From: Acidobacteria bacterium 13_2_20CM_2_57_6 | GTDB lineage: Bacteria; Acidobacteriota; Terriglobia; Acidiferrales; UBA7541 | Length of the DNA: 64,000 nucleotides | Assembly (NCBI GenBank): GCA_001917435.1 | Contig: MNEA01000133.1 | Span: 1 to 64,000 of the forward strand | Direction: 5' to 3' | Part shown: positions 1-64,000 of the stretch, one piece after another | How the letters are laid out: every line of letters starts with the position of its first letter | Numbering within the stretch: position 1 is the stretch's first letter | Made by a program: the position numbers and the translations under genes | Notes under the pieces: model-generated | What the model was told of the DNA's origin: nothing | Seen by the model: the letters and a program-made list of their open reading frames with translations, nothing else | Database searches by the model: none

Positions 1-755
1 CTTCCGACGTTGATGCCCGTCGCATATTTCTCTGGGACAGGAACAACGAGGCGGAGCCTAGCGGTCTTTTCGACCCGTAGCATCGGCATGGCCGCTCCCG
101 AGCCACTTGTTGGAGGCCCCACAAGAGATCCCGGATGTACGTTCCGTTCCGTCACAATGCCGTCGAAAGGAGCCCGCACTTGGAGGTACCCTTCGATCTC
201 TGTGACCGACTTTAGTGCCGATTTCGCCGCTTCCGCGCTCTCGCGGAGCGCTTGGAGTCGCGCACGGTCTCCTTCGGCGCTCTTCTGGGCGATCTCCAAG
301 TCATTTCCAGCAACTACTCCGGGCGTCGCAGATGCACTCTTCAAGCGTTCGTAGGTGCTCTGATCGGAGGCGAGCTTGGCTTCCGCCTCAGCCCGCTGCG
401 CCTCGGCGGCCTGGAGTTTGGACTGTGCCTCAGCTCGCTGTGCCGCGACTTCTGGCGCAACTAGCCGGGCCATCAGCTGTCCAGCCTTCACGCGCGACCC
501 GCGATCCACGCTGATCGAATCGACATAGGCAGTGACTTTCGGAAAGACAGCGACCACTTCATAGGCTTGCAGTTCTCCGGGCAACCGGGTTGTGATGGAC
601 AGCTTCTTCGACGTAACCTTAGCCACTGCGACGGTTGGTGTAGGCGACGCCATTCCCTGAGCGCTGGTGCTGGAGCCCGAATTGGTGCCGCAAGAAGCGC
701 AAAAGCTGGGTGTCGTGCAAAGGATTAGAATCAACGGAATCCGGGCTTGGGTCAT
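1..755 (-). CDS. RND efflux periplasmic adaptor (membrane-fusion protein), 3' part cut by window edge
   Basis: About 251 residues are visible and the frame stays open to base 3, so the C-terminal part lies outside the window. An N-terminal hydrophobic stretch (residues 6-20) with Cys13, Cys19 and Cys22 suggests an exported protein, possibly a lipoprotein, although no canonical lipobox is clear. It is followed by a lipoyl/barrel half ([17 protein letters not shown]), an Ala/Glu/Gln-rich helical hairpin (about residues 85-160) and the returning half-motif [18 protein letters not shown], the HlyD/AcrA pattern. The ATG overlaps the RND pump stop by four bases (ATGA). Known role of the family: bridge between the inner-membrane pump and the outer-membrane channel. 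Confidence 0.88.
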
Positions 756-3700
756 GCCGCTCCTCCGGGCACTGGGTTTGAACTCCTCGCGAAGGCACTC
801 GCAGGGTCATCAGGATCAAGCGATGGCGACTTGACGCCGGCGCGTTCTTGCACTAAGGAAAACACGAGCGGAAGAATTAGGAGTGTTGCCGCCGTGGCGA
901 ACAACAATCCTCCGATGACGGCGCGCCCGAGCGGAGCTGTCTGCTGGCTTCCTTCGCCGATTCCGAGAGCCATAGGAACCATTCCAGCAATCATCGCCAT
1001 GCTGGTCATCAAAATCGGCCTCATACGGGTTCTCGCCCCATGAATCGCAGCAGCAGTGGAGGTATTTCCTTGCCGACGATATTCCTCCGCGAATGTGACC
1101 AACAAAATCGCGTTCGCCACGGCAACCCCGATGGCCATAATTGCTCCCATGAACGACTGAATGTTTAGACTCGTGCGAGTAACTAGTAGAACGAAGAGCA
1201 CGCCGCAGATAACCGCTGGCACCGTCGAGAGCACCACGAACGCGAGCCTCAAGGATTGAAGGTTCGCGGCCAGCAGTAGGTAAATTACCAAAACCGCAAG
1301 CAGGAGTCCGATGCCCAGGTTCGTCAGCGTCTGCTTCATCGGGCCGATTTGCCCGCGGATGGTCACCTTTACCCCGCGAGGGATTTCGCCCACGCGCTTG
1401 ATCGCACTGTCCAGCTCACCCGAAATTCGACCCAAATCTTCCCCCGCGACGTTCGCAGTGAGCGTCACCATACGCTGTCCGTTCAGCCTGTGGTATTCCC
1501 CGACGACACTTCCATAGCCGACCTGCGCCACATCGCCCATCAGCGGATGCGCGGCCGCGCCTTGCGTCACGGGAATGTGCTCAACATCCTGGATCGAAGA
1601 TACGTTCGACTGCGGGACCTGTACCTGGACTTGATATCCGACTCCCGATTTCGGATCAGCCCAATAGTTCGGTGTTACGAAGCGGCTCGAAGATGTTGCC
1701 GCGAGGAACGAACGACCCACGCCCGCTGTTGTCACTCCCAACTGACCGGCACGTTCGCGGTCTACGTCGATGTTGATGCTCGGGTAGTCGAGCGGTTCAT
1801 CGTATTGCAGATCGCGGAGCGCAGGAATCTTGCTGACTTCCGAACGGAGCTTCGCGGCAAGCGCACGATCCGCTGCGAGATCGGGTCCCCCCACATTGAT
1901 TTCGACGGGAGTCGGAGCGCCGAAATTCATGATCTGTGTAACGATGTCTCCGGCTTCGAAGGAAAACTGACAGCCCGGAAATTTATCAGGCAAGAGCTTT
2001 CGCAGACGCTCTTCGAACTCATTCACCCGGATATTAGCGTCCGGGTTCAGCGCCACGCGCAATACAGCTTCATGCTGACCGCTGGTCCAGAGATAAATCG
2101 TGTTGATCGGATAGTTGGGAGGAGGCGCGCCAATATAGCTCAGCGTAACGCTGACGTTTCCCGCGCCGGCCGCCTCTTGAATTGCATGCAGAACGCCGAG
2201 AGTGAGTCTTTCCGTTGTTTCCACTCGCGTGCCGACGGGCGCGCGGAACCTCAGGAGAAGTTGACCCGAGGAAACCCGCGGAAAGATTTCTCGTCCGAGA
2301 TACGGCGCGAGCAGAGCAATCACCAAAAGTGAACCGAGAACATATGCCGAGATCGTGAGGCCGCGGTTTGCGGTCAGGCGGGCGAGGATGCGGCCGAGTC
2401 TGTCGCGCACCCGATGCAACAGCGAAGGAGCGTCCTCCGCTTCCGGCGTATGCTCGCGCAGAATCCACGTAGATAACACCGGCACAAGAGTGCTCGACAA
2501 CAAGTACGAGGCGGCCATCGCGAAGCCCACAGCCAGTGAAAGCGGCACGAAGAGCGAGTGCGAGACTCCGGTCATGAAAAAAGAAGGAACAAACACGGCG
2601 AGAATGCACAGCATCGCCAGCAGCCGCGGAATCTGTACTTCCTTGCTCGCTTCGAGAACCGCGACCGCACGCCCTCGTCCTTGTCCCAGGTGACTGTGAA
2701 TGTTCTCCATAACCACGGTCGATTCGTCGACCAGAATTCCGACCGCCAGCGCCAGGCCTCCGAGCGTCATGATGTTGACCGTCTGACCCGCGCCCCACAA
2801 GGCGACGACCGCGGTCAGCAAGGCAAACGGAATCGTCGCGACCACGATGAGAGAACTCCGCCAGTCGCGCAAAAAGAGGAACACCATCACGCCCGTCAAG
2901 ACCGCGCCTAAGAGTCCCTCCTTCACGACGGATAGCAGCGAGTTCCGAACGTAGGACGACTGGTCGAATTCGTAGTCAATCTTAATGTCCGGCGGAACAA
3001 CCGACTGGAATTGCGCGAGGCTGGCCTTCACTTCGCTGACGACGCTCAGCGTCGAGGCGTCGGCGCGCTTCGTCACGGGAATATAGACCGTGCGGCGTCC
3101 ATTCACTTCGGCATAGCCGGTGATGATGTCGCTCGAATCCTCTATCGTCCCGACGTCTCTCAAGAAGACCGTGGGTCCCGCTCCCGTGCGAATCGGAAGG
3201 TTTAGCAGGTCTTTGATATTCGTGACCACCGAATTGATCGGCGCGAGACGCAACAAGTCGCCGGTCCGCACATTCCCCGCTGGCACAATCGTGTTTCCCG
3301 CGTTGAGCGCCTGCACCACTTCTTCCGGGGCCATGCGGTAGGCGCGGAGACGGCTGGGATCGACGCTCACCACAATCGTTCGGGCCGCCCCTCCGAATGG
3401 AGGGGGAGCGGAGACTCCGGGCAGGGTGGCGAAAAGCGGGCGCACGCGGTTTAAAGCAAGGTCTTGGATCTCGGCCACACTCTTTGTCGCGCTCGAAAAA
3501 ACCAGGTAGCCGACCGGGACGCTTCCGGCGTCGAAGCGCATGATAAACGGAGCAACTGTTCCGGGAGGCATGAACGCGCGCGCGCGGTCCACGTACCCCA
3601 CGGTCTGCGCCATCGCCTGGCTCATGTCTGTGCCCGGATGAAACGTGAGTTTCAGCAATCCTACGTTTTGGATGGACTTCGATTCCACCGACTCAATCCC

Positions 3701-3925
3701 GGTGATGTAAAGGAAGTGATACTCGTAGTAGTAGACGAGATAACCTTCCATCTGCGCCGGAGACATTCCCCCGTACGGTTGCGCGACATAGATCACCGGC
3801 AGATTCAGGTTCGGGAAAATATCGATGGGCATGCGCAGAAGGGCGAGAATCGAGCACAAAGCCACAGCGATCACGAGAACGATGACGGAGATCGGATTGC
3901 GAAGCGCGCTGCGCAGGAGCCACAT
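752..3925 (-). CDS. RND-family efflux permease (AcrB/CusA superfamily)
   Basis: 1057 residues, the usual RND pump length. It has an N-terminal membrane helix (residues 10-30), a large periplasmic porter loop, a helix bundle at about 335-485, a second porter loop, and a final bundle at about 870-1030. Family patterns seen include NLNLPVIYV near residue 40, [13 protein letters not shown] at 389-401 (TM4) and [11 protein letters not shown] at 933-943 (TM10). The proton-relay positions are unusual: AcrB Asp407/Asp408 correspond to Asp400/Glu401, and the AcrB Lys940 position is Ala937. The gene starts two bases after the TolC-type gene stop and overlaps the adaptor start, so the three parts form one operon. 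The substrate cannot be told from sequence; the chrB-like gene upstream hints at a metal or oxyanion stress link. Confidence 0.95.
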
Positions 3926-3927
3926 GA

Positions 3928-5355
3928 CTAAAGCCCTTCCTTAGTCTTGCCCGGCAGCAGTTGCAGGAAAGGTGCAAGGTCCCCTTGCGCCGCCGCAACG
4001 GAGGCCAGGTTCTGCCAGACGGCCAAACGCGCCAATGCATCGTCAATTTCCGCTTGCACCAGCAGGCTCTCCGCATCGGAGACATCTACAAGTGTCGCGA
4101 GGCCGGCTTGGTAACGAGCACGTACTTGGGTTTCGGTGCTGTGGGCGGCTTCGAGTTCGACAGGCGTGTTCTCCGCAACTTTTCTTGCGCCTTCGAGCGA
4201 AGCCTGCGCCTTGCCGAGTTGTCCCGTCAAATCTTGGACTGTCTGGTCATAACGAGCCTTTTCCGCGCGCTCATTCGCGGCCTCGACCGCCTTCTTCGAA
4301 CGTATCGAGAAAATGTCGAACACGGGAAACGTTACCGTCAGACCGGCGGCCCAGTTGGACCGGTCCGGAGCCAGGCCCTCAGTGCCTCCAAGAAATTTTC
4401 CGGTTGGGTCCAAGCCGCTGCCACGTCCGTACACGGAGGATTGGAAATAGAGCTTCGGATAGTAGGAGCGGTCGAGAATATGCACCTGAGACAGCGACTC
4501 TTCGACGCGCGCTTGCTGTGCTTTCGCTGCCGGGTTCGCGGATACGGGAGCCGCCTCAGGCGACGAACCGGGCATACCTCCGACCAAACCGCTTTCCTGA
4601 ATTTCAACCCGGGAATCGGCGATCCCTAGGATATCGGCCAAAAAGGTGCGGCTTATCGCGTCCTGCTGTTGCGCCCTTGCCAGGCTGACTCTTGCACGAG
4701 CGAGGTCGGCATCAGCTCGCGAAGCATCCGCGCCCGGACGAAGCTGATTGTCCACAAGAACGTGAACTGATTTCGCAAACTCCTCGCGCCGTTGCACATC
4801 TGACTCCGCAGCGCGTACCGTCTGTTCAGCGGCGAGCAGTGTCATGTAGGCATTGATCGTGGCGATGCCCACATCCAAACGGGTTAACGAAGCCTCCGCA
4901 GCCGCACGATTCTGAGCGGCTCGCGCCGCATCCACCCTGGCTCCGCGGTAGCCAAAGTCGAGTGGCTCCCAGGAAAACAACAGTCCCGCCGCGCTTCCCC
5001 AGGCGCTCTGATTCGATGTCGCAATCGGAACCGGGCCTGAGATGGGAGCGATGATAGATTGCGGCAGCAGCAATCCCGTGATGTTGTTGTCGGTTGCCCG
5101 ATTGGCCTGCCAGAGAACGTCCGCTCGCGGCAGGTAGTTCGTCCGGGCCAGGCCTACGCCTGCTTCCGCGGCCCGGACTCGTTCAAGCGAAGCGCGCACT
5201 GCCGGGTAGTTCTTGAGAGCAAAGTTCACCGCTTCTTCGAGCGTGAATACTCTCGTCTTTTGCTGACCGGACTGCCCCAGCACCGGCCGTCCCAACGCCA
5301 ACAGCAAAACCACGCTGGTCGCCGCTTTCCAATAGCTCCGATGTTTTGCGAACAC
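3928..5355 (-). CDS. TolC-family outer-membrane efflux channel
   Basis: 475 residues. It starts at GTG with a GAGGAG ribosome-binding site nine bases upstream and a signal peptide (hydrophobic [17 protein letters not shown]). It has two similar long alpha-helical halves rich in Ala/Gln/Glu, typical of the OEP/TolC fold. Patterns seen are [20 protein letters not shown] near the N terminus and [20 protein letters not shown] near the end, which match the repeats of the family. It lies between the chrB-like gene (18-base gap) and the RND pump (2-base gap), so it is most likely the outer-membrane exit duct of this tripartite system. Confidence 0.93.
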
Positions 5356-5373
5356 GTCCGTCTGCTCCTCAAT

Positions 5374-6312
5374 TCACTTCCGCGGCGCGTGGTAGAGTCC
5401 TTCGATGAGTTCCATCCCGCGCTCCAGAAGTTTGTCATCCGAAATTCCTTGCTGTGCCCACCCTTTCAAGATTTCGTCCACTCCATAGCCCTCCTTGCGG
5501 CCGAAGCGGTCGTCGAGGAGATCCGCGTCGTGAATGATTTGTCCGATCAGGCCAACCTTCGGGTCGCGGACGTGAAACTGTTTGGTGAGCGTTTCAAACG
5601 TGCAATCGTCGCCGCGATGTCCGAACCCTTCTTCGTGGAACATGTCGTAGGGCACCGCACCCGCCGACACGCGGTCTTCGGGCGCGAAGGCAAACCGCGC
5701 CTTCCGGTCGATAAAACGGCGAATCAGCCAGGCGGACGCGCAGCGATCAACACCCGGCCTCGGCCTCGTCACCCACACTCTGCCCCTGTAGTCTTTCGGA
5801 TTGATCTTGCTGTTAGCGGCGGCCCCTGATTTGGCCGCGTGCGATCGGGCCGCCTGCTCCAGCAATTCCTGAACGCGCTTCTGCAACGGGCTGTCGAAGA
5901 AATCGACGTCGACGATCTCTTGGAATCGATTCCGCAGCCGACTGAGACGGCCCGCGCCTTTTCCTTCCACGCGCGTCGAGGAAAACCTCTGCAGCTCGCG
6001 GATCAGCTCCTGATACTCGCGCGCGCGCGCTTCGGCGAAACGGCCAATCAGCTGAGGCCTGGAAAGATTGTCGATGGATTCCACATGGACCACCGATGCG
6101 TCCCCTCCGTATTTCCGAATCGCTGTCGCGAGCCACTCGAAGCGCTCTTCGTTGCTTGGGCTGCTGGGGAGCAAGTAGCCGGAGTTGCCGAGCGGCACGG
6201 TTCCGAACCGCTGCAGCTTTCGCCAAATCTCTACTCTTTGGCTGGCCCGCTTTGTAGGCAGGGTGAACGTCAGCAGCAGCCATCCAGCCATCCGTCCATT
6301 GCGTACGGTCAT
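5374..6312 (-). CDS. chrB: ChrB-like chromate-resistance protein
   Basis: 312 residues, the usual length of ChrB. The C-terminal domain contains VWVTRPRPGVDRCASAWLIR, followed by a FAPEDRV segment and DDCTFETLTKQF, the pattern of the ChrB C-terminal domain; the N-terminal half is helical and basic. In studied systems ChrB senses or helps regulate chromate resistance with the ChrA exporter. No chrA is present here; the gene leads an RND efflux operon instead. The ATG at 6312 is preceded by a weak AAGAAG ribosome-binding site and, ten bases further up, by the palindrome at 6323-6338. An exported role has been suggested for some family members, but I see no signal peptide. Confidence 0.85.
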   Translation of the reverse strand: MTVRNGRMAGWLLLTFTLPTKRASQRVEIWRKLQRFGTVPLGNSGYLLPSSPSNEERFEWLATAIRKYGGDASVVHVESIDNLSRPQLIGRFAEARAREYQELIRELQRFSSTRVEGKGAGRLSRLRNRFQEIVDVDFFDSPLQKRVQELLEQAARSHAAKSGAAANSKINPKDYRGRVWVTRPRPGVDRCASAWLIRRFIDRKARFAFAPEDRVSAGAVPYDMFHEEGFGHRGDDCTFETLTKQFHVRDPKVGLIGQIIHDADLLDDRFGRKEGYGVDEILKGWAQQGISDDKLLERGMELIEGLYHAPRK

Positions 6313-6322
6313 TTCTTCTTGA

Positions 6323-6338
6323 TGTTATGTCCATAACA
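6323..6338. promoter_or_regulatory. Perfect palindrome, likely operator of the chrB efflux operon
   Basis: TGTTATG-TC-CATAACA: seven-base arms, no mismatch, two-base spacer. It lies just upstream of the chrB start. On the minus strand a TTGACG (6351-6346) and a TAACAT (6327-6322) with an 18-base gap form a plausible sigma70 promoter, and the palindrome covers the -10. That position suits a repressor. The binding protein is not known; ChrB itself is one candidate. Confidence 0.6.
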
Positions 6339-6566
6339 AGAGCTTCGTCAAGCCGGCCGCGTGCGTTGGAAGACGTGCAAGGCAAAAATTTTAGGTCAAC
6401 ATACGTGGCCGATGAGACAAATGGCCAGCTCTGGAGGAATACTATTGGGGCCAGCACATGCTCATCTGTACTGATCAGGTCTAACTCCACGGGCTTCTTC
6501 AAATAATAATCGCATTCGCCGCGGACATGGCAGCTCGGAGCGACAAAAGCCGTAACTAAATATGCC

Positions 6567-6596
6567 TTGACACGCATATGCCCTGTAGCGTATATT
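6567..6596 (+). promoter_or_regulatory. Sigma70 promoter of the arsR cassette, predicted leaderless
   Basis: TTGACA (6567-6572) and TATATT (6591-6596) with an 18-base spacer. The ATG of arsR begins seven bases after the -10, so transcription should start at or next to the start codon. GCATATGC (6574-6581) inside the spacer is an eight-base palindrome and a possible operator half. Confidence 0.65.
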
Positions 6597-6602
6597 AAGA
6601 GC

Positions 6603-6986
6603 ATGGAATCTGTGTTCGACATCATTGCGGAGCCGAACCGCCGCGCGATATTGGGCCTGCTGGTCTCGTCACAACAATCGGTGGGAGAGATCGAGCGTCA
6701 GCTTCGAATGCCGCAGCCGACCGTGTCAAAGCACTTGCGAGTGCTGCGCGAGGCCGGTTTCGTGGAGTCCACGGTGGACGCACAGCGCCGCCTCTATCGA
6801 CTGAAACCTGAACCATTTCAGGAGGTGGATGCCTGGCTGGCTCAGTTTCGCCGGTTCTGGTCCGCGCACTTGGATGCTCTCGAACGCCACCTCGACCGCA
6901 TAGATCAATCAGCACCGGCGAAAAGGAAGACAAAGAAAAGAGCACGCGGCCCAAACCGCGAACGTGACAAAGGAGAGAAGAAATGA
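6603..6986 (+). CDS. ArsR-family winged-helix repressor
   Basis: 127 residues from the ATG at 6603. An in-frame TTG at 6567 was rejected because it is part of the -35 box. The protein shows the ArsR/HTH_5 pattern: FDIIAEPNRRAILGLL, then GEIERQLRMPQPTVSKHLRVLREAGFV (recognition helix) and the wing VDAQRRLYRLKPEPF. No Cys pair of the classical metal site is seen, which fits the non-metal ArsR subgroup often paired with SRPBCC/VOC genes. The Lys/Arg-rich tail ends in an ATGA overlap with the VOC gene. It probably represses its own cassette. Confidence 0.9.
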   Translation: MESVFDIIAEPNRRAILGLLVSSQQSVGEIERQLRMPQPTVSKHLRVLREAGFVESTVDAQRRLYRLKPEPFQEVDAWLAQFRRFWSAHLDALERHLDRIDQSAPAKRKTKKRARGPNRERDKGEKK

Positions 6987-7375
6987 GAATCAAACTGACC
7001 AGCATATATGTGGACGACCAGGCCAAGGCCCTGAGTTTCTATACCGACGTACTGGGCTTTGCCAAGAAGTCCGATTTCGGCAACGGCCCTTACCGCTGGC
7101 TGACCGTGGCCTCCCCCGAAGAGCCGAACGGCACTGAGCTGCAGCTGGCGCTGAACAACAATCCCGCGGCCAAGGCATATCAGCAGGCGATGTTTCAACA
7201 GAATCAGCCGGCGGCGATGTTCTTCACCGACGACGTCAAGGGCGACTACGAGCGGATCAAGGCGCGCGGTGCCGAGTTCACGATGCCGCCCAAGGACGTG
7301 ACCGGCTCGACCATCGCGATGCTGAACGACACCTGTGGCAACCTGATTCAGCTGACCCAGCTGGCACGCTATTGA
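6983..7375 (+). CDS. VOC/glyoxalase-fold protein
   Basis: 130 residues. It opens with the typical VOC beta-alpha pattern (SIYVDDQAKALSFYTDVLGF) and ends with the second-half pattern DTCGNLIQLTQL. The family is a metal-dependent dioxygenase/glyoxalase/antibiotic-binding fold; the substrate cannot be predicted. It is the second gene of the ArsR cassette, overlapping arsR by four bases. This ArsR-VOC-SRPBCC-DUF1801 gene set is common in soil bacteria. Confidence 0.88.
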   Translation: MRIKLTSIYVDDQAKALSFYTDVLGFAKKSDFGNGPYRWLTVASPEEPNGTELQLALNNNPAAKAYQQAMFQQNQPAAMFFTDDVKGDYERIKARGAEFTMPPKDVTGSTIAMLNDTCGNLIQLTQLARY

Positions 7376-7392
7376 GGCCAAGGAGAAGATAG

Positions 7393-7965
7393 ATGCTAGA
7401 GCGCAAGCAGTACACACCGGGTCCGGCCTGCGGGGCGCAGGTGCGAAAAGACGGAGAGAAGTGGACGCTCATTCTCGTCAGACAACTGCGCCACTCGCCG
7501 GAAAAAGTCTGGCAAGCGCTTACCGACCCAGCGCATCTGCGTGAGTGGGCGCCTTTCGACGCCGATGGGAGCCTGGGCACGGTTGGAGCCACGGTGAAGC
7601 TCACCACGGTGGGAGCGCCTGCGCTGCACGTTACCGAGACAAAAGTGACGCGAGCCGACGCTCCTGAGGTGCTTGAGTACAAGTGGGGTGGCTTCGATAT
7701 GCGGTGGGAACTCGAAGACTTGGTTGGCGGCACGCGCCTGACGCTGTGGACCAACATCGGTCACCGCTTCATCTCCATGGGTGCCGCCGGGTGGCACATT
7801 TGCTTCGATGTGCTAGAGCGGCTTCTCGCTGGTCAGCCCATTGGACGCATCGTCGGCCCCGAGGCCATGAAGTTCGGCGGCTGGCAGCGGCTGAACGCGG
7901 AGTACGCCAAGCAGTTCGGTATCGAAACGCCCAACTTGCCGCCATGGCTAGGCCAGAGTGGATGA
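7393..7965 (+). CDS. SRPBCC (AHSA1-like) domain protein
   Basis: 190 residues, 17 bases after the VOC gene. It shows the AHSA1/START-like pattern: LRHSPEKVWQALTDPAHLREWAPFDADG, then a beta-rich middle (LEYKWGGFDMRWELED) and a C-terminal helix (WHICFDVLERLLAGQPI). The family binds hydrophobic ligands in a helix-grip pocket; some members act as co-chaperones. The specific ligand is unknown. Its cassette position with ArsR suggests a stress or detoxification role. Confidence 0.85.
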   Translation: MLERKQYTPGPACGAQVRKDGEKWTLILVRQLRHSPEKVWQALTDPAHLREWAPFDADGSLGTVGATVKLTTVGAPALHVTETKVTRADAPEVLEYKWGGFDMRWELEDLVGGTRLTLWTNIGHRFISMGAAGWHICFDVLERLLAGQPIGRIVGPEAMKFGGWQRLNAEYAKQFGIETPNLPPWLGQSG

Positions 7966-8000
7966 CCCGGTATCACGGATAAAAGGAGGACAAACTCATC

Positions 8001-8210
8001 ATGACAGAAGCCACCAAACGTTCGATTTTTCGCTGGATTCACATCGTTTGTGGCATTCCGATACTCGGTTACATTTATGATTCACCCTCGGACACTCCAA
8101 ATTACGCCCCCACTGTTCGGTATATCTTTCTTCCTGTATTGCTCCTTTCGGGATTGTGGATGTGGAAAGGCCATGTCCTTCGACGACTTATTTCGAAAAG
8201 AGCGATCTAA
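8001..8210 (+). CDS. Small membrane protein of unknown function
   Basis: 69 residues with a strong AAGGAGG ribosome-binding site upstream. Two hydrophobic stretches are seen (about residues 11-25 and 39-56) with a basic C-terminal tail (KGHVLRRLISKRAI), predicting a two-pass membrane protein. I do not recognise the family. It lies in line with the ArsR cassette, 35 bases after the SRPBCC gene, so is probably co-transcribed. Confidence 0.65.
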   Translation: MTEATKRSIFRWIHIVCGIPILGYIYDSPSDTPNYAPTVRYIFLPVLLLSGLWMWKGHVLRRLISKRAI

Positions 8211-8363
8211 CAAGATGCTGTAGCGAACCGCTGCCGGCATGGCCGTCCCTTGCCAATGTCGGCGCGCTGATAGAAAGACTCAAATTTACCCTTTCCCCCT
8301 AAAGGCTACCCAATAAAACTACTCGGATGAAAACGGGACAAGAATGAGAGGCATAAAAATCAA

Positions 8364-8780
8364 ATGAATCCATCGGAACGTATTGACCAGCTGATCGCAG
8401 GACTCACAGACTGGCGTGGCAAAACGTTCGCCGGCATCCGCAAGAGCATCCTTGACGCCGACCGGGAGATCATCGAGGAATGGAAGTGGATGGGAAGCCC
8501 GGTGTGGTCTCGCGACGGAATCATCGCGGTCGGCAACGCCCACAAAGATAAGGTGAAGCTTACTTTTTCCCACGGGGCGAGCCTTCCGGACCCTGACAAG
8601 CTCTTCAACGCGGGCCTCGGAGGCAACGCGTGGCGAGCGATCGATTTATTCGAGGGCGATACGATTAATGAGCGTGCTCTAAAAAATCTCGTCCGTGCCG
8701 CTGTTGATTACAATCGGATCAAATTGAAGAGGAAAGCGCCTGCGGGTACTCGAGCGAAAGTGCATAAAAGTAAAAAGTAA
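8364..8780 (+). CDS. DUF1801 (YdhG-like) protein
   Basis: 138 residues. The pattern DADREIIEEWKWMGSPVWSRDGIIAVGNAHKDKVKLTF and the following GASLPDPDKLF match the DUF1801 fold, found in small proteins of unknown biochemical role. The Lys-rich tail (KRKAPAGTRAKVHKSKK) suggests basic surface charge. A 153-base gap separates it from the membrane protein; a separate promoter is possible. Proteins of this type often accompany ArsR/SRPBCC cassettes. Confidence 0.82.
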   Translation: MNPSERIDQLIAGLTDWRGKTFAGIRKSILDADREIIEEWKWMGSPVWSRDGIIAVGNAHKDKVKLTFSHGASLPDPDKLFNAGLGGNAWRAIDLFEGDTINERALKNLVRAAVDYNRIKLKRKAPAGTRAKVHKSKK

Positions 8781-8883
8781 TGAAACTACGGCGAACAACC
8801 CCTGAGGAAATATCCGTCGGAGCCACGGGACACGAGTGACGGAACACGGGCCCGCCTCGACTTTGTCGGGGACACTGCTTACT

Positions 8884-9387
8884 TCAGTCCAGCGCCGGAA
8901 TCGCGTTGCGCTCCTGCCGGCGCCGATGCAAGTAATGCATCGCGATATTCAAATAAATTCCGCCGCACGGCGTTTCAATGCAAATGACTAGCGCTTCCGT
9001 GTCGGCGTTTCCGGCCAATCCCGTTTCATTCATGTGAACTTCCGGCGGAAAGACTTTGAAATGAAATCCCTGGTCGTTCAGCAACGTCACCGAATTTCCG
9101 ATGACCATATTCGCCAGCTCGCAAACCGTTTCTTTCACGACTTGTTCGCTGGCTTCCACTTCCGTCCCCGCGAGCTGGCTCGCCACCCTGATCGCCACTT
9201 CCGGCGACAAGTCGAGGATCACGCGGCCTTCAATGTCGCCCTTGATGGCGATCAGCGCGGCAACGCCTTTGCGGCGATACGCGTCTCCATCCATTTCCAG
9301 GTCCACGATTTTCGTCGGCCCCTGCAGCGACTCCGCGAAAACCGCATCCGCGGCATTGATGAACGGCTGAATCAATTCCATTCTCAT
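8884..9387 (-). CDS. cheX: CheX-like CheY-P phosphatase
   Basis: 167 residues. It contains the CheC/CheX/FliY phosphatase signature Glu-x-x-Asn in ETVCELANMVIGN (Glu90, Asn93) and the matching beta-strand pattern GRVILDLSPEVAIRVASQL. Single ExxN and length fit CheX rather than CheC. Known role: removes phosphate from CheY-P. It is the last gene of chemosensory operon 1 and its ATG overlaps the receiver gene stop (ATGA), so the receiver upstream is its most likely substrate. Confidence 0.85.
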   Translation of the reverse strand: MRMELIQPFINAADAVFAESLQGPTKIVDLEMDGDAYRRKGVAALIAIKGDIEGRVILDLSPEVAIRVASQLAGTEVEASEQVVKETVCELANMVIGNSVTLLNDQGFHFKVFPPEVHMNETGLAGNADTEALVICIETPCGGIYLNIAMHYLHRRRQERNAIPALD

Positions 9388-9836
9388 GAGCGGTGTTCTC
9401 CTGCCAGCGCCACCGGCGCGCCAACGGCGTTGGGATCGTCGCTGAGCACGTACCGAAGAATTTCGTACAGCACTTCCGGTTTCACCGGCTTCTGGACAAA
9501 ATGCTTCGCGCCTTTCTGGAGCGCCGCCAGGATATTTTCCTGGTATCCGACGGACGAGACCATTACGATGCGGGCGTTGGCGTGCTGCCGCACAATGCGC
9601 TCCACCGCCTCGATCCCTTCCATCTGCGGCATGGTGATGTCCATGAGCACGATGTCCGGACTAATCCGGTTGAATTCCGCGATGGCCGTCAAGCCATCTC
9701 CGGCTTCGCCGGCCACTTCACCGCCGAACATCTCGATCATTTTGATGAGATTCTTGCGCGCGAAGACGGAATCGTCCACCACCAGGTAGCGAACCGGCTG
9801 ATTGTCTTTCCGAAGCAGAGCGGCAAATTGTTTCAT
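9384..9836 (-). CDS. CheY-like single-domain response regulator
   Basis: 150 residues from the ATG at 9836, chosen because an AGGAGAAGG ribosome-binding site lies just upstream; a longer in-frame extension to 9974 overlaps the end of cheB and looks non-coding. Receiver residues: Asp21/Asp22 (VVDDS), phospho-acceptor Asp66 (LMDITMP), Ser (MVSSVG) and Lys (QKPVKP). No output domain. It probably carries the CheA1 signal to an unknown target. Confidence 0.88.
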   Translation of the reverse strand: MKQFAALLRKDNQPVRYLVVDDSVFARKNLIKMIEMFGGEVAGEAGDGLTAIAEFNRISPDIVLMDITMPQMEGIEAVERIVRQHANARIVMVSSVGYQENILAALQKGAKHFVQKPVKPEVLYEILRYVLSDDPNAVGAPVALAGEHRS

Positions 9837-9864
9837 GGCCTTCTCCTTATCCCGGCTCTCGCTT

Positions 9865-11016
9865 TCACGAGCGCTGGGATGGCACAGGTGTCCTTTCGAT
9901 CTTTTCGTTCTTATCGTTCTTTTCAAGCTTTTCGTGCTTCTCGACTTTTTCGGTGGCGCCGCGTTCCGCGCCATAATTGTTCACCAGGTACGCACCAAGT
10001 CCATCGAGAGGAATAATCTTGTTTGCATAACCTTTCAAAATTGCCGCACGCGGCATGCCGCTGACGACGCAAGTGTCTTCGCTTTGTGCGACAGTCATTC
10101 CTCCGGCCGCCTTGATTGCGCCAAGCCCTTCCGCTCCGTCGTCGCCCATGCCAGTCATCAAAACTCCAACGGCAGTGAGTCCAAATTCCTGCGAGACGGA
10201 ATGAAATAAAACGTCGGCGGACGGACGATGCCCGTTCACGGGCGCGCCATCGGAGAGAATCACCATGTCACCGCGCGGCATCCTTCGAACCATCATGTGG
10301 CGATTCCCCGGGCAAATTAAAACGCGGCCGGCCAGCAGGAGATCGCCAGAACGCGCTTCGTGAACTTCGAGAGAGCAGCATTCATCGAGGCGCTTGGCGA
10401 ACATTTCGGTGAAACCTTCGGGCATGTGCTGGACGACCACAATTGTGGAAAGAAAATCCGCAGGGATTTGCGACAAGACAAATTGCAACGCGTTCGGACC
10501 ACCGGTTGAAATTCCAATGGCAATCACACGGCGCGGAGGCAGCGTCGCGCGGTTTCCCTTTTTTGGCGCATGCGGTTCCTCGCCAACAACGGCGGGCGGA
10601 AGTTTGCGGCCGGCAGCGCGCTTGGCAACCTTTATTTTTGCAATTAACTGGTCAGCGATGTCGTCGAGGTGGCCTGCGGCGGCATCTTTCGGTTTGGCGA
10701 GAAAATCCACAGCACCCATCGCGAGCGCTTTCAGCGTGGCGTAGCCGCCCTCTTTTGAATGCGTGCTAAAGAGAATGACCGGCAAAGGAGCGCGCCGCAT
10801 GATGAGGCGCAGCGTTTCCATACCGTCCATGCGGGGCATTTCCAGATCGAGCGTGACCACATCCGGCTGGAGCTCTTCAATCTTTTTCAGTGCGAAGGCG
10901 CCGTCCATGGCCGTGCCAACCACTTCGATGGAAGAATCGCGTGCAAGAATTGCGGGGATCAGTTTCCGCATGAGAGCGGAATCATCGACAACGAGAACTC
11001 GGATACGATCGCTCAT
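9865..11016 (-). CDS. cheB: CheB protein-glutamate methylesterase (operon 1)
   Basis: 383 residues. The receiver (VVDDS at 9-13, acceptor Asp57 in VTLDLEMP) is joined to a CheB methylesterase domain with the catalytic trio visible: Ser in GISTGGPNALQ, His in VVQHMPEGFT, Asp in TGMGDDGAEG. It removes methyl groups from MCPs. The last 30 residues form an odd tail of repeated Glu-Lys pairs (EKVEKHEKLEKNDKNEKIER), not part of the family fold. The ATG overlaps the cheA stop (ATGA). Confidence 0.95.
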   Translation of the reverse strand: MSDRIRVLVVDDSALMRKLIPAILARDSSIEVVGTAMDGAFALKKIEELQPDVVTLDLEMPRMDGMETLRLIMRRAPLPVILFSTHSKEGGYATLKALAMGAVDFLAKPKDAAAGHLDDIADQLIAKIKVAKRAAGRKLPPAVVGEEPHAPKKGNRATLPPRRVIAIGISTGGPNALQFVLSQIPADFLSTIVVVQHMPEGFTEMFAKRLDECCSLEVHEARSGDLLLAGRVLICPGNRHMMVRRMPRGDMVILSDGAPVNGHRPSADVLFHSVSQEFGLTAVGVLMTGMGDDGAEGLGAIKAAGGMTVAQSEDTCVVSGMPRAAILKGYANKIIPLDGLGAYLVNNYGAERGATEKVEKHEKLEKNDKNEKIERTPVPSQRS

Positions 11017-13109
11017 GCGATTGCTCCAAGTGGCGTAGCGCGAGACAGCCGCGAAAGGACCGCAGGAACATTGAGGATGAGGACAACCGTTCCATCACCG
11101 AGAATGGAGGCACCACTGACCAAATCGCTGGAAACAATTTCGCCGGGAAGCGCTTTGATCACCAGTTCCTCTTCGCCGACCAAACTATCCACGACCAGGC
11201 CAAAACGCTTTTCGGCCGCGCCGATGACGATGACAAAATGTTTCTTTCGAACCGGCTGGGTGTCGATACTACGCAAACGACTAAGATGATCCAGACGCAC
11301 GAGGGTAAGAATCTGTTCGCGAAGGCGCAGCACTTCACGCTGGTCCACACGATGAATCTCGGGGTCGGTGATGCGCGTGATTTCCACAACGGAAGAGAGC
11401 GGCACAGCAAAAAGACGGCCGCCAACGCGGAAGAGCAACGTTTGAATGCTCGCAAGCGTGAGCGGCGCGCGAAGTTGAATGATGGTGCCGCGGCCCAATT
11501 GGGACGAAATATGGACAGTCCCCTTGAGGCGATCGAGGACAGTTCGAACGACATCCATCCCGATGCCACGACCGGACACTTCCGTTACTTCGGAAGCGGT
11601 GCTAAATCCGGATTCGAAAATAAGATTGAGTGTTTCCTGATCGGTCAGGCGCTTGGCCTCATCGAGTTTCAAGATGCCCTTTTCAACCGCGCGAGCGCGC
11701 AATTGGGCGGGGTCCATGCCGCGGCCGTCGTCACGAACCTCGATCACGACCTGGGTGCCCTGGTGATAGGCGTTGAGATAGACCGTGCCACGAGCGGGCT
11801 TCCCAGCGCTGACGCGCTCCTCGGCTGGCTCAATACCGTGATCCACAGAGTTGCGGACAAGATGCATGAGCGGTTCCGCAAGTGCGTCAAGAATACCTTT
11901 GTCGAGATCGGTGTTCTGGCCAGAGAGTTCAAGAGCCACGTCCTTGCCGCACTGCTTGGCGACGTCGCGGACGAGCCGGGGGAAGCGTCGGAATAGCTGC
12001 TCAACCGGTACCATGCGGATTTTCAAGACACACTTGTGCAGCTCATCTAAGATGCGCGCCTGAAACGCCATGGCGTCGGCAAGCTTGGCACGCAAGGGAT
12101 CTCGGGCGTGCTTCTGGTCAAACTCAGTGAGCGTGCGATTGAGCATGGATTTTCCGATGATCAATTCGCCCACGAGATTCATGACGGCATCGACGCGGGC
12201 GGCATCAACGCGCAGCGTGCTTTCCGCAACGGCAGTTGCAGCAGAACCCGAAGAACTGGAACTGCTTGCCAGCGCGCTTTCGTGCGTATCGGCAACCCCG
12301 GCGGCCAATTTTGCCGCCTGCGCCTCCAATAAGTCACCGAGCAATTCATGTTCGGGGGTTTCCGCGTTTGCAGCGCGTTCGAGACGCACATCGGCAACGA
12401 TCGAAGGAATGCGGCAGCGCTGAAGAAGCCGTTCTTCCGACTGAAAGCTGGCCAAGGCGGCTTCGACGATTTCCACGGTGGCGGCAGCCACATTGTCTTC
12501 CGGTCGCAAAGCGATGACGGTACCGCTACCATGAAGAACATTGCGAATGAGCTGGAAAGCGGCGGCGCGCATCAAGCTGTTGGGGTCAATGCGGAGAGCG
12601 ACGTTGTAAACAATCTCGCCGCGATGCACGGCTTCCGAAATCATAAGCTGTTCGTATTCGGTCCAGGCAAATTGCCCCGGCAATTGAGGCTCGGCAGAAA
12701 CAGCAGCCTTCCGAGATGCGGGGGCTTCCAATAATTTACGAATCATGGCGTGGAGGGCATCCACGGCAGGCGGTTCCTTGCGGCGCTGGTAGCAGGTGAG
12801 CATGGCGCCAAAACTGTCGGCGGCGGTAAGAACGAGTTCCGCCAAATCGGCGCCGCGAGCCTGTGCGACTTGTGGCGTCAGCACGTCTTCCAATTCGTGG
12901 GCGAGCTCACTGAGTCTGTGAAAACCGCAGGCGGCGGAATCACCTTTCAAGGTATGGATGGCGCGGCGAATCCGGCGAATGACTTCCTCGTCCGAGGGAC
13001 GAGCTTCGAGCTCCAGTCCCGCTTCATTGAGGGACTGAAGGATCTCGTTGGCGCTCTCAAAGAAAAGAGCCCGCAGCTCGCCGCCGCGATCGTCGGGGGG
13101 ACGACTCAC
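11013..13109 (-). CDS. cheA: CheA histidine kinase (operon 1)
   Basis: 698 residues from the GTG at 13109, which overlaps the cheR stop by four bases (GTGA); a longer frame to 13298 would run deep into cheR. Domains in order: HPt (His52 in IHTLKGDSAACGF), a P2-like docking region (YNVALRIDPNSLMRAAAFQLI), dimerisation helices (VNLVGELIIGKSMLNRTL), HATPase (LVRNSVDHGIE; DDGRGMDPAQL; GRGIGMDVVRT; LGRGTIIQLR) and a C-terminal CheW-like domain. Classical CheA layout without a receiver. Phosphorylates CheB and the CheY-like receiver of this operon. Confidence 0.95.
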   Translation of the reverse strand: MSRPPDDRGGELRALFFESANEILQSLNEAGLELEARPSDEEVIRRIRRAIHTLKGDSAACGFHRLSELAHELEDVLTPQVAQARGADLAELVLTAADSFGAMLTCYQRRKEPPAVDALHAMIRKLLEAPASRKAAVSAEPQLPGQFAWTEYEQLMISEAVHRGEIVYNVALRIDPNSLMRAAAFQLIRNVLHGSGTVIALRPEDNVAAATVEIVEAALASFQSEERLLQRCRIPSIVADVRLERAANAETPEHELLGDLLEAQAAKLAAGVADTHESALASSSSSSGSAATAVAESTLRVDAARVDAVMNLVGELIIGKSMLNRTLTEFDQKHARDPLRAKLADAMAFQARILDELHKCVLKIRMVPVEQLFRRFPRLVRDVAKQCGKDVALELSGQNTDLDKGILDALAEPLMHLVRNSVDHGIEPAEERVSAGKPARGTVYLNAYHQGTQVVIEVRDDGRGMDPAQLRARAVEKGILKLDEAKRLTDQETLNLIFESGFSTASEVTEVSGRGIGMDVVRTVLDRLKGTVHISSQLGRGTIIQLRAPLTLASIQTLLFRVGGRLFAVPLSSVVEITRITDPEIHRVDQREVLRLREQILTLVRLDHLSRLRSIDTQPVRKKHFVIVIGAAEKRFGLVVDSLVGEEELVIKALPGEIVSSDLVSGASILGDGTVVLILNVPAVLSRLSRATPLGAIA

Positions 13110-14011
13110 GTAGTGACCTCGTTGCGCTGGTAAGCGGTGCCGTTGTTTTCGTGGACCATGCGGAACTTCTGGGACAACCCGAACAGGCTTTCCGCATGCC
13201 CAACAAAAAGATATCCAGCCGGATTCAAGCAGTGCCAAAACTTTTCGATCAAACGCTTTTGTTCGGCTTCGTCGAAATAAATCATGACATTGCGGCACAG
13301 GATGATGTCGTTACGGCGAGGCAGGAACTCGGTTTTCAGATTGTGAAAATCGAACTGCACGAGTTCTTTGAGCTGCGCCTTGACCTTGTACTTATCGCCG
13401 GCTTTTTCAAAATAGCGGAGCCGGCAGGTGTAATCCACGGGCTCCATCTGCTGCTCGGTGTAGAGACCTTCCTGCCCAACGCGAAGACTGGCATAGCTGA
13501 TGTCCGAAGCGACGATTTCCACCTTCCATGGCGGAGGAATGAGCGGCTTCGGCGATGGCATATCGAAGGGAAGCGGATTCCGCAGGTAGTAGTAGGCGAG
13601 CGCATCGCAGATCAAAATGGCGACGGTGTAAGGCTCCTGGCCGGCGGAGCAACCAGCGCTCCAGACGCGGAGGGTGTAATCGCGGCGCTCCTGCTTACGG
13701 CGCAGAATATCCTCAAGAACGGATTTTTGAAGGAGATCGAGCTGCGGTCGATTACGGAAGAAACTAGTTTCGTTGACGGTTAGATTTTCGAGAAGGAGAG
13801 CAAGCTCAGCGCGTCCTTCCCTGCTCGTAAGAAGGCGGTAATACGCATAGAAAGAATCGAGCTGGCAGGCTTTCAGACGGCGTTGTAGGCGATCTTTGAG
13901 GAAGTGAGAGCGACGCTCATCAAAGAACATACCGCATTCCTGGTAGACCAGCGTCTGGAGAAGCTTCAGCTCGGCTTCGGTGAGTTGGACCTGGGCAGTA
14001 ATCGTTCCCAT
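13106..14011 (-). CDS. cheR: CheR MCP methyltransferase (operon 1)
   Basis: 301 residues. N-terminal helical domain (LTEAELKLLQTLVYQECGM) and a SAM-dependent methyltransferase domain with VWSAGCSAGQEPYTVAI (SAM loop), VASDISYASL and NDIILCRNVMIYFDE. It methylates glutamates of the MCP in this operon. 60 bases separate it from cheW; it overlaps the cheA start by four bases. Confidence 0.95.
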   Translation of the reverse strand: MGTITAQVQLTEAELKLLQTLVYQECGMFFDERRSHFLKDRLQRRLKACQLDSFYAYYRLLTSREGRAELALLLENLTVNETSFFRNRPQLDLLQKSVLEDILRRKQERRDYTLRVWSAGCSAGQEPYTVAILICDALAYYYLRNPLPFDMPSPKPLIPPPWKVEIVASDISYASLRVGQEGLYTEQQMEPVDYTCRLRYFEKAGDKYKVKAQLKELVQFDFHNLKTEFLPRRNDIILCRNVMIYFDEAEQKRLIEKFWHCLNPAGYLFVGHAESLFGLSQKFRMVHENNGTAYQRNEVTT

Positions 14012-14071
14012 TGTGTTTTCGTGGAGCGGGCCCGCAGTCCGGCTGTTTTACCAGCAAGCCGGAAAAACACT

Positions 14072-14548
14072 TTACCTTGCGGTAGCGACGGGTTCCGCGG
14101 CCTCCTCGAGTCGTTTGAACTCCGGGCGATGCAACAGTTTGGAAATGTCCAGCAGAATAATGAGGCGTCCCTTCAATTTGCCGACGCCTGTGACGTATCC
14201 GGATTCGCCTTCCGCAAAGACGCTGCCCGGGGCTTCGATCTCGGAGGGCGGAATCTTCAGGACCTCCGAAGCCGCGTTGACGATGAGTCCGACCAGCTTG
14301 TTGTTCAGCTCGACGACGAGGATACGATTCCTCTTGTCGTTCTGAATCTCGGTCTGGCCGAACCGCTTGCGAAGGTCCATGACGGGAATGATTTTCCCGC
14401 GGAGGTTGATGACACCTTCGATCAGATCGGGAGCGCTGGGGACCGAAGTAATCTCCGGTACACGCACAATCTCTCGCACAGCAGCAATGCGAACACCGTA
14501 CGTTTCATTGCCAATGCGAAAACCGACGACTTGAAGATCTTTTTCCAT
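14072..14548 (-). CDS. cheW: CheW coupling protein (operon 1)
   Basis: 158 residues, a single CheW domain: VGFRIGNETYGVRIAAVREIV, SAPDLIEGVINLRGKIIPVMDLRKRFG, then RILVVELNNKLVGLIVNAASEVL and a C-terminal GRLIILLDISKLL. Links MCP to CheA. Located 18 bases after the MCP gene, the common partner order. Confidence 0.95.
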   Translation of the reverse strand: MEKDLQVVGFRIGNETYGVRIAAVREIVRVPEITSVPSAPDLIEGVINLRGKIIPVMDLRKRFGQTEIQNDKRNRILVVELNNKLVGLIVNAASEVLKIPPSEIEAPGSVFAEGESGYVTGVGKLKGRLIILLDISKLLHRPEFKRLEEAAEPVATAR

Positions 14549-14566
14549 CGAGAGGTCTCCGGCCCT

Positions 14567-16582
14567 CTAGGAACGAACCAGTTCGGCGTACTCCGATTCT
14601 TGCGAACGGTCCGATTCCGCACCACGACGCTTGCCGCCGTACGATTCGCCGCGGCGCGGGCGCTGCTGGTTGGCCCGGTCGAGGACAAAACGGTCCATGC
14701 TGTCGAGTAAATTGCGCGAGAGCTTGAGCATCTGTTCGGCGGCCGCAGAAAGTTCCGTTGAACTGGAAGCCGATTGCTGCACGAGTTCGCGCATTTTGTC
14801 CATGGCGCGAACAACAGCCTGCGCCCCGGAAGCCTGTTCTTCCACGGCGGAATTGATTTCCTGAGTAATTTCTGTGAGGCGGCTGGTGGCTTTGGCGATC
14901 TGTGAAGAGCCAACCGATTGCTCGTTAGTGGCAGCGCCGATTTCCTGAGAGAACTTGTAGACTTCGGTGACCACGTTGGAAATCTTGTGCAGCGCGGAGC
15001 CCAGGTCGTTGCCGAGAGTGAGACCTTCCTCGACGATGCGCGTGCTGCGCTCCATGTTTTCGACGGCCTGCCGAGCTTCGCGCTGGATGCTTTGAATCAG
15101 GTCGGCAATTTCCTTGGTGGACTGCGTGGACTTTTCAGCAAGTTTGCGAACCTCGTCGGCGACGACGGCAAAGCCAAGGCCGTGTTCACCGGCGCGGGCC
15201 GCCTCGATGGCCGCGTTGAGTGCGAGCAGGTTCGTCTGCTCAGCCAAGTCATCGATGACTTCAATGATCTTTCCGATGTCATCGGCGCGATGACCGAGGA
15301 TGTTGATGATTTCCGCAGAGGACTGAATGGCCTGGTTGGTGCGGTTTAGGCCATCGGTGGCCTTTTCCATGGTCTGAATGCCAGTGACCACTTCCTCACG
15401 CGAGCGGTTGGCGATATCGAGCAAAACCTTTGCGGTATCGGCGACGCGCTGAATGGAAGTGACCATCTGGTCGATAGAAGCGGAGGTCTCCGCTACGCTG
15501 GAAGCCTGAACTTGCGTGTTCTTCACGACGTTTTGCACGTTGATGCTCATCTCGTGCATCGTGCTGGTGACTTCTTCAATCGCGGACGAGGCCTGAACAC
15601 TGACCTTGGCGGATTCGTCGGCTGCGCCAGCAACTTGATTGGAACCGGCGGAAACCTGGCCGGCGGAATCGCGAGTGGTGCGAACAAGTTCCTGCAACCC
15701 GTGGGACATGCGCAGAAAAGCGTTGCCCAGGGTGTCGCGTTTCGAACGCGGAACGACTTCCACGGTCAAGTCGCCTTCGGCAACGGCCATGGAAACACTG
15801 GCCATTTCTTTCAAATAGGCCACCATATTGTTGAAAGTAGTAGCCAAAGCGCCGATTTCGTCGTTGCGGTGAATATCGATGTTCTGATCGAGGTCGCCCG
15901 AATCGCCGATTTCGCGAGCGACGGTGATGAGATGCGTCAAAGGTTCGGTGATGGACTTGGCGGTCCAGACGGCGACAAATCCTCCGGCGACAAGGGCGAG
16001 CAAGGTTCCACCGATGGTCACGAAAGCGCTGACAGCACTCGCGGTGTTCGCCGACTTGGTGGTTTGATCGAGAAACTTGGTGATATCGGCATTGCTTTGA
16101 TCCAGAACGACAGAAGACTTCGTCAGCCAGGACGAAGGATCTTTCTGGAGATAAAAAATCTGGAGGTCGGAGACGGTAGCGTCGCCGGAATCGACCTGAT
16201 GGCGCTTGGCAATGAGCGGCTTGGCAAAATTGTCCGCCCAACTGGCTTCGGTGCTTTCCACCTGGATGAGCGCGGTGCGGACCACTTCATTGCCTGCTTG
16301 CGACTCGCCGCGCTTGACGAGGTCGGAAATGTCCGTAAGCCCTTTGTTCACTTTCTCTTCATCGCGAGGATCGCCGCTGAGCAGGAAGTTGTTCATGTTG
16401 AGGCGATTCAGCATGATTTGATAGCGCACGGACTCGACAGTGCGCACGCTCTCAAGGGCCATACTTGCGTCCGTCCGCGCGGATTTCTCCTTGAAACCCG
16501 CGAAGATGTTCACGAGGAACAGCAGGACCAGGACGCCAAGAATCAGGCCGAAACCGGCGTAAAGCTTTTTTCCGATCGTCAT
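14567..16582 (-). CDS. Methyl-accepting chemotaxis protein with periplasmic four-helix sensor (operon 1)
   Basis: 671 residues from the ATG at 16582 (GGAGG nine bases upstream; an in-frame ATG at 16618 is less likely). First membrane helix at about residues 8-28, a helical periplasmic sensor of about 160 residues like 4HB_MCP, a second membrane helix (TIGGTLLALVAGGFVAVWTA), HAMP (TVAREIGDSGDLDQNI), and a cytoplasmic signalling coil with the conserved hairpin tip [19 protein letters not shown] and [13 protein letters not shown]. No C-terminal CheR-docking pentapeptide is seen. The sensed ligand is unknown. Confidence 0.93.
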   Translation of the reverse strand: MTIGKKLYAGFGLILGVLVLLFLVNIFAGFKEKSARTDASMALESVRTVESVRYQIMLNRLNMNNFLLSGDPRDEEKVNKGLTDISDLVKRGESQAGNEVVRTALIQVESTEASWADNFAKPLIAKRHQVDSGDATVSDLQIFYLQKDPSSWLTKSSVVLDQSNADITKFLDQTTKSANTASAVSAFVTIGGTLLALVAGGFVAVWTAKSITEPLTHLITVAREIGDSGDLDQNIDIHRNDEIGALATTFNNMVAYLKEMASVSMAVAEGDLTVEVVPRSKRDTLGNAFLRMSHGLQELVRTTRDSAGQVSAGSNQVAGAADESAKVSVQASSAIEEVTSTMHEMSINVQNVVKNTQVQASSVAETSASIDQMVTSIQRVADTAKVLLDIANRSREEVVTGIQTMEKATDGLNRTNQAIQSSAEIINILGHRADDIGKIIEVIDDLAEQTNLLALNAAIEAARAGEHGLGFAVVADEVRKLAEKSTQSTKEIADLIQSIQREARQAVENMERSTRIVEEGLTLGNDLGSALHKISNVVTEVYKFSQEIGAATNEQSVGSSQIAKATSRLTEITQEINSAVEEQASGAQAVVRAMDKMRELVQQSASSSTELSAAAEQMLKLSRNLLDSMDRFVLDRANQQRPRRGESYGGKRRGAESDRSQESEYAELVRS

Positions 16583-16663
16583 TGCAAAATGCCTCCGCTC
16601 ACCTCGGCAGGACAGCATGAAGATGGCCGCTTCTGCCTGAACAACCGTTCTGCAACTGATGCC

Positions 16664-17008
16664 TTAGTTGGCATGAAATTCGAATTCAACAACCTGCGTG
16701 GTCTCTTCCGGCGCAGCCACAAACTTCCATTCCTTCACCGCGTCTTGGCAAGCCTGGACCAGCAACGGATGTCCGCCGACGACGCGCGTGCTCTTAACAC
16801 GTCCGTCCGGTGTGATGACCACTTCAATCTTGACCTTGCCCGCCACGTTCATTCGCCTGGCAAGTTCCGGATAAACGGGCAAGGTCTTGATCTTGACCTT
16901 GCGTTTGGACTCATCCGTCGAACCCGACTGAGCAAATCCGGAAGCGCCCGACAAAATGAGCGCTGCGGCTCCAGCAACGGCCCACTTCCTCCACCCGCTG
17001 ATTCGCAT
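16664..17008 (-). CDS. Small secreted TonB C-terminal-domain protein
   Basis: 114 residues from the ATG at 17008 (AGGAG eight bases upstream). A cleavable-looking signal peptide (WAVAGAAALILSGASGFAQ) leads into a TonB_C-type domain: VYPELARRMNVAGKVKIEVVI, then PDGRVKSTRVVGGHPLLVQAC and WKFVAAPEETTQVVEFEF. It lacks the membrane anchor and Pro-rich spacer of a true TonB, so it is probably a free periplasmic protein. It is the first gene of chemosensory operon 1, 81 bases before the MCP, and lies behind a predicted sigma54-type promoter. Confidence 0.8.
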   Translation of the reverse strand: MRISGWRKWAVAGAAALILSGASGFAQSGSTDESKRKVKIKTLPVYPELARRMNVAGKVKIEVVITPDGRVKSTRVVGGHPLLVQACQDAVKEWKFVAAPEETTQVVEFEFHAN

Positions 17009-17053
17009 CGACACTACTCCTAAAAGGATGTGAAGATTCCCCGCTTAGGAGAA

Positions 17054-17070
17054 GGCACGTGGGATGCCAA
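17054..17070 (-). promoter_or_regulatory. Sigma54-like -24/-12 promoter of chemosensory operon 1
   Basis: Minus strand TTGGCATCCCACGTGCC. GG at 17068-17067 and GC at 17056-17055 with exactly ten bases between, the spacing sigma54 needs. The -24 TGGCA is canonical; the -12 reads GTGC rather than TTGC. It is about 46 bases upstream of the TonB-C gene start, and the operator at 17221-17235 lies about 160 bp upstream. Confidence 0.55.
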
Positions 17071-17189
17071 GGCAAAGAGGCGCACGTATAATTGTATGAG
17101 GTCCTCTCGAACATGGGTAAGTAGTGGAAGAAGAACAAGTTATGCGGAATTCGGAGGGTTAGCGGCAGTCGGGTCGTGGAGTACTATTT

Positions 17190-17357
17190 GTCTCAGGTAG
17201 GCTTGGTGCTGCCGACTATGGTCTCAGCCTGAGACGGGAAGAGATTGGGAAGCACAACAGCTGTAGGCGATTTCGCCACACGACGTGGCCCGGCAATTGA
17301 CTCACATTGAGACTCCCCGGTAGGGTTGGGGAGGAGCAACGCCTCCCAATTTGAGAC
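17190..17357. promoter_or_regulatory. Operator cluster between operon 1 and the kinase/NtrC operon
   Basis: The core is a perfect palindrome GTCTCA-GCC-TGAGAC (17221-17235). Extra half-sites of the same hexamer are GTCTCA at 17190-17195 and TGAGAC at 17309-17314 and 17352-17357. The position suits activation of the minus-strand promoter at 17055-17070 and possible autoregulation of the plus-strand kinase operon. Predicted to bind the NtrC-type protein encoded at 20129-21547. Confidence 0.55.
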
Positions 17358-17415
17358 GCGCGGCGCTTCCCCTTTGTCAATGCGCAGAATAAAGACAAGA
17401 GAATCGCGACATTCC

Positions 17416-19737
17416 ATGCCCCGGCGTGGAGGCGTGGATCCATCACCGACAACATCGAAGCACGCAGTAGAATTGATGGAACTGGCCGTTGAGGCCGCGC
17501 AGTCGCGGCATCTGCCTGATTTTCTGGAACAGTTTGCCCTCCGCGCGACGCGAATGCTGGACGCGATGTGGGGCGGCGTGGCAGTTTACCGTGGACGCGA
17601 AACGGAACTTCACGCGATGCGTGGCGGAGCTTCAACAGCGGAAGCGGCCGCAAACTGGATCATTTCGCGCGCGCAGGACAGCCAGAACGATGTGGAAACG
17701 CGCGCGATCCCCAAGGAAACTTCAGAAGAGTTGGCACTTCCGGAAAAGCCCGGAGCGGTCGTGTTTGTCAGGATCGCGGCGAGCGACAACGAGAGGCTGG
17801 GAACGCTGTGCTTGCTCCGGAAACGAAAGACCCTAGGCGAAGGGGAGAAACGCTTGCTGCATGCGCTGGCGAGCCATGCGGCGCTGTCCCTGGAGAATTT
17901 CCGGCGATTCTCGCAACTGGAGCGTTCGAAACGGCAATGGGTCGAAGACATCGATGCGATCAGCGACTACATTGTGGTGCACGATCGGGCGTGGAATATC
18001 GTTCGAACGAACCGATCGCTTGCCTCGCACCTTGGCGTGCCGCCCGTAGCCTTAGTCGGCGAAGCCATGAGCAGCTTGAGGCAAATTGCGGAAACGGGGA
18101 GCGATCTGCCATGCCCGTTCTGCCGGGATACCGATCGCGCGAAGGAAGAGTACGTGGCGGCATCGGCGGAGCGTATTTTTCTTGTTTCGACGTCCCGAAC
18201 GCCAGGCGCGGCTGACGACGATACACGCACGATCCACGTATTGAAGGACATTACCGACCGGCGAGAAGCGGAACGGCGGTATCGCGAGCTTTTTGACAGC
18301 ATACAGGAAGGGTTGTTTTTCGCGACGCCGGACGGCAGATTCCTGGACGTGAATGATGCGATGGTGCGCATGTTGGGGTACGCCTCGCGTGAGGAATTGC
18401 TGCGCGCGGACGTGAGCCCGCATCTGTATCCTGTGCCGGAGGCGCGTGAAAAATTCCTGCGCGCGCTTTCAGAACGGGGCGTGTTGCGCAATTACGAAGA
18501 AACGCTGCGGCGCAAAGACGGAACGCTTCTGCACACGCTGCAAAACATTACGGCAGTGCGCGACGCCCGCGGGCGGATCGCTCAGATTCGCGGACTGATG
18601 CTGGACGTTACGGAGCAGAAGACGTTTCAATCGCAATTGCAACGGGAACGCGACTTCAATCAGAAGATTCTGAATACAACGCAGAGCATGATTCTGGTGC
18701 TCGATACGGCGGGGCTGATCAGTTACGCGAACCGGCGCTGCTATGAAGCAGGCTATCAGGAAGGCGAGTTGATTGGGCACCGGCTGGTGGACTGGGTGGA
18801 GGCTTCACATCGGGAAGATTTCGACGCGGCGCTGGAAACGACGGCGCACGGGCATCAGGTGGAGAACCTGGAGCTGCGTGTTCGGCGAAGCGACGGATCG
18901 ATGGGACATTTTTCGATCAGCTTGAGCCCGATGCGAGATGAGCAGAACGCAGTGAACAGCGTCGTGGTGGTGATGACGGACATTACCGACGCGGCGCTGC
19001 TCCAAGCAAAACTGGCTCACAGCGAAAAAATGGCTACCATTGGGCGACTAGTATCCGGCGTGGCGCATGAAGTGAATAACCCGCTGGCGGCGATTCTCGG
19101 TTTCACGGATCTGCTACTGGAGAATCCTGAAGTACCTGGATCGGCGCGGGAAGATTTGCAGATTATTTTGCAGGAGACGCAAAGAACGAAAGACATCGTA
19201 CAGGACTTGCTGAGCTTCGCGCGGCAGAGGCCGGTGCAGCGGGAACTCGTGCAGGTGAACAGCGTTTTGCGCCAAACGATCAAACTGCGGAGTTATGATT
19301 TCGCGAGCCATGGCGTTGAAGTGGTGGAGGATTTTGAAGAAGCCCTAGCGGCGGCGTTGGGCGACTCACAGCAACTGCAGCAGGTTTTTCTGAATATCCT
19401 CAATAATGCGTACGATGCGGTGCAGGAAGCGGGACAGCGCGGGCGCATCAGGATTCACACCAGGCGGCAAGCGGAGATGATCGAAGTGGCGATCAGCGAC
19501 AACGGAACCGGCATTACGGATCCCCATCGCATATTTGACCCCTTTTATACGACCAAGCAAGTGGGCAAAGGGACGGGGCTGGGGCTGAGTATTTGCTACG
19601 GGATCGTGCGAGCACATGGCGGGGAAATTCAATGCTGGAACAATGAAGCGGGAGCAGGGAGCACTTTTGTGGTGCGGATTCCCGTGGCGACGGAGGCGGC
19701 GCTTGCAGCCGCGGCGACGAAAGAAGCTGGGCGATGA
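17416..19737 (+). CDS. GAF/PAS sensor histidine kinase
   Basis: 773 residues if started at the ATG at 17416; ATG 17380 is an alternative and neither has a clear ribosome-binding site. Domains: GAF-like (about 15-165), PAS (about 180-280, containing a CPFC pair), PAS (about 290-405), PAS (about 425-540), then HisKA with His551 in VSGVAHEVNNPLAAILGF and HATPase (NAYDAVQE; SDNGTGI; FDPFYTTK; GTGLGLSICYGIV). No membrane helix, so cytoplasmic. NtrB-like kinase core. The stop overlaps the next receiver gene (ATGA); the NtrC-type regulator follows, so the three form a phosphorelay unit. Confidence 0.93.
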   Translation: MPRRGGVDPSPTTSKHAVELMELAVEAAQSRHLPDFLEQFALRATRMLDAMWGGVAVYRGRETELHAMRGGASTAEAAANWIISRAQDSQNDVETRAIPKETSEELALPEKPGAVVFVRIAASDNERLGTLCLLRKRKTLGEGEKRLLHALASHAALSLENFRRFSQLERSKRQWVEDIDAISDYIVVHDRAWNIVRTNRSLASHLGVPPVALVGEAMSSLRQIAETGSDLPCPFCRDTDRAKEEYVAASAERIFLVSTSRTPGAADDDTRTIHVLKDITDRREAERRYRELFDSIQEGLFFATPDGRFLDVNDAMVRMLGYASREELLRADVSPHLYPVPEAREKFLRALSERGVLRNYEETLRRKDGTLLHTLQNITAVRDARGRIAQIRGLMLDVTEQKTFQSQLQRERDFNQKILNTTQSMILVLDTAGLISYANRRCYEAGYQEGELIGHRLVDWVEASHREDFDAALETTAHGHQVENLELRVRRSDGSMGHFSISLSPMRDEQNAVNSVVVVMTDITDAALLQAKLAHSEKMATIGRLVSGVAHEVNNPLAAILGFTDLLLENPEVPGSAREDLQIILQETQRTKDIVQDLLSFARQRPVQRELVQVNSVLRQTIKLRSYDFASHGVEVVEDFEEALAAALGDSQQLQQVFLNILNNAYDAVQEAGQRGRIRIHTRRQAEMIEVAISDNGTGITDPHRIFDPFYTTKQVGKGTGLGLSICYGIVRAHGGEIQCWNNEAGAGSTFVVRIPVATEAALAAAATKEAGR

Positions 19738-20132
19738 AGGCGCAACAGGCATTGTGGACGGGCGGGCCGATCCTGCTCATTGAAGATGAACCCTCCGTCA
19801 CCGCCTTTCTGCGGGCGGCGTTGGAGCGCAAGGGATACGCAGTGGTGAACGCATCGTCGGGCGCGGAAGGATTGCAGCGGCTTTCGAACGGGCGTTACGC
19901 GGGCGTAATCTCCGACATTCGAATGCCCGGAGCGGTAAATGGGGCGGAAGTACACGGATGGATTCAAAAGAACCGCCCCGAATTGAAGGCGCGAATTATC
20001 TTAATCAGCGGTGACACGGCAAACAGCGATACGCAGACGTTCCTGGCGCAAAGCGGGACGCCGTGTATCGAAAAGCCCTTTCGGGTGCAGCAATTGATAT
20101 CAATGGTAGAGAAGACATTCGGGAAGCCATGA
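19734..20132 (+). CDS. Single-domain response regulator
   Basis: 132 residues, one receiver domain: acidic pair in LIEDEPS, acceptor Asp61 (GVISDIRMPG), Thr/Ser (LISGDT) and Lys (IEKPFR). It sits between the kinase and the NtrC-type gene with ATGA overlaps on both sides. Could be a phosphate sink or a second target of the kinase. Confidence 0.9.
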   Translation: MKAQQALWTGGPILLIEDEPSVTAFLRAALERKGYAVVNASSGAEGLQRLSNGRYAGVISDIRMPGAVNGAEVHGWIQKNRPELKARIILISGDTANSDTQTFLAQSGTPCIEKPFRVQQLISMVEKTFGKP

Positions 20133-21547
20133 GCGACGAGATGAAAACACGACTATTGGTAGTGGACGACGAGCAAAGCATTCGCCGTCTGTGCATGACG
20201 ATTGGCAACACTTTGGGTTATGTCTGCGCGGAGGCGGAAAGCGCGGAGGCGGCGCTGGCACGGCTGGACACGGATACTCCGGATTTACTGCTCACGGACC
20301 TGAAGCTGCCAAATATGTCCGGGGTGGAGTTGCTGAAGCAGACAAAACAACTTTTGCCGCATACCGAAGTCGCGATTATGACCGGCCACGGCTCAATCGA
20401 ATCCGCGGTTGATGCTATGAAGCTGGGGGCATACGACTACATCGAGAAGCCGTTTCGAGTGGAAAAAATGCGGCTATTGCTGCAGCGCATGGCCGAAAAG
20501 GTGCGGCTGGTCACAGAAAACGAGTTTCTGCGCGAGCGGGTTACAACGGAAGAAAATCTCGATGGGATCATCGGCAGTTCCGCGAACATCCAGGACGTTC
20601 TCCGAATGATTTCCCGGCTGAAAGATACCCGGACACCGGTGCTGATCTCCGGCGAGAGCGGGACAGGAAAAGAACTTGCGGCCCGCGCGATTCACTTCCG
20701 GGGAACCATGGCAAAGACGCCATTCGTGGCCGTGGATTGCGGTTCGTTGGTGCCGACGCTGATGGAGAGCGAACTATTTGGGTATGAAAAGGGGGCTTTT
20801 ACCGGCGCGACGAAGTCGAAAGCCGGTCTCTTCCAATCAGCGGATGGAGGCACGATTTTCCTTGACGAGATCGGGGAGTTGCCGCTGGAAATGCAAGCGA
20901 AATTACTCCGTGTCTTGCAGGAGAAAGAAGTGCGGCCGGTCGGCAGCAACGAGAAGGTCAACGTCGATGTTCGCGTGATCGCGGCCACGAATCGCGATTT
21001 GGAAGCGGCTTATCGCTCCGGAACGTTCCGTAAGGACTTGTATTTTCGATTGAATGTGGTGACCGTGCACCTCCCTCCCTTGCGTGAGCGCCGTTCGGAC
21101 ATACCCGTTTTGGTTCATCATTTTCTGGATCGCTACGCGAAAGGTTCGCATATTCAAGTTACGGCGGCGGCGATGAAGAGCCTGCTGCACTATGAATGGC
21201 CAGGGAACGTCCGCGAACTGGAAAATTGCATCGCGCGAGCAGTGACGCTGGGAGATGGGAAAGTCATAGACGTTGCCGATCTCCCGCCGGCCATCCGGAG
21301 CGAACAGGCAGGTTCTGGGATCGTGCCGTCCCAAGACACCTCCAATTTGTCCACTACGGCGCTGGCAGAGATGGAGCGAATGACGATACTTCGTGTCTTT
21401 GAGCAAGCGAACGGAGACAAAGCACTGGCGGGAAAGATGCTCGGAATCAGCCGCGCAACGCTGTATCGAAAACTGAAGCGCTACAACATCGCGTTAAAAG
21501 TGGGTTCAGCAAGCGGCAGAGCCGAGCCGGAAGCTGCTCCCCAATAG
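20129..21547 (+). CDS. NtrC-family sigma54-dependent response regulator
   Basis: 472 residues from the ATG at 20129, which overlaps the receiver stop. Receiver (LVVDDEQS, acceptor Asp57 in LLLTDLKLPN, Lys in IEKPFR), AAA+ domain with Walker A GESGTGKE, the sigma54-contacting GAFTGA loop, Walker B GTIFLDEIGE, the sensor region VRVIAATNRDLE and R-finger area FRKDLYFRLNVV, then a Fis-type helix-turn-helix (ALAGKMLGISRATLYRKLKRYNI). All parts needed for sigma54 activation are intact. Known role of the family: binds enhancers 80-200 bp upstream of -24/-12 promoters. Palindromes and matching promoters are present at three places around it. Confidence 0.96.
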   Translation: MSDEMKTRLLVVDDEQSIRRLCMTIGNTLGYVCAEAESAEAALARLDTDTPDLLLTDLKLPNMSGVELLKQTKQLLPHTEVAIMTGHGSIESAVDAMKLGAYDYIEKPFRVEKMRLLLQRMAEKVRLVTENEFLRERVTTEENLDGIIGSSANIQDVLRMISRLKDTRTPVLISGESGTGKELAARAIHFRGTMAKTPFVAVDCGSLVPTLMESELFGYEKGAFTGATKSKAGLFQSADGGTIFLDEIGELPLEMQAKLLRVLQEKEVRPVGSNEKVNVDVRVIAATNRDLEAAYRSGTFRKDLYFRLNVVTVHLPPLRERRSDIPVLVHHFLDRYAKGSHIQVTAAAMKSLLHYEWPGNVRELENCIARAVTLGDGKVIDVADLPPAIRSEQAGSGIVPSQDTSNLSTTALAEMERMTILRVFEQANGDKALAGKMLGISRATLYRKLKRYNIALKVGSASGRAEPEAAPQ

Positions 21548-21551
21548 TCAG

Positions 21552-21626
21552 TGAAACGTCTCAAACCAGTTCCTCTGGGACTCGCCGCACGTGACGCGGT
21601 GAGACGGAAACGTTTCACGCTGAGAC
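21552..21626. promoter_or_regulatory. Operator cluster upstream of the PilZ-like unit
   Basis: Contains TGAAAC-GTCTCA (21552-21563), TGAGAC (21600-21605), the perfect decamer GAAACGTTTC (21607-21616) and, overlapping it, GTTTCA-CGC-TGAGAC (21612-21626), which matches the operators at 17221 and 24335. The centre of the last site is about 90 bp before the predicted -24 element at 21710. It starts directly after the NtrC-type gene stop. Confidence 0.55.
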
Positions 21627-21707
21627 GAGTGAGCCAACAAGACGCGTCGCGAAAATCGTAAGGCTTGCTATTTCTGCAAGTTGCAACACTCCCACGTTTT
21701 TAGTCCT

Positions 21708-21724
21708 TTGGCGTTCAGCGTGCA
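21708..21724 (+). promoter_or_regulatory. Sigma54-like -24/-12 promoter of the PilZ-like unit
   Basis: TTGGCGTTCAGCGTGCA. GG at 21710-21711, GC at 21722-21723, ten bases between. It shares TGGC-N6-CGTGC with the two other predicted promoters. Start of transcription would be near 21734, about 60 bases before the PilZ-like ATG. Confidence 0.5.
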
Positions 21725-21793
21725 TCTCTGTCAGCGGAAGTCTACGTCTCACGCGGCGAGTAGTGTGCCTTGCCACGAGAGATGGAGTGCCAT

Positions 21794-22171
21794 ATGACCG
21801 GCACGGCGAGGGGAGACGTGCGAGAATCCGGCAACCTGGCGCTTGCGGCGAATGGGCAAGATTGCGCGGAGCAGTTAGCAAGGTTTTTCCCGCATGCACG
21901 CCCCGTGCGAATTCCAGTGCAAGTAATCGCACTGCGCGGAGGCAGAAGTAGTCTTCGCGAAGCCGCGGTCGTGGAATATGGGGGCCCAGAGCACGCCATT
22001 TTCGTGTCGACCTTGCCGTTGGAGTTCGACGATCGCGTGCAAATCGAGGCAACTGGTGAAGGACGGCCGGCGGAGGCAACCGTTGTCGGCTTGCAATATC
22101 ACGAAGAACGAAAAGCAGTGGCCGTCCGATTCTTGCAAGGCCCCTGCAACTGGGTGGTGACACAGCCGTGA
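21794..22171 (+). CDS. Degenerate PilZ-like protein
   Basis: 125 residues from the ATG at 21794 (GGAG six bases upstream). The central segment ARPVRIPVQVIALRG followed by beta-strand patterns (DDRVQIEATG; ATVVGLQYHEERKAVAVRF) resembles the PilZ barrel. The c-di-GMP motifs are incomplete: one Arg-x-x-Arg and no clear D/N-x-S-x-x-G, so binding of c-di-GMP is doubtful. First gene of a three-gene unit; its stop overlaps the next start by four bases (GTGA). Confidence 0.6.
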   Translation: MTGTARGDVRESGNLALAANGQDCAEQLARFFPHARPVRIPVQVIALRGGRSSLREAAVVEYGGPEHAIFVSTLPLEFDDRVQIEATGEGRPAEATVVGLQYHEERKAVAVRFLQGPCNWVVTQP

Positions 22172-23646
22172 CCAAGACGACTACGCTGAATATCCCGGCT
22201 CCGGCTCGATCGGAAAGCCCACGGCAGGCGCAATGGAAAGAAGCCCGGGCGGTATTCCCGATCTATCTGGCGCTCGCGAAGCAGCTCGAAATCGAAATCC
22301 CTTTTCCCCAAGCGAAGCGCAACCTTCCCGAGAAACCGGACCTAGAAACCTTCAGCCAAGTGCACGAATGGCTGGATTCGATGGACCAGCGTGTGTTGGT
22401 ACATCAACTTCGCCATCTACTGCAGATGACCACGCTGAACGCCAGCGAAACAGGCCTGCGCGCGCTGATCCAACGGCACCTTCGGAAGACGAAGAAGAGC
22501 AGCGTTGACCGGGACAAGATCGACTTTCTGTTGGTGCAGTACTTTGCGCTGTGCGCGCCCGCGAAAATCTACCACAAACAGATTGAGCCAATCGATGTTG
22601 CGCACGTCATGGAGCCAGTGCTGGGAGGAGTGGACCCGGCGCCGCTGGCGTGGTGCGCGCCGCTGGAGCAGATGATCGAATCATTGAAGACCCTCCGCAG
22701 CCTGCGAGAGATTCTAAAAACAAACTTCATCGAACAAGGCCGCAAGGTGAAAGAAACCGCCGGAGGGATGTTTTACGATCCCGCGGCGCTGGTGGCCTTC
22801 ATCCGGTTTAACTTTCTCCTCCGCCGAACGCTGATTGAGCTAATGCATGCGGACTTGATCGCCATCCGCGCTGGACTCAGCCAGTTGCAATCCGCCGGTG
22901 TACGTACCATCGACTGTCACAATTTCGGCCTTTCGGCGTCGGAAGCGCTGACGAAAATCTCTGCCGTTGCCGAAGAGTGGAAACAGCCTTTCCAGAAAGA
23001 GTACACGGAAAGGTCAGTCAGCCAGGCTTTCGACAAGCTGCTTGGGCTGCGCGCGGACGTAGAGCAAGCTTTGGAAAAGGCACTCGGAAAAGCGGGCGAA
23101 GCTGCAATCCAACAAGGACCGGCTCAAGCAGCAAAATCCCTGCCGGCTAATAAGAAAGCCCCCTCGGGGCCCGCGGCTTCCAAAGTCAACGCGAAAACAA
23201 AGGAGCGTTCAGCGCCTGCTGCCACGGAGCCAGATTCAGTTGTGGCGCTGGATTTCGAAAACTGCATGGAGCAGATCTGGGAACAACTAATCGCGACTCC
23301 CCCCACGCGTGGAAGGTCGATGACCACCGTCAAGATCGGCGGAGCGCGCATTCTGTTGTCCTCCTGGGAAGTAACGGCATTCGTAAGCGAAGACGGGCCG
23401 TCCGCCGAAGATTTGCGGCGCGCCGTTGTAGCCCGTGTCCTGGTGAGCGCCGCAATGGAATCCGCTAAGGAAACGGGTAACGCCACATCGCTCGATCGAG
23501 CGATGAACATGGCGCGAGTAGAAGTCACTCGCCTGCAGGAGCGCGTGGATGTAGCCAAACAAGCGAAGGACACCGAGGCAGCAGTAAACCTAGGAATCAG
23601 TACGAAACGTCTGCTCTCAACGCTGGACGAAGCAGAAAAACTGTAG
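22168..23646 (+). CDS. Unrecognised 492-residue protein of the chemosensory locus
   Basis: Starts at GTG overlapping the PilZ-like stop. I do not recognise the family. What is seen: no signal peptide or membrane helix; a largely helical N-terminal two-thirds (for example the segment around residues 65-110 and RSLREILKTNFIEQGRKVKE); a low-complexity Ala/Lys/Pro linker at about 310-355 (QQGPAQAAKSLPANKKAPS); and a C-terminal domain of about 130 residues with a strand-like RSMTTVKIGGARILLSSWEV followed by long helices ending in TRLQERVDVAKQAKDTEAAVN. Probably a cytoplasmic two-domain protein. Its place suggests a role tied to the phosphorelay or the chemosensory arrays. Confidence 0.8.
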   Translation: MTKTTTLNIPAPARSESPRQAQWKEARAVFPIYLALAKQLEIEIPFPQAKRNLPEKPDLETFSQVHEWLDSMDQRVLVHQLRHLLQMTTLNASETGLRALIQRHLRKTKKSSVDRDKIDFLLVQYFALCAPAKIYHKQIEPIDVAHVMEPVLGGVDPAPLAWCAPLEQMIESLKTLRSLREILKTNFIEQGRKVKETAGGMFYDPAALVAFIRFNFLLRRTLIELMHADLIAIRAGLSQLQSAGVRTIDCHNFGLSASEALTKISAVAEEWKQPFQKEYTERSVSQAFDKLLGLRADVEQALEKALGKAGEAAIQQGPAQAAKSLPANKKAPSGPAASKVNAKTKERSAPAATEPDSVVALDFENCMEQIWEQLIATPPTRGRSMTTVKIGGARILLSSWEVTAFVSEDGPSAEDLRRAVVARVLVSAAMESAKETGNATSLDRAMNMARVEVTRLQERVDVAKQAKDTEAAVNLGISTKRLLSTLDEAEKL

Positions 23647-23702
23647 CCGATGACGAACTGCTCCGGCGAGTCCGGAGCAAGACTCCGGGGAGCTATTCTT
23701 CA

Positions 23703-24386
23703 TTGCGACACGCCAACGTAGTCATCCTGACTGATGATAGTGAATTTGCCCGGCTGCTGACAGCCTGCTGGCAAGCCGAACGCCAGGCTCCAAACATTGC
23801 TGTGCTCAATAGCGACTCATGGCATGAACCGAATGCGCCGGCCCACGACCTTGTCGTTGTTGGGCCCGTGCGCGAGGGGAAAATTACCAGCGTGTTGCAG
23901 TCGCTCGAACCGGCAACCGTAGTGCTTCTGTGTATTCCGGCCGATTCCCAGGAATTTGGGCAATTGCGCGCCCAGTACCCAAGGCTACTGCACATCCCTC
24001 TGCGCGAAGATTGGGCTCAAACCCTTCTGCTCGTCGCCGGTGAATCTTTGCGTCGGGCAAAGGCTCTGCAGATCGCGCGGCAGGCAGAGCGAAATGCAGC
24101 CAAGAACGAGAACCACGCCACACTTGGACGCTACATGCTGGAGATGAGGCATAGCGTCAATAATGCCCTGACTTCCGTACTCGGGAATGCTGAATTGCTC
24201 CTTTTGGAACCCGGGCAGCTTTCTGCGCAGTCGCTTGCACAGATAAAAACCATGCACAGCATGGCGCTGCGAATCAACGAGGTAATGCAGCGTTTCTCAT
24301 CACTTGCCAGCGAGATGCAGGAAGCTGAGAATGCATCTCAAGCTGAGACGGAAGAGACCGCTGCGTCATCCCCACGGCGCCTCTGA
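23703..24386 (+). CDS. Pseudo-receiver plus orphan H-box (DHp-like) protein
   Basis: 227 residues from a TTG start (GGGGAG ten bases upstream); the receiver-like beta1 (NVVILTDDSEF) begins at residue 5, so the start cannot be much later. The N-terminal domain looks like a receiver but the acceptor position reads LVVVGPV (Gly instead of Asp) and the Lys motif is lost. Residues 139-200 match a histidine-kinase dimerisation helix pair: LGRYMLEMRHSVNNALTSVL with His150 and Asn154, similar to NtrB-type H-boxes. No ATPase domain follows. It could be a phosphotransfer protein fed by the kinase or CheA, or a scaffold. Its 3' end carries the operator at 24335-24349. Confidence 0.72.
   Translation: MRHANVVILTDDSEFARLLTACWQAERQAPNIAVLNSDSWHEPNAPAHDLVVVGPVREGKITSVLQSLEPATVVLLCIPADSQEFGQLRAQYPRLLHIPLREDWAQTLLLVAGESLRRAKALQIARQAERNAAKNENHATLGRYMLEMRHSVNNALTSVLGNAELLLLEPGQLSAQSLAQIKTMHSMALRINEVMQRFSSLASEMQEAENASQAETEETAASSPRRL
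24335..24349. promoter_or_regulatory. Operator upstream of chemosensory operon 2
   Basis: ATCTCA-AGC-TGAGAC, one mismatch from the perfect palindrome at 17221-17235. It lies inside the last codons of the H-box protein gene and is centred about 127 bp upstream of the -24 element at 24469, a normal enhancer distance. Confidence 0.5.
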
Positions 24387-24466
24387 GCCCACTCTCAAAC
24401 TGCTGTAACCTGCTCATTTAATGGCACTTGCCACAATACGACACAAGGATACGCGGAACGCAAAAG

Positions 24467-24483
24467 CTGGCTGCTGACGTGCA
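24467..24483 (+). promoter_or_regulatory. Sigma54-like -24/-12 promoter of chemosensory operon 2
   Basis: CTGGCTGCTGACGTGCA. GG at 24469-24470 and GC at 24481-24482 with ten bases between. Same TGGC-N6-CGTGC frame as the promoters at 17054-17070 and 21708-21724. Transcription would begin near 24494, 27 bases before the receiver GTG at 24521. Confidence 0.5.
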
Positions 24484-24520
24484 CCTCTACTCTGTGGACG
24501 AGTATGGGGAGAGCACGGCT

Positions 24521-24883
24521 GTGCACAAAAAAGTCCTGATCGTTGACGACTCGCCTGCTGAAGTCAAACTGATGCAAGGCTTGCTGGAAAGAGAAGGCTA
24601 TTGGCCGATTGCATTGCACGACCCCAGGCTCGTCGAGGAAACCATTACCAACGACCGGCCGAGTGTAATTCTGCTGGACATCGTTATGCCGGGGCGAAAT
24701 GGCTATCAAGTGTGCCGCGATTTGAAAGGAAACGCCGAGTTCAATTCGATCCCGGTGATTATGGTGACGTCGAAAGACTCCGCCAGTGACAAGTTTTGGG
24801 GCCAGCAGCAAGGCGCGGACGGCTACGTGACGAAGCCTTTCACGCGCGAAGACCTGCTTCGCGCGGTGCGGCGGTTCGCATGA
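24521..24883 (+). CDS. CheY/PilH-like response regulator, first gene of operon 2
   Basis: 120 residues from the GTG at 24521 (GGGGAGAG upstream); the receiver fold starts at once with KKVLIVDDSPAE. Acceptor Asp53 (VILLDIVMPGRNGY), Thr in IMVTSKD and Lys in VTKPFTRED. Closest in look to the PilH/PixH type of receivers. An upstream in-frame GTG at 24494 is possible but would add residues unlike the family. Confidence 0.88.
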   Translation: MHKKVLIVDDSPAEVKLMQGLLEREGYWPIALHDPRLVEETITNDRPSVILLDIVMPGRNGYQVCRDLKGNAEFNSIPVIMVTSKDSASDKFWGQQQGADGYVTKPFTREDLLRAVRRFA

Positions 24884-24908
24884 GAATTTCGGAGTAACAC
24901 AAGAAGCG

Positions 24909-25436
24909 ATGAGCGAAGACTTTCATCTCGAACCTCTTCCGGCAGACGCCGATACCGGCGATTTGCTCGAAGCTCTTGGACCGATCGACGAGCGGCCGCC
25001 CGAATCACAATATTGTGTCTTCCGCAGCGGGCGCGAGCGATTCTGCCTTCCGGTTCTGGACGTCGAAGAGGTGCTGGATTGGCCCTTGCTGACACGGCTT
25101 CCGCTGGGCCCGCCATATCTAGTCGGAATCTTCAATTTGCGCGGCGCCATTGTGCCGTTGATAGACATTGCCATTACGGAAGGCCGCCGTCCCGGATTGC
25201 TGCCCAAGCACGTGGTGGTCGCTTCCCTTCGCAGCGAGAGCCATCATGAGGACGTTCGGATCGGCATCGCCGCCGACGAAGTCATTGGAACTTATTCGGT
25301 GAACACCGAGGATTTGCTCGAGCAAGCGCCGGAAAACGTGCCGCATTGTATCGGAATGTTGCGGCATGACGACCGCTTGGCGCTGGTGATCGATTTGCGC
25401 CGGCTGCTCGAGGTTTTTCCGGGGCCAAGCATTTGA
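24909..25436 (+). CDS. CheW-like coupling protein with N-terminal extension (operon 2)
   Basis: 175 residues. About 30 acidic residues precede a CheW domain: [56 protein letters not shown], and a final [17 protein letters not shown]. Located 25 bases after the receiver and before the MCP, the usual coupling-protein position. One of three CheW genes in this operon. Confidence 0.92.
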
Positions 25437-25497
25437 GATTTGTGGAGACAGCGCCGATGGAAGGCGCGGGCTCCGCGGAAGAGATTTGGAGGGTGGC

Positions 25498-26928
25498 ATG
25501 AAATCGCGATTGAGTTCCACAATCTGGACGCTGGTCCTGCTGAACGGCGTGGTCGGTTTCGCCGTTCTAGGACTGGCATTCACCGCCGGTAAAAAAGCCG
25601 GTGAAGCGTCCCTGTTTGACTTCGGCTCGCCGGCCGGAGGAACGGTGCTGCTGGCCATTGTGCTGGCGCTGCTGACAGCGGTCATCCTGGCATGGCGCTT
25701 CGGTGCGTTGCTGGGACCGGTACAGGCCCTCGCCGAATTCTCCGAACGGTTGGCGGCAGGCGATCCCCGGGCACGCGCAGAAGTCACTTCGAACGATGAG
25801 TTGGGCTACATCGCAGAAAACCTGAATCGCGCGGTTGCCAAGGTGTCCAAGGCAACGAGCAACCAGGACGCGAATGACGCGTTGCAACGTAGCATCACCG
25901 AATTGCTGAGTGTCATCAACCAGGTGGCGCGTGGCGACTTGTCGCAGCGCGGGAAGGTAACCAGCGACGCCCTGGGAAACGTGACGGATTCGATCAACTA
26001 CATGCTCGACAATTTCACCAAGGTTCTCGAGCGCGTCCGCAAAGCTGCCATGGAAGTGACCGCATGCTCCAACAACATTCTGGTGGCCGCCGATGAAATG
26101 CAGGCGGGAGCAACGCAGCAAGACCAGGAAATTACGAATACCTCGAGCGCCGTCGAAGAACTGACGGTCTCCATGAAACAGGTTTCGAACAACGCGGAAG
26201 CGAGCGCCGAAGCAGCACGCCGGGCGCTGGATGCCGCCGAACAGGGCAACCGTGCGGTGCGCGACACACTCGAAGGCATGCAGCGCATTCGCGCATCGGT
26301 GCAGGCGACCGCCAAGAAGATCAAGTCACTGGGCGACCGCTCATTGGAAATTTCGGAAATCATCAACGTAATTAACGACATCACGGAACAGACGAACCTG
26401 CTGGCGTTGAACGCGGCCATCGAAGCGGCACGCGCCGGCGAAGCAGGGCGCGGCTTTGCGGTCGTTGCCGACGAAGTCCGCAAGCTGGCCGAGCACAGCC
26501 GCAGCGCGACGAAAGATATCGCCGCGCTCATCAAAGCAATTCAGGCAGAGACGAACGAAGCCGTAGTCGTCATGGAAGAAGGCACTAAGGAAGTGGAAGG
26601 CGGCGCACAGCTTGCCGATCAGGCGGGGCGCGCGCTGGACGCCATTTCCAACGTGGTACGCCAATCGGCGGAACTCGTCCAGGAAATCTCGCTGGCGTCG
26701 AAACAGCAGGTGCGCGGAACGGAAGGTGTCGCGCACGCCATGCAGATTATTTCCAGCATTACGCGGCAGACGTCGCAAGGAACACGCGGGACGGTGGCAA
26801 CGGTAAGCCAGCTCGTCAAGCTGTCCGACCAATTGAACGAAGCCCTGGCGCAATTCCGCGCGTCATCCAAAGCGGGAGCCGCAAACGACAATTCCGAGCG
26901 GCCTGTCCCGGCAGGCGCTGTTCGTTAA
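25498..26928 (+). CDS. Methyl-accepting chemotaxis protein with almost no periplasmic domain (operon 2)
   Basis: 476 residues from the ATG at 25498 (GGAGG just upstream). Two membrane helices (about 7-28 and 47-67) are separated by only about 20 residues, so no large extracellular sensor exists. A HAMP-like segment ([19 protein letters not shown]) and a second HAMP-like repeat ([21 protein letters not shown]) precede a signalling domain with tip [21 protein letters not shown] and [14 protein letters not shown]. It resembles PilJ-like receptors, which sense via the membrane or partner proteins. Confidence 0.92.
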
Positions 26929-26991
26929 ACGGTGACGCTCTTCTTCGCCAGAGGGCGACTGTAAGAGCGAGGCTCAGAAAACGGGAGACCG

Positions 26992-27876
26992 ATGAGCGAA
27001 CGGCAGGGACACGGGCAGGGACTGAGCGAACACGAGCTGAGCGAAATTCGCATGTTGATCGAAGAGCGAACGGGAATTTGCTTCGATGAATCGCGAGAGC
27101 GCTTCTTCTCCACGCGTGTGCGTGAACACCTCCGCGCAAAGGGTATGGAGCGCGGTACGGAACTGCTGCGCGCCATGCGCAAATCCAACGTGGAATACGA
27201 GGGACTGCTCGAGCGGCTACTGACGCAGGAGACGAGTTTCTTCCGCTATCCTGCCGTTTATGAGGCCTTCGAGAAGCGCGCACTGCCCGAACTCCACGCA
27301 AAAAAGTTCTGGAACAATCCTCGCACACTGAGGATTTGGAGCGCCGGCTGCTCGACCGGCGAAGAGCCCTATTCCATCGCCATTACGATCGCAGATTCGC
27401 TATCATTCGCGGACGCCTGGAACGTGGAACTCCTGGCGACCGATGTGGGACGTCATGCTCTGAAGCACGCCGAGCGCGGCATTTACAAGGGCCGTAGCAT
27501 CGCCAGCGTGAGCGAGAAACAACTGGCAAACCATTTTTCGGAAGTTAGCGGCGGGCACCAGGTGAAACCGCGTCTGCGCAAGATGGTTTCGTTTGCGCAG
27601 ATGAATCTTGCTTCAGCAGTGTACGTCGGCCGTATGGACATGATTTTTTGCATGAACGTGCTGATTTACTTCTCGGAAGAACGTCGTCGGTCCCTGGTGC
27701 AAAGATTCTACGACACGCTCGAACCGGGCGGATATCTCTTCCTTGGGCATTCGGAGTCGATCTCAAAGATGCCGGTGAAATTCCAGGCCATCGTTTTAAA
27801 CGATTGCATTCTCTACCGGAAGCCGACTGCGGACGAATTGCAAAAGCCGGAACTCGTTGCGGAGGGACGAGCGTGA
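26992..27876 (+). CDS. cheR: CheR MCP methyltransferase (operon 2)
   Basis: 294 residues. N-terminal LSEHELSEIRMLIEERTGI, methyltransferase LRIWSAGCSTGEEPYSIAI, ELLATDVGRHAL and MDMIFCMNVLIYFSEERR, matching CheR. Its stop overlaps the cheA2 GTG by four bases. Presumably methylates the MCP encoded just upstream. Confidence 0.95.
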   Translation: MSERQGHGQGLSEHELSEIRMLIEERTGICFDESRERFFSTRVREHLRAKGMERGTELLRAMRKSNVEYEGLLERLLTQETSFFRYPAVYEAFEKRALPELHAKKFWNNPRTLRIWSAGCSTGEEPYSIAITIADSLSFADAWNVELLATDVGRHALKHAERGIYKGRSIASVSEKQLANHFSEVSGGHQVKPRLRKMVSFAQMNLASAVYVGRMDMIFCMNVLIYFSEERRRSLVQRFYDTLEPGGYLFLGHSESISKMPVKFQAIVLNDCILYRKPTADELQKPELVAEGRA

Positions 27877-30848
27877 GTACGCTGGACCGCGAAGCCGTCG
27901 AGATGTTCCTCCAGGAGGCCTCGGAGAACCTGCAATATCTGCGGGAATACGTCAGCGTGCTCCAGGACGTTGAACCGCGGCGGGAAGATCTCGAACGACT
28001 CTACATTTCGGCGCATACGCTGAGTGGAACGTCGGCAAGCTATGGGTTTCCGCGATTTTCTGAAATTGCCGGGAAACTCGCGCATGTTTTTCAGTATGCG
28101 TTGAACGCGCCCCTGGGCAGCGATCTGCATGGGCCATTGACGGAGTTCCTCTCGGACGGAATTTCGTTGCTGGAAACAGATCTTCTGGAAATCAGCGACA
28201 CGGGTAAGGAAAATGTCGATGACATCGCTGTTTTCAAGGACCGTTATCGCTTTGCGTTTCCACCGGAAACGCCACCGCTGAATCTTTCCCAGGCGGAACC
28301 CAGTGAACAGCTTGCTGCGGAAGAAATCGAGGAGCCCATTGTCGCTGCGCCGACCGGCTCTTATTTCGATGCGCTGCCGTTGGACGAGGAAGTCCCGGAC
28401 GAAATCCTTGAATTTTTCCAGCCAGAAGCAGAAGAGCATCTACAAGTTGTCAGCGACTGCCTGATTTCGCTCGAAGGAAATAACAATCCGGAAGAGATCA
28501 ACAAACTCTTTCGCGCCATTCACACCGTAAAGGGTTCGGCCGCGCAAGTCGGGCTGAGGAGGCTGGGAGCGATTGCGCACCGCGTCGAGGATTTGATTGG
28601 GCGCTTGCGCGATGGCGAAATTGAGCCTTCGCCTGCCGTCGTGGATTTGTGCCTTGAGTCGGTAGACGTTTTGAAGAAGACGCTCCATCGGCAATGGACC
28701 GACGAAGCCGACATGCGGACTGGTGTGGACTCCTTGCTCGGCCGCATTGCGGAGTTTGCTCCTCTGGAACCGGAGGAAGCGGGGATGTCAGCGGAATCGC
28801 CTAACGCCGCTGAAGCCCAGCATGCGAAAGAAATTGAAGCGACCGGCGCGTCGGTCAAGAAAGCCTCGAAACAACCTGCGGGCGGCCCTTCGACCGTCAA
28901 ATCGGTTCGCATTGCCCTAGCCCGGCTCGACCGCATGATGAATACGGTCGGTGAATTGGTGATCAACCGCACGCGCATGGTCGGCCGCGTCGCCGAGCTT
29001 GAAAAGCTAGTCGACACGCTGAGCTTCTCGAAAGAGCGGCTGCAGGGCAAAGTATCCGAATTCCAGGAAAAGTACGAATTCAATCGCATCAGCAATAGTC
29101 GCGGCGCCCAAGCACCGTGGAATCCCGAACCGACGCCGCAAATGCTGACCAGCGCTGCTGCGGGGGACAAGTCGTTCTGGTCTGACTTCAGCGAACTGGA
29201 AATGGACCGCTACGACGATTTCAATATCTTGTCACGGTCCATGGCCGAGATCTCAGCCGACGTCAACGAAGTACTGTCCCAACTGGAAGGGTTTATCGGC
29301 CGAGTCGAAGGCGATATCGACGAATTTACGAAACTGGCGCATCACCTCCAAGATGAGATTACCGCGGCCCGAATGGTCCCGATCGGCACGCTGTATTCCC
29401 ACCTGTCACGCGCTGTCCGCGATGCAGCGACTTCGACCGGTAAGCACGTGGAGTTGGATCTTTCCGGGAGTGAGACCGAGATCGACAATAACATCATTCA
29501 GCAGATTTCCGATCCGCTTGTGCATCTGGTGCGAAATTCAGTGGCGCACGGCATCGAGCAAAGCGCCGAGCGTACTGCGGCGGGCAAACCCGCCGCCGGG
29601 AACATCATGCTGCGCGCCTACCACCGCGGCAACCACATCTACATCGAAGTGGAAGATGACGGCGGGGGAATCAACTACGATCGCGTGAAGCAAAGCGCCA
29701 TCGAACGCGGGCTTGTTTCCGCGGAAACCGCCGACAGGCTCACGGAACGCGATCTTCGGGAAATGCTTTTCCATCCCGGTTTCTCAACTGCTCCAGTGAA
29801 AACAGAATTGGCTGGGCGTGGAGTCGGGCTAGACGTCGTGAGGGCCAACCTAAACGCGCTCAACGGAGAAATCGACATTCAGAGCACGAGCGGCAAGGGC
29901 ACCAAATTTACGCTCAAGGTGCCACTGACCTTGATCATTTCTCCAGCTCTGTTTGTGCGCTGTGGCACAACCAATTTCGCGCTGCCGCTGGCGGTCGTTG
30001 AGGAAATCCGGCGCCTACGTGCGGATGAAATAGAAGACGTCGGCGGAAAACTGCTGACCAAGGTGCGCGATGTGGTTACCGAAGTCGTGCGTTTGGATAC
30101 CTATCTTGGATTGTCGCCTCTCGAACCGATCAATGGCTACTTCCGCATGGTTGTGGCAAATGCCGGAAACCGGAAGATCGGCCTCGTCGTTGAAGAAGTT
30201 GTGGGCAAAGACGAAATCGTTATCAAGAATCTGGGCGAGTACTTGCGCAGGGTAAAACTCTTCCCCGGCACAACGATCGCGCCCGACGGCAGCCTCATTC
30301 TGTTGATTGACCTGAACCGCATGGTAGCGACGGAACCGGGCGAGCACCGGCAGATACAGGCGAGTGCCAGCGCCGCCCGAATCTTTGCTCCAGGTTCGGC
30401 TGCGATTGCAAGCGGAAGTATTCCTTCCGAAGCCATCGACCGCGTTGCACAAGAACGGGTAATCGTCGTGGCCGACGACTCCATCAGCGTACGCAAATTC
30501 GTCGGCCGCATGCTGGAGAAGAACGGATACCGTGTGAAATTGGCCGCCGACGGATTGGAAGCCGCGGAGCTAGTGACGCAACACGGCTGTCACCTCGTCA
30601 TTACCGACCTCGAAATGCCCCGGATGACGGGATACGAGCTGATGGTGCAATTGCGCCAGAGCCCCTCGACGCGCCGCATTCCCGTTATGGTGGTTACGTC
30701 GCGCGCGGGTGCAAAACATCGCGATCGCGCGATGAAGGAAGGCGCCACGGCATTCCTGACCAAGCCGGTGCAGGAGGATCAGCTGATTGCCGCGGTCGAA
30801 CAGCTTATCGGAACGGAGGCGCCCAGGCCCGTAGCGCCGGTAGCGTAA
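27873..30848 (+). CDS. cheA: Hybrid CheA kinase with two HPt domains and a C-terminal receiver (operon 2)
   Basis: 991 residues from the GTG at 27873 (GTGA overlap with cheR). HPt-like domain 1 with His48 (SAHTLSGTSASYGF), HPt domain 2 with His217 (RAIHTVKGSAAQVGL), dimerisation (VGELVINRTRMVGRV), a long coiled insert with a DDFNILSRSMAEI segment, HATPase (LVRNSVAHGIE; DDGGGINYDRV; GRGVGLDVVRA; SGKGTKFTLK), CheW domain, then receiver (VVADDSISV; acceptor in VITDLEMPRMTG; TKPVQED). The layout is like ChpA/PixL/FrzE kinases of twitching or gliding systems. HPt1 lacks the usual Lys after His-Thr-x, so its activity is less sure. Confidence 0.95.
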   Translation: MSTLDREAVEMFLQEASENLQYLREYVSVLQDVEPRREDLERLYISAHTLSGTSASYGFPRFSEIAGKLAHVFQYALNAPLGSDLHGPLTEFLSDGISLLETDLLEISDTGKENVDDIAVFKDRYRFAFPPETPPLNLSQAEPSEQLAAEEIEEPIVAAPTGSYFDALPLDEEVPDEILEFFQPEAEEHLQVVSDCLISLEGNNNPEEINKLFRAIHTVKGSAAQVGLRRLGAIAHRVEDLIGRLRDGEIEPSPAVVDLCLESVDVLKKTLHRQWTDEADMRTGVDSLLGRIAEFAPLEPEEAGMSAESPNAAEAQHAKEIEATGASVKKASKQPAGGPSTVKSVRIALARLDRMMNTVGELVINRTRMVGRVAELEKLVDTLSFSKERLQGKVSEFQEKYEFNRISNSRGAQAPWNPEPTPQMLTSAAAGDKSFWSDFSELEMDRYDDFNILSRSMAEISADVNEVLSQLEGFIGRVEGDIDEFTKLAHHLQDEITAARMVPIGTLYSHLSRAVRDAATSTGKHVELDLSGSETEIDNNIIQQISDPLVHLVRNSVAHGIEQSAERTAAGKPAAGNIMLRAYHRGNHIYIEVEDDGGGINYDRVKQSAIERGLVSAETADRLTERDLREMLFHPGFSTAPVKTELAGRGVGLDVVRANLNALNGEIDIQSTSGKGTKFTLKVPLTLIISPALFVRCGTTNFALPLAVVEEIRRLRADEIEDVGGKLLTKVRDVVTEVVRLDTYLGLSPLEPINGYFRMVVANAGNRKIGLVVEEVVGKDEIVIKNLGEYLRRVKLFPGTTIAPDGSLILLIDLNRMVATEPGEHRQIQASASAARIFAPGSAAIASGSIPSEAIDRVAQERVIVVADDSISVRKFVGRMLEKNGYRVKLAADGLEAAELVTQHGCHLVITDLEMPRMTGYELMVQLRQSPSTRRIPVMVVTSRAGAKHRDRAMKEGATAFLTKPVQEDQLIAAVEQLIGTEAPRPVAPVA

Positions 30849-30855
30849 ACAAACG

Positions 30856-31980
30856 ATGGCAACTGTCAACAAAAAGTTTCGCGTTCTCGTCGTGGATGAT
30901 TCTTCATTCATGCGCAAGGTCCTTGAAGGGATTTTCAACGCCGACGAGCAACTGCAGGTCGTGGGCAACGCCAAGGACGGCCGAGAGGCCGTTGCAATGG
31001 CGGAATCCTTGAAGCCGGACGTCATCACCATGGACATCAATATGCCTCATGTGGACGGACTCCAGGCTACTGCGGAGATCATGACCACGAATCCAAAGCC
31101 GATCGTCATCGTCAGCTCGGAATCACGTGAAGGAGCAGCCAGCACCCTTCGCGCCCTCGAACTCGGCGCAATTGAATTTGTGGCCAAGCCATCCAGTGCC
31201 ATCGATCTCGACATGCAGAGCGTGAAGGAAGAGCTCCTGCGCAAGGTACGAATGGCAGCTAAGGTCCGCGTCGTGCGAACGGCTTCGCGTCTGGCGCTAT
31301 CAATCCAGAATGCGAACGGCCCCAAGACTTCGACGCCCTCGCCGGCGAGTGTCCGCCAAGCGCCAACTTCCGGAATCGATCAGCGCTTTCCGGTAGTCGT
31401 GCTTGCGGCGTCCACCGGCGGACCAGCTACCGTAATGCGCATTGCGCCTGGATTTACCGCGGACTTCCCTGCCGCTGTAATTCTTGTACAGCACATGCCG
31501 GCAACGTTCACAACGCAATATGCCGCGCAGCTCGCTGACTTCACTGGCATTCGAGTGAAGGAAGCGGAAGCCAATGAATCTCTTCAGCCGGGCACACTGT
31601 ACATCTGTCCCGGTGGTCAGCATCTTCGGGTTACTCCCACGGGCCGAATCCAGCTTGACGGAGCAAGCGGGCGCATCGCCGGATACTTGCCAAATATCGA
31701 CGTCACGATGGAATCCGTTGCGGCCTTTGCCGGTCCATTGGGCATCGCGGGAATACTCACCGGAATGGGCAACGATGGCGCAAATGGAGCAAAGGCCATC
31801 AAGGCAGCGGGCGGTCTGGTGTTGGCCCAGGACGAGGCAACATCCGTGATTTTCGGCATGCCTGCCGAGGCCATTAAAGTCGGTGCCGTTGATCAGGTGC
31901 TCGGAATCGACGATATTTATGCCGCCATCGAAAAGCGCGTTCTGGGAATTTGCCCCACGGCTCCCGCAGGAGTTCGCTGA
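30856..31980 (+). CDS. cheB: CheB protein-glutamate methylesterase (operon 2)
   Basis: 374 residues. Receiver with VVDDSSFM and acceptor Asp60 (VITMDINMP); catalytic Ser in LAASTGGPATVM, His in LVQHMPATFT and Asp in TGMGNDGANG. Removes methyl groups from the operon 2 MCP. The stop TGA overlaps the next ATG by one base. Confidence 0.95.
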   Translation: MATVNKKFRVLVVDDSSFMRKVLEGIFNADEQLQVVGNAKDGREAVAMAESLKPDVITMDINMPHVDGLQATAEIMTTNPKPIVIVSSESREGAASTLRALELGAIEFVAKPSSAIDLDMQSVKEELLRKVRMAAKVRVVRTASRLALSIQNANGPKTSTPSPASVRQAPTSGIDQRFPVVVLAASTGGPATVMRIAPGFTADFPAAVILVQHMPATFTTQYAAQLADFTGIRVKEAEANESLQPGTLYICPGGQHLRVTPTGRIQLDGASGRIAGYLPNIDVTMESVAAFAGPLGIAGILTGMGNDGANGAKAIKAAGGLVLAQDEATSVIFGMPAEAIKVGAVDQVLGIDDIYAAIEKRVLGICPTAPAGVR

Positions 31981-32513
31981 TGCGTCTGGCGGCCCCAGCC
32001 AAGCCAAGTTCAGCGAAGACGGAACAGATCATTCTCTTCCGCGTCAGCGGACAACTGTTCGCCGTCTCCTCCGCTTCAGTCCAGGAAGTCCGCAGCGTGG
32101 ATAGCTTGTCCGGCGCAGCCGAAGACATCAGTGCGCCAGGGATTCGAAAAGTGAGTCATGTCCTGCGACGTGGAGACAGGTCGCTTTTCATCGTCAACGG
32201 CGCTATGCACTTCGGACTGCATGCGGCCGAGGGTGCCCTGCTTTTTGTGCTGCGCAAAACGCGCACTGCACTGTTGATCGACGGTATCGAGAAGATGACC
32301 TCCATGACGCGGCTGCAAGCGTTGCCGCTCTCTTTCTGTCACGAAGAGCGGAGATGGTATCGAGGGCTTACTGCTCTTGACCAGACCGTCGTGCCGGTAG
32401 TGCATCCGGACGGATTTTTGTCGCCGGAAGAACTGGCTTTGCTTGATGCGGCTCTATTGGAAGCGGATCATTCCGCTGCTGAGGCACTCGAGGGAACAAA
32501 TCCTGCGCAATGA
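31980..32513 (+). CDS. CheW-like protein, second copy in operon 2
   Basis: 177 residues from the ATG at 31980, overlapping the cheB stop. A weak CheW pattern: QIILFRVSGQLFAVSSASVQEVRS, LRRGDRSLFIVNGAMHFG, LFVLRKTRTALLIDGIEKM, and GLTALDQTVVPVVHPDGFL. The usual NLRG motif is missing and the C terminus ends with a short Ala/Glu-rich helix. May couple another receptor or scaffold to CheA2. Confidence 0.8.
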   Translation: MRLAAPAKPSSAKTEQIILFRVSGQLFAVSSASVQEVRSVDSLSGAAEDISAPGIRKVSHVLRRGDRSLFIVNGAMHFGLHAAEGALLFVLRKTRTALLIDGIEKMTSMTRLQALPLSFCHEERRWYRGLTALDQTVVPVVHPDGFLSPEELALLDAALLEADHSAAEALEGTNPAQ

Positions 32514-32989
32514 CAGTGTCGACCGAACTCGAACTGCAATCGTTCGTCCTGCTGAGGCTGGGTGAGCGCAGATTTGCCGTTTCCGCGACTCAAATTGCAG
32601 AACTTGTCGCGCCGAGTCGGGTTTTTCGCTTTCCTCACCGGACATCTAAGCTGGAAGGCGTGATCCTGCGCCGCGGCCGGATTGTTCCAGTATGCGAAGT
32701 TTCAGAAATTCTGCTCGGTAAACGTCTCACGTCCCGCCGTTTTTATCTGATCGCTGTCCGTAATTACGGCGCACAAAGAGAATGGGTGGCTGTACCGGTA
32801 ACGGGTGAATGCGAGCTGATTAACGCGGAAATGATGCCTGCGGCGGAATCCGACGCGCCGCACGTCGCGGGGTGGCTGTCGCACGACGGTGACGTCATCG
32901 AGGTGTTGAATCTCGATACGCTCACGCCTGGTCCGGAACAAGCACTCCTGAAAAGTGCAGCCCCGCAGAGTGAGGAGGGACGGCCGTGA
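32510..32989 (+). CDS. CheW-like protein, third copy in operon 2
   Basis: 159 residues. Pattern QSFVLLRLGERRFAVSATQIAELV, RTSKLEGVILRRGRIVPVCEVSEIL, WVAVPVTGECELIN and a final DGDVIEVLNLDTL. It retains the CheW fold better than its neighbour. ATGA overlap at its start and GTGA overlap at its end show tight co-translation. Confidence 0.85.
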   Translation: MTVSTELELQSFVLLRLGERRFAVSATQIAELVAPSRVFRFPHRTSKLEGVILRRGRIVPVCEVSEILLGKRLTSRRFYLIAVRNYGAQREWVAVPVTGECELINAEMMPAAESDAPHVAGWLSHDGDVIEVLNLDTLTPGPEQALLKSAAPQSEEGRP

Positions 32990-33759
32990 TCCCTGCCGGA
33001 CATCCAGTTAAAGTTCTCCTCATCGACAGCAATGTTTATTTTGCAAAACGCCTGGGCGATGCATTAAAACGCGAAGGCTTTGACGTCGTTTCCAGCACGC
33101 AAGGAGCATTCGCACTTACGACGCTCGAATACGACACACCATCCGCCATTCTCTGCGCAACAAATATGCGGGAAATGGGCGCTTTGGAGATCGCAAAAAT
33201 CATTCACGCGGACCCCAAGAACGCCAACCTGCCCATCGTCGCCCTTGGTGATGGAAGCCAGCGCGCTTTGATGGAAGCATTTCAAGCTGGTTGCGACGAT
33301 TACATTGATCGCAACCGCCAGCCGGCTGTCATTGCCGCCCACATAAAGCAGATCCTTGTTAGCAAAGCAGAGGGATTTCAGCCGACACAGATGCTCGACA
33401 AATCCGACACCAGTCTCAGCGGCAACTTGACGCATCATGACCTCACGGGCGTCATGCAGATGCTGGGGCACGCGCATCAGACGGGCGCATTGCACATCAA
33501 CGCGGGCGAGATAGACGGCGTGCTGTTCTACGATGGCGGGGCGATCACACACGCGGAATGTGGCAATTTGTTTGGCGATGAAGCTGTGATTCACATTTTA
33601 AAAATCTGCGGGAATAGCAACGAAGGCGTTTACAAGTTTACGTACGGGACCGCGTCAACGCAGCGCACCGTGCTGCGTTCCGCCACCGATCTGATGCTGG
33701 ATGCCATGCGCGAATTCGATGAAGGAACGCGTGACATGGCGGACAAGGAAGCGCAATGA
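32986..33759 (+). CDS. Degenerate receiver plus PATAN (DUF4388) protein
   Basis: 257 residues, GTG start overlapping the cheW stop. The N-terminal receiver-like domain (VKVLLIDSNVYFAKRLG) has Ala58 where the phospho-acceptor Asp should be (ILCATNMREM), so it cannot be phosphorylated in the usual way. The C-terminal half matches the PATAN/DUF4388 fold: LSGNLTHHDLTGVMQML, GALHINAGEIDGVLFYDGG, and AVIHILKICGNSNEGVYKF. PATAN proteins in cyanobacteria and Deltaproteobacteria are linked to phototaxis, twitching and gliding output. It may be an adaptor that binds motility proteins. Confidence 0.85.
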   Translation: MIPAGHPVKVLLIDSNVYFAKRLGDALKREGFDVVSSTQGAFALTTLEYDTPSAILCATNMREMGALEIAKIIHADPKNANLPIVALGDGSQRALMEAFQAGCDDYIDRNRQPAVIAAHIKQILVSKAEGFQPTQMLDKSDTSLSGNLTHHDLTGVMQMLGHAHQTGALHINAGEIDGVLFYDGGAITHAECGNLFGDEAVIHILKICGNSNEGVYKFTYGTASTQRTVLRSATDLMLDAMREFDEGTRDMADKEAQ

Positions 33760-34553
33760 GCGAAGCCATGACCATTCCGCCGCTGGGCGAAGCACCTGCC
33801 AAACGGACTCCCACCGTCTACTTCATCGACGACAGCGCCACCATGCGCGAAGTGATCAAGATCGCTTTTCGCCGTGAGAACATCCATGTGATTACCTGTG
33901 CCGACGCTGCGTCTGCGCTGGCGCAGTTCGAGCAAACCCGTCCCGACGTAGTAATTACTGATGTAATCATGCCCGATCAGGATGGCTACTCGGTCTGTAG
34001 CCAGATCAAGCAGCATCCGGAATTCAGTGAAGTGCCCGTTGTACTGATGTCCGGCGTCGTAAATAAGAGCGTTGCCGACAAAGCCGTTTCCGTGAAAGCA
34101 GATGAACTGATCCGCAAACCATTTCAGCCGCAGGAATTAATTGGGCGGGTTAAAAGCCTTCTGGAACCAAAGAGTGCAACGCCTCCGCCGGTGGCCGACC
34201 GCTCAACTCAATCGAACGCATTGAGCAGTCTGTTTTCGCCGCCTCCAGCTCCGACAGCGCCCCGCGCTGTTCCGCCTCCCCCGTCGTCTGCTGCTCCGTC
34301 TGAGTCCGCCTGGCCTCGGGCGCTTGCCGAGGCGTTCGTCCCTCGTCAACCCTCGCAGCCGGGTCAGGAACCGCAACCATCGTCCGGAACTCCGGCTCGA
34401 CCTGCTCCGACGGCGGCCGACGTCCAGAAACTTCGCGTCGAGATCGCCCATTTGGACCTGCTTGTAAAGAAACTTCAAACCGAGCTGCAGATCGAGCGCC
34501 AATATAATCAGGCTCTCGAAACACAAATTCGCGCACTCACGGAAGTGGGCTAG
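33756..34553 (+). CDS. Response regulator with Pro-rich linker and C-terminal coiled coil
   Basis: 265 residues. Receiver with FIDDSATM, acceptor Asp69 (VVITDVIMPDQDGY), Ser in LMSGVV and Lys in IRKPFQPQE. A Pro/Ser/Ala-rich linker (about residues 145-215) is followed by a predicted coiled coil (ADVQKLRVEIAHLDLL to the end). No DNA-binding output. Last gene of operon 2. Likely works by protein contacts, perhaps oligomerising through the coil; the partner is not known. Confidence 0.9.
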   Translation: MSEAMTIPPLGEAPAKRTPTVYFIDDSATMREVIKIAFRRENIHVITCADAASALAQFEQTRPDVVITDVIMPDQDGYSVCSQIKQHPEFSEVPVVLMSGVVNKSVADKAVSVKADELIRKPFQPQELIGRVKSLLEPKSATPPPVADRSTQSNALSSLFSPPPAPTAPRAVPPPPSSAAPSESAWPRALAEAFVPRQPSQPGQEPQPSSGTPARPAPTAADVQKLRVEIAHLDLLVKKLQTELQIERQYNQALETQIRALTEVG

Positions 34554-34696
34554 TTGCGCGAAAGACGCCTGCCACTTTCTCGCATTCAATATCTAGACCG
34601 AGCGGCCAGTTGACGCTCGAACTGGGATTCAGTAGCCTCATTCTGCACCTTCCCTTAGCGTTTTGCGCTTCTTGTTCTATTCAAGGGGGACTTGCG

Positions 34697-35116
34697 ATGG
34701 GCAATAAGAGCAATTCCGCTATTTCTCGTCGGGAATTTGCGCGGCGCGCCGCCCTCGCTTCCGCGGCCGCCTCGTTGGCTCCCACCGAACTTCTTAGTTC
34801 TAAATCGATCCCCGCCCCTCTTCCAGCGCAGCAACCCGCAAACGCGCCCAAGCTATCACCGGAAAGCCAAGCCGAAGTCGAATCAAGGATTCAGGCCATT
34901 TTTGCCCAATATGGCAACCGTCTTTCTGAAGCTCAGAAGACCGACATTCGTCGGCTCGCCACCGAGGCCCAGCCGCCGCTCGATCGGCTGCGTGCCTTTG
35001 CCACGGACAACGGAGACGGGCCCGGACTTTACCTTAAGCCGCTGATAGAGCGGGAGCGAAAGCCCTTGGCAATGCCGGCAACACCAAAGCCGGCGGCTAC
35101 TCCGAAGAGTTCCTGA
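34697..35116 (+). CDS. Small Tat-signal protein next to amidase
   Basis: 139 residues from the ATG at 34697 (GGGGGA seven bases upstream). The N terminus carries a twin-arginine signal (SRREFARRAALASAAASLA), so it should be exported folded by Tat. The remainder is helical (SPESQAEVESRIQAIFAQYG) with a Pro/Ala/Lys tail. I do not recognise a catalytic family. It is 11 bases upstream of the amidase gene and probably works with it; such small Tat partners are seen with some exported enzymes. Confidence 0.7.
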   Translation: MGNKSNSAISRREFARRAALASAAASLAPTELLSSKSIPAPLPAQQPANAPKLSPESQAEVESRIQAIFAQYGNRLSEAQKTDIRRLATEAQPPLDRLRAFATDNGDGPGLYLKPLIERERKPLAMPATPKPAATPKSS

Positions 35117-35127
35117 GGAGCGCTCGC

Positions 35128-36537
35128 ATGCCTGGCGAAGAGATTTTCCATCTGTCAGTAAGCGAACTCGCGAAACGCATCGAAGCGAAAAAACTCTCGC
35201 CTGTCGAGCTAACCCAAATCTATCTCGACCGCAGCCAAAAGCTCGGACCACGTTTCAACGCCTATGCTCACTTGACTCCGGAGATTGCGCTCGAACAAGC
35301 AAAAGCGGCGGAAAAGGAAATCCAGCGCGGGCATTATCGCGGCCCGCTGCACGGGATTCCTTACGCCGCAAAAGACTTGCTCGCGGTGAAAGGGCTTCCC
35401 ACCACCTGGGGGGCAAAGCCTTATGCGGATCAAGTGTTCGATTACAACGCAACGGTGATCGATCATCTGCATGGCGTGGGCGCGGTGATGGTCGGCAAAG
35501 CTTCCATGATCGAACTCGCGGGCGGTATGGGCTACCGCTTCGCTTCGGCATCCTTGCAGCGTGAAGCCAAGAATCCCTGGGATACCACCTGCTGGACTTG
35601 CGGGTCTTCTTCCGGCTCGGGTGCGATCGTTGCCGCAGGTCTGGCTGCGTTTGCGATCGGCACGGAAACCTGGGGCTCCATCATTTGCCCCTCAGCCTTT
35701 TGTGGAGTGAGCGGGCTGCGGCCAACTTACGGCCGCGTCAGCCGTTACGGCGCGATGGCGCTCGCGCCTTCGATGGACAAGATCGGCCCGATGGCCCGCA
35801 GTGCCGAGGACTGCGCGCGCATCTTTGCCGCCATCGCTGGCCATGATCCCAAGGATCGCGGAACCGTGCCCATCGATAAGGGCGCATTCACGTATTCGCC
35901 GTCCATCGAATTGCATTCGCGGCCGCTGAGAGTGGGCTGGCTCACCAACGCGTGGAAAACTCTAGCTCCAGGCGTTGCAAAACCCATCGAAGCCGCCAAC
36001 AGAACTCTCAAGAAATACTTTTCGAGCGTGAAGAATGTCGCTTTGCCTGTTGGCCCCTGGGAGGAAGCCGGCAATATCATTGTTGCCGTTGAGAGTGCCG
36101 CTTCTTTCCGGTCCCTGATTCGCTCAGGGCGAGTGAGCGAATTGACGGATCCACTGGGGCAAATTGCCGGCTACGTGAATGAACAATACGCCGGTGCAGA
36201 TTACTTACAGGCTCTTAAAGTGCGAGAAATCATTCAGAAAAAAATGGATTCCTTATTTGATACGTTTGACGTCATCGCCACGGCGGCGCAGCCGGTTCCC
36301 GCGACTCCCCTGACTTTGAATCTCGAGACCGATTTGGCTTTTCCCGACCCTCTCGGTGGCATTGGCAATATTTGCGGGCTTCCGGCGATATCCGTCCCTT
36401 GCGGATTCACGGACAAAAATCTTCCGGTCGGGCTGCAGTTTGTTGGCAGAGCGGGTGACGATTACGCTGTAATTCAGGCCGGGCGGACCTTCCAACTGCA
36501 CACCGACTGGCATAAGAGACATCCAAAGATTCATTAG
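35128..36537 (+). CDS. Amidase-signature family hydrolase
   Basis: 469 residues. The Ser-cisSer-Lys triad context is visible: Lys in GIPYAAKDLLAVKG, the Gly/Ser-rich GSSSGSGAIVAAGL, and cis-Ser in GTETWGSIICPSAF (the common GTDTGGSI motif is altered). The C-terminal GLPAISVPCGFTDKNLPVGLQFVG also fits. Family members hydrolyse amides or act in the Glu-tRNA amidotransferase (GatA); the lack of gatB/gatC nearby and the small partner gene favour a stand-alone amidase. No signal peptide of its own. Confidence 0.9.
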   Translation: MPGEEIFHLSVSELAKRIEAKKLSPVELTQIYLDRSQKLGPRFNAYAHLTPEIALEQAKAAEKEIQRGHYRGPLHGIPYAAKDLLAVKGLPTTWGAKPYADQVFDYNATVIDHLHGVGAVMVGKASMIELAGGMGYRFASASLQREAKNPWDTTCWTCGSSSGSGAIVAAGLAAFAIGTETWGSIICPSAFCGVSGLRPTYGRVSRYGAMALAPSMDKIGPMARSAEDCARIFAAIAGHDPKDRGTVPIDKGAFTYSPSIELHSRPLRVGWLTNAWKTLAPGVAKPIEAANRTLKKYFSSVKNVALPVGPWEEAGNIIVAVESAASFRSLIRSGRVSELTDPLGQIAGYVNEQYAGADYLQALKVREIIQKKMDSLFDTFDVIATAAQPVPATPLTLNLETDLAFPDPLGGIGNICGLPAISVPCGFTDKNLPVGLQFVGRAGDDYAVIQAGRTFQLHTDWHKRHPKIH

Positions 36538-36652
36538 GACCTGCAGAAGATCTAAGCCGGCGACATGAAGGCCGTAACTTCTGGCTTGTTTCGCGATTTC
36601 ATGAAGCGCGCGAAGAGGAATCCAGCGGGTATCCTGAGGAGGCAATCCTGTT

Positions 36653-37240
36653 ATGCACGATATTTGGAAAGATATGTTCTTTATCGGATTACCCTTGGGG
36701 GAAAAGATCCTTCGGCCCATCATCATCTATGCGTTTTTGGTGATCAGCCTGCGGCTCTCCGGAAAACGCGAACTCGTCCAGCTAAATCCATTTGACCTGG
36801 TGGTCCTGCTGACGCTCTCGAACACCGTGCAAAACGCCATCATCGGCGAAGATAACAGCGTTCTGGGCGGAATCATCGGCGCTACTTCTCTGCTTGTTAC
36901 CAACTATCTCGTCGTGCGCTTTCTATACGACCATCGCAAGCTTGAGCAGTTGGTCGAAGGCAGAGCTGACGCTTTGATCGAGGGCGGCAAGGTACGCGTG
37001 CGAAATTTGAAACGCGAGTTGATTACCGTGCCGCAGTTGGAAGCGGCCGCACGAAAGCAAGGCTTCGATTCGCTTTCGGAGGTCGAGCAATGTGTGCTGG
37101 AGCCCGGCGGGACGCTTACGTTTCTTGGCAAGAAGCCTACCGGCGAGGATGTACGTCACCAGGAATTACTTGGGAAGCTGGAGCGCCTGGCTCAGGAAAT
37201 TGCCCTATTGAGGGGTTCGCAACCGCCGGCCAGCGCTTAA
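36653..37240 (+). CDS. YetF-like DUF421 membrane protein
   Basis: 195 residues, AGGAGG ribosome-binding site upstream. Three hydrophobic stretches (about 15-35, 48-60, 67-90) precede a soluble DUF421 domain: FLYDHRKLEQLVEGRADALIEGG, LITVPQLEAAARKQGFDSLSEVEQCVLEPGGTLTFL. The family is widespread; some members affect spore germination or envelope properties, with no firm enzymatic activity. Its end is one base from the end of the convergent DUF4337 gene. Confidence 0.85.
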   Translation: MHDIWKDMFFIGLPLGEKILRPIIIYAFLVISLRLSGKRELVQLNPFDLVVLLTLSNTVQNAIIGEDNSVLGGIIGATSLLVTNYLVVRFLYDHRKLEQLVEGRADALIEGGKVRVRNLKRELITVPQLEAAARKQGFDSLSEVEQCVLEPGGTLTFLGKKPTGEDVRHQELLGKLERLAQEIALLRGSQPPASA

Positions 37241-37241
37241 C

Positions 37242-37781
37242 TTAATGCAGGAAGAAACTTGTCGCGGTCACGGTGACGCCCACAGCACCGATGAGCACGC
37301 CAGCCAGCCAAAACCCCTTGCGCTTGGTTAGTAGCGTGATTGAGCAAATGACCAGCCCTATTTCTAGGAGCACCTCTCCGCCATCAAATCGGTCGGCTTG
37401 CCGTACCGTCAAATCGCGCTCGTCCTCTAAATTCTTTGCCTCTTTGCTGACGTCTACTTTGTCCCCTTCATAGTGCTCGACTTCCTTGGAGTATTTGTCT
37501 TTCAGTTCTTCTCCCAGCTCCTTATTCAAAGGCGCAACAAGCTTGACCACGTCCGAGAATCCCTGAGCCTCGTGGAGGCGCACACTTTTTGCCTGGTACT
37601 GCGCCCAGCGGCTCGCCGCCTGAGTTTCAAGGCGCAATCCTTCCGTGTGCGCCCGGTGACCAAGCAGGGACACTCCCGCCACGAATACCGCCATGATCGA
37701 GATCGTAAGGGAAACAGGAAGGATCAAGGGATGATCCTCGCGCAGGTGGTGGCGCTCAGGCAGTTCGATACCCTCGCCCAT
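37242..37781 (-). CDS. DUF4337-like membrane protein
   Basis: 179 residues. A first membrane helix (LPVSLTISIMAVFVAGVSLL), a charged helical middle with RWAQYQAKSVRLHEAQ and a run of Lys/Glu, and two C-terminal membrane helices (VLLEIGLVICSITLLT and FWLAGVLIGAVGVTVTATSFFL). This helix-coil-two-helix layout matches DUF4337. Function unknown. It begins 23 bases after the hemL stop on the same strand and may ride on the haem operon transcript. Confidence 0.75.
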   Translation of the reverse strand: MGEGIELPERHHLREDHPLILPVSLTISIMAVFVAGVSLLGHRAHTEGLRLETQAASRWAQYQAKSVRLHEAQGFSDVVKLVAPLNKELGEELKDKYSKEVEHYEGDKVDVSKEAKNLEDERDLTVRQADRFDGGEVLLEIGLVICSITLLTKRKGFWLAGVLIGAVGVTVTATSFFLH

Positions 37782-37804
37782 TCCTCTTCTCTCCTTTGTT
37801 GGGA

Positions 37805-39133
37805 TTAGCCCGCAGATTCGGAAGAAATCGCCTGAAGCGCTTCGCGCGCCGCCGCTAGTGTGCGGTCAATATCCTGGGACGAATGTGCCGCAGAAACAAA
37901 CGCCGCCTCAAACTGCGACGGCGCCAACATGATCCCCCGATCAAGCATCTCGCGGAAAAACCTGGCGTATCGCTTGGTGTTGGAGTGCTTGGCATCAACG
38001 TAATTTCTCACCGGCTCCGGCGTGAAGAACACCGTAGCGAGCGAGCCGATGGCGTTGACCTGCGCAGAAATCCCTGCGTCTTTCAGTTCCGTACGGAGCC
38101 CAACTGCCAGACGCTGCGCCACTTGCGTCATCTCGTCGTACAATCCAGGCTTCGTGAGCTGTTTGAGCGCAGCGACACCGGCACGCATCGCCAGCGGATT
38201 ACCTGCCAGAGTGCCAGCCTGATACACGGGGCCGAGCGGCGCGACTTGCTCCATCAAATCCGCGCGCCCGCCATACGCCGCCACGGGAACCCCGCCACCA
38301 ATAATTTTCCCCAGTACGGTTAGATCTGCCTCGATACCAAAGTTCTCCTGCACGGAGCCATTGCGAAGACGAAATCCTGTAATCACTTCGTCGACAATCA
38401 GCAGGGCGCCATTTCTGTGACAGATTTCTTGCAACCCTCTCAAGAACCCCGTCTCCGGCGGCACAACACCCATGTTCGCCGCAATCGGCTCCACGATGAC
38501 GGCTGCGATCTTATCCTTGTACGGTGAAAATACCCGCTCGACCGCGTTGAGATCGTTGTAGGGTACGTTCAAAGTCAATGCGGCCAGCGCGGCAGGCACT
38601 CCCGGGCACTCGGCAATCCCGAGCGTGGCGAGGCCGGATCCCGCCTGCGAGAGAAAACTGTCGGCGTGTCCGTGGTAGCAGCCCTCGAATTTAACGATGA
38701 AGTCCCGCTTCGTCACCCCTCGTGCCAGCCGTACCGCGCTCATCGTGGCTTCCGTACCGCTCGACACAAAGCGGATCTTCTCAATAAATGGAATTGCCCT
38801 CGTAATCAGGCTAGCCAGTTCCAGTTCGAGTTCCGTCGTCACGCCGAAGCTCGTGCCGCGCCGCGCCTGCTCCGCAAGCGCTTCGCCGATTGCCGGATTC
38901 GCATGCCCCAGGATAATCGCTCCCCACGAGCACACGTAATCAAGCAGCTCGTTCCCGTCCGCATCGTAAAGATATTGCCCGCTTCCGCGTTCGATGATCA
39001 GCGGTTCGCCGCCTACGGACTTGAACGCCCGCACCGGACTGTTCACGCCGCCGACCAATACCTTTTCGGCGCGCTCGAAAATCTCGCGCGAACGCTTGCG
39101 CTCGCGCTTCAACCTGGTTTGCGCTGTGCTCAT
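37805..39133 (-). CDS. hemL: Glutamate-1-semialdehyde 2,1-aminomutase
   Basis: 442 residues. Full-length PLP enzyme of the C5 pathway making 5-aminolaevulinate. Motifs: GGVNSPVRAFKSVGGEPL near the N terminus, GTEATMSAVRLARG, CYHGHADSFL, VDEVITGFRL, and LGKIIGGGVPVAAYGG carrying the PLP lysine. Last hem gene of the minus operon, 15 bases after hemB. Confidence 0.97.
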   Translation of the reverse strand: MSTAQTRLKRERKRSREIFERAEKVLVGGVNSPVRAFKSVGGEPLIIERGSGQYLYDADGNELLDYVCSWGAIILGHANPAIGEALAEQARRGTSFGVTTELELELASLITRAIPFIEKIRFVSSGTEATMSAVRLARGVTKRDFIVKFEGCYHGHADSFLSQAGSGLATLGIAECPGVPAALAALTLNVPYNDLNAVERVFSPYKDKIAAVIVEPIAANMGVVPPETGFLRGLQEICHRNGALLIVDEVITGFRLRNGSVQENFGIEADLTVLGKIIGGGVPVAAYGGRADLMEQVAPLGPVYQAGTLAGNPLAMRAGVAALKQLTKPGLYDEMTQVAQRLAVGLRTELKDAGISAQVNAIGSLATVFFTPEPVRNYVDAKHSNTKRYARFFREMLDRGIMLAPSQFEAAFVSAAHSSQDIDRTLAAAREALQAISSESAG

Positions 39134-39148
39134 GTATTCTCGATTAAA

Positions 39149-40126
39149 CTAGCACGCCTTCAGCCACCGTGCGACATCCTTGGCGTGGTAGGTAAGAATG
39201 ATTTCCGCACCGGCCCGCTGGACGCCCGTCAAAATCTCCAGTACAACTCGCTGCTCGTCTAGCCAGCCTTTCTGCGCTGCGGCCTTGACCATAGCGTACT
39301 CTCCGCTGACGTTGTAAGCGCCCACGGGAACATCAAACGCATCGCGCACCCGCCGGATGACATCCAGGTACGCCAGCGCGGGCTTGACCATCACCATGTC
39401 CGCGCCTTCTTCGAGGTCAAGCTCCACTTCCTTCAACGCTTCTCGCGCATTGGCAGGGTCCATCTGATAGGTGCGCCGATCGCCAAACTGGGGCGCAGAT
39501 TGCGCTGCATCGCGAAACGGCCCGTAGAAACCGGAACAATATTTCGCGGCATAAGAAAGAATCGCAACGTTCTCAAACTTGCTTTCGTCCAGCGTCTCGC
39601 GGATGGCGCCCACGCGTCCGTCCATCATGTCCGATGGGGCGACAATGTCGGCGCCCGCGCGCGCGTGCGAGAGAGCCTGCTGCGCCAGAATCGTCACTGT
39701 GGAGTCATTGGCCACTTCCCCGTTCTCGATGACACCGCAGTGGCCGTGGTCCGTGTATTCGCAGAGGCACACATCCGTAATCACAAGAAGTTTCAGTTTT
39801 ACTTTGCGAATCGCTTCAATCGCTCGCTGCACCATGCCATTTGCGCCGAGGGAGCTAGCGCCGCGTGCGTCCTTGGATTCGGGCAAGCCAAAAAGAATGA
39901 TGCCGGGAATCCCCAGCGACTCCACCTCGCGGCACTCCTCCACAATCTGATCGACCGACTGCTGATGGATGCCCGGCATCGAGCTGACTTCCTGGCGAAC
40001 CTTCGTGCCTGGACAGACAAACATCGGATAAATCAGTCCCGACGTGCTGAGCCGCGTCTCTCGAACGAGGCCGCGCAGCGCTTCGCTCCGCCGCAGGCGC
40101 CGCGGCCGTTGAGTTGGGAAACTCAT
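39149..40126 (-). CDS. hemB: Porphobilinogen synthase (ALA dehydratase)
   Basis: 325 residues. It has the zinc-type cysteine cluster [13 protein letters not shown], the active-site Lys regions [14 protein letters not shown] and [14 protein letters not shown], and the C-terminal [16 protein letters not shown]. Joins two ALA molecules to porphobilinogen. The ATG overlaps the hemD stop (ATGA). Confidence 0.97.
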
Positions 40127-40926
40127 TCTCTTTTTGCTCCTGTAGACGCTTGCTTCACGGTACCCGCAAAATGCTCTTCCAGCGCTTCGATGACCGACGC
40201 TGCAGTTGTATCGGTTGAAATCACAAGCCGTCGCACGCCTGCTTCCCGCAATGCATTTGCTGTGACTGGTCCAACCGCCGTAATCGCCAGTTTATCTTGC
40301 AGAGCGCGCAATTGCTGGCTGCCGAGCAGCTCTCCAAAGTGCTGGACGGCGGACGGACTGAAGAACAGAACTGCGTCGGTATCCCCTTCTGCGATCTGCC
40401 TTAAATGCAGTTTATCGACTCCGCTCGGCCGAAGGGTGCGGTACGCGATTACTTCTGTGACTTCTGCGCCATATTGGTTCAATGCCTGCGGTAAATCCGG
40501 ATTTGCGCGATCGCTCCGCGGCACAAATACTTTCATTCCTTCGAGCCGGTTCCTCAACTCGCCGGCCAGCGCTGCACCGGTGTGCATTTCTGCAACATGC
40601 TTGACGCGGAATCCAGCCTGTCGTGCCGCTTCAGCAGTGACAGGACCGACGCAAGCAATTCGCAGTTTGCTCCCCGGACGAATCAGGCTGAGATTCAACT
40701 CTTCGCAGCGCTTTACGACCGCCCGAACCGCCTGCGCGCTCGTAAGAATCATCCAATCGAATCGCTCAATCCCCGCAATCGCTGCATCGAGCGGCGCAAA
40801 GTCTTCCGGGTCCGCGAACGAGACCAGAGGAATCACCACGGGAATCGCCCCATGCGCAGAGAGTTCTCGCGCCAATGCCTCGCTCTGCGCCGCGGATCGC
40901 GTAATAACGATTCGCTTTCCCGTCAA
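40123..40926 (-). CDS. hemD: Uroporphyrinogen-III synthase
   Basis: 267 residues from a TTG at 40926, two bases after the hemC stop. [26 protein letters not shown] at the start, [22 protein letters not shown]...[16 protein letters not shown] and [14 protein letters not shown] fit the two-domain HemD fold. Closes the linear tetrapyrrole made by HemC. The TTG start and tight spacing suggest translation is coupled to hemC. Confidence 0.9.
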
Positions 40927-40927
40927 A

Positions 40928-41728
40928 CTATACGTATTGCGACCCGTCTACGGAACAAACGCATGCATCGAGCACCAGTTCGCCGCGCTCGACCCGAGCC
41001 CACGCGCCCAGCGGGACCTGGCACCCGCCCTGCAATGCCCCCAGCAGTGCGCGCTCCGCAATAATCGCCGTACGAGTCTCTGCATCATCCAACGGCGCCA
41101 GCAGGTCTCCAGCTTCCGTGTCTTTCAACCGGCACTGCACTGCAATCGCCCCCTGGCCAACCGCTGGCATACAGACTTCCGGGGAAAGCACTTCCGAAAT
41201 CCGCTTGCTCAGGCCAAGCCGGTCGAGGCCTGCTTTAGCGACCATCACTGCTTCATATTCCCCGCTTTCCACTTTTCTCAATCGCGTATCAACATTCCCT
41301 CGCAGGTCACGCAGGTCGAGGTCCGGCCGCAGATGTCTCAACTGCGCTTGCCGCCGCAGGCTGCTCGTTCCTACGCGCGCTCCGTTCCGCAGATTCGCCA
41401 GCGTCGAGCCCACCAGGCAATCGCGCACGTCATCGCGCCGGCACACTGCAGGAAACATCAGCCGCGAAGGAATGTCGGTCGGCACATCTTTTACGCTGTG
41501 CACCGCAAGATCGATGGCTTCTTCGATCAGCGCTTCCTCCAACTCTTTGATAAAAATCCCCTTGCCGCCAATTTGCGTCAACGGCGCTTGCTGCATCTTG
41601 TCGCCGCTGGTCTTGATCACCACAATTTCCGCTTCCCTGCCGGTCGCAGCAAACAACTTCTTACGCACGGATTCAGCCTGCCATTTGGCGAGCACGCTTC
41701 CGCGCGTGCCGATCCGCAGGATTCTCAC
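40928..41728 (-). CDS. hemC: Hydroxymethylbilane synthase with short C terminus
   Basis: 266 residues from a GTG overlapping the hemA stop (GTGA). Conserved RIGTRGSVLAKWQA, DLAVHSVKDVPT (catalytic Asp), GTSSLRRQAQL, NVDTRLRKV and the cofactor Cys236 in GGCQVPLG are all present. The protein ends right after CSVDGSQ, about 40-45 residues earlier than typical (about 305-313). The missing part is the last strand/helix of domain 3. No other frame near the stop restores it, and hemD starts at once. Activity is probable since active-site residues are intact, but this is inference. Confidence 0.93.
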   Translation of the reverse strand: MRILRIGTRGSVLAKWQAESVRKKLFAATGREAEIVVIKTSGDKMQQAPLTQIGGKGIFIKELEEALIEEAIDLAVHSVKDVPTDIPSRLMFPAVCRRDDVRDCLVGSTLANLRNGARVGTSSLRRQAQLRHLRPDLDLRDLRGNVDTRLRKVESGEYEAVMVAKAGLDRLGLSKRISEVLSPEVCMPAVGQGAIAVQCRLKDTEAGDLLAPLDDAETRTAIIAERALLGALQGGCQVPLGAWARVERGELVLDACVCSVDGSQYV

Positions 41729-43002
41729 GGCTTCTCCCGGTAAGAAAGAAACAGGTCGCGCAGCGCTTCGACGTTTTGAATTTTCCGACGAAGTTCCTTT
41801 TCGCCACGCAACCGCTCCGCGGGCTCCAAGAGCAGTTTCTCCAGCATCTCATCCATCAGTTTTTCGACGTGCGCCCGTTCTGTCTCCGTCAGGTGCTTCA
41901 TGGATTCCATGCGCGCGCGGATGAACGATGCTCGTTCCTCCCGCATTTTCACGCGCAGCGCATCCACAAGCCCAACCAAGTCGACGCTTGCCTGCCAGGA
42001 GAGGAACTTGGCCACATGCTCGTCCACAATGCCTTGAGCTTTGGGAATCTCGCTCTCGCGAGCGCTGCGATTTTGCTGCACGATTTCGCTCAGGTCGTCG
42101 CTATGGTAGACGTAGACGTTGTAAAGTTCAGCGGCGTCGGGAGCTATATTCCGCGGCACGCCCAGGTCCATCAGAAACAATGCGCGATTCCCCCGTGCCG
42201 CCATCGCTCGCTCGAGGATCTCGCGCCGCAGAAGCGGTTCTTCCACGCTGACCGAGGACACTACGACATCCGGCGACTGCAGCGCCGAATCCCATTCTCC
42301 CCAGCCGACAACCTTTCCCTCGAATCTCTTTGCCAGCTCTTCCGCCCGGTCGCGAGACCGGTTCATCACATAAAGCTGCGCGATACCGCGATCCCGCAGT
42401 TGCGAAACCACCTGCTCGCTGACCGTTCCCGCGCCCAATACCAGCGCCTTGCGCTCGTGCAATTTTCCAAAAATCCGCTCCGCCAGTTTCACGCCTGCGG
42501 AAGCCACGGACATCGGCCGTGTGCCAAGTTCTGTTTCTGTCCGCACCCGCTTCCCGACTTCCAATGCGCCTTGAAACAGGCGATTGAGCACTGGCCCTGT
42601 CGCTCCGTGCTCGTGCGCGAAGCGATACGCTTCCCGCACCTGGCCCAGAATCTCCGCTTCGCCCAGCAGCATGGAGTCGAGCCCCGCCGCAACTCGAAAA
42701 AGATGCCGCACCGCTTCGTGATCGTAGTGGTGATAGAGCGACACGCTTAGAACATCTGCACGTACCGAATGAAACTCACTGAGAAACGTGGAGAGTCCGG
42801 GCGCACATTCATGGGAAAATTCCGGTGGCACTCCATACACTTCGCTGCGATTGCAGGTGGAGAGCACCAGTGTTTCTTCGAGGATTCCCCGCGCGCGCAG
42901 TTCTTCAGCGGCGCGCCGCGCCTGCTCGGCAGTGAACGACACTTTCTCCCGCACCTCAACGGGCGCTGTGCGGTGATTCAGTCCGACGAGAACAATTTCC
43001 AT
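41725..43002 (-). CDS. hemA: Glutamyl-tRNA reductase
   Basis: 425 residues. First enzyme of the C5 route to haem. It shows GLNHRTAPVEVREKVSF, the catalytic Cys in STCNRSEVYGV, LLGEAEILGQVREAYRFA, the NADPH-site LVLGAGTVSEQVVSQL and the C-terminal dimerisation helices. 18 bases after the hemX-like gene. Confidence 0.97.
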   Translation of the reverse strand: MEIVLVGLNHRTAPVEVREKVSFTAEQARRAAEELRARGILEETLVLSTCNRSEVYGVPPEFSHECAPGLSTFLSEFHSVRADVLSVSLYHHYDHEAVRHLFRVAAGLDSMLLGEAEILGQVREAYRFAHEHGATGPVLNRLFQGALEVGKRVRTETELGTRPMSVASAGVKLAERIFGKLHERKALVLGAGTVSEQVVSQLRDRGIAQLYVMNRSRDRAEELAKRFEGKVVGWGEWDSALQSPDVVVSSVSVEEPLLRREILERAMAARGNRALFLMDLGVPRNIAPDAAELYNVYVYHSDDLSEIVQQNRSARESEIPKAQGIVDEHVAKFLSWQASVDLVGLVDALRVKMREERASFIRARMESMKHLTETERAHVEKLMDEMLEKLLLEPAERLRGEKELRRKIQNVEALRDLFLSYREKP

Positions 43003-43020
43003 TCGGCGGTCTGCTCGCTC

Positions 43021-43833
43021 CTAGAAGTACCGATGACTATGCGAGAAATACAGATTTACGACCGTAAAACTCAACACAACAATCATAAAATTGAAGACGC
43101 ATAATTTTGACGCTCGCGCTCCCCGCCACCCGGTCGTCCGCGCCAACCGGAAATACAGCGCATACAGCGCCAGTACAACCAGCGTGATCACGTACTTCGG
43201 ATCGTAGAACGAATATTGGCTGCTCAGCCGGTCAACCCACACAAATCCCAAGGCTGTTCCAGCGGCAATGGAAACCAAGCCAACCAGCACGCTCGATTGG
43301 CTCATCTGCGCGAGTAGTTCCAGCGGCGGAAGCCGCCAGACCACATCACCCACTCTGTGTCGTCGCAGCAGCCTCTCTTCCCCAAGAAAAATGAGGCTGA
43401 GAACGAAGGAAAGCGCAAACGCCGCATACGCCAGGATGCTCAGCGTCACATGCAACGCAAAAATGACACCGCGCACCGCGGGCGGCGAAAGCCGGTCCGC
43501 CGGAGCCAGATGCGCAGCCAAAAAGAACACCAGGATAAACGGCAGAACAAAAGCCCCGACGGATCGCTGGCGGTGGTACAGCTCCAGCCCCAGGTACGTC
43601 AGCGCCAGAAGCCAGCCGAACAGGGACATGGAGCCATACAGGTCGTGGTAAGGAACCGTGTGCGACCCGCGAGACCTTTCTAGCAGCGCAAAATAATGCG
43701 CAATCAGGCCCAAGCCCAGGAGCACGGTACCCAATCTGCCCGTCAGCTTGTTCCCTGTACTCAAGAAGCGAACATACAGAACGAAACTCAAAAGATAGGC
43801 CAGCACACTCAAAATTGGGAATAGGTGATTCAT
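43021..43833 (-). CDS. hemX: CcsA/HemX-type cytochrome c assembly membrane protein
   Basis: 270 residues from the ATG at 43833; an in-frame GTG at 43866 is less likely. Eight hydrophobic stretches are seen. Conserved pattern: HTVPYHDLYGSMSLFGWLLAL, FALHVTLSILAYAAFALSFVLSLIFL and a Trp-containing region, with His residues typical of the CcsA/ResC haem-handling family. In Bacillus the gene beside hemA of this type is hemX, which limits HemA level. Heads the minus hem operon. Confidence 0.85.
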   Translation of the reverse strand: MNHLFPILSVLAYLLSFVLYVRFLSTGNKLTGRLGTVLLGLGLIAHYFALLERSRGSHTVPYHDLYGSMSLFGWLLALTYLGLELYHRQRSVGAFVLPFILVFFLAAHLAPADRLSPPAVRGVIFALHVTLSILAYAAFALSFVLSLIFLGEERLLRRHRVGDVVWRLPPLELLAQMSQSSVLVGLVSIAAGTALGFVWVDRLSSQYSFYDPKYVITLVVLALYALYFRLARTTGWRGARASKLCVFNFMIVVLSFTVVNLYFSHSHRYF

Positions 43834-43919
43834 TCTCTGTACCGAAACTCGGCCTACCTGGCGCACCCACTGCGAGCGGCCTGTTCTTCCCGGAATTCTC
43901 CGGATTCTTCTGCATTTCG

Positions 43920-43925
43920 AGTATA
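43920..43925 (-). promoter_or_regulatory. Possible -10 box of the hem minus operon
   Basis: TATACT on the minus strand, five of six matches, about 87 bases upstream of the hemX-like ATG. No good -35 hexamer is seen at 16-18 bases, so it is tentative. Confidence 0.35.
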
Positions 43926-44020
43926 GCCCACACTGGCAGGCGCTCGCACATCTCGACGCCTTATCGCTCGCATCAGCAAGACGGCTTGGGATTTGCTATC
44001 CTTGTTTCCTCTGACAAACC

Positions 44021-45094
44021 ATGACCCTGCAACCTGCGCCCATCAACCGGAGAGAACTATTCCTTCGCGCCTGCCGCGGTGAAGTTCTGCCGCGAGTTCC
44101 CGTCTGGATAATGCGCCAGGCCGGCCGGTATCTTCCGGAATACCGCGAAATCCGCGCAAAGCATGCATTCCTTGAGGTTTGCAAGACGCCGCAACTTGCC
44201 GTCGAAGTTTCCATCCAGCCTTTTCGCAGGCTTGGCGTCGACGCCGTCATCGTGTTCTCCGACATTTTGATTCCTGCCGAAGCCATGGGCTTGCAGTTGG
44301 AACTCGGCGACGCCGGCCCAAACTTGCCGAATCCAATCCGCTCCAAATCGGATGTCGAGCGCCTTAGGGTATTCGACCCCGAGGCGGAAACCGGTTTCCT
44401 GCCCGAAGCAATTCGGCGCATCGTGAGATCCGTCGGTCAGGACGTTCCTGTTCTGGGTTTTGCAGGCGCTCCTTGGACCCTCGCCTGCTACATGGTGGAA
44501 GGCAAGGCCAAGGAAGGGTTTGCCACCGTCAAGAGCTTCCTCTACCACGAGCCGAAAACTTTCCGCGTCCTCCTCCATCGCATCGCTCAGGCCACAATTC
44601 CTTATCTGAAAGCACAAATCGCCGCCGGTGCAACAGCCGTACAATTGTTTGATACCTGGGGCGGCGAATTGAACTTGCAAGATTATGAAGACTTCGCCCT
44701 CCCTGCTGTGCAGGAGATCATCTCGGGACTCGACGGTTCAGCCCCGGTGATTTATTACACGAAGGCGTCGCAACATTTGCTTCCCGCCGCAGCTCGTTCT
44801 GGCGCAAATGCGCTCAGCGTGGACTGGCGCGTGGATTTGGCCGAAATTCGCAAACTGCTGGGTCCCAAAATTGCATTGCAAGGAAATGTCGATCCCGCCG
44901 TCTTGTTCGCCCCTCCAGAGAAAATTCGCGATGCGACGCTGGGCACTATTAGTTCTCTTTGCGGCCGCGGCCACATCCTCAATCTCGGTCATGGCATTTT
45001 GCAAAATACGCCGGTCGAGAACGCCCAGCTCTTTGTCGAGACGGCCCAGCGCGCGCTGATACAGCATGCAACGACTGTTGCGCAGGTGCGATAG
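44021..45094 (+). CDS. hemE: Uroporphyrinogen decarboxylase
   Basis: 357 residues. VPVWIMRQAGRYLPEYREIRAK at the substrate site, VFSDILIPAEAMG with the catalytic Asp, GFAGAPWTLACYMVEG and the final GRGHILNLGHGI. Converts uroporphyrinogen III to coproporphyrinogen III. Divergent from the minus hem operon; followed after 12 bases by hemN. Confidence 0.97.
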   Translation: MTLQPAPINRRELFLRACRGEVLPRVPVWIMRQAGRYLPEYREIRAKHAFLEVCKTPQLAVEVSIQPFRRLGVDAVIVFSDILIPAEAMGLQLELGDAGPNLPNPIRSKSDVERLRVFDPEAETGFLPEAIRRIVRSVGQDVPVLGFAGAPWTLACYMVEGKAKEGFATVKSFLYHEPKTFRVLLHRIAQATIPYLKAQIAAGATAVQLFDTWGGELNLQDYEDFALPAVQEIISGLDGSAPVIYYTKASQHLLPAAARSGANALSVDWRVDLAEIRKLLGPKIALQGNVDPAVLFAPPEKIRDATLGTISSLCGRGHILNLGHGILQNTPVENAQLFVETAQRALIQHATTVAQVR

Positions 45095-45106
45095 GAGACG
45101 CTAGGC

Positions 45107-46519
45107 ATGACACTCGCACATCCCAGCCTCGATCAGATGCGGGGCGAGCTCCGTGTCGGCGAGGATTTCCTCGCAAAATACAATCGTCCCGGCCCTCGCT
45201 ATACAAGCTATCCGACAGCGCCGGTCTGGAACGATACTTTCGGTTCCGCCGATCTCGAGCGCGTCCACGAAGAAGCCGAGCGTGCCCGGACGCCCGTTTC
45301 GCTTTACATGCACATTCCCTTCTGTGAAAGTCTCTGCCTCTTTTGCGCTTGCAACGTCGTCATTCAAAAGAACAAGAGCGTCGCGCCTCCCTACCTCGAC
45401 GTTCTGAAGCAGGAGATGAAGCGCATCGGCCGCAGCGTCTCGAGAAATCGTCCCGTGGTCCAGTTTCATTGGGGCGGCGGCACGCCAACCTATCTGACTC
45501 CTGAACAGATCGAGGATTTGTTCACATTCACCAGAGAACATTTCCACTTCGACCCCAACAGTGAGATTGGCATCGAAGTTGACCCTCGCGTGACCTCCCG
45601 CCAGCATCTCGAGACTCTCCGCAAACTCGGCTTCAATCGCCTCAGTATGGGCATTCAAGACTTCCAGGCCGAAGTCCAGCAAGCCGTCCACCGCATCCAA
45701 CCTTACGAAATGACGCGCGATCTGCTCTTCGCCGCCCGCGAGCTCGGCTTCGATAGCATCAACGTCGATTTGATTTACGGACTTCCCTACCAGACCGCAG
45801 ACACTTTTGCCCACACTGTAGATCAAATCATCGGAATCGCCCCGGATCGCATCGCTTTGTTCAGCTACGCTCACGTGCCTTGGCTCAAAAAGCAGCAAGG
45901 CTCCTTTGCCGCGCACCTTCCAGAGGGCATGGAAAAATTTGAAATCTTCCGCACCGGCCTTCTCAAGTTTCTCGACACAGGCTATCTCTATATCGGTATG
46001 GACCACTTCGCAAAACCCGGTGACGAGCTCGCCGTTTCCCAGCAAAATCGCACGCTGCACCGCAATTTTCAGGGCTACACCACCAAAGCCGGCGCCGACC
46101 TCTACGGCATGGGCATCACCGCCATCAGCGGTATTCAGGGCGCCTACGCGCAAAATTACCGCGACATCCCTTCCTGGGAAAAGGCCATCGCCGAGCGCGG
46201 CCTCGCCACCATGCGCGGTTATCAACTTTCGAACGAGGATCGCCTCCGCCGCGCCCTCATCAGCCGCCTACTTTGTCATACCGTCGTGATCAAGGATGAA
46301 ATTTCGCGCGAATTCGGCATCGATTTTGACGCGCATTTCGCAGAAGAGCTTCGCCGCCTCGAGCCCTCTCGTCAGGATGGCCTCGTGCTCCTCGACAACG
46401 GCGAAATCCGCGCCACTTGGCTTGGTCGTATCTTCATTCGCAATCTGGCGATGGTTTTCGATCCCTATCTCGAAAAACAGCAGCTCACTGCCAAGCCGCT
46501 TTTTTCAAAAACTCTCTAA
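45107..46519 (+). CDS. hemN: Oxygen-independent coproporphyrinogen III oxidase
   Basis: 470 residues. Radical-SAM cluster Cys73-x3-Cys77-x2-Cys80 (HIPFCESLCLFCACN) with the additional Cys82, the SAM-binding HWGGGTPTYLTPEQI, GIEVDPRVTSRQHLETL and GFNRLSMGIQDFQ; these are all typical of true HemN rather than HemW. Suggests haem can be made without oxygen. Between hemE and the oxidase-like gene. Confidence 0.96.
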   Translation: MTLAHPSLDQMRGELRVGEDFLAKYNRPGPRYTSYPTAPVWNDTFGSADLERVHEEAERARTPVSLYMHIPFCESLCLFCACNVVIQKNKSVAPPYLDVLKQEMKRIGRSVSRNRPVVQFHWGGGTPTYLTPEQIEDLFTFTREHFHFDPNSEIGIEVDPRVTSRQHLETLRKLGFNRLSMGIQDFQAEVQQAVHRIQPYEMTRDLLFAARELGFDSINVDLIYGLPYQTADTFAHTVDQIIGIAPDRIALFSYAHVPWLKKQQGSFAAHLPEGMEKFEIFRTGLLKFLDTGYLYIGMDHFAKPGDELAVSQQNRTLHRNFQGYTTKAGADLYGMGITAISGIQGAYAQNYRDIPSWEKAIAERGLATMRGYQLSNEDRLRRALISRLLCHTVVIKDEISREFGIDFDAHFAEELRRLEPSRQDGLVLLDNGEIRATWLGRIFIRNLAMVFDPYLEKQQLTAKPLFSKTL

Positions 46520-46543
46520 CGCTGCGAGGATGCTCACATCGCC

Positions 46544-47794
46544 GTGACCCGTCACGTCCCAGCACTGGTGGTCGGCGGTGGCATCTCCGGTCTCGTCTGT
46601 GCCTACACCCTTCGCAAATTTGGAATTGACGCGCAACTAGTCGAATCCTCTCCCCGTCCCGGTGGTGTCATCAACTCCGTCACTCGCGACGGCTTCCTTT
46701 TGGAACTCGGCCCTCAAAGTTTCAGTAGCACGGCTGCGCTTCGCCAGCATTGCCTCGATCTCGGCATTTCGAATGAACTGCTGCAAGCCCCGCCCCGTGC
46801 CCCGCGTTATGTGCTGGTCGACGGCGAACTCCGCCCAGTGCCCCTTAGTCCGCCTGCCTTTTCGCCGCAGCTTCTCGACCGCCTGGTGGGCCCTTTTGTT
46901 TCTGGGATTTACGCAGGAGATCCTGAGCGCCTCAGCGTCCGAAGCTCCTTCCCTCAACTTTACGAAGCCGAAAAGGTCGGGGGCAGTATCGCTCGCGGGA
47001 TGCTGCGCGTCGCAAAACCGAACAAAGGCCCCCGCGAGCGCCCCATCCTGCAATCTTTTCGAGAAGGCAACGAAACTCTGGTGCGCGCGCTCGCGAATAA
47101 ACTCGGCCCAGCCCTGCTCACTTCTACATGTGTCGCCGGAGTCTTTCGCCAAAATGACGGCTCGTTCCAAATTCGCCTGGAAAATCGTGACGGCAGCGAA
47201 TCCGTCTTCACTAATTCTTTAATCCTGGCGACGCCCACCGACGTTACCGGCAGACTTCTCTCCCACCTCGATTCGTCATTCGAATCGCTACTGGGCTCAA
47301 TCGACTACGCGGCCGTCGCCGTAGTTTCTCTGGGCTATTTCACGAAGGATATTGCGCACTCTCTGAATGGCTTCGGGTTCCTTGTGGCACGCTCCGCCGG
47401 GCTCCGCGTCCTCGGCTCTGTCTGGAACTCGTCGCTTTTCCCCGGCCGGGCCCCCGAGGGTCATGCCCTGTTGACCAGCTTCGTCGGTGGAACAACCGAC
47501 CCCGCCGCAGCAAAGTTAAACCCGGAAGAACTCGCCAGCCTGGTCCATCGTGAAATCTCTCCCCTGCTCTCCATTCGGAGCGAACCCGTCTTTTCAAATG
47601 TCACGATTTGGCCAGGCGCCCTGCCGCAATACAATCTCGGTCACAGCGATCGCTTGGCAGCGGTGGCAAAGCTCTGCTCCCGCTTCCCAGGTCTGTGGTT
47701 AACCGGGAATTATCTGCGCGGCCCCGCGATCGGATCCTGCGTCGAACAAGCCCTCGCCGTCGCCGACGAAGTGCGCAACCATCTCACCGCTTAA
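46544..47794 (+). CDS. hemY: Protoporphyrinogen oxidase, HemY type
   Basis: 416 residues from a GTG at 46544. FAD-binding VVGGGISGLVCAYTLRKFG and the arm VESSPRPGGVINSV at the N terminus, GPQSFSSTAALRQHC, and the C-terminal GLWLTGNYLRGPAIGSCVEQALAVADEV as in HemY/PpoX flavin amine oxidases. The protein is a little shorter than typical (about 450-470). It may make protoporphyrin IX or, in the coproporphyrin route, coproporphyrin III; sequence alone does not settle this. Confidence 0.9.
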   Translation: MTRHVPALVVGGGISGLVCAYTLRKFGIDAQLVESSPRPGGVINSVTRDGFLLELGPQSFSSTAALRQHCLDLGISNELLQAPPRAPRYVLVDGELRPVPLSPPAFSPQLLDRLVGPFVSGIYAGDPERLSVRSSFPQLYEAEKVGGSIARGMLRVAKPNKGPRERPILQSFREGNETLVRALANKLGPALLTSTCVAGVFRQNDGSFQIRLENRDGSESVFTNSLILATPTDVTGRLLSHLDSSFESLLGSIDYAAVAVVSLGYFTKDIAHSLNGFGFLVARSAGLRVLGSVWNSSLFPGRAPEGHALLTSFVGGTTDPAAAKLNPEELASLVHREISPLLSIRSEPVFSNVTIWPGALPQYNLGHSDRLAAVAKLCSRFPGLWLTGNYLRGPAIGSCVEQALAVADEVRNHLTA

Positions 47795-47871
47795 GCCTTA
47801 TCGCCCGCTATTCGATGCACGACGAACTAACACGAGCCCACATTCCTGACAGTTTTTCTCTTACCGAGAAC

Positions 47872-47920
47872 TGATTACCGATTACTGATTGCTGATAAGT
47901 GACGTCTGATTGCCGATGCC
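47872..47920. repeat. Seven in-phase 7-bp repeats between convergent genes
   Basis: TGATTAC, CGATTAC, TGATTGC, TGATAAG, TGACGTC, TGATTGC, CGATGCC: seven heptamers in exact register, consensus YGATTRC with drift in units four, five and seven. It begins 77 bases after the hemY-like stop and ends three bases before the thioesterase stop. Confidence 0.75.
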
Positions 47921-47923
47921 CTA

Positions 47924-48442
47924 TCACTTTCGTCCATACCGCAGCTCCAGCCGCGTCTTTCTCCGCTCCTCTGCTTCGCGAAATCGCCGCCGCTCGTCCG
48001 CCGTCTTCACTATAAGCGGCGGAACCAGTTTCGGCTTCTTCGTATGCTCGTCAATCGCCACAAACGTCACGTACGCCGTCGTTGTGTGCTTATGCTCCCC
48101 CGTGAGCATATTTTCCGAATACACCTCCACGCCGACTTCCATCGACGTATGGAAGACGCGGTTCACCTGCGACTTCAAGGTTACAATTTCTCCTAGGTTC
48201 ACCGGATTTCGGAAATCGATGTAGTCCACTGACGCCGTGACCACATAACTGTTCGAGTGCCGGTGCGCGGCCAGCGCCGCAGCCATATCCACAAAGTGCA
48301 TCACCTGTCCCCCAAGCAGTTTCCCGAGGGGATTCGTCTGCGCGGGAAGCACGATTTCCGTCATCTCCGAACGCGACGCGCTCACCGGCTTCCCCTTCAG
48401 CTGGATCGCCTCTTCCTGAATCTCGCTGCTTTTCCGCTTCAT
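47924..48442 (-). CDS. Acyl-CoA thioesterase, hotdog fold (YciA/BACH type)
   Basis: 172 residues. EIVLPAQTNPLGKLLGGQVMHFVDMAAALAAHRHS is the family signature with the catalytic Asp; then YVVTASVDYIDFRNPVNLGEIV and VEVYSENMLTGEHKHTTTAYVTFVA. Hydrolyses acyl-CoA to free acid and CoA. The start is directly next to a dispersed GCAGAG-type repeat that supplies its GGAG ribosome-binding site. Confidence 0.93.
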   Translation of the reverse strand: MKRKSSEIQEEAIQLKGKPVSASRSEMTEIVLPAQTNPLGKLLGGQVMHFVDMAAALAAHRHSNSYVVTASVDYIDFRNPVNLGEIVTLKSQVNRVFHTSMEVGVEVYSENMLTGEHKHTTTAYVTFVAIDEHTKKPKLVPPLIVKTADERRRFREAEERRKTRLELRYGRK

Positions 48443-48448
48443 CCGTAT

Positions 48449-48495
48449 CTCCGCCTCTCCGCTTAACTCTGCGATCTCTGCGTCCCTGCGTTATC
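48449..48495 (-). repeat. Dispersed GCAGAG-type repeat, copy 1
   Basis: Read on the minus strand it is GATAACGCAGGGACGCAGAG, then ATCGCAGAGTTAAGCGGAGAG and GCGGAG. The unit CGCAGAG recurs with small changes. It shares GATAACGCAG-R-G-R-CGCAGAG with the copy at 58036-58074. Confidence 0.7.
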
Positions 48496-48571
48496 CTCTT
48501 CTCTTCTGTCCTCATCAGCTCCGGCTGCCGCTCGGTGCGCCCAAGTTCCAGCTTCTCTCAACTTTTCAACT

Positions 48572-48584
48572 GTTGACTGTCAAC
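48572..48584. repeat. Small inverted repeat upstream of the TPR-like gene
   Basis: GTTGAC-T-GTCAAC, six-base arms without mismatch, 30 bases upstream of the -10 box at 48614. Possible operator; it could also be a remnant of a simple heptamer repeat (TCAACTG / TTGACTG). Confidence 0.4.
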
Positions 48585-48613
48585 CTCCATTTCTTGTCGT
48601 TCCCCCGCCCCGG

Positions 48614-48619
48614 TATAAT
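48614..48619 (+). promoter_or_regulatory. Strong -10 box of the TPR-like gene
   Basis: TATAAT, perfect consensus, 14 bases before the ATG at 48633, so the leader would be about seven bases. TTGTCG at 48594-48599 is too close (14 bases) to be a normal -35. Confidence 0.55.
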
Positions 48620-48632
48620 ACGGGACGACCCA

Positions 48633-48956
48633 ATGACCGACCAAAAGAAAACACGCCGCCAGATGCTCGAAGAGTTCGTCTCGAAGAAACCCGATGACGC
48701 TTTCTCTCGCTACGGGCTGGCCATGGAGTGCATGAATAGCGGCGACCCCTCAGCCGCCGACATTCATTTTCGGGCTCTCCTCGAGCGCAACGCCGATTAC
48801 ATTCCCGCTTACCTCATGTATGGCCAGCTCCTCGCCCGCGAATCCCGCGCCAGTGAAGCCCGGCAGATTCTTTCAACCGGCATTGCCGCTGCCGCAAAAA
48901 AGGGCGACCAACATGCCCGCTCGGAAATGGAGACCCTTCTCAACGAACTATCCTGA
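48633..48956 (+). CDS. Small TPR-like protein
   Basis: 107 residues from the ATG at 48633. Helical with TPR-like repeats: DAFSRYGLAMECMNSGDPSAADIHFRALLERNADYIPAYLMYGQLLARE, typical Gly/Ala/Tyr spacing. No signal peptide. Probably a protein-contact module. Single gene, partner unknown. Confidence 0.8.
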   Translation: MTDQKKTRRQMLEEFVSKKPDDAFSRYGLAMECMNSGDPSAADIHFRALLERNADYIPAYLMYGQLLARESRASEARQILSTGIAAAAKKGDQHARSEMETLLNELS

Positions 48957-49008
48957 CCCATCGAGCGATCCCGTTTGCATCTCGCCAAAATTGAAAACAA
49001 CATTTCTC

Positions 49009-49036
49009 TTGACATTAGTTATATTTCTGGTACAAT
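49009..49036 (+). promoter_or_regulatory. Near-consensus sigma70 promoter with no gene behind it
   Basis: TTGACA (49009-49014) and TACAAT (49031-49036), 16-base spacer, with a TGG extension directly before the -10. The predicted start is about 49043. The only thing downstream before the terminator is about 50 bases of non-coding sequence. Confidence 0.65.
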
Positions 49037-49042
49037 TCATTC

Positions 49043-49092
49043 TAGACAAAATTGCATCTACACGGCGGGAGCAAGCTCCCGCTTTTCTTTTT
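49043..49092 (+). ncRNA. Candidate very short RNA (about 50 nt)
   Basis: Lies exactly between a near-consensus promoter (49009-49036) and an intrinsic terminator (49065-49092). No start codon with a plausible frame is inside. The 5' part before the hairpin is about 22 bases and A-rich, which could pair with targets. It resembles no RNA family I know. It might also be a cut-down leader for sequence beyond the terminator. Confidence 0.4.
49065..49092 (+). terminator. Intrinsic terminator
   Basis: GCGGGAGC-AA-GCTCCCGC: eight-base perfect stem, two-base loop, followed directly by TTTTCTTTTT. Strong Rho-independent form. It may serve the short RNA and also read-through from the TPR-like gene. Confidence 0.8.
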
Positions 49093-49448
49093 GATCTGGC
49101 TTTTCGTCGTGTCCCTGGCTTTGCTTTAGCCACAAACATCCCTTTCAAGATCAAGTACTTATGAAATGCAAATTTTGTAAGCTCTTTGTTTTGATATCTT
49201 GCAAATTGGGGGGAAGGGGTGGGGCCTGGCTGTCCCCCTGTTTTCCCGGGCGGCCTGGAAGAATTTGGTTCGATCTCGTTCGCCGGTCTAGGTTACGTCG
49301 AAGATCGTCAATAACCTGTTCAGAATCAACCCCTTGCGACGGCCACTGACATGACGGGCGCCGCGTAACCGTCCCAGAATCAGTAATTTCCGCACTCTTT
49401 GGGTCATGACGGAGGTCGGGGGCGGTTACAGTTAGTCAGAATGCGACT

Positions 49449-50231
49449 TCAATCCTCGAGCGTCGGCAGCGTCTTCAACACTTCCACCGCTCTTGGCCGG
49501 TGCAACACGGCATCGTCTTTGCGAATTTTCCCGTCGCGGAATACCAGCACCCGTTTCGCGAATTGCGCGATGTCATGCTCGTGCGTAACCAGCACAATCG
49601 TCAGGCCTTTGTCATTCAAATCCTGAAAGACTTCCATGATCTCCACCGATGTGCGGCTGTCCAGATTCCCCGTGGGTTCATCGGCCAGCAGGATTGCAGG
49701 GCGATTCACCAAAGCGCGCGCTACCGCGACCCGCTGTTGTTGTCCCCCGGACATTTGCGAGGGAAAATGTTCCATCCGGTTTGCCAGGCCGACCAACGTG
49801 AGCGCCTCAACCGCGCGTTTGCGGCTTTCTGCCTTATCGATCTTCGCGTACAGCGTCGGCAACTCCGTGTTTTCCAGCGCTGTGGTCCGCGCCAACAGAT
49901 TGAATCCCTGGAAAACAAATCCGATGTTCTGGTTCCGGATCTGCGCCAACGCCCGCTTCTCGTGCTTGGATACGTCGATTCCTTCCAGCAGATATCGTCC
50001 TGAACTCGGCCGGTCCAGGCATCCCAGCATGTTCATAAACGTCGACTTTCCGCTTCCGCTCGCTCCCATGATGGCCACAAATTCACCGCGATGAATCTCC
50101 AGGCTGACTCCGCGCAAAGCGTGCACGCGGGTTTCGCCCAACTCGTAGTATTTGTGAACGTCCTCCACGCGAATAACCGTGTTGCTGGCAAGCTCGGTGG
50201 TGTTCACTTCGGTTTGGTTCGCGGTCTGCAT
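49449..50231 (-). CDS. ABC exporter ATPase (MacB/LolD type)
   Basis: 260 residues. Walker A GASGSGKST, Q-loop FVFQGFNLLARTTA, signature MSGGQQQRVAVARAL, Walker B ILLADEPTGNLD and switch His in VLVTHEHD. Third gene of the permease-adaptor-ATPase operon; 43 bases after the adaptor. Drives a MacAB-like exporter for peptides, lipids or drugs; substrate not known. Confidence 0.95.
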   Translation of the reverse strand: MQTANQTEVNTTELASNTVIRVEDVHKYYELGETRVHALRGVSLEIHRGEFVAIMGASGSGKSTFMNMLGCLDRPSSGRYLLEGIDVSKHEKRALAQIRNQNIGFVFQGFNLLARTTALENTELPTLYAKIDKAESRKRAVEALTLVGLANRMEHFPSQMSGGQQQRVAVARALVNRPAILLADEPTGNLDSRTSVEIMEVFQDLNDKGLTIVLVTHEHDIAQFAKRVLVFRDGKIRKDDAVLHRPRAVEVLKTLPTLED

Positions 50232-50274
50232 GCAATGGAATTGGGAGAATTGGCGGGTCGGCGCGAGTAAACCC

Positions 50275-51489
50275 TTAACGGCGAATCCCCGCTCCTCCCG
50301 GCGCCGTCGATTTCGGCATCACCGAGCGGATGATCACCTCATCCCCTTCTTTCAATTCACCGTTCACGAATCCCGCAATTTCCGTATACGAATGGTCCGT
50401 GATTCCGAGCGCGACCTTCACCGGCTCCATGCTGTTATCCGCGTGGAACTTCCAAACAACAGCGTTGTCGGATCGCGGCGCGCGCGGGTTCTGCGCCGCT
50501 CCGCTCGAGGGCCCGGTGCGTTCCGCAGCCACAGCCTCATCGCTCGCGGTTTTCCTTTCGCCGGCAGGCTCAATCCCGTATTGCCTGTATAGCGCCAGAA
50601 CTTCTTCGGGGGACATCGGTGGCTTGTAGCGCAACGCCGTATTCGGGAGCTTCAGGACGTTCTGCACGGTGGCCACCGGAATCGTCACGTACGCCGTCAT
50701 CCCCGGAAATAATTTCAACTCAGGATTCGCGAACTCCACGATCGTGTCATAGGTGACCACATTCTGCACCGTGGTCGCGTTCATGCGCACCTGGCTCACC
50801 ACGCCATGAAATGTTTCTTTTGGAAAAGCATCCACCTTGAACGTGACCGGCTTCCCCGCTTTGATGTTGCCGACGTCCGACTCGTCCGTCTTGGCGTACA
50901 CCAGCATTTTCGTCAGGTCTTGCGCGATCGTAAAAATGGTCGGCGCTTGCAGCGACGCGGCCACGGTTTGCCCAACGTCCACGTTTCGTGCCACGACAGT
51001 CCCGTCAATCGGGGATCGAATCACGGTGTAGTTGAGATTTGTCTGCGCCACGTTTACTGCTGCCTCTTTCTGGCTGACCTGGGCCTCGGCTTGCGTAACG
51101 TTTGCCGCGGCTCCGCCTACCGTGGCATTCGCAGAATCGTAGTTTGCTTTTGCAAGATCCAGTTGCTGCTGGCTCAGGATGCCATCCTTGAACAATCCGG
51201 CCGTGCGGTCGTAGTCGGCTTTGGTCTGAACCAGCGACGCTTTCGCTTTTTCCAGGTTCGCACGCGCCGCCACCAGGTTTGCTTTCGCGTTTTCCAAATC
51301 CGCAGTTACTTGCACGGTGATCACCGCATTGATCATTCCGGTGGCTTCCACGACATCGTGGATTTCGCCCTTTTCGACCTTGGCTGTAAAGTGTTGGGGT
51401 GCATTATTGTGATTCAGGCCGAACGCCGCAAACAGTCCCGCGACGACAACAGCTCCTGCCAGAATGAGCCATTTGCTCTTTATTTTCAT
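50275..51489 (-). CDS. MacA-like periplasmic adaptor (HlyD family)
   Basis: 404 residues. N-terminal membrane anchor (WLILAGAVVVAGLFAAFG), lipoyl-type half VEKGEIHDVVEATGMINAV, a long coiled hairpin (about 65-150, AKANLVAARANLEKAKASL), NYTVIRSPIDGTVVARNVDVGQTV and the beta-barrel KPVTFKVDAFPKETFHGVVSQVRMN. A Pro/Ala/Arg-rich insert (about 295-340) is not typical of MacA. Sits between the permease and ATPase genes. Confidence 0.92.
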   Translation of the reverse strand: MKIKSKWLILAGAVVVAGLFAAFGLNHNNAPQHFTAKVEKGEIHDVVEATGMINAVITVQVTADLENAKANLVAARANLEKAKASLVQTKADYDRTAGLFKDGILSQQQLDLAKANYDSANATVGGAAANVTQAEAQVSQKEAAVNVAQTNLNYTVIRSPIDGTVVARNVDVGQTVAASLQAPTIFTIAQDLTKMLVYAKTDESDVGNIKAGKPVTFKVDAFPKETFHGVVSQVRMNATTVQNVVTYDTIVEFANPELKLFPGMTAYVTIPVATVQNVLKLPNTALRYKPPMSPEEVLALYRQYGIEPAGERKTASDEAVAAERTGPSSGAAQNPRAPRSDNAVVWKFHADNSMEPVKVALGITDHSYTEIAGFVNGELKEGDEVIIRSVMPKSTAPGGAGIRR

Positions 51490-51520
51490 TTCCTGTCCTG
51501 GAACCTACGCAACGTATGTT

Positions 51521-52738
51521 TCATTCATACCGCAGCGCCTCAATGGGATCGAGCAGAGAGGCTTTTCGCGCGGGGTAATATCCAAAAAAAACTCCCACTG
51601 CTACGGAGAAAAGCGCCGCCACAATGACGGCTTCAATGGACATTTGCATCGGCCACTGCAACGTTCGGCCAACCAGGAAAGAGCCGACAATTCCAAAGAG
51701 GACTCCAGCGGCGCCGCCGACCAGGCTGAGCATCACCGATTCCCCAAGGAATTGCAGTTGAATCGCCTCTTCCGTGGCGCCCACGGCGACGCGCACGCCA
51801 ATCTCTCGGGTCCTCTCCGTTACCGAAACGAGCATGACGTTCATGATTCCAATTCCACCGACAATGAGAGAAATCGACGCGATGGCGATCAGGAGAACGG
51901 TCAGAGTTTTGCTGGCTTCCAGTTGCGCCTGAATGATGTCTTCCGGATTCCGAATGTTGAAGTCATCTTCCTCTTCCGGACGCAGGTGATGGCGATCCCG
52001 CAATAGCGCCGCAGCTTCCTGGCCGGCAATCTTGACGGCGTCCTGCGACACCGCGGAACACAGAATGTCGTCCAGCCATGTGATTCCTTTGATTTTTTTC
52101 TGCGCGGTCGTGTAAGGAAGAATGATCGTGTCGTCCTGGTCTTGCCCGGAAACGGAAAGCCCCTTGGGCAAGAGCGTGCCCACCACCTTGCAGGGCAGAT
52201 CTTTCACGCGGATCACTTTTCCAATCGGGTCTTCGACACCAAAGAGTTGGTCGCGGACGGTGCGCCCGATCACGCACACGTCCGCAGCACGATCCGTGTC
52301 GTCCTGGGAAAACGCCGCGCCCTGATCGATGTACCACCGCTTGATGTCGAAATATTCCGGCGAAACGCCGCGGTAGCTGGTAAACCAGTTCTGATTTCCG
52401 TAGATGATTTGAACCGAGGCATCGACGTTGGGCGAAACGCTTTTAATCAAGGGAATTTGATTCTTGATGGCGATCGCGTCGGCCAGCACGAGCGATTTTG
52501 TTCCATGCGTTCCCGTGCGAACGCCGTTGACTGCGCGTCCGCCCGCCTCAATCCACACAAAGTTGTCGCCCAAATTGTTGAGCTGCTGCTCGACGCGGGC
52601 TTGCCCCGCTTTTCCGATGGCCACTACACAAATCACTGCCGCAATCCCGATGGTAATGCCCAGTACCGTCAGGATGCTGCGCATTTTATTCCTGAGCAAC
52701 GCCACAAGAGCCGATCGCAGCAGCGCTGCGTAATTCAA
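51521..52738 (-). CDS. MacB-type ABC permease (FtsX domain)
   Basis: 405 residues from a TTG start with a strong AAGGAGG ribosome-binding site. One N-terminal helix (SILTVLGITIGIAAVICVVAIG), a periplasmic MacB_PCD domain, then three helices including IASISLIVGGIGIMNVMLVSVTERTREIGVRVAVGA, the FtsX hallmark, ending PARKASLLDPIEALRYE. The ATPase domain is a separate gene (49449-50231). First gene of the operon. Confidence 0.95.
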   Translation of the reverse strand: MNYAALLRSALVALLRNKMRSILTVLGITIGIAAVICVVAIGKAGQARVEQQLNNLGDNFVWIEAGGRAVNGVRTGTHGTKSLVLADAIAIKNQIPLIKSVSPNVDASVQIIYGNQNWFTSYRGVSPEYFDIKRWYIDQGAAFSQDDTDRAADVCVIGRTVRDQLFGVEDPIGKVIRVKDLPCKVVGTLLPKGLSVSGQDQDDTIILPYTTAQKKIKGITWLDDILCSAVSQDAVKIAGQEAAALLRDRHHLRPEEEDDFNIRNPEDIIQAQLEASKTLTVLLIAIASISLIVGGIGIMNVMLVSVTERTREIGVRVAVGATEEAIQLQFLGESVMLSLVGGAAGVLFGIVGSFLVGRTLQWPMQMSIEAVIVAALFSVAVGVFFGYYPARKASLLDPIEALRYE

Positions 52739-53135
52739 ACCCCCTCCTTCTTCTTGCGGTCCATAATTCTGAGCAGTCCAACCTAAACGGAGGATAAACT
52801 GGCCGGCAAGCGCACCTGTCCCCTTAATCTTTTCACGAATCAGGATTGATAACCAGTGGCGTCGTACGCTGGATGAATTCTAACGATCTGCCTGTACCAT
52901 CCCCTTTCACCGTCCACGGGAGCTGCGACGGCATTCCAAGATCGCCGGTGTGGGCCTCGGGGTAGTCGCCGTGTTCGATTCAGACACAGGTAAGTCCCAA
53001 AAGCGACCGAGACGAACAAGCATTGCGAAGGGTCTCTGGCAGTAAGTGCTTTGCTGTCAAGAAGTACAAGCCTGTCAAGGGTCGGAAGTCGAGGTGCGGA
53101 GTCTCAGGAGAACTAGTGCGCACGAGGAGGAAGGG
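52739..53135. other. Intergenic region between divergent exporter genes
   Basis: 397 bases. It must contain promoters for the minus MacAB-type operon and the plus permease, but I see no convincing -35/-10 pair, operator or hairpin. Only the two strong ribosome-binding sites at its ends stand out (AAGGAGG on minus near 52745, GAGGAGGAAGG on plus near 53128). Confidence 0.5.
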
Positions 53136-55694
53136 ATGGCAAATCTTTGGCAGGACTTGCGATTCGCATTGCGCATACTGGCGAAAAACCATGGTTTCAC
53201 TCTAATTGCCGTCTTGACACTTGCTCTGGGGATTGGAGCTAATACCGCGATCTTCAGTGTCCTTGACTCCGTCCTGTTGCGCTCGCTGCCCGTTTCGCAT
53301 CCTGAGCAACTCGTTACCCTTTCCGATCCAGACGAGCATGGTTCCAGCTTTGGAAGTGAAGGCGGCGACCGCTCTCTCCTTGCCTATTCAGAGTTCGAGT
53401 ACTTCCGGGATCACAACGAGACCTTTTCAAACATCTTCGCCGCCGACAGCAGTCTTCCCACATTGGAAATCAGCATCCCTAATTCCTCGTCCAGCGCAGG
53501 CGTACAAAAAGAGTTCGTCCGCGTCCGCCTTGTCAGCGGAGATTACTTCGCCACGCTTGGAGTCGTTCCCGCGGCCGGCACGTTCTTCACACGCGAAGTG
53601 GACCGCGCCAGGGGCGGCGCGTCGATCGCGGTCCTCAACTACGCGTTCTGGAAACAACGCTTTGGCCTGGACCCGCAAGCGCTCGGCAAAACGATACAGA
53701 TTCGCCAAACATCATTCCAAATTGTGGGCGTCACTCCCCCTGGATTCTTTGGCGAGACTGTCGGCGCAGTCCCCGATCTTTGGGTTCCTATGATGATGCA
53801 GGACTCCATCTACCCGGGGCGGGATCTTCTCACGGCATCCAAAGACCTGACGAACATGCACATCTGGCTTCAAGTGATGGCCCGGCTGAAGCCCGGTGTT
53901 ACGCCGGGGCAGGCCAAGGCTAGGGTCAATGTGGTATTCAAGGGCCTGCTGGAGTCCAAGGTTAGCGCCACGATCTCGGCCGACCAGCGCTGTCATGATC
54001 TCGATCAACGGATCAATCTGCAGCCAGCGGCGAATGGTTCTTCCATGCTGCGCGAGCATTTTGGCGAGCCCCTGAAGATTTTGATGGCCATGGTGGGATT
54101 TGTCCTTCTCATTGCCTGCGCCAACGTAGCGAATCTCCTACTCGCGCGCGGAGCGGCGCGGCAAAGAGAATTCGCCATGCGCATCGCCATCGGGGCAGGG
54201 CGCGCGCGCCTGATCAGGCAACTGCTGACGGAGGGCCTGGTCCTCGCGATATCCGGCGCCACCGCAGGGTTACTGCTCGGCAATTGGGCCGACGCGCTTC
54301 TATTGCACATGGTTTCAGGCGCGGCATCCGGAGCCTCGAGCATCCGCCTCGATCTGCAGCCTGACGCACGCGTACTCGGTTTCACACTTGGCGTTACGCT
54401 GCTTGCGACCGTCTTCTTTGCCTTGATTCCTTCCTTGAATTCGACGCGCCTGGATCTCACTCCGGTTCTGAAGTCCACCCCAAGCGGCACGTCAAGCGAG
54501 GCATCGCAGCGGCGCTTTCCTGCGGGGAAAATACTGGTAGTTACGCAAATCGCCGTCTCCGTAATTCTCCTCGTCTCTGCCGGGCTTTTTGTACGCAGCC
54601 TCTCCAGACTCGCCGAAGTAAAACTTGGTTATAACCGCGAAAACCTGATTCTCTTCCGAGTTGATGCCGCGCCTGCAGGATACAAGGGCGCGGCGATTCC
54701 CCGATTCCAACTCGATTTGCTCGCCAGGATCTCCGCGATCCCCGGTCTGCGCGGCGCAACCGTTTCTAAGGACGGCCTCTTCAGCGGCTCGGAATCGGCC
54801 GATCCGATCGCCGTCGAAGGCTATACCGCCAAGCCCGGTGAGGAAATGCATTCACGGATGGATCAAGTTGGGCCGAGTTATTTCTCCACACTTGGAATTC
54901 CCATCTTGATGGGGCGCGAAATTGAAGCACAGGACACGGCTGGCAGTGTTCGGGCCGCCGTCATAAATCAAACCTTCGCGCATCGTTTTTTCCCAAACAC
55001 CAATCCCATCGGCAAGTATGTCCGCGATACCTATCCCGGCAACCCTGCAGAGATGGTCGTTGTGGGTGTGGCCGCGGACGCCAAGTATAACGATTTGCGG
55101 GAGAAAGCCCTGCCTCGCATCTATGCTCCTCTCGCCAATCCCATGTGGGAAAATCCTGCCGCTTTCTATGAGGTGCGCACCTATGCCGATCCTCAAGCCG
55201 TAATTGCCGCGCTTCGCCAAGTTGCGCAGGAAGCGGCACCGACTCTCACGCCCATCGAGGTGCATACTATGTCCGGGCTCGTCGACGACTCCTTGCAAAC
55301 CGATCGCTTCATCGAGCAATTGGCCGGGGCCTTCAGCCTTTTGGCTCTGGCCCTCGCAGCCATCGGCCTCTACGGCTTGATGGCCTACACAGTATCCCGC
55401 CGGACAAGGGACATCGGAATTCGCCTGGCGCTTGGCGCGGAGCCGGAGAATGTTCTTTGGCAGGTTCTTCGCGAGACCCTGGTGCTCGTACTGATCGGCA
55501 TTGGCATTGGCGTGCCCTTGGCACTAGGTGGAACTCATCTGGTGCGCAGCATGTTATTTGGGCTCGGTTTCGCGGACCCTGTTGCAATTTTGTTTGCGGC
55601 CACGCTGCTGACCATTGTTGCCGCACTTGCCGGCTTCGTGCCGGCGTGGCGAGCTTCTCGAGTTGACCCGATGGTCGCTCTGCGATACGAATGA
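53136..55694 (+). CDS. Large two-module MacB/FtsX permease (ADOP type)
   Basis: 852 residues from the ATG at 53136 (GAGGAGGAAGG upstream). N-terminal DLRFALRILAKNHGFTLIAVLTLALGIGANTAIFSVLDSVLLRSLP, then MacB_PCD, FtsX helices (MAMVGFVLLIACANVANLLLARGAARQREFAMRIAIGAGR), a second MacB_PCD and a second FtsX bundle ending ASRVDPMVALRYE. This duplicated permease without its own ATPase, often next to a PadR gene, is expanded in Acidobacteriota. No PadR gene or ATPase is adjacent here. Confidence 0.93.
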   Translation: MANLWQDLRFALRILAKNHGFTLIAVLTLALGIGANTAIFSVLDSVLLRSLPVSHPEQLVTLSDPDEHGSSFGSEGGDRSLLAYSEFEYFRDHNETFSNIFAADSSLPTLEISIPNSSSSAGVQKEFVRVRLVSGDYFATLGVVPAAGTFFTREVDRARGGASIAVLNYAFWKQRFGLDPQALGKTIQIRQTSFQIVGVTPPGFFGETVGAVPDLWVPMMMQDSIYPGRDLLTASKDLTNMHIWLQVMARLKPGVTPGQAKARVNVVFKGLLESKVSATISADQRCHDLDQRINLQPAANGSSMLREHFGEPLKILMAMVGFVLLIACANVANLLLARGAARQREFAMRIAIGAGRARLIRQLLTEGLVLAISGATAGLLLGNWADALLLHMVSGAASGASSIRLDLQPDARVLGFTLGVTLLATVFFALIPSLNSTRLDLTPVLKSTPSGTSSEASQRRFPAGKILVVTQIAVSVILLVSAGLFVRSLSRLAEVKLGYNRENLILFRVDAAPAGYKGAAIPRFQLDLLARISAIPGLRGATVSKDGLFSGSESADPIAVEGYTAKPGEEMHSRMDQVGPSYFSTLGIPILMGREIEAQDTAGSVRAAVINQTFAHRFFPNTNPIGKYVRDTYPGNPAEMVVVGVAADAKYNDLREKALPRIYAPLANPMWENPAAFYEVRTYADPQAVIAALRQVAQEAAPTLTPIEVHTMSGLVDDSLQTDRFIEQLAGAFSLLALALAAIGLYGLMAYTVSRRTRDIGIRLALGAEPENVLWQVLRETLVLVLIGIGIGVPLALGGTHLVRSMLFGLGFADPVAILFAATLLTIVAALAGFVPAWRASRVDPMVALRYE

Positions 55695-55825
55695 ACACTG
55701 CTATCCGGCGCTTAAATCATCCGTTCAGCCGGTTGTATGCAGAAGTAACTTCCCTCGTTTCCTGTTAGCTCTGAGTGCCAGCATCGTGCGGCCTTCAGGA
55801 TTCATAACCAGCGGGCATGCGCTCT

Positions 55826-55833
55826 GGTATGAT
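55826..55833 (+). promoter_or_regulatory. Extended -10 promoter of the Lon-substrate-domain gene
   Basis: TGG-TATGAT (TATGAT at 55828-55833) with the ATG 15 bases downstream. No clear -35. Predicted leader about eight bases. Confidence 0.4.
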
Positions 55834-55847
55834 TTGGTTTGGGACTC

Positions 55848-56468
55848 ATGCGGCCTGAACGCATTCCTTTGTTTCCGCTGAACGTCGTCCTGCTTCCAGG
55901 CGCGGAACTGCCCTTGCACATTTTCGAGCCTCGTTACCGCCAAATGGTCAAAGATTGCCTGGAAGAAAAATCCGAATTTGGCATGATCCTGTCCCTCGAT
56001 AAGGGAGTCGCACGCGTCGGCTGTACGGCGGAAATTATGCAAGTCACAAAACGCTACGAAAACGGCAGAATGGACATCCTTACTGTCGGCCGCGCTCCAT
56101 TCCGCGTCGTGGAACTCTTCACCGAGGACCCTCTGCTGGAAGGCCACGTGGACTACCTGGAAGACCGGGAAAATCCCGCCAATCCTAGCATCCAGCGCGA
56201 ACTCGTGGAGCTTTTCGAAGCCTGCCACACGCTGATCTTCGATGACTATCCGAAGAATCTCGAGGGCGCCGCGACCGAGGATTTGTCTTATCTCGTTGCA
56301 GCAACCCTGCCCATGGATTTATTGTGGAAGCAGCAGATACTTGAGCTTCGATCGGAAGCGGATCGACAGGAGCGATTGGTAGCGTACCTTCGCGAGTGGG
56401 CGCCGCATCTACAGAAGAAAGAGGCTAAGCGCCAGCGCGCGGGAGCAAACGGACACGGATTGAATTAG
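55848..56468 (+). CDS. Lon-protease substrate-binding-domain (LAN) protein
   Basis: 206 residues from the ATG at 55848. IPLFPLNVVLLPGAELPLHIFEPRYRQMVKDCLEE is the N-terminal LON domain pattern; GMILSLDKGVARVGCTAEIMQV and the helical C-terminal part follow. No protease or ATPase domain, so a stand-alone LON-domain protein. Function of such proteins is not established. Confidence 0.92.
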   Translation: MRPERIPLFPLNVVLLPGAELPLHIFEPRYRQMVKDCLEEKSEFGMILSLDKGVARVGCTAEIMQVTKRYENGRMDILTVGRAPFRVVELFTEDPLLEGHVDYLEDRENPANPSIQRELVELFEACHTLIFDDYPKNLEGAATEDLSYLVAATLPMDLLWKQQILELRSEADRQERLVAYLREWAPHLQKKEAKRQRAGANGHGLN

Positions 56469-56509
56469 GTTTTGGCGAGCCTACCCGCCCAGCTCGCGGA
56501 ACGGGACCC

Positions 56510-58015
56510 ATGACGGAAAGTAAATCGATGCATTCTTCGAAGCCACGCACCTTGGGCGAGCTAAAACGCATCCCTGATTTTGATCCGGGGGGCGCATGCC
56601 GCTCCGTCAAGAACGAGCTCCGCCGCAACCTGCTGCGGTCCATCGAAAAGGGTGAGACGCTCTTCCCCGGCGTCCACGGCTATGAAGACACCGTCGTTCC
56701 GCAAATCGTGAATGCGCTGCTTTCCCGCCACAATTTTATTCTTCTCGGCCTGCGAGGCCAGGCCAAGAGCCGCATTTTGCGCGGCCTCGTCAATCTGCTT
56801 GATCCGGAAATGCCGGTCGTCGCGGGCTGCGAAATCAACGACGATCCTTTCAAGCCCATCTGCCGCGCGTGCCGTGAAAGAATCAACAGCGAAGGCGACA
56901 ATACACCCGTCGCCTGGATGCCCCGCGAGAATCGCTTTGTCGAGAAACTGGCTACGCCGGACGTAACCATGGCCGACATTATCGGCGATGTTGATCCCAT
57001 CCGCGCGGCTCGCGGCGGACGCGACTTGTCCGACGAACTCACCATCCACTATGGGCTTCTTCCTCGCGCCAACCGCGGCATTTTTGCCATTAACGAACTG
57101 CCAGACCTTGCCGGAAAAATTCAGGTCGGCCTCTTCAACATCATGCAGGAAGGCGACATTCAGATTAAGGGCTATCCGCTGCGCCTCCCGCTCGACGTGC
57201 TCATCGTTTTCACGGCGAATCCTGAGGATTACACCGCGCGCGGCAAAATCATCACGCCGCTCAAGGACCGCATCGGTGCGGAAATTCGCACGCATTATCC
57301 CGCCACCATCGAAGAAGGAATGACCATCACGACGCAGGAAGCCTGGGTAGGGCGCGATTCCGGCAAGAAGGTCGACGTGCCGCCTTATCTCCGCCAGGTC
57401 GTGGAAGAGATCGCTTTTCAAGCGCGCGAAGACAAGCGCGTGGACCGCCGCTCTGGCGTCAGCCAACGTCTGCCTATCACCACTCTGGAGAGCCTCGTCA
57501 GCAGCGCCGAGCAGCGCGCCGCGCGCAACGGCGAGAAATCCGTGGTCGCGCGCGTCGCCGATGTTTACGCGGCCCTTCCCGCCATCACCGGCAAGATGGA
57601 ACTCGAATACGAAGGCGAACTCAAGGGCGCCGACACCATCGCCCGCGAACTGATTCGCGCCGCTGTTGGCCGCGTTTTCAGCAAACATTTCACAGATATC
57701 AATTTCCAGCCGGTCATACAATGGTTCGAACTGGGTGGCGAACTCAAGCTTCCCGATCTCGCCACCACGAGCGAGCGCTATCAGCAGCTTTCGAAAATTC
57801 AGGGCCTGCTGGAGCACGTTGGCCGGCTCGGCGTCTCCGATCGCAAGGACGCGGGTGCCGCCGCAGCCGCAGCCGAAATGATTCTCGAAGGATTGTGGGC
57901 CCATCGCCGCATCGGCCGGAGCGAAGAGCGCGGGTTCTACGCCGAAAAGCCGCGTCAACCCGACCAGCGCGAGCGCGAAGGACCGCCGCGTCCCCCGCGC
58001 CGGCAGTTCAACTAG
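56510..58015 (+). CDS. AAA+ ATPase of the Mg-chelatase subunit I / MoxR class
   Basis: 501 residues. An ATG at 56528 is an alternative start. Walker A-like GLRGQAKSR, Walker B-like GIFAINELPDL (usual acidic pair is Asn-Glu here), sensor VFTANPEDYTARGKIITPLKDRIG with the Arg finger. An unusual Cys pair lies in the insert PFKPICRACRERI. The C-terminal part is helical with a Pro/Arg-rich tail. Known partners are VWA proteins; one follows 106 bases downstream. Likely a remodelling ATPase pair rather than Mg-chelatase, since no bchH-type subunit or bacteriochlorophyll genes are present. Confidence 0.9.
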   Translation: MTESKSMHSSKPRTLGELKRIPDFDPGGACRSVKNELRRNLLRSIEKGETLFPGVHGYEDTVVPQIVNALLSRHNFILLGLRGQAKSRILRGLVNLLDPEMPVVAGCEINDDPFKPICRACRERINSEGDNTPVAWMPRENRFVEKLATPDVTMADIIGDVDPIRAARGGRDLSDELTIHYGLLPRANRGIFAINELPDLAGKIQVGLFNIMQEGDIQIKGYPLRLPLDVLIVFTANPEDYTARGKIITPLKDRIGAEIRTHYPATIEEGMTITTQEAWVGRDSGKKVDVPPYLRQVVEEIAFQAREDKRVDRRSGVSQRLPITTLESLVSSAEQRAARNGEKSVVARVADVYAALPAITGKMELEYEGELKGADTIARELIRAAVGRVFSKHFTDINFQPVIQWFELGGELKLPDLATTSERYQQLSKIQGLLEHVGRLGVSDRKDAGAAAAAAEMILEGLWAHRRIGRSEERGFYAEKPRQPDQREREGPPRPPRRQFN

Positions 58016-58035
58016 TTCTGAGTTTTGGAAGATAA

Positions 58036-58074
58036 GATAACGCAGAGGCGCAGAGCGCACAAAGGAACGCAGAG
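58036..58074 (+). repeat. Dispersed GCAGAG-type repeat, copy 2
   Basis: GATAACGCAGAGGCGCAGAG followed by CGCACAAAGGAACGCAGAG. Located between the AAA+ and VWA genes. Same unit as 48449-48495 (minus); a weaker relative is at 61721-61751. Confidence 0.7.
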
Positions 58075-58121
58075 CCGAAGTTCCTTGCTTGCATTCGGTG
58101 TTGCAGGGGAGAAATCGCGGT

Positions 58122-59399
58122 ATGAAATTCATTCGCTACGGCAAATACGTAGGCGAGCCGGCCGACGCCGTCGACCTCGAAGAGCTCATCAAGCGCCTCG
58201 GCAATTTCTTTCTCCAGAGTGGTTTCGAATCGCAATTCTACGGCGTCTCCCAGATGGACCCCGAACGCTCCATGGAAGCGCTGCGTGAAGCCATCCTGCG
58301 CGCGCTCCAGGAAGGGGACCTGCTCCCCGAAAACGCCATGAGCGAAGAGCTGCGCAAAATGCTGCAAGATCCGGCCGCGATGAACAGTCAGGCGGTCAAA
58401 GATCTCCTGGATAAGCTCACCGAACGCCTCGCCAACGAAGGCTTCATTAATCCGCAGCAACCGCCGCAAGTCACGCCGCCGCCAAACACCTCCGCGCGCG
58501 GCCGGCTCGGCCAGCCGCAAGACCGCCAAACCGAAGCGCGCTTTGAAATCACCGATAAGACCATCGATTTTCTGGGCTTCAAGACTCTGCAGGACTTGCT
58601 CGGCTCGCTTGGCCGCAGCAGCTTTGGCCGCCACGACACCCGCGACCTTGCCACCGGAGTCGAATCCGGCGGCATCTCTCGCCCCTATGAATTCGGCGAC
58701 ACGCTCAACATGGACATTAGTGCCACGCTCTTCAACGCTGTCCGCCGTGAAGGCGCGAAAGTTCCCATCGAAATGACCTACTCTGACCTGATGGTGCATC
58801 AATGCGAATACCACAGTTCCTGCGCCACGGTGGTCCTTCTCGATTGCAGCCACAGCATGATTCTCTATGGCGAAGACCGCTTCACTCCCGCCAAGCGCGT
58901 GGCCATGGCGCTCTCGCATCTCATTCGAACGCAGTATCCCGGCGACACGCTAAGCCTCGTTCTTTTTCACGATTCCGCCGAAGAAGTTCCTCTCGGCGAA
59001 CTTGCCCGCGTGCAGGTCGGCCCGTATTACACCAACACACGCGAAGGCCTGCGCATGGCCCAGCGCATCCTCCTCCGCCAGAAAAAAGACATGCGCCAGA
59101 TCGTCATGATCACTGACGGGAAGCCCTCTGCGCTCACGCTCGAAGACGGCCGGATTTACAAAAATGCGTTCGGCCTCGATCCGTTCGTTGTGGGCCAGAC
59201 ATTAGAAGAAGTGAACAAGTGCAAGCGCGCCGGCATCATGATCAACACCTTTATGCTCGCCAGCGATTATTCGCTGGTCCACTTCGTCCAGAAAATCACC
59301 GAAATGTGCCGCGGCAAAGCCTACTTCACCACACCTTACACCCTGGGGCAGTATCTCCTCATGGACTACATGTCCCGCAAAACTAAGCAAATCCACTAA
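58122..59399 (+). CDS. VWA-domain protein, partner of the AAA+ ATPase
   Basis: 425 residues from the ATG at 58122. N-terminal helical part with [17 protein letters not shown] further in; VWA domain with MIDAS motif [18 protein letters not shown] (Asp-x-Ser-x-Ser), a Thr in the middle and [12 protein letters not shown] (Asp) near the end. It resembles BchD/CoxE-like VWA partners. Cytoplasmic. Together with the AAA+ gene it forms a two-gene unit, interrupted only by the repeat at 58036. Confidence 0.92.
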
Positions 59400-59452
59400 C
59401 CGGCGCACGATGGGAACCGCATCCTGTCCTTGTGCGCTCTCGTGCTTAGCAG

Positions 59453-59481
59453 TTGACCGCTCTTATTCTGTCTGATATTAA
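59453..59481 (+). promoter_or_regulatory. Sigma70 promoter of the hydrolase gene
   Basis: TTGACC (59453-59458) and TATTAA (59476-59481), 17-base spacer, TG at 59473-59474 giving an extended -10. The hydrolase ATG is 45 bases downstream. Confidence 0.55.
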
Positions 59482-59526
59482 GACCGGTACGTCCCTTCTT
59501 TACCTACAGGGAAGTGAGTAAGACCA

Positions 59527-60684
59527 ATGCCTTTCCAAATCGTGCGCCAACCAGTCGCAAGTCCTCTGAGCTTCTCAAGGTCGGACGACGCCGCCATCCT
59601 AACGCAAGCTGCAGTCCTGCTGGCGACCGGCGCACAACTGCGTGGGGACAATAAACGCTTTCGTCTTGCTCCCGCGGGCATTTCCTCGGGCTCCGCGCCA
59701 CTCCTGGACGAAGACCTGAAGCTCCTCGGGCTTCCCGCTTTGGCAGAATCTCCCGGCAGGATCGACTCAGCGCACAATCGCCAGTTGCTGTTCAGCCGGT
59801 ACAAGCTCCCTATCCCAACCCAGGCGGTCCTAACCGAAACGGCCATCGAGGACAAGAATGTTTTCGGCGATGTCGCCAGGATACATTTCTCCGAAGGCTC
59901 GAGCAAATCCGCTATCGACATGATGGAACTTTGTCTGAGGCACCCAAACGAATTGGTCCGTGTTTCTGCCGCTGCGGCCTACAGTGAACACAGCTCGGAA
60001 TTGGATCGCCTCGTTCGCATTCTGGAAGCGGGCACGCGTAGCGCTGAGAATTTGCTCAGGAGCATTTCTGCCACGGCGCTCTCTTTTGCCGCTCCCGATC
60101 ACCCGCGCCTAAGGGAGATGCAAGGGATCGCAGGCCGACCCGGGGCCACCGGCGCCGGCGATACGACCATGCTCATCCACGGAACCTGGGCGCAAAACTC
60201 GCCCTGGTGGCAGCCCGGCGGCGATTTCCATACTTATATTCTGCAATCGGTTCGGCCGGATCTTTATTCCAAGCCCGACCGCTTCGGCTGGTCGGGAGGC
60301 TACAGCGATGCCGCCAGGACGCTTGCGGCTACGGATCTTGTGAGCTGGGTGCAAAACCACAACGAACAAGGCCTGGACCTGATTACTCATAGCCACGGCG
60401 GCAATGTCGCCTTCCTCGCCACTCAGAACGGGCTGGACCTCGGAGAGTTGATCCTTCTCAGCTGCCCCGTCCATGTGCCTAAATACCAGCCGGACATGGC
60501 GCACGTGCATAAGAAGGTGGTGTCCATCCGCGTGCACTTCGATCTTGTGATCCTTGCCGATCGCGGCGGACAGCGATTCAATTTTCCGGGAATCACCGAA
60601 AACGTCCTGCCCATATGGTTCGACCACTTCGCCACGCACAATCCGGATGTTTGGAGACAACAGAACGTTCCAGCGATGATCTAG
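59527..60684 (+). CDS. Alpha/beta-hydrolase (lipase-like) with N-terminal HEAT-like part
   Basis: 385 residues. The N-terminal 200 residues contain HEAT-like helices (MMELCLRHPNELVRVSAAAAYSEH). From residue 213 an alpha/beta hydrolase begins: TMLIHGTWAQNSPWW (oxyanion-side His-Gly) and the nucleophile elbow LITHSHGGNVAFLA with Ser289; the first elbow residue is Thr, not Gly. His candidates near the end are in WFDHFATHNP. No signal peptide. Substrate unknown; family resemblance is general. Confidence 0.75.
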   Translation: MPFQIVRQPVASPLSFSRSDDAAILTQAAVLLATGAQLRGDNKRFRLAPAGISSGSAPLLDEDLKLLGLPALAESPGRIDSAHNRQLLFSRYKLPIPTQAVLTETAIEDKNVFGDVARIHFSEGSSKSAIDMMELCLRHPNELVRVSAAAAYSEHSSELDRLVRILEAGTRSAENLLRSISATALSFAAPDHPRLREMQGIAGRPGATGAGDTTMLIHGTWAQNSPWWQPGGDFHTYILQSVRPDLYSKPDRFGWSGGYSDAARTLAATDLVSWVQNHNEQGLDLITHSHGGNVAFLATQNGLDLGELILLSCPVHVPKYQPDMAHVHKKVVSIRVHFDLVILADRGGQRFNFPGITENVLPIWFDHFATHNPDVWRQQNVPAMI

Positions 60685-60691
60685 CGAAGGT

Positions 60692-60699
60692 GCTAAAAT
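60692..60699 (+). promoter_or_regulatory. Extended -10 box, predicted near-leaderless transcript
   Basis: TGC-TAAAAT (60694-60699) ends nine bases before the ATG at 60709. Transcription would start at or within a few bases of the start codon. The site begins about seven bases after the hydrolase stop codon. Confidence 0.45.
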
Positions 60700-60708
60700 A
60701 GTGGTGTT

Positions 60709-61059
60709 ATGTGGGTGTTGCAGGCGATTGGGCTTTTCCTCGCGGCTGCGGCTTGGCGCCTCACCGGTTCCAGGCGGTTTGGCGAGGTATTGATCCGCTC
60801 TCTTTCGACTAAAAACGAAAACCTGAAAAACATCGCTGGGATCCTTATTGTGCGCGCCGGCAAGAAGGCGAAGCCTCTGCTTCAAGATGCCTTGCACCGC
60901 AGGGAGAATCTGCCGATGACTCTCTGGTTGCTTGCAGACCTCGGCGACCGTATGGTCGATAAGGAAATCCAGCCGTTCAGCAGCGATCAAGACCCCAAGG
61001 TTGCTGAGGCCGCCCGCCAAGCCCTTCGCGTGCTTGGCTCAAACCGCGAGCGGCACTGA
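60709..61059 (+). CDS. Small HEAT-like protein with N-terminal hydrophobic helix
   Basis: 116 residues. Hydrophobic start (WVLQAIGLFLAAAAW) may be a membrane anchor. The rest is helical with HEAT-like spacing (NENLKNIAGILIVRAGKKAKPLLQDAL; DPKVAEAARQALRVLG). It follows the hydrolase by 24 bases and shares the HEAT-like character, so the two may act together. Confidence 0.72.
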   Translation: MWVLQAIGLFLAAAAWRLTGSRRFGEVLIRSLSTKNENLKNIAGILIVRAGKKAKPLLQDALHRRENLPMTLWLLADLGDRMVDKEIQPFSSDQDPKVAEAARQALRVLGSNRERH

Positions 61060-61135
61060 CGCCATCCGCTTCTCGACATACGCACGAGTTTTAGGTATGA
61101 ATTGAATAGCCCTCCCGGCCCTCGGAGAGGTAAGC

Positions 61136-61681
61136 ATGAGACGTTCTTCGATCGTTCTTTCCGTGGTTATACTCTGTTTTTTCCTCGGCTCCTTTCCCGG
61201 CTCGGCGCAAGACCCCAAGGACCAGCCAAAGGACGCGCCAGCGGCACAGCCCGAGCCCTGGTACAGTCCTAAAAAATACAACCCAGCCAAGTTGTTTAAG
61301 CGTGGCTCGAAATCCGCGAACGACCAGTTGGCCTCGAACGGCGACCTGGAAGCAAAATTAACGCGCCAGTTGCAAGTCCAGGAGATTTTGCCACAGGACA
61401 AACATTTGCAGGACGCCTGCTCGTCGTTCCGGGAACTGGCCGACTGCGTCGCGACACTGCGCGCGAGCCACGTGTTGAAGATTGACTTCTCTTGTTTGAA
61501 ATGGGATGTGACCGGCGTGAAGCCCAAGCCCGTCTCCGATTCCTGCGCCGGTCCCTCGGGCGGGAAAGCCATGGGCCTCACCAGGTCTATCGATCTCTTG
61601 AAGCCGGATTCTGACGCCAAATCTGAAGCAAGTAATGCTTTGCGGCGAGCACACGAGGACATTAAGGACGCCAGCGACTAA
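61136..61681 (+). CDS. Secreted protein of unknown function
   Basis: 181 residues. A clear signal peptide (SSIVLSVVILCFFLGSFPGSAQ) then a Pro/Lys-rich segment (DPKDQPKDAPAAQPEPWYSPKKYNPAKLFKRG) and a domain with three cysteines (HLQDACSSFRELADCVATL, FSCLKWDV) and a fourth in SDSCAGPSG, likely two disulfides. I do not recognise the family. Confidence 0.75.
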   Translation: MRRSSIVLSVVILCFFLGSFPGSAQDPKDQPKDAPAAQPEPWYSPKKYNPAKLFKRGSKSANDQLASNGDLEAKLTRQLQVQEILPQDKHLQDACSSFRELADCVATLRASHVLKIDFSCLKWDVTGVKPKPVSDSCAGPSGGKAMGLTRSIDLLKPDSDAKSEASNALRRAHEDIKDASD

Positions 61682-61720
61682 TCCCCGGCCGCTTTCAACT
61701 GAGGCTTTCGCCACTGTCTA

Positions 61721-61751
61721 TCCGCCTTTGCGGCTTTGTGCGCCTGTGCGC
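61721..61751 (-). repeat. Possible diverged copy of the dispersed repeat
   Basis: On the minus strand GCGCACAGGCGCACAAAGCC then GCAAAGGCGGA: the G-C-R-C-A-A-A/G-G unit is similar to the GCAGAG repeat at 58036-58074 (which also has CGCACAAAGG). Weaker than the other two copies. Confidence 0.4.
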
Positions 61752-61763
61752 TAAACTGAGGCG

Positions 61764-62309
61764 ATGGGAATTTTGCGGCGGCTTTCACGCTGGATGGGAA
61801 AACAGGACCCTATGACGCACATCGTTGCGGGGAACACGGCTCCCGGGTTTTCGCTCAAATCTTTAAACAATAAGGAGTATTCGCTCGCTACCCTTATCGA
61901 ACGTGGCCCCGTGGTCGCTGCCTTCTTCAAGATCTCCTGCCCGGTGTGCCAATTCACATTTCCATTTCTCGAGCGCCTCTACAAGCGCTACGGAGGCGAT
62001 CAGGTAACGTTCCTCGGCATCTCGCAGGATGACGTGAAAGCTTCACAGAAATTCGCAAAGGAGTACGGCGTAACGTTTCCGATTCTCCTCGACGACGAGA
62101 AAGGTTACGTGGTCTCCAACTCCTACGGCCTGACTAACGTGCCCACGATTTTTCTGATCGATACCGACGGCGTGGTCAGAGTAAGCTCCATGGGCTTCGA
62201 CAAGAAGGACTTGGAAGCAATTGGCGGGTATCTGGCGGAGCGCAAAAAAATATCGCTGTCGCCGCTTTTCCGTCCCGACGAAATTGTTCCCTCGAACAAA
62301 CCAGGATGA
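61764..62309 (+). CDS. TlpA/AhpC-like thiol redoxin
   Basis: 181 residues. APGFSLKSLNNKEYSLATLIERGPVVAAFFKISCPVCQFTFPFLERL with a redox Cys59-x-x-Cys62 pair, VTFLGISQDD, and the cis-Pro loop NVPTIFLIDTDGVV. No convincing signal peptide, so location is unclear (N-terminal basic GILRRLSRWMGKQ). Could be a peroxiredoxin-like or disulfide reductase protein. Confidence 0.9.
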   Translation: MGILRRLSRWMGKQDPMTHIVAGNTAPGFSLKSLNNKEYSLATLIERGPVVAAFFKISCPVCQFTFPFLERLYKRYGGDQVTFLGISQDDVKASQKFAKEYGVTFPILLDDEKGYVVSNSYGLTNVPTIFLIDTDGVVRVSSMGFDKKDLEAIGGYLAERKKISLSPLFRPDEIVPSNKPG

Positions 62310-62329
62310 AACTCAAAGAATTGACGGCA

Positions 62330-62353
62330 GGCGCAATTCCGGAATTTCGCGCC
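62330..62353. repeat. Imperfect hairpin between convergent genes
   Basis: GGCGCAATTCC / GGAATTTCGCGCC: long arms with small bulges and no loop, between the redoxin and receptor stops. No T-tract follows on the plus strand, so an intrinsic terminator is unsure. Confidence 0.35.
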
Positions 62354-62432
62354 GCTCGCCGCGCTTCCGTTCCTTTGTCCAAAATCTTTTTCCGTTTCCT
62401 CATTCCAGCCTTGGGCCGGGATTCTATCGGAT

Positions 62433-64000
62433 TCAGAAATTGAACGATACTTGTAAATCGATGCGCCGATTGGCGGTAGAGGAAGAAAACGGCCCGCCGG
62501 CAAGCCCATTGGATTCGCCAAAGATTGGTGAGCTGAGATTCCCGACTGGGTTGGAGACATTAACATTATTGAAGACGTTTCGCGCGTTGACGCCAAACGT
62601 CAAATTATAGCGATAATTCGACGGCGCGCCCCCGAACATCCCACCCCCGTGGTCCCCTCCTCCCCCGCCACCGCGCGGACCTCCACCGCCAGGCCCGCGG
62701 CCAAACGTGCCGCCACGAGGGCCACCAGCGGCCGATTCCTTTTTCGCACCGAAGCCAAAAGTCTTGCTCAGCCGCAAATTCAAAGCGAAGCGGCCCGGAC
62801 CTGTGGCGTCATTAATTGGAATGACGGATGCTCCAGGGAGAGTAACCAAATTGAAGCAGCCATACGGGGTGTCTTTCGAACCGGTCGCGCCAGCGGAACA
62901 GTTTCCAGGCGTCGCGCGGGTGTTGAACACTGCGTTTCCGTATAAATCCTGTCCGGTGGTGATGTTGAAAGGAGCGCCGGAACTGGCAATCATAAATGGG
63001 CTCAAGCGAAAGTCGTAGGGCAGGCCGATCGAGCCGCCGACAAAAACGCGGTGGCGGACATCGAAAGAAGCGCGGCCGTAGTCCTCCGCTATGCCACAAG
63101 GCGTTCCGCCGGGGCCGCTCATTACGACCGGGCAGGGGATCGACGGGATGGTGGACGCGCCTGAAGTATCGCTTTTGGCGTAGTTCAAGGTGTAGTAGCC
63201 GAACAAGGAGAGCTTCGCGCCCATGCGAATGGTGCTGTTCACGATCAATTGATTCTGCTTGAAGACGCCTTCGGATTGAAATTCGTACAGAATTTCGCTG
63301 GGTGGCGGAGCAACGGTTGCCCCCGGAGGAATTGTATTGGCACTGATGAAGTTGGTGAAGAACTGATGGTTGCCACGCGCATTGAGATAGGTAACGGACA
63401 GATTTGCTGATTTCGTCAGTTGCCGCTCCAGCGTTGCGCCGGTCTGCATGGTGTAAGGAGTGCGGAGATTGGGATTGATTTGATAGACCGTCTGTGGAGA
63501 AGTGCTGGATGACAGAAACTGGGCCGGCGGCACAGCGCGGGCAGGGTCGAAAAATGACGGATTCTGAACAAGATATTGCTGCTGGATGACGCCATTCTGA
63601 AGTTGTTGCTGCAACACGAGGTCCGAACCAAAACGGTCGTAGAAAATTCCATAACCGAGACGAAGGACGGTTTTAGGGGATTTGTTTCTCCCGTTGGCAT
63701 CGATTCCCCAAGCCAAGCCGACCCGTGGCGCAAAATCGGCATGATCACCGAGATTGTTTTGTGTCTCGTAACGCAGGCCGGAACTAATGGTCACATTCGG
63801 TCTGATGCGCCAGTCGTCTTGCAGAAAGACAGCTCCATCCGCCCAAGTCTCATCGGCCACGGCGCTCCCGATGGTGTTGAAGTTCAGCGCATAGAAACTG
63901 GCACCGCCACCGTTCTGGGCAGGCGTGTTACCGGCGGCGATGGATTGAAGGGTTCGTTGATAGGCGACAAGCCCGGAAATCTGCGGGCAAGTACTGGGAG
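62433..64000 (-). CDS. Oar-like TonB-dependent receptor, C-terminal part (cut by window edge)
   Basis: 522 residues are visible and the frame is open to the right edge, so the plug and N-terminal carboxypeptidase-regulatory domain lie outside. Alternating beta-strands typical of a barrel are seen: FLQDDWRIRPNVTISSGLRYETQNN, GVIQQQYLV, NLSVTYLNARGNHQFF, FDVRHRVFVGGSIGLP. It ends with IDLQVSFNF, the aromatic C terminus required for outer-membrane assembly. A Gly/Arg-rich low-complexity loop (coding bases about 62630-62745) interrupts the last strands. Such Oar-like receptors are abundant in Acidobacteriota. Confidence 0.9.
   Translation of the reverse strand, partial: PSTCPQISGLVAYQRTLQSIAAGNTPAQNGGGASFYALNFNTIGSAVADETWADGAVFLQDDWRIRPNVTISSGLRYETQNNLGDHADFAPRVGLAWGIDANGRNKSPKTVLRLGYGIFYDRFGSDLVLQQQLQNGVIQQQYLVQNPSFFDPARAVPPAQFLSSSTSPQTVYQINPNLRTPYTMQTGATLERQLTKSANLSVTYLNARGNHQFFTNFISANTIPPGATVAPPPSEILYEFQSEGVFKQNQLIVNSTIRMGAKLSLFGYYTLNYAKSDTSGASTIPSIPCPVVMSGPGGTPCGIAEDYGRASFDVRHRVFVGGSIGLPYDFRLSPFMIASSGAPFNITTGQDLYGNAVFNTRATPGNCSAGATGSKDTPYGCFNLVTLPGASVIPINDATGPGRFALNLRLSKTFGFGAKKESAAGGPRGGTFGRGPGGGGPRGGGGGGDHGGGMFGGAPSNYRYNLTFGVNARNVFNNVNVSNPVGNLSSPIFGESNGLAGGPFSSSTANRRIDLQVSFNF

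Follow-up and report, generated by a model that had tools for sequence, protein, structure and literature searches.

The gene at 22168–23646 of the window (the whole 64,000-nucleotide stretch of DNA analysed) encodes a two-domain protein of 492 residues that, as judged from its sequence, belongs to an undescribed family of Acidobacteriota, which are abundant soil bacteria. It is best read as a conserved but uncharacterised signalling part that related bacteria without the adjoining chemosensory cluster, che2, have retained. We tentatively propose, at somewhat less than an even chance, that it would be a soluble, non-enzymatic signalling adaptor of che2, a non-flagellar chemosensory pathway under sigma54/NtrC control. 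The locus comprises the following genes.

17326–19737, + strand: PAS/GAF-containing histidine kinase (HisKA and HATPase_c by Pfam), with synteny across the genus and beyond it in other families
19734–20132, + strand: single-domain response regulator (Pfam Response_reg)
20063–21547, + strand: NtrC-type sigma54 activator with receiver, AAA+, GAFTGA and HTH_8 (Pfam; GAFTG motif)
21770–22171, + strand: small conserved protein of 133 residues, called PilZ-like in the original prediction; PilZ membership unconfirmed
22168–23646, + strand: two-domain protein of 492 residues, the subject of this work (conservation, alignment, AlphaFold2)
23703–24386, + strand: HisKA-like helix pair with a degenerate receiver-like N terminus (Pfam HisKA at E 3e-4, below cut-off)
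24428–24883, + strand: CheY-like response regulator (Pfam)
24909–25436, + strand: CheW (Pfam)
25486–26928, + strand: MCP with HAMP (Pfam)
26992–27876, + strand: CheR (Pfam)
27648–30848, + strand: hybrid CheA2 with two Hpt matches, kinase core, CheW and receiver (Pfam; ORF bounds)
30856–31980, + strand: CheB (Pfam)
31950–32513, + strand: CheW (Pfam)
32510–32989, + strand: CheW (Pfam)
32986–33759, + strand: response regulator with DUF4388 (Pfam)
33756–34553, + strand: response regulator with a Pro-rich linker (Pfam; sequence)

The whole genus shares this gene order, and related families retain part of it, with block synteny in two bacterial families. An AAA+ sigma54 domain with GAFTGA, together with HTH_8, identifies the NtrC-type protein as an enhancer-binding activator, whose true start probably lies inside its ORF; homology in the CheA2 ORF begins near 27894, and the MCP sequence has a very short stretch between its two apparent membrane segments. 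No ATPase domain was found in the HisKA-like protein, a candidate phosphotransfer or phosphatase protein that is conserved even where che2 has been lost. Next to che2, on the opposite strand (8884–16618, − strand), lies another complete chemosensory cluster, che1 (CheX, CheY, CheB, CheA, CheR, CheW and MCP). A public record titled Betaproteobacteria (L022) contains this Acidobacteriota locus in full synteny, its copy of the protein being 70% identical, and is probably misnamed.

The ORF runs from a GTG start to a TAG stop, the GTG overlapping the TGA of the preceding 133-residue ORF by four bases; the identical overlap recurs in many loci of the genus and in loci of another family. Orthologues were present in all 36 genus genomes examined at 60–93% identity, one copy being a contig-edge fragment, and this conservation shows the ORF to be a real gene. 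The 492-residue reading frame and four-base overlap of the original prediction thus stand, the bounds being confirmed and the overlap kept in relatives. AlphaFold2, run with 32 genus sequences as input, gave a mean pLDDT of 77.6 for the whole protein and divided it into three parts.

22216–23106, + strand: N-terminal helical domain, residues 17–313 (AlphaFold2, modelled alone: pLDDT 88.5, pTM 0.84)
23107–23247, + strand: disordered Ala/Lys/Pro linker, about residues 314–360 (pLDDT below 50 at 310–359)
23248–23643, + strand: C-terminal domain (helix, beta-hairpin, long helices), residues 361–491 (AlphaFold2), missing in six genomes without che2

The N-domain is helical except for two short strands, with helices up to residue 313, so that the predicted helical protein with an Ala/Lys/Pro linker is recovered in the model. 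The predicted C-terminal alpha-beta domain does exist as a separate domain after the linker, but it consists mostly of helices with one beta-hairpin, and the label is loose.

The protein had no match in Pfam, NCBIfam, PADLOC or PHROGs, and a search of PDB sequences returned nothing significant, in agreement with the earlier statement that it matches nothing known. Fifteen family members gave no convincing Pfam or NCBIfam match, only scattered weak hits to single members, and there was one weak PHROG match among 15 homologues. The HMM and structure searches proposed earlier likewise led to no known family: Foldseek of the N-domain against the PDB had a best E of 0.93, the best VIA alignment was to a designed protein (Z 6.0, 136 residues, rmsd 5.1), and fold searches with the full model and the N-domain alone gave low-scoring helical matches only. 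The modelled N-domain fold is possibly new, although poor PDB matches do not prove a new fold. A phage or plasmid origin was rejected (no plasmid match, a single weak PHROG match), as was a defence system (no PADLOC match). In the parts of the literature that the search covered, on chemosensory, pilus and PilZ systems of Acidobacteria, the protein is undescribed.

Distant homologues share about 20–28% identity and mostly have both domains. The family occurs in at least 65 of 396 sampled Acidobacteriota genomes and at least 43 of 210 genera, these counts being lower bounds as four candidates per genome were scored. Across 15 members, 18 columns are invariant, among them the charged residues D114, R115, K117, D119, R192 and K195 of the helical N-domain. 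These residues, and the phosphorelay neighbours of the gene, would suit a protein that regulates the locus receivers as a phosphatase or by phosphotransfer, in the manner of CheZ, CheX or an Hpt protein; but the family-wide alignment has no invariant His, Pfam gave no match to CheC, CheX, CheZ or Hpt, and the che1 cluster has a CheX of its own, and we regard such a role as distinctly improbable.

Where inspected, the neighbours of wider-family members are unrelated genes, for example RecG, TruB/RbfA, acyl-CoA dehydrogenase and lipase maturation factor. Adjacency to such unrelated metabolic and informational genes would be expected of a general Acidobacteriota housekeeping protein that is found in this locus only incidentally. 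Against this, the locus-linked proteins form one separate clade (SH-aLRT 100%, stem 1.5; 100/99 in a second tree), they have a dedicated promoter, and their linkage is kept across two bacterial families, which makes a housekeeping role very unlikely. One additional member of the clade (L106, G314) is a copy that does not lie in a che locus. The tie to chemosensory loci drawn in the original prediction consequently applies to the orthologous clade, which is nearly always in the locus, but not to the family as a whole, most of whose inspected members have no chemosensory locus around them. Some Acidobacteriota carry the wider family in tandem or multiple copies, 2 to 5 in number (L065 9000–11756, G460, G466, G316, G387).

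The small neighbour had been called PilZ-like, and this we could not confirm. The window copy has no Pfam match; one of 30 orthologues matches Pfam PilZ, at E 0.19, and the c-di-GMP motifs RxxxR and D/NxSxxG are not conserved in the alignment of those 30. Compared with the nine PilZ domains of its own genome, the protein reached an hhalign probability of 3% (pairwise P 0.015), the weak match to the PilZ profile being collinear over 65 columns. Type IV-type PilZ proteins are small, PilZ-like and unable to bind c-di-GMP; the neighbour resembles them in its size and in lacking RxxxR and D/NxSxxG, and differs in that HMM and profile comparison do not establish its PilZ homology. The genome itself (4.5 Mb) has 42 PilZ-domain matches, 41 of them over cut-off, and the small protein is not among them.

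The promoter region was analysed by aligning the intergenic region between the NtrC-type gene and the small gene across 32 genus loci, which revealed the following elements.

21552–21564, unstranded: extra enhancer-like half sites TGAAACG / CGTCTCA, read from sequence; GTCTCA partly conserved
21600–21617, unstranded: enhancer (UAS) inverted repeat TGAGACG-N4-CGTTTCA, putative NtrC site; 85% mean identity in the genus
21621–21627, + strand: second UAS half site, TGAGACG, with a mean identity of 93% across the genus
21709–21724, + strand: sigma54 (−24/−12) promoter TGGCGTTCAGCGTGCA; GG-N10-GC in 32/32 aligned loci

The sigma54 promoter predicted earlier is upheld: GG-N10-GC occupies a fixed position in every aligned genus locus, and of the TGGC and TTGC-like boxes the last is GTGC rather than TTGC in the genus. 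It sits upstream of the small gene and not between that gene and the 492-residue gene. Mean identity in the flanking stretch 21550–21597 is 38%, as against the values for the inverted repeat and the half site. This orthologous alignment was used in place of a generic sigma54 consensus scan of the window, which at 3 mismatches was uninformative (606 hits against 587 expected); the promoter pattern alone was likewise close to background, with 69 hits compared with 57 in the control. The exact inverted repeat occurs once in the whole genome, and searching with it for further regulon members returned none. Because of this single occurrence, the upstream NtrC-type activator is probably dedicated to this promoter as a local regulator, presumably by binding the UAS.

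We compared partner genes at 19 loci of the locus-linked clade, of which 17 belong to genomes of other genera. The NtrC-type gene adjoins the gene for the 492-residue protein or lies within about 8 kb in 18 of these, whereas we detected no small gene in five (G306, G609, G632, G459, G451) and no HisKA-like gene in five (G306, G609, G459, G615, G451). In two loci in which the small gene was not detected, G632 and G459, the gene for the 492-residue protein is directly preceded by half sites of the UAS together with a sigma54-like match. Of the proposed co-translation with the PilZ-like gene, the overlap and the operon link in the window are supported, but they do not extend to the loci in which that gene was not detected. 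In G609 (L152 6627–9669), CheR and CheB follow the protein and no CheA2 was detected between them on the contig, which reflects either a deletion or an assembly fault; contamination of this genome is 6%.

Seven genomes have no CheA2 orthologue (G138, G572, G580, G586, G591, G628, G638), and the same seven have no che2 block in the 19–20 kb inspected, yet they retain the orthologue of the 492-residue protein, the small gene and the HisKA-like gene. Of the two genes suggested originally for profiling, the NtrC-type gene is the more constant companion; cheA2 is outlived by the protein in these genomes. The protein therefore fits better the description of a constant companion to the NtrC/sigma54 switch than that of a component integral to chemosensing. 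In six of the seven it is 315–417 residues long and its C-domain is missing; G572 keeps the C-domain despite having no che2. Pairwise dN/dS for the N-domain form was 0.11–0.23 in five pairs, drawn from five of the six genomes without the C-domain, indicating purifying selection. The loss of che2 is one change on the tree and so is the loss of the C-domain; the correlation between them therefore rests on one event. Since the C-domain is also present in family members outside chemosensory loci, and in G572 without che2, it is not specific to che2 by origin. Conversely, che2 occurs without the protein at least in G486 and probably also in G650, where no homologue was found at the locus; the G642 and G553 loci are cut by contig ends and are uninformative for this association. 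In loci lacking che2 (L109 11420–12523, L154 11229, L157 11129), the HisKA-like gene is followed by a CheR-like gene whose product is 30–43% identical to CheR2.

These patterns bear on whether the protein forms part of the che2 array, as a structural or a coupling element. Its place in the che2 operon, with strict synteny in most lineages, is what such a component would show; but purifying selection without che2 in one clade, the presence of che2 without the gene in G486, and the lack of any similarity found to CheW or other array parts make this quite unlikely. We favour the adaptor because selection keeps the N-domain in every lineage, while the C-domain was lost with che2, and we read it as non-enzymatic because no enzyme family matches.

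In the mechanism that we propose, the upstream kinase, response regulator and NtrC-type activator would switch on the dedicated sigma54 promoter, and the small protein and the adaptor would be made first, the che2 proteins after. The N-terminal helical domain would be the essential core that binds other signalling proteins, among them possibly the small neighbour and, where present, the HisKA-like protein; the C-domain, on its flexible linker, would couple the adaptor to the che2 complex, and the output would be type IV pili or another non-flagellar one. Binding of the activator to its enhancer, all contacts between proteins, the role as an adaptor and the nature of the output are inferred. 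Historically, and with chances that we judge to be somewhat less than even, a branch of the Acidobacteriota-wide family, possibly of a new helical fold, may have been recruited as the direct target of an NtrC/sigma54 switch with a single promoter and as a detachable link from that switch to che2, and may have shed its C-domain after che2 was lost and kept working. The locus offers a defined regulator, enhancer and promoter together with an undescribed protein family, in which the role of the protein is testable by single deletions, and the natural genomes that have the protein without che2 already separate it from the chemosensory genes.

As to output, of the 56 genomes of the class that have CheA2, 6 yielded FliG, against 162 of the 243 that lack CheA2; related genomes in this class-wide table are not independent and we claim no significance for it, and a P of 0.0005 comes from 25 hand-picked genomes. 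We rejected a flagellar output for che2 on this distribution, and because FliG is rare in CheA2 genomes, che2 is mostly non-flagellar. PilT-family matches were found in 25 of 25 genomes checked, 24 over the curated cut-off, but the locus genes that we examined include none for a pilus; that che2 acts on type IV pili is plausible but unproven. On another account, the protein would itself be an output effector, acting with its small neighbour on surface machinery, for instance the type IV pilus, and only tuned by che2. Retention of the protein after che2 loss, and the PilT-family genes of che2 genomes that mostly lack FliG, fit that account, but the examined locus has no pilus gene, the small protein is unconfirmed as PilZ and undetected in five of 19 loci, and six genomes have FliG and CheA2 together; we consider it unlikely.

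With the adaptor reading in place, che2 can be set beside known systems. Like Frz, Pil-Chp and other ACF or type-IV-pili classes, its MCP has little periplasmic domain, its CheA is a hybrid with Hpt domains and a receiver, it has several CheW, CheR, CheB and extra response regulators, and it occurs mostly in genomes without FliG. We found no description of non-flagellar chemosensory systems of Acidobacteriota in the portions of the literature covered by our search. Unlike those systems, che2 is preceded by a promoter of the sigma54/NtrC type, and the head of its operon encodes an undescribed two-domain protein. The locus also resembles NtrC-family operons with a dedicated enhancer, in having a kinase, a receiver, an AAA+ GAFTGA activator, a UAS and a −24/−12 promoter, and differs from them in that the exact enhancer occurs once in the genome, so that its regulator looks local.
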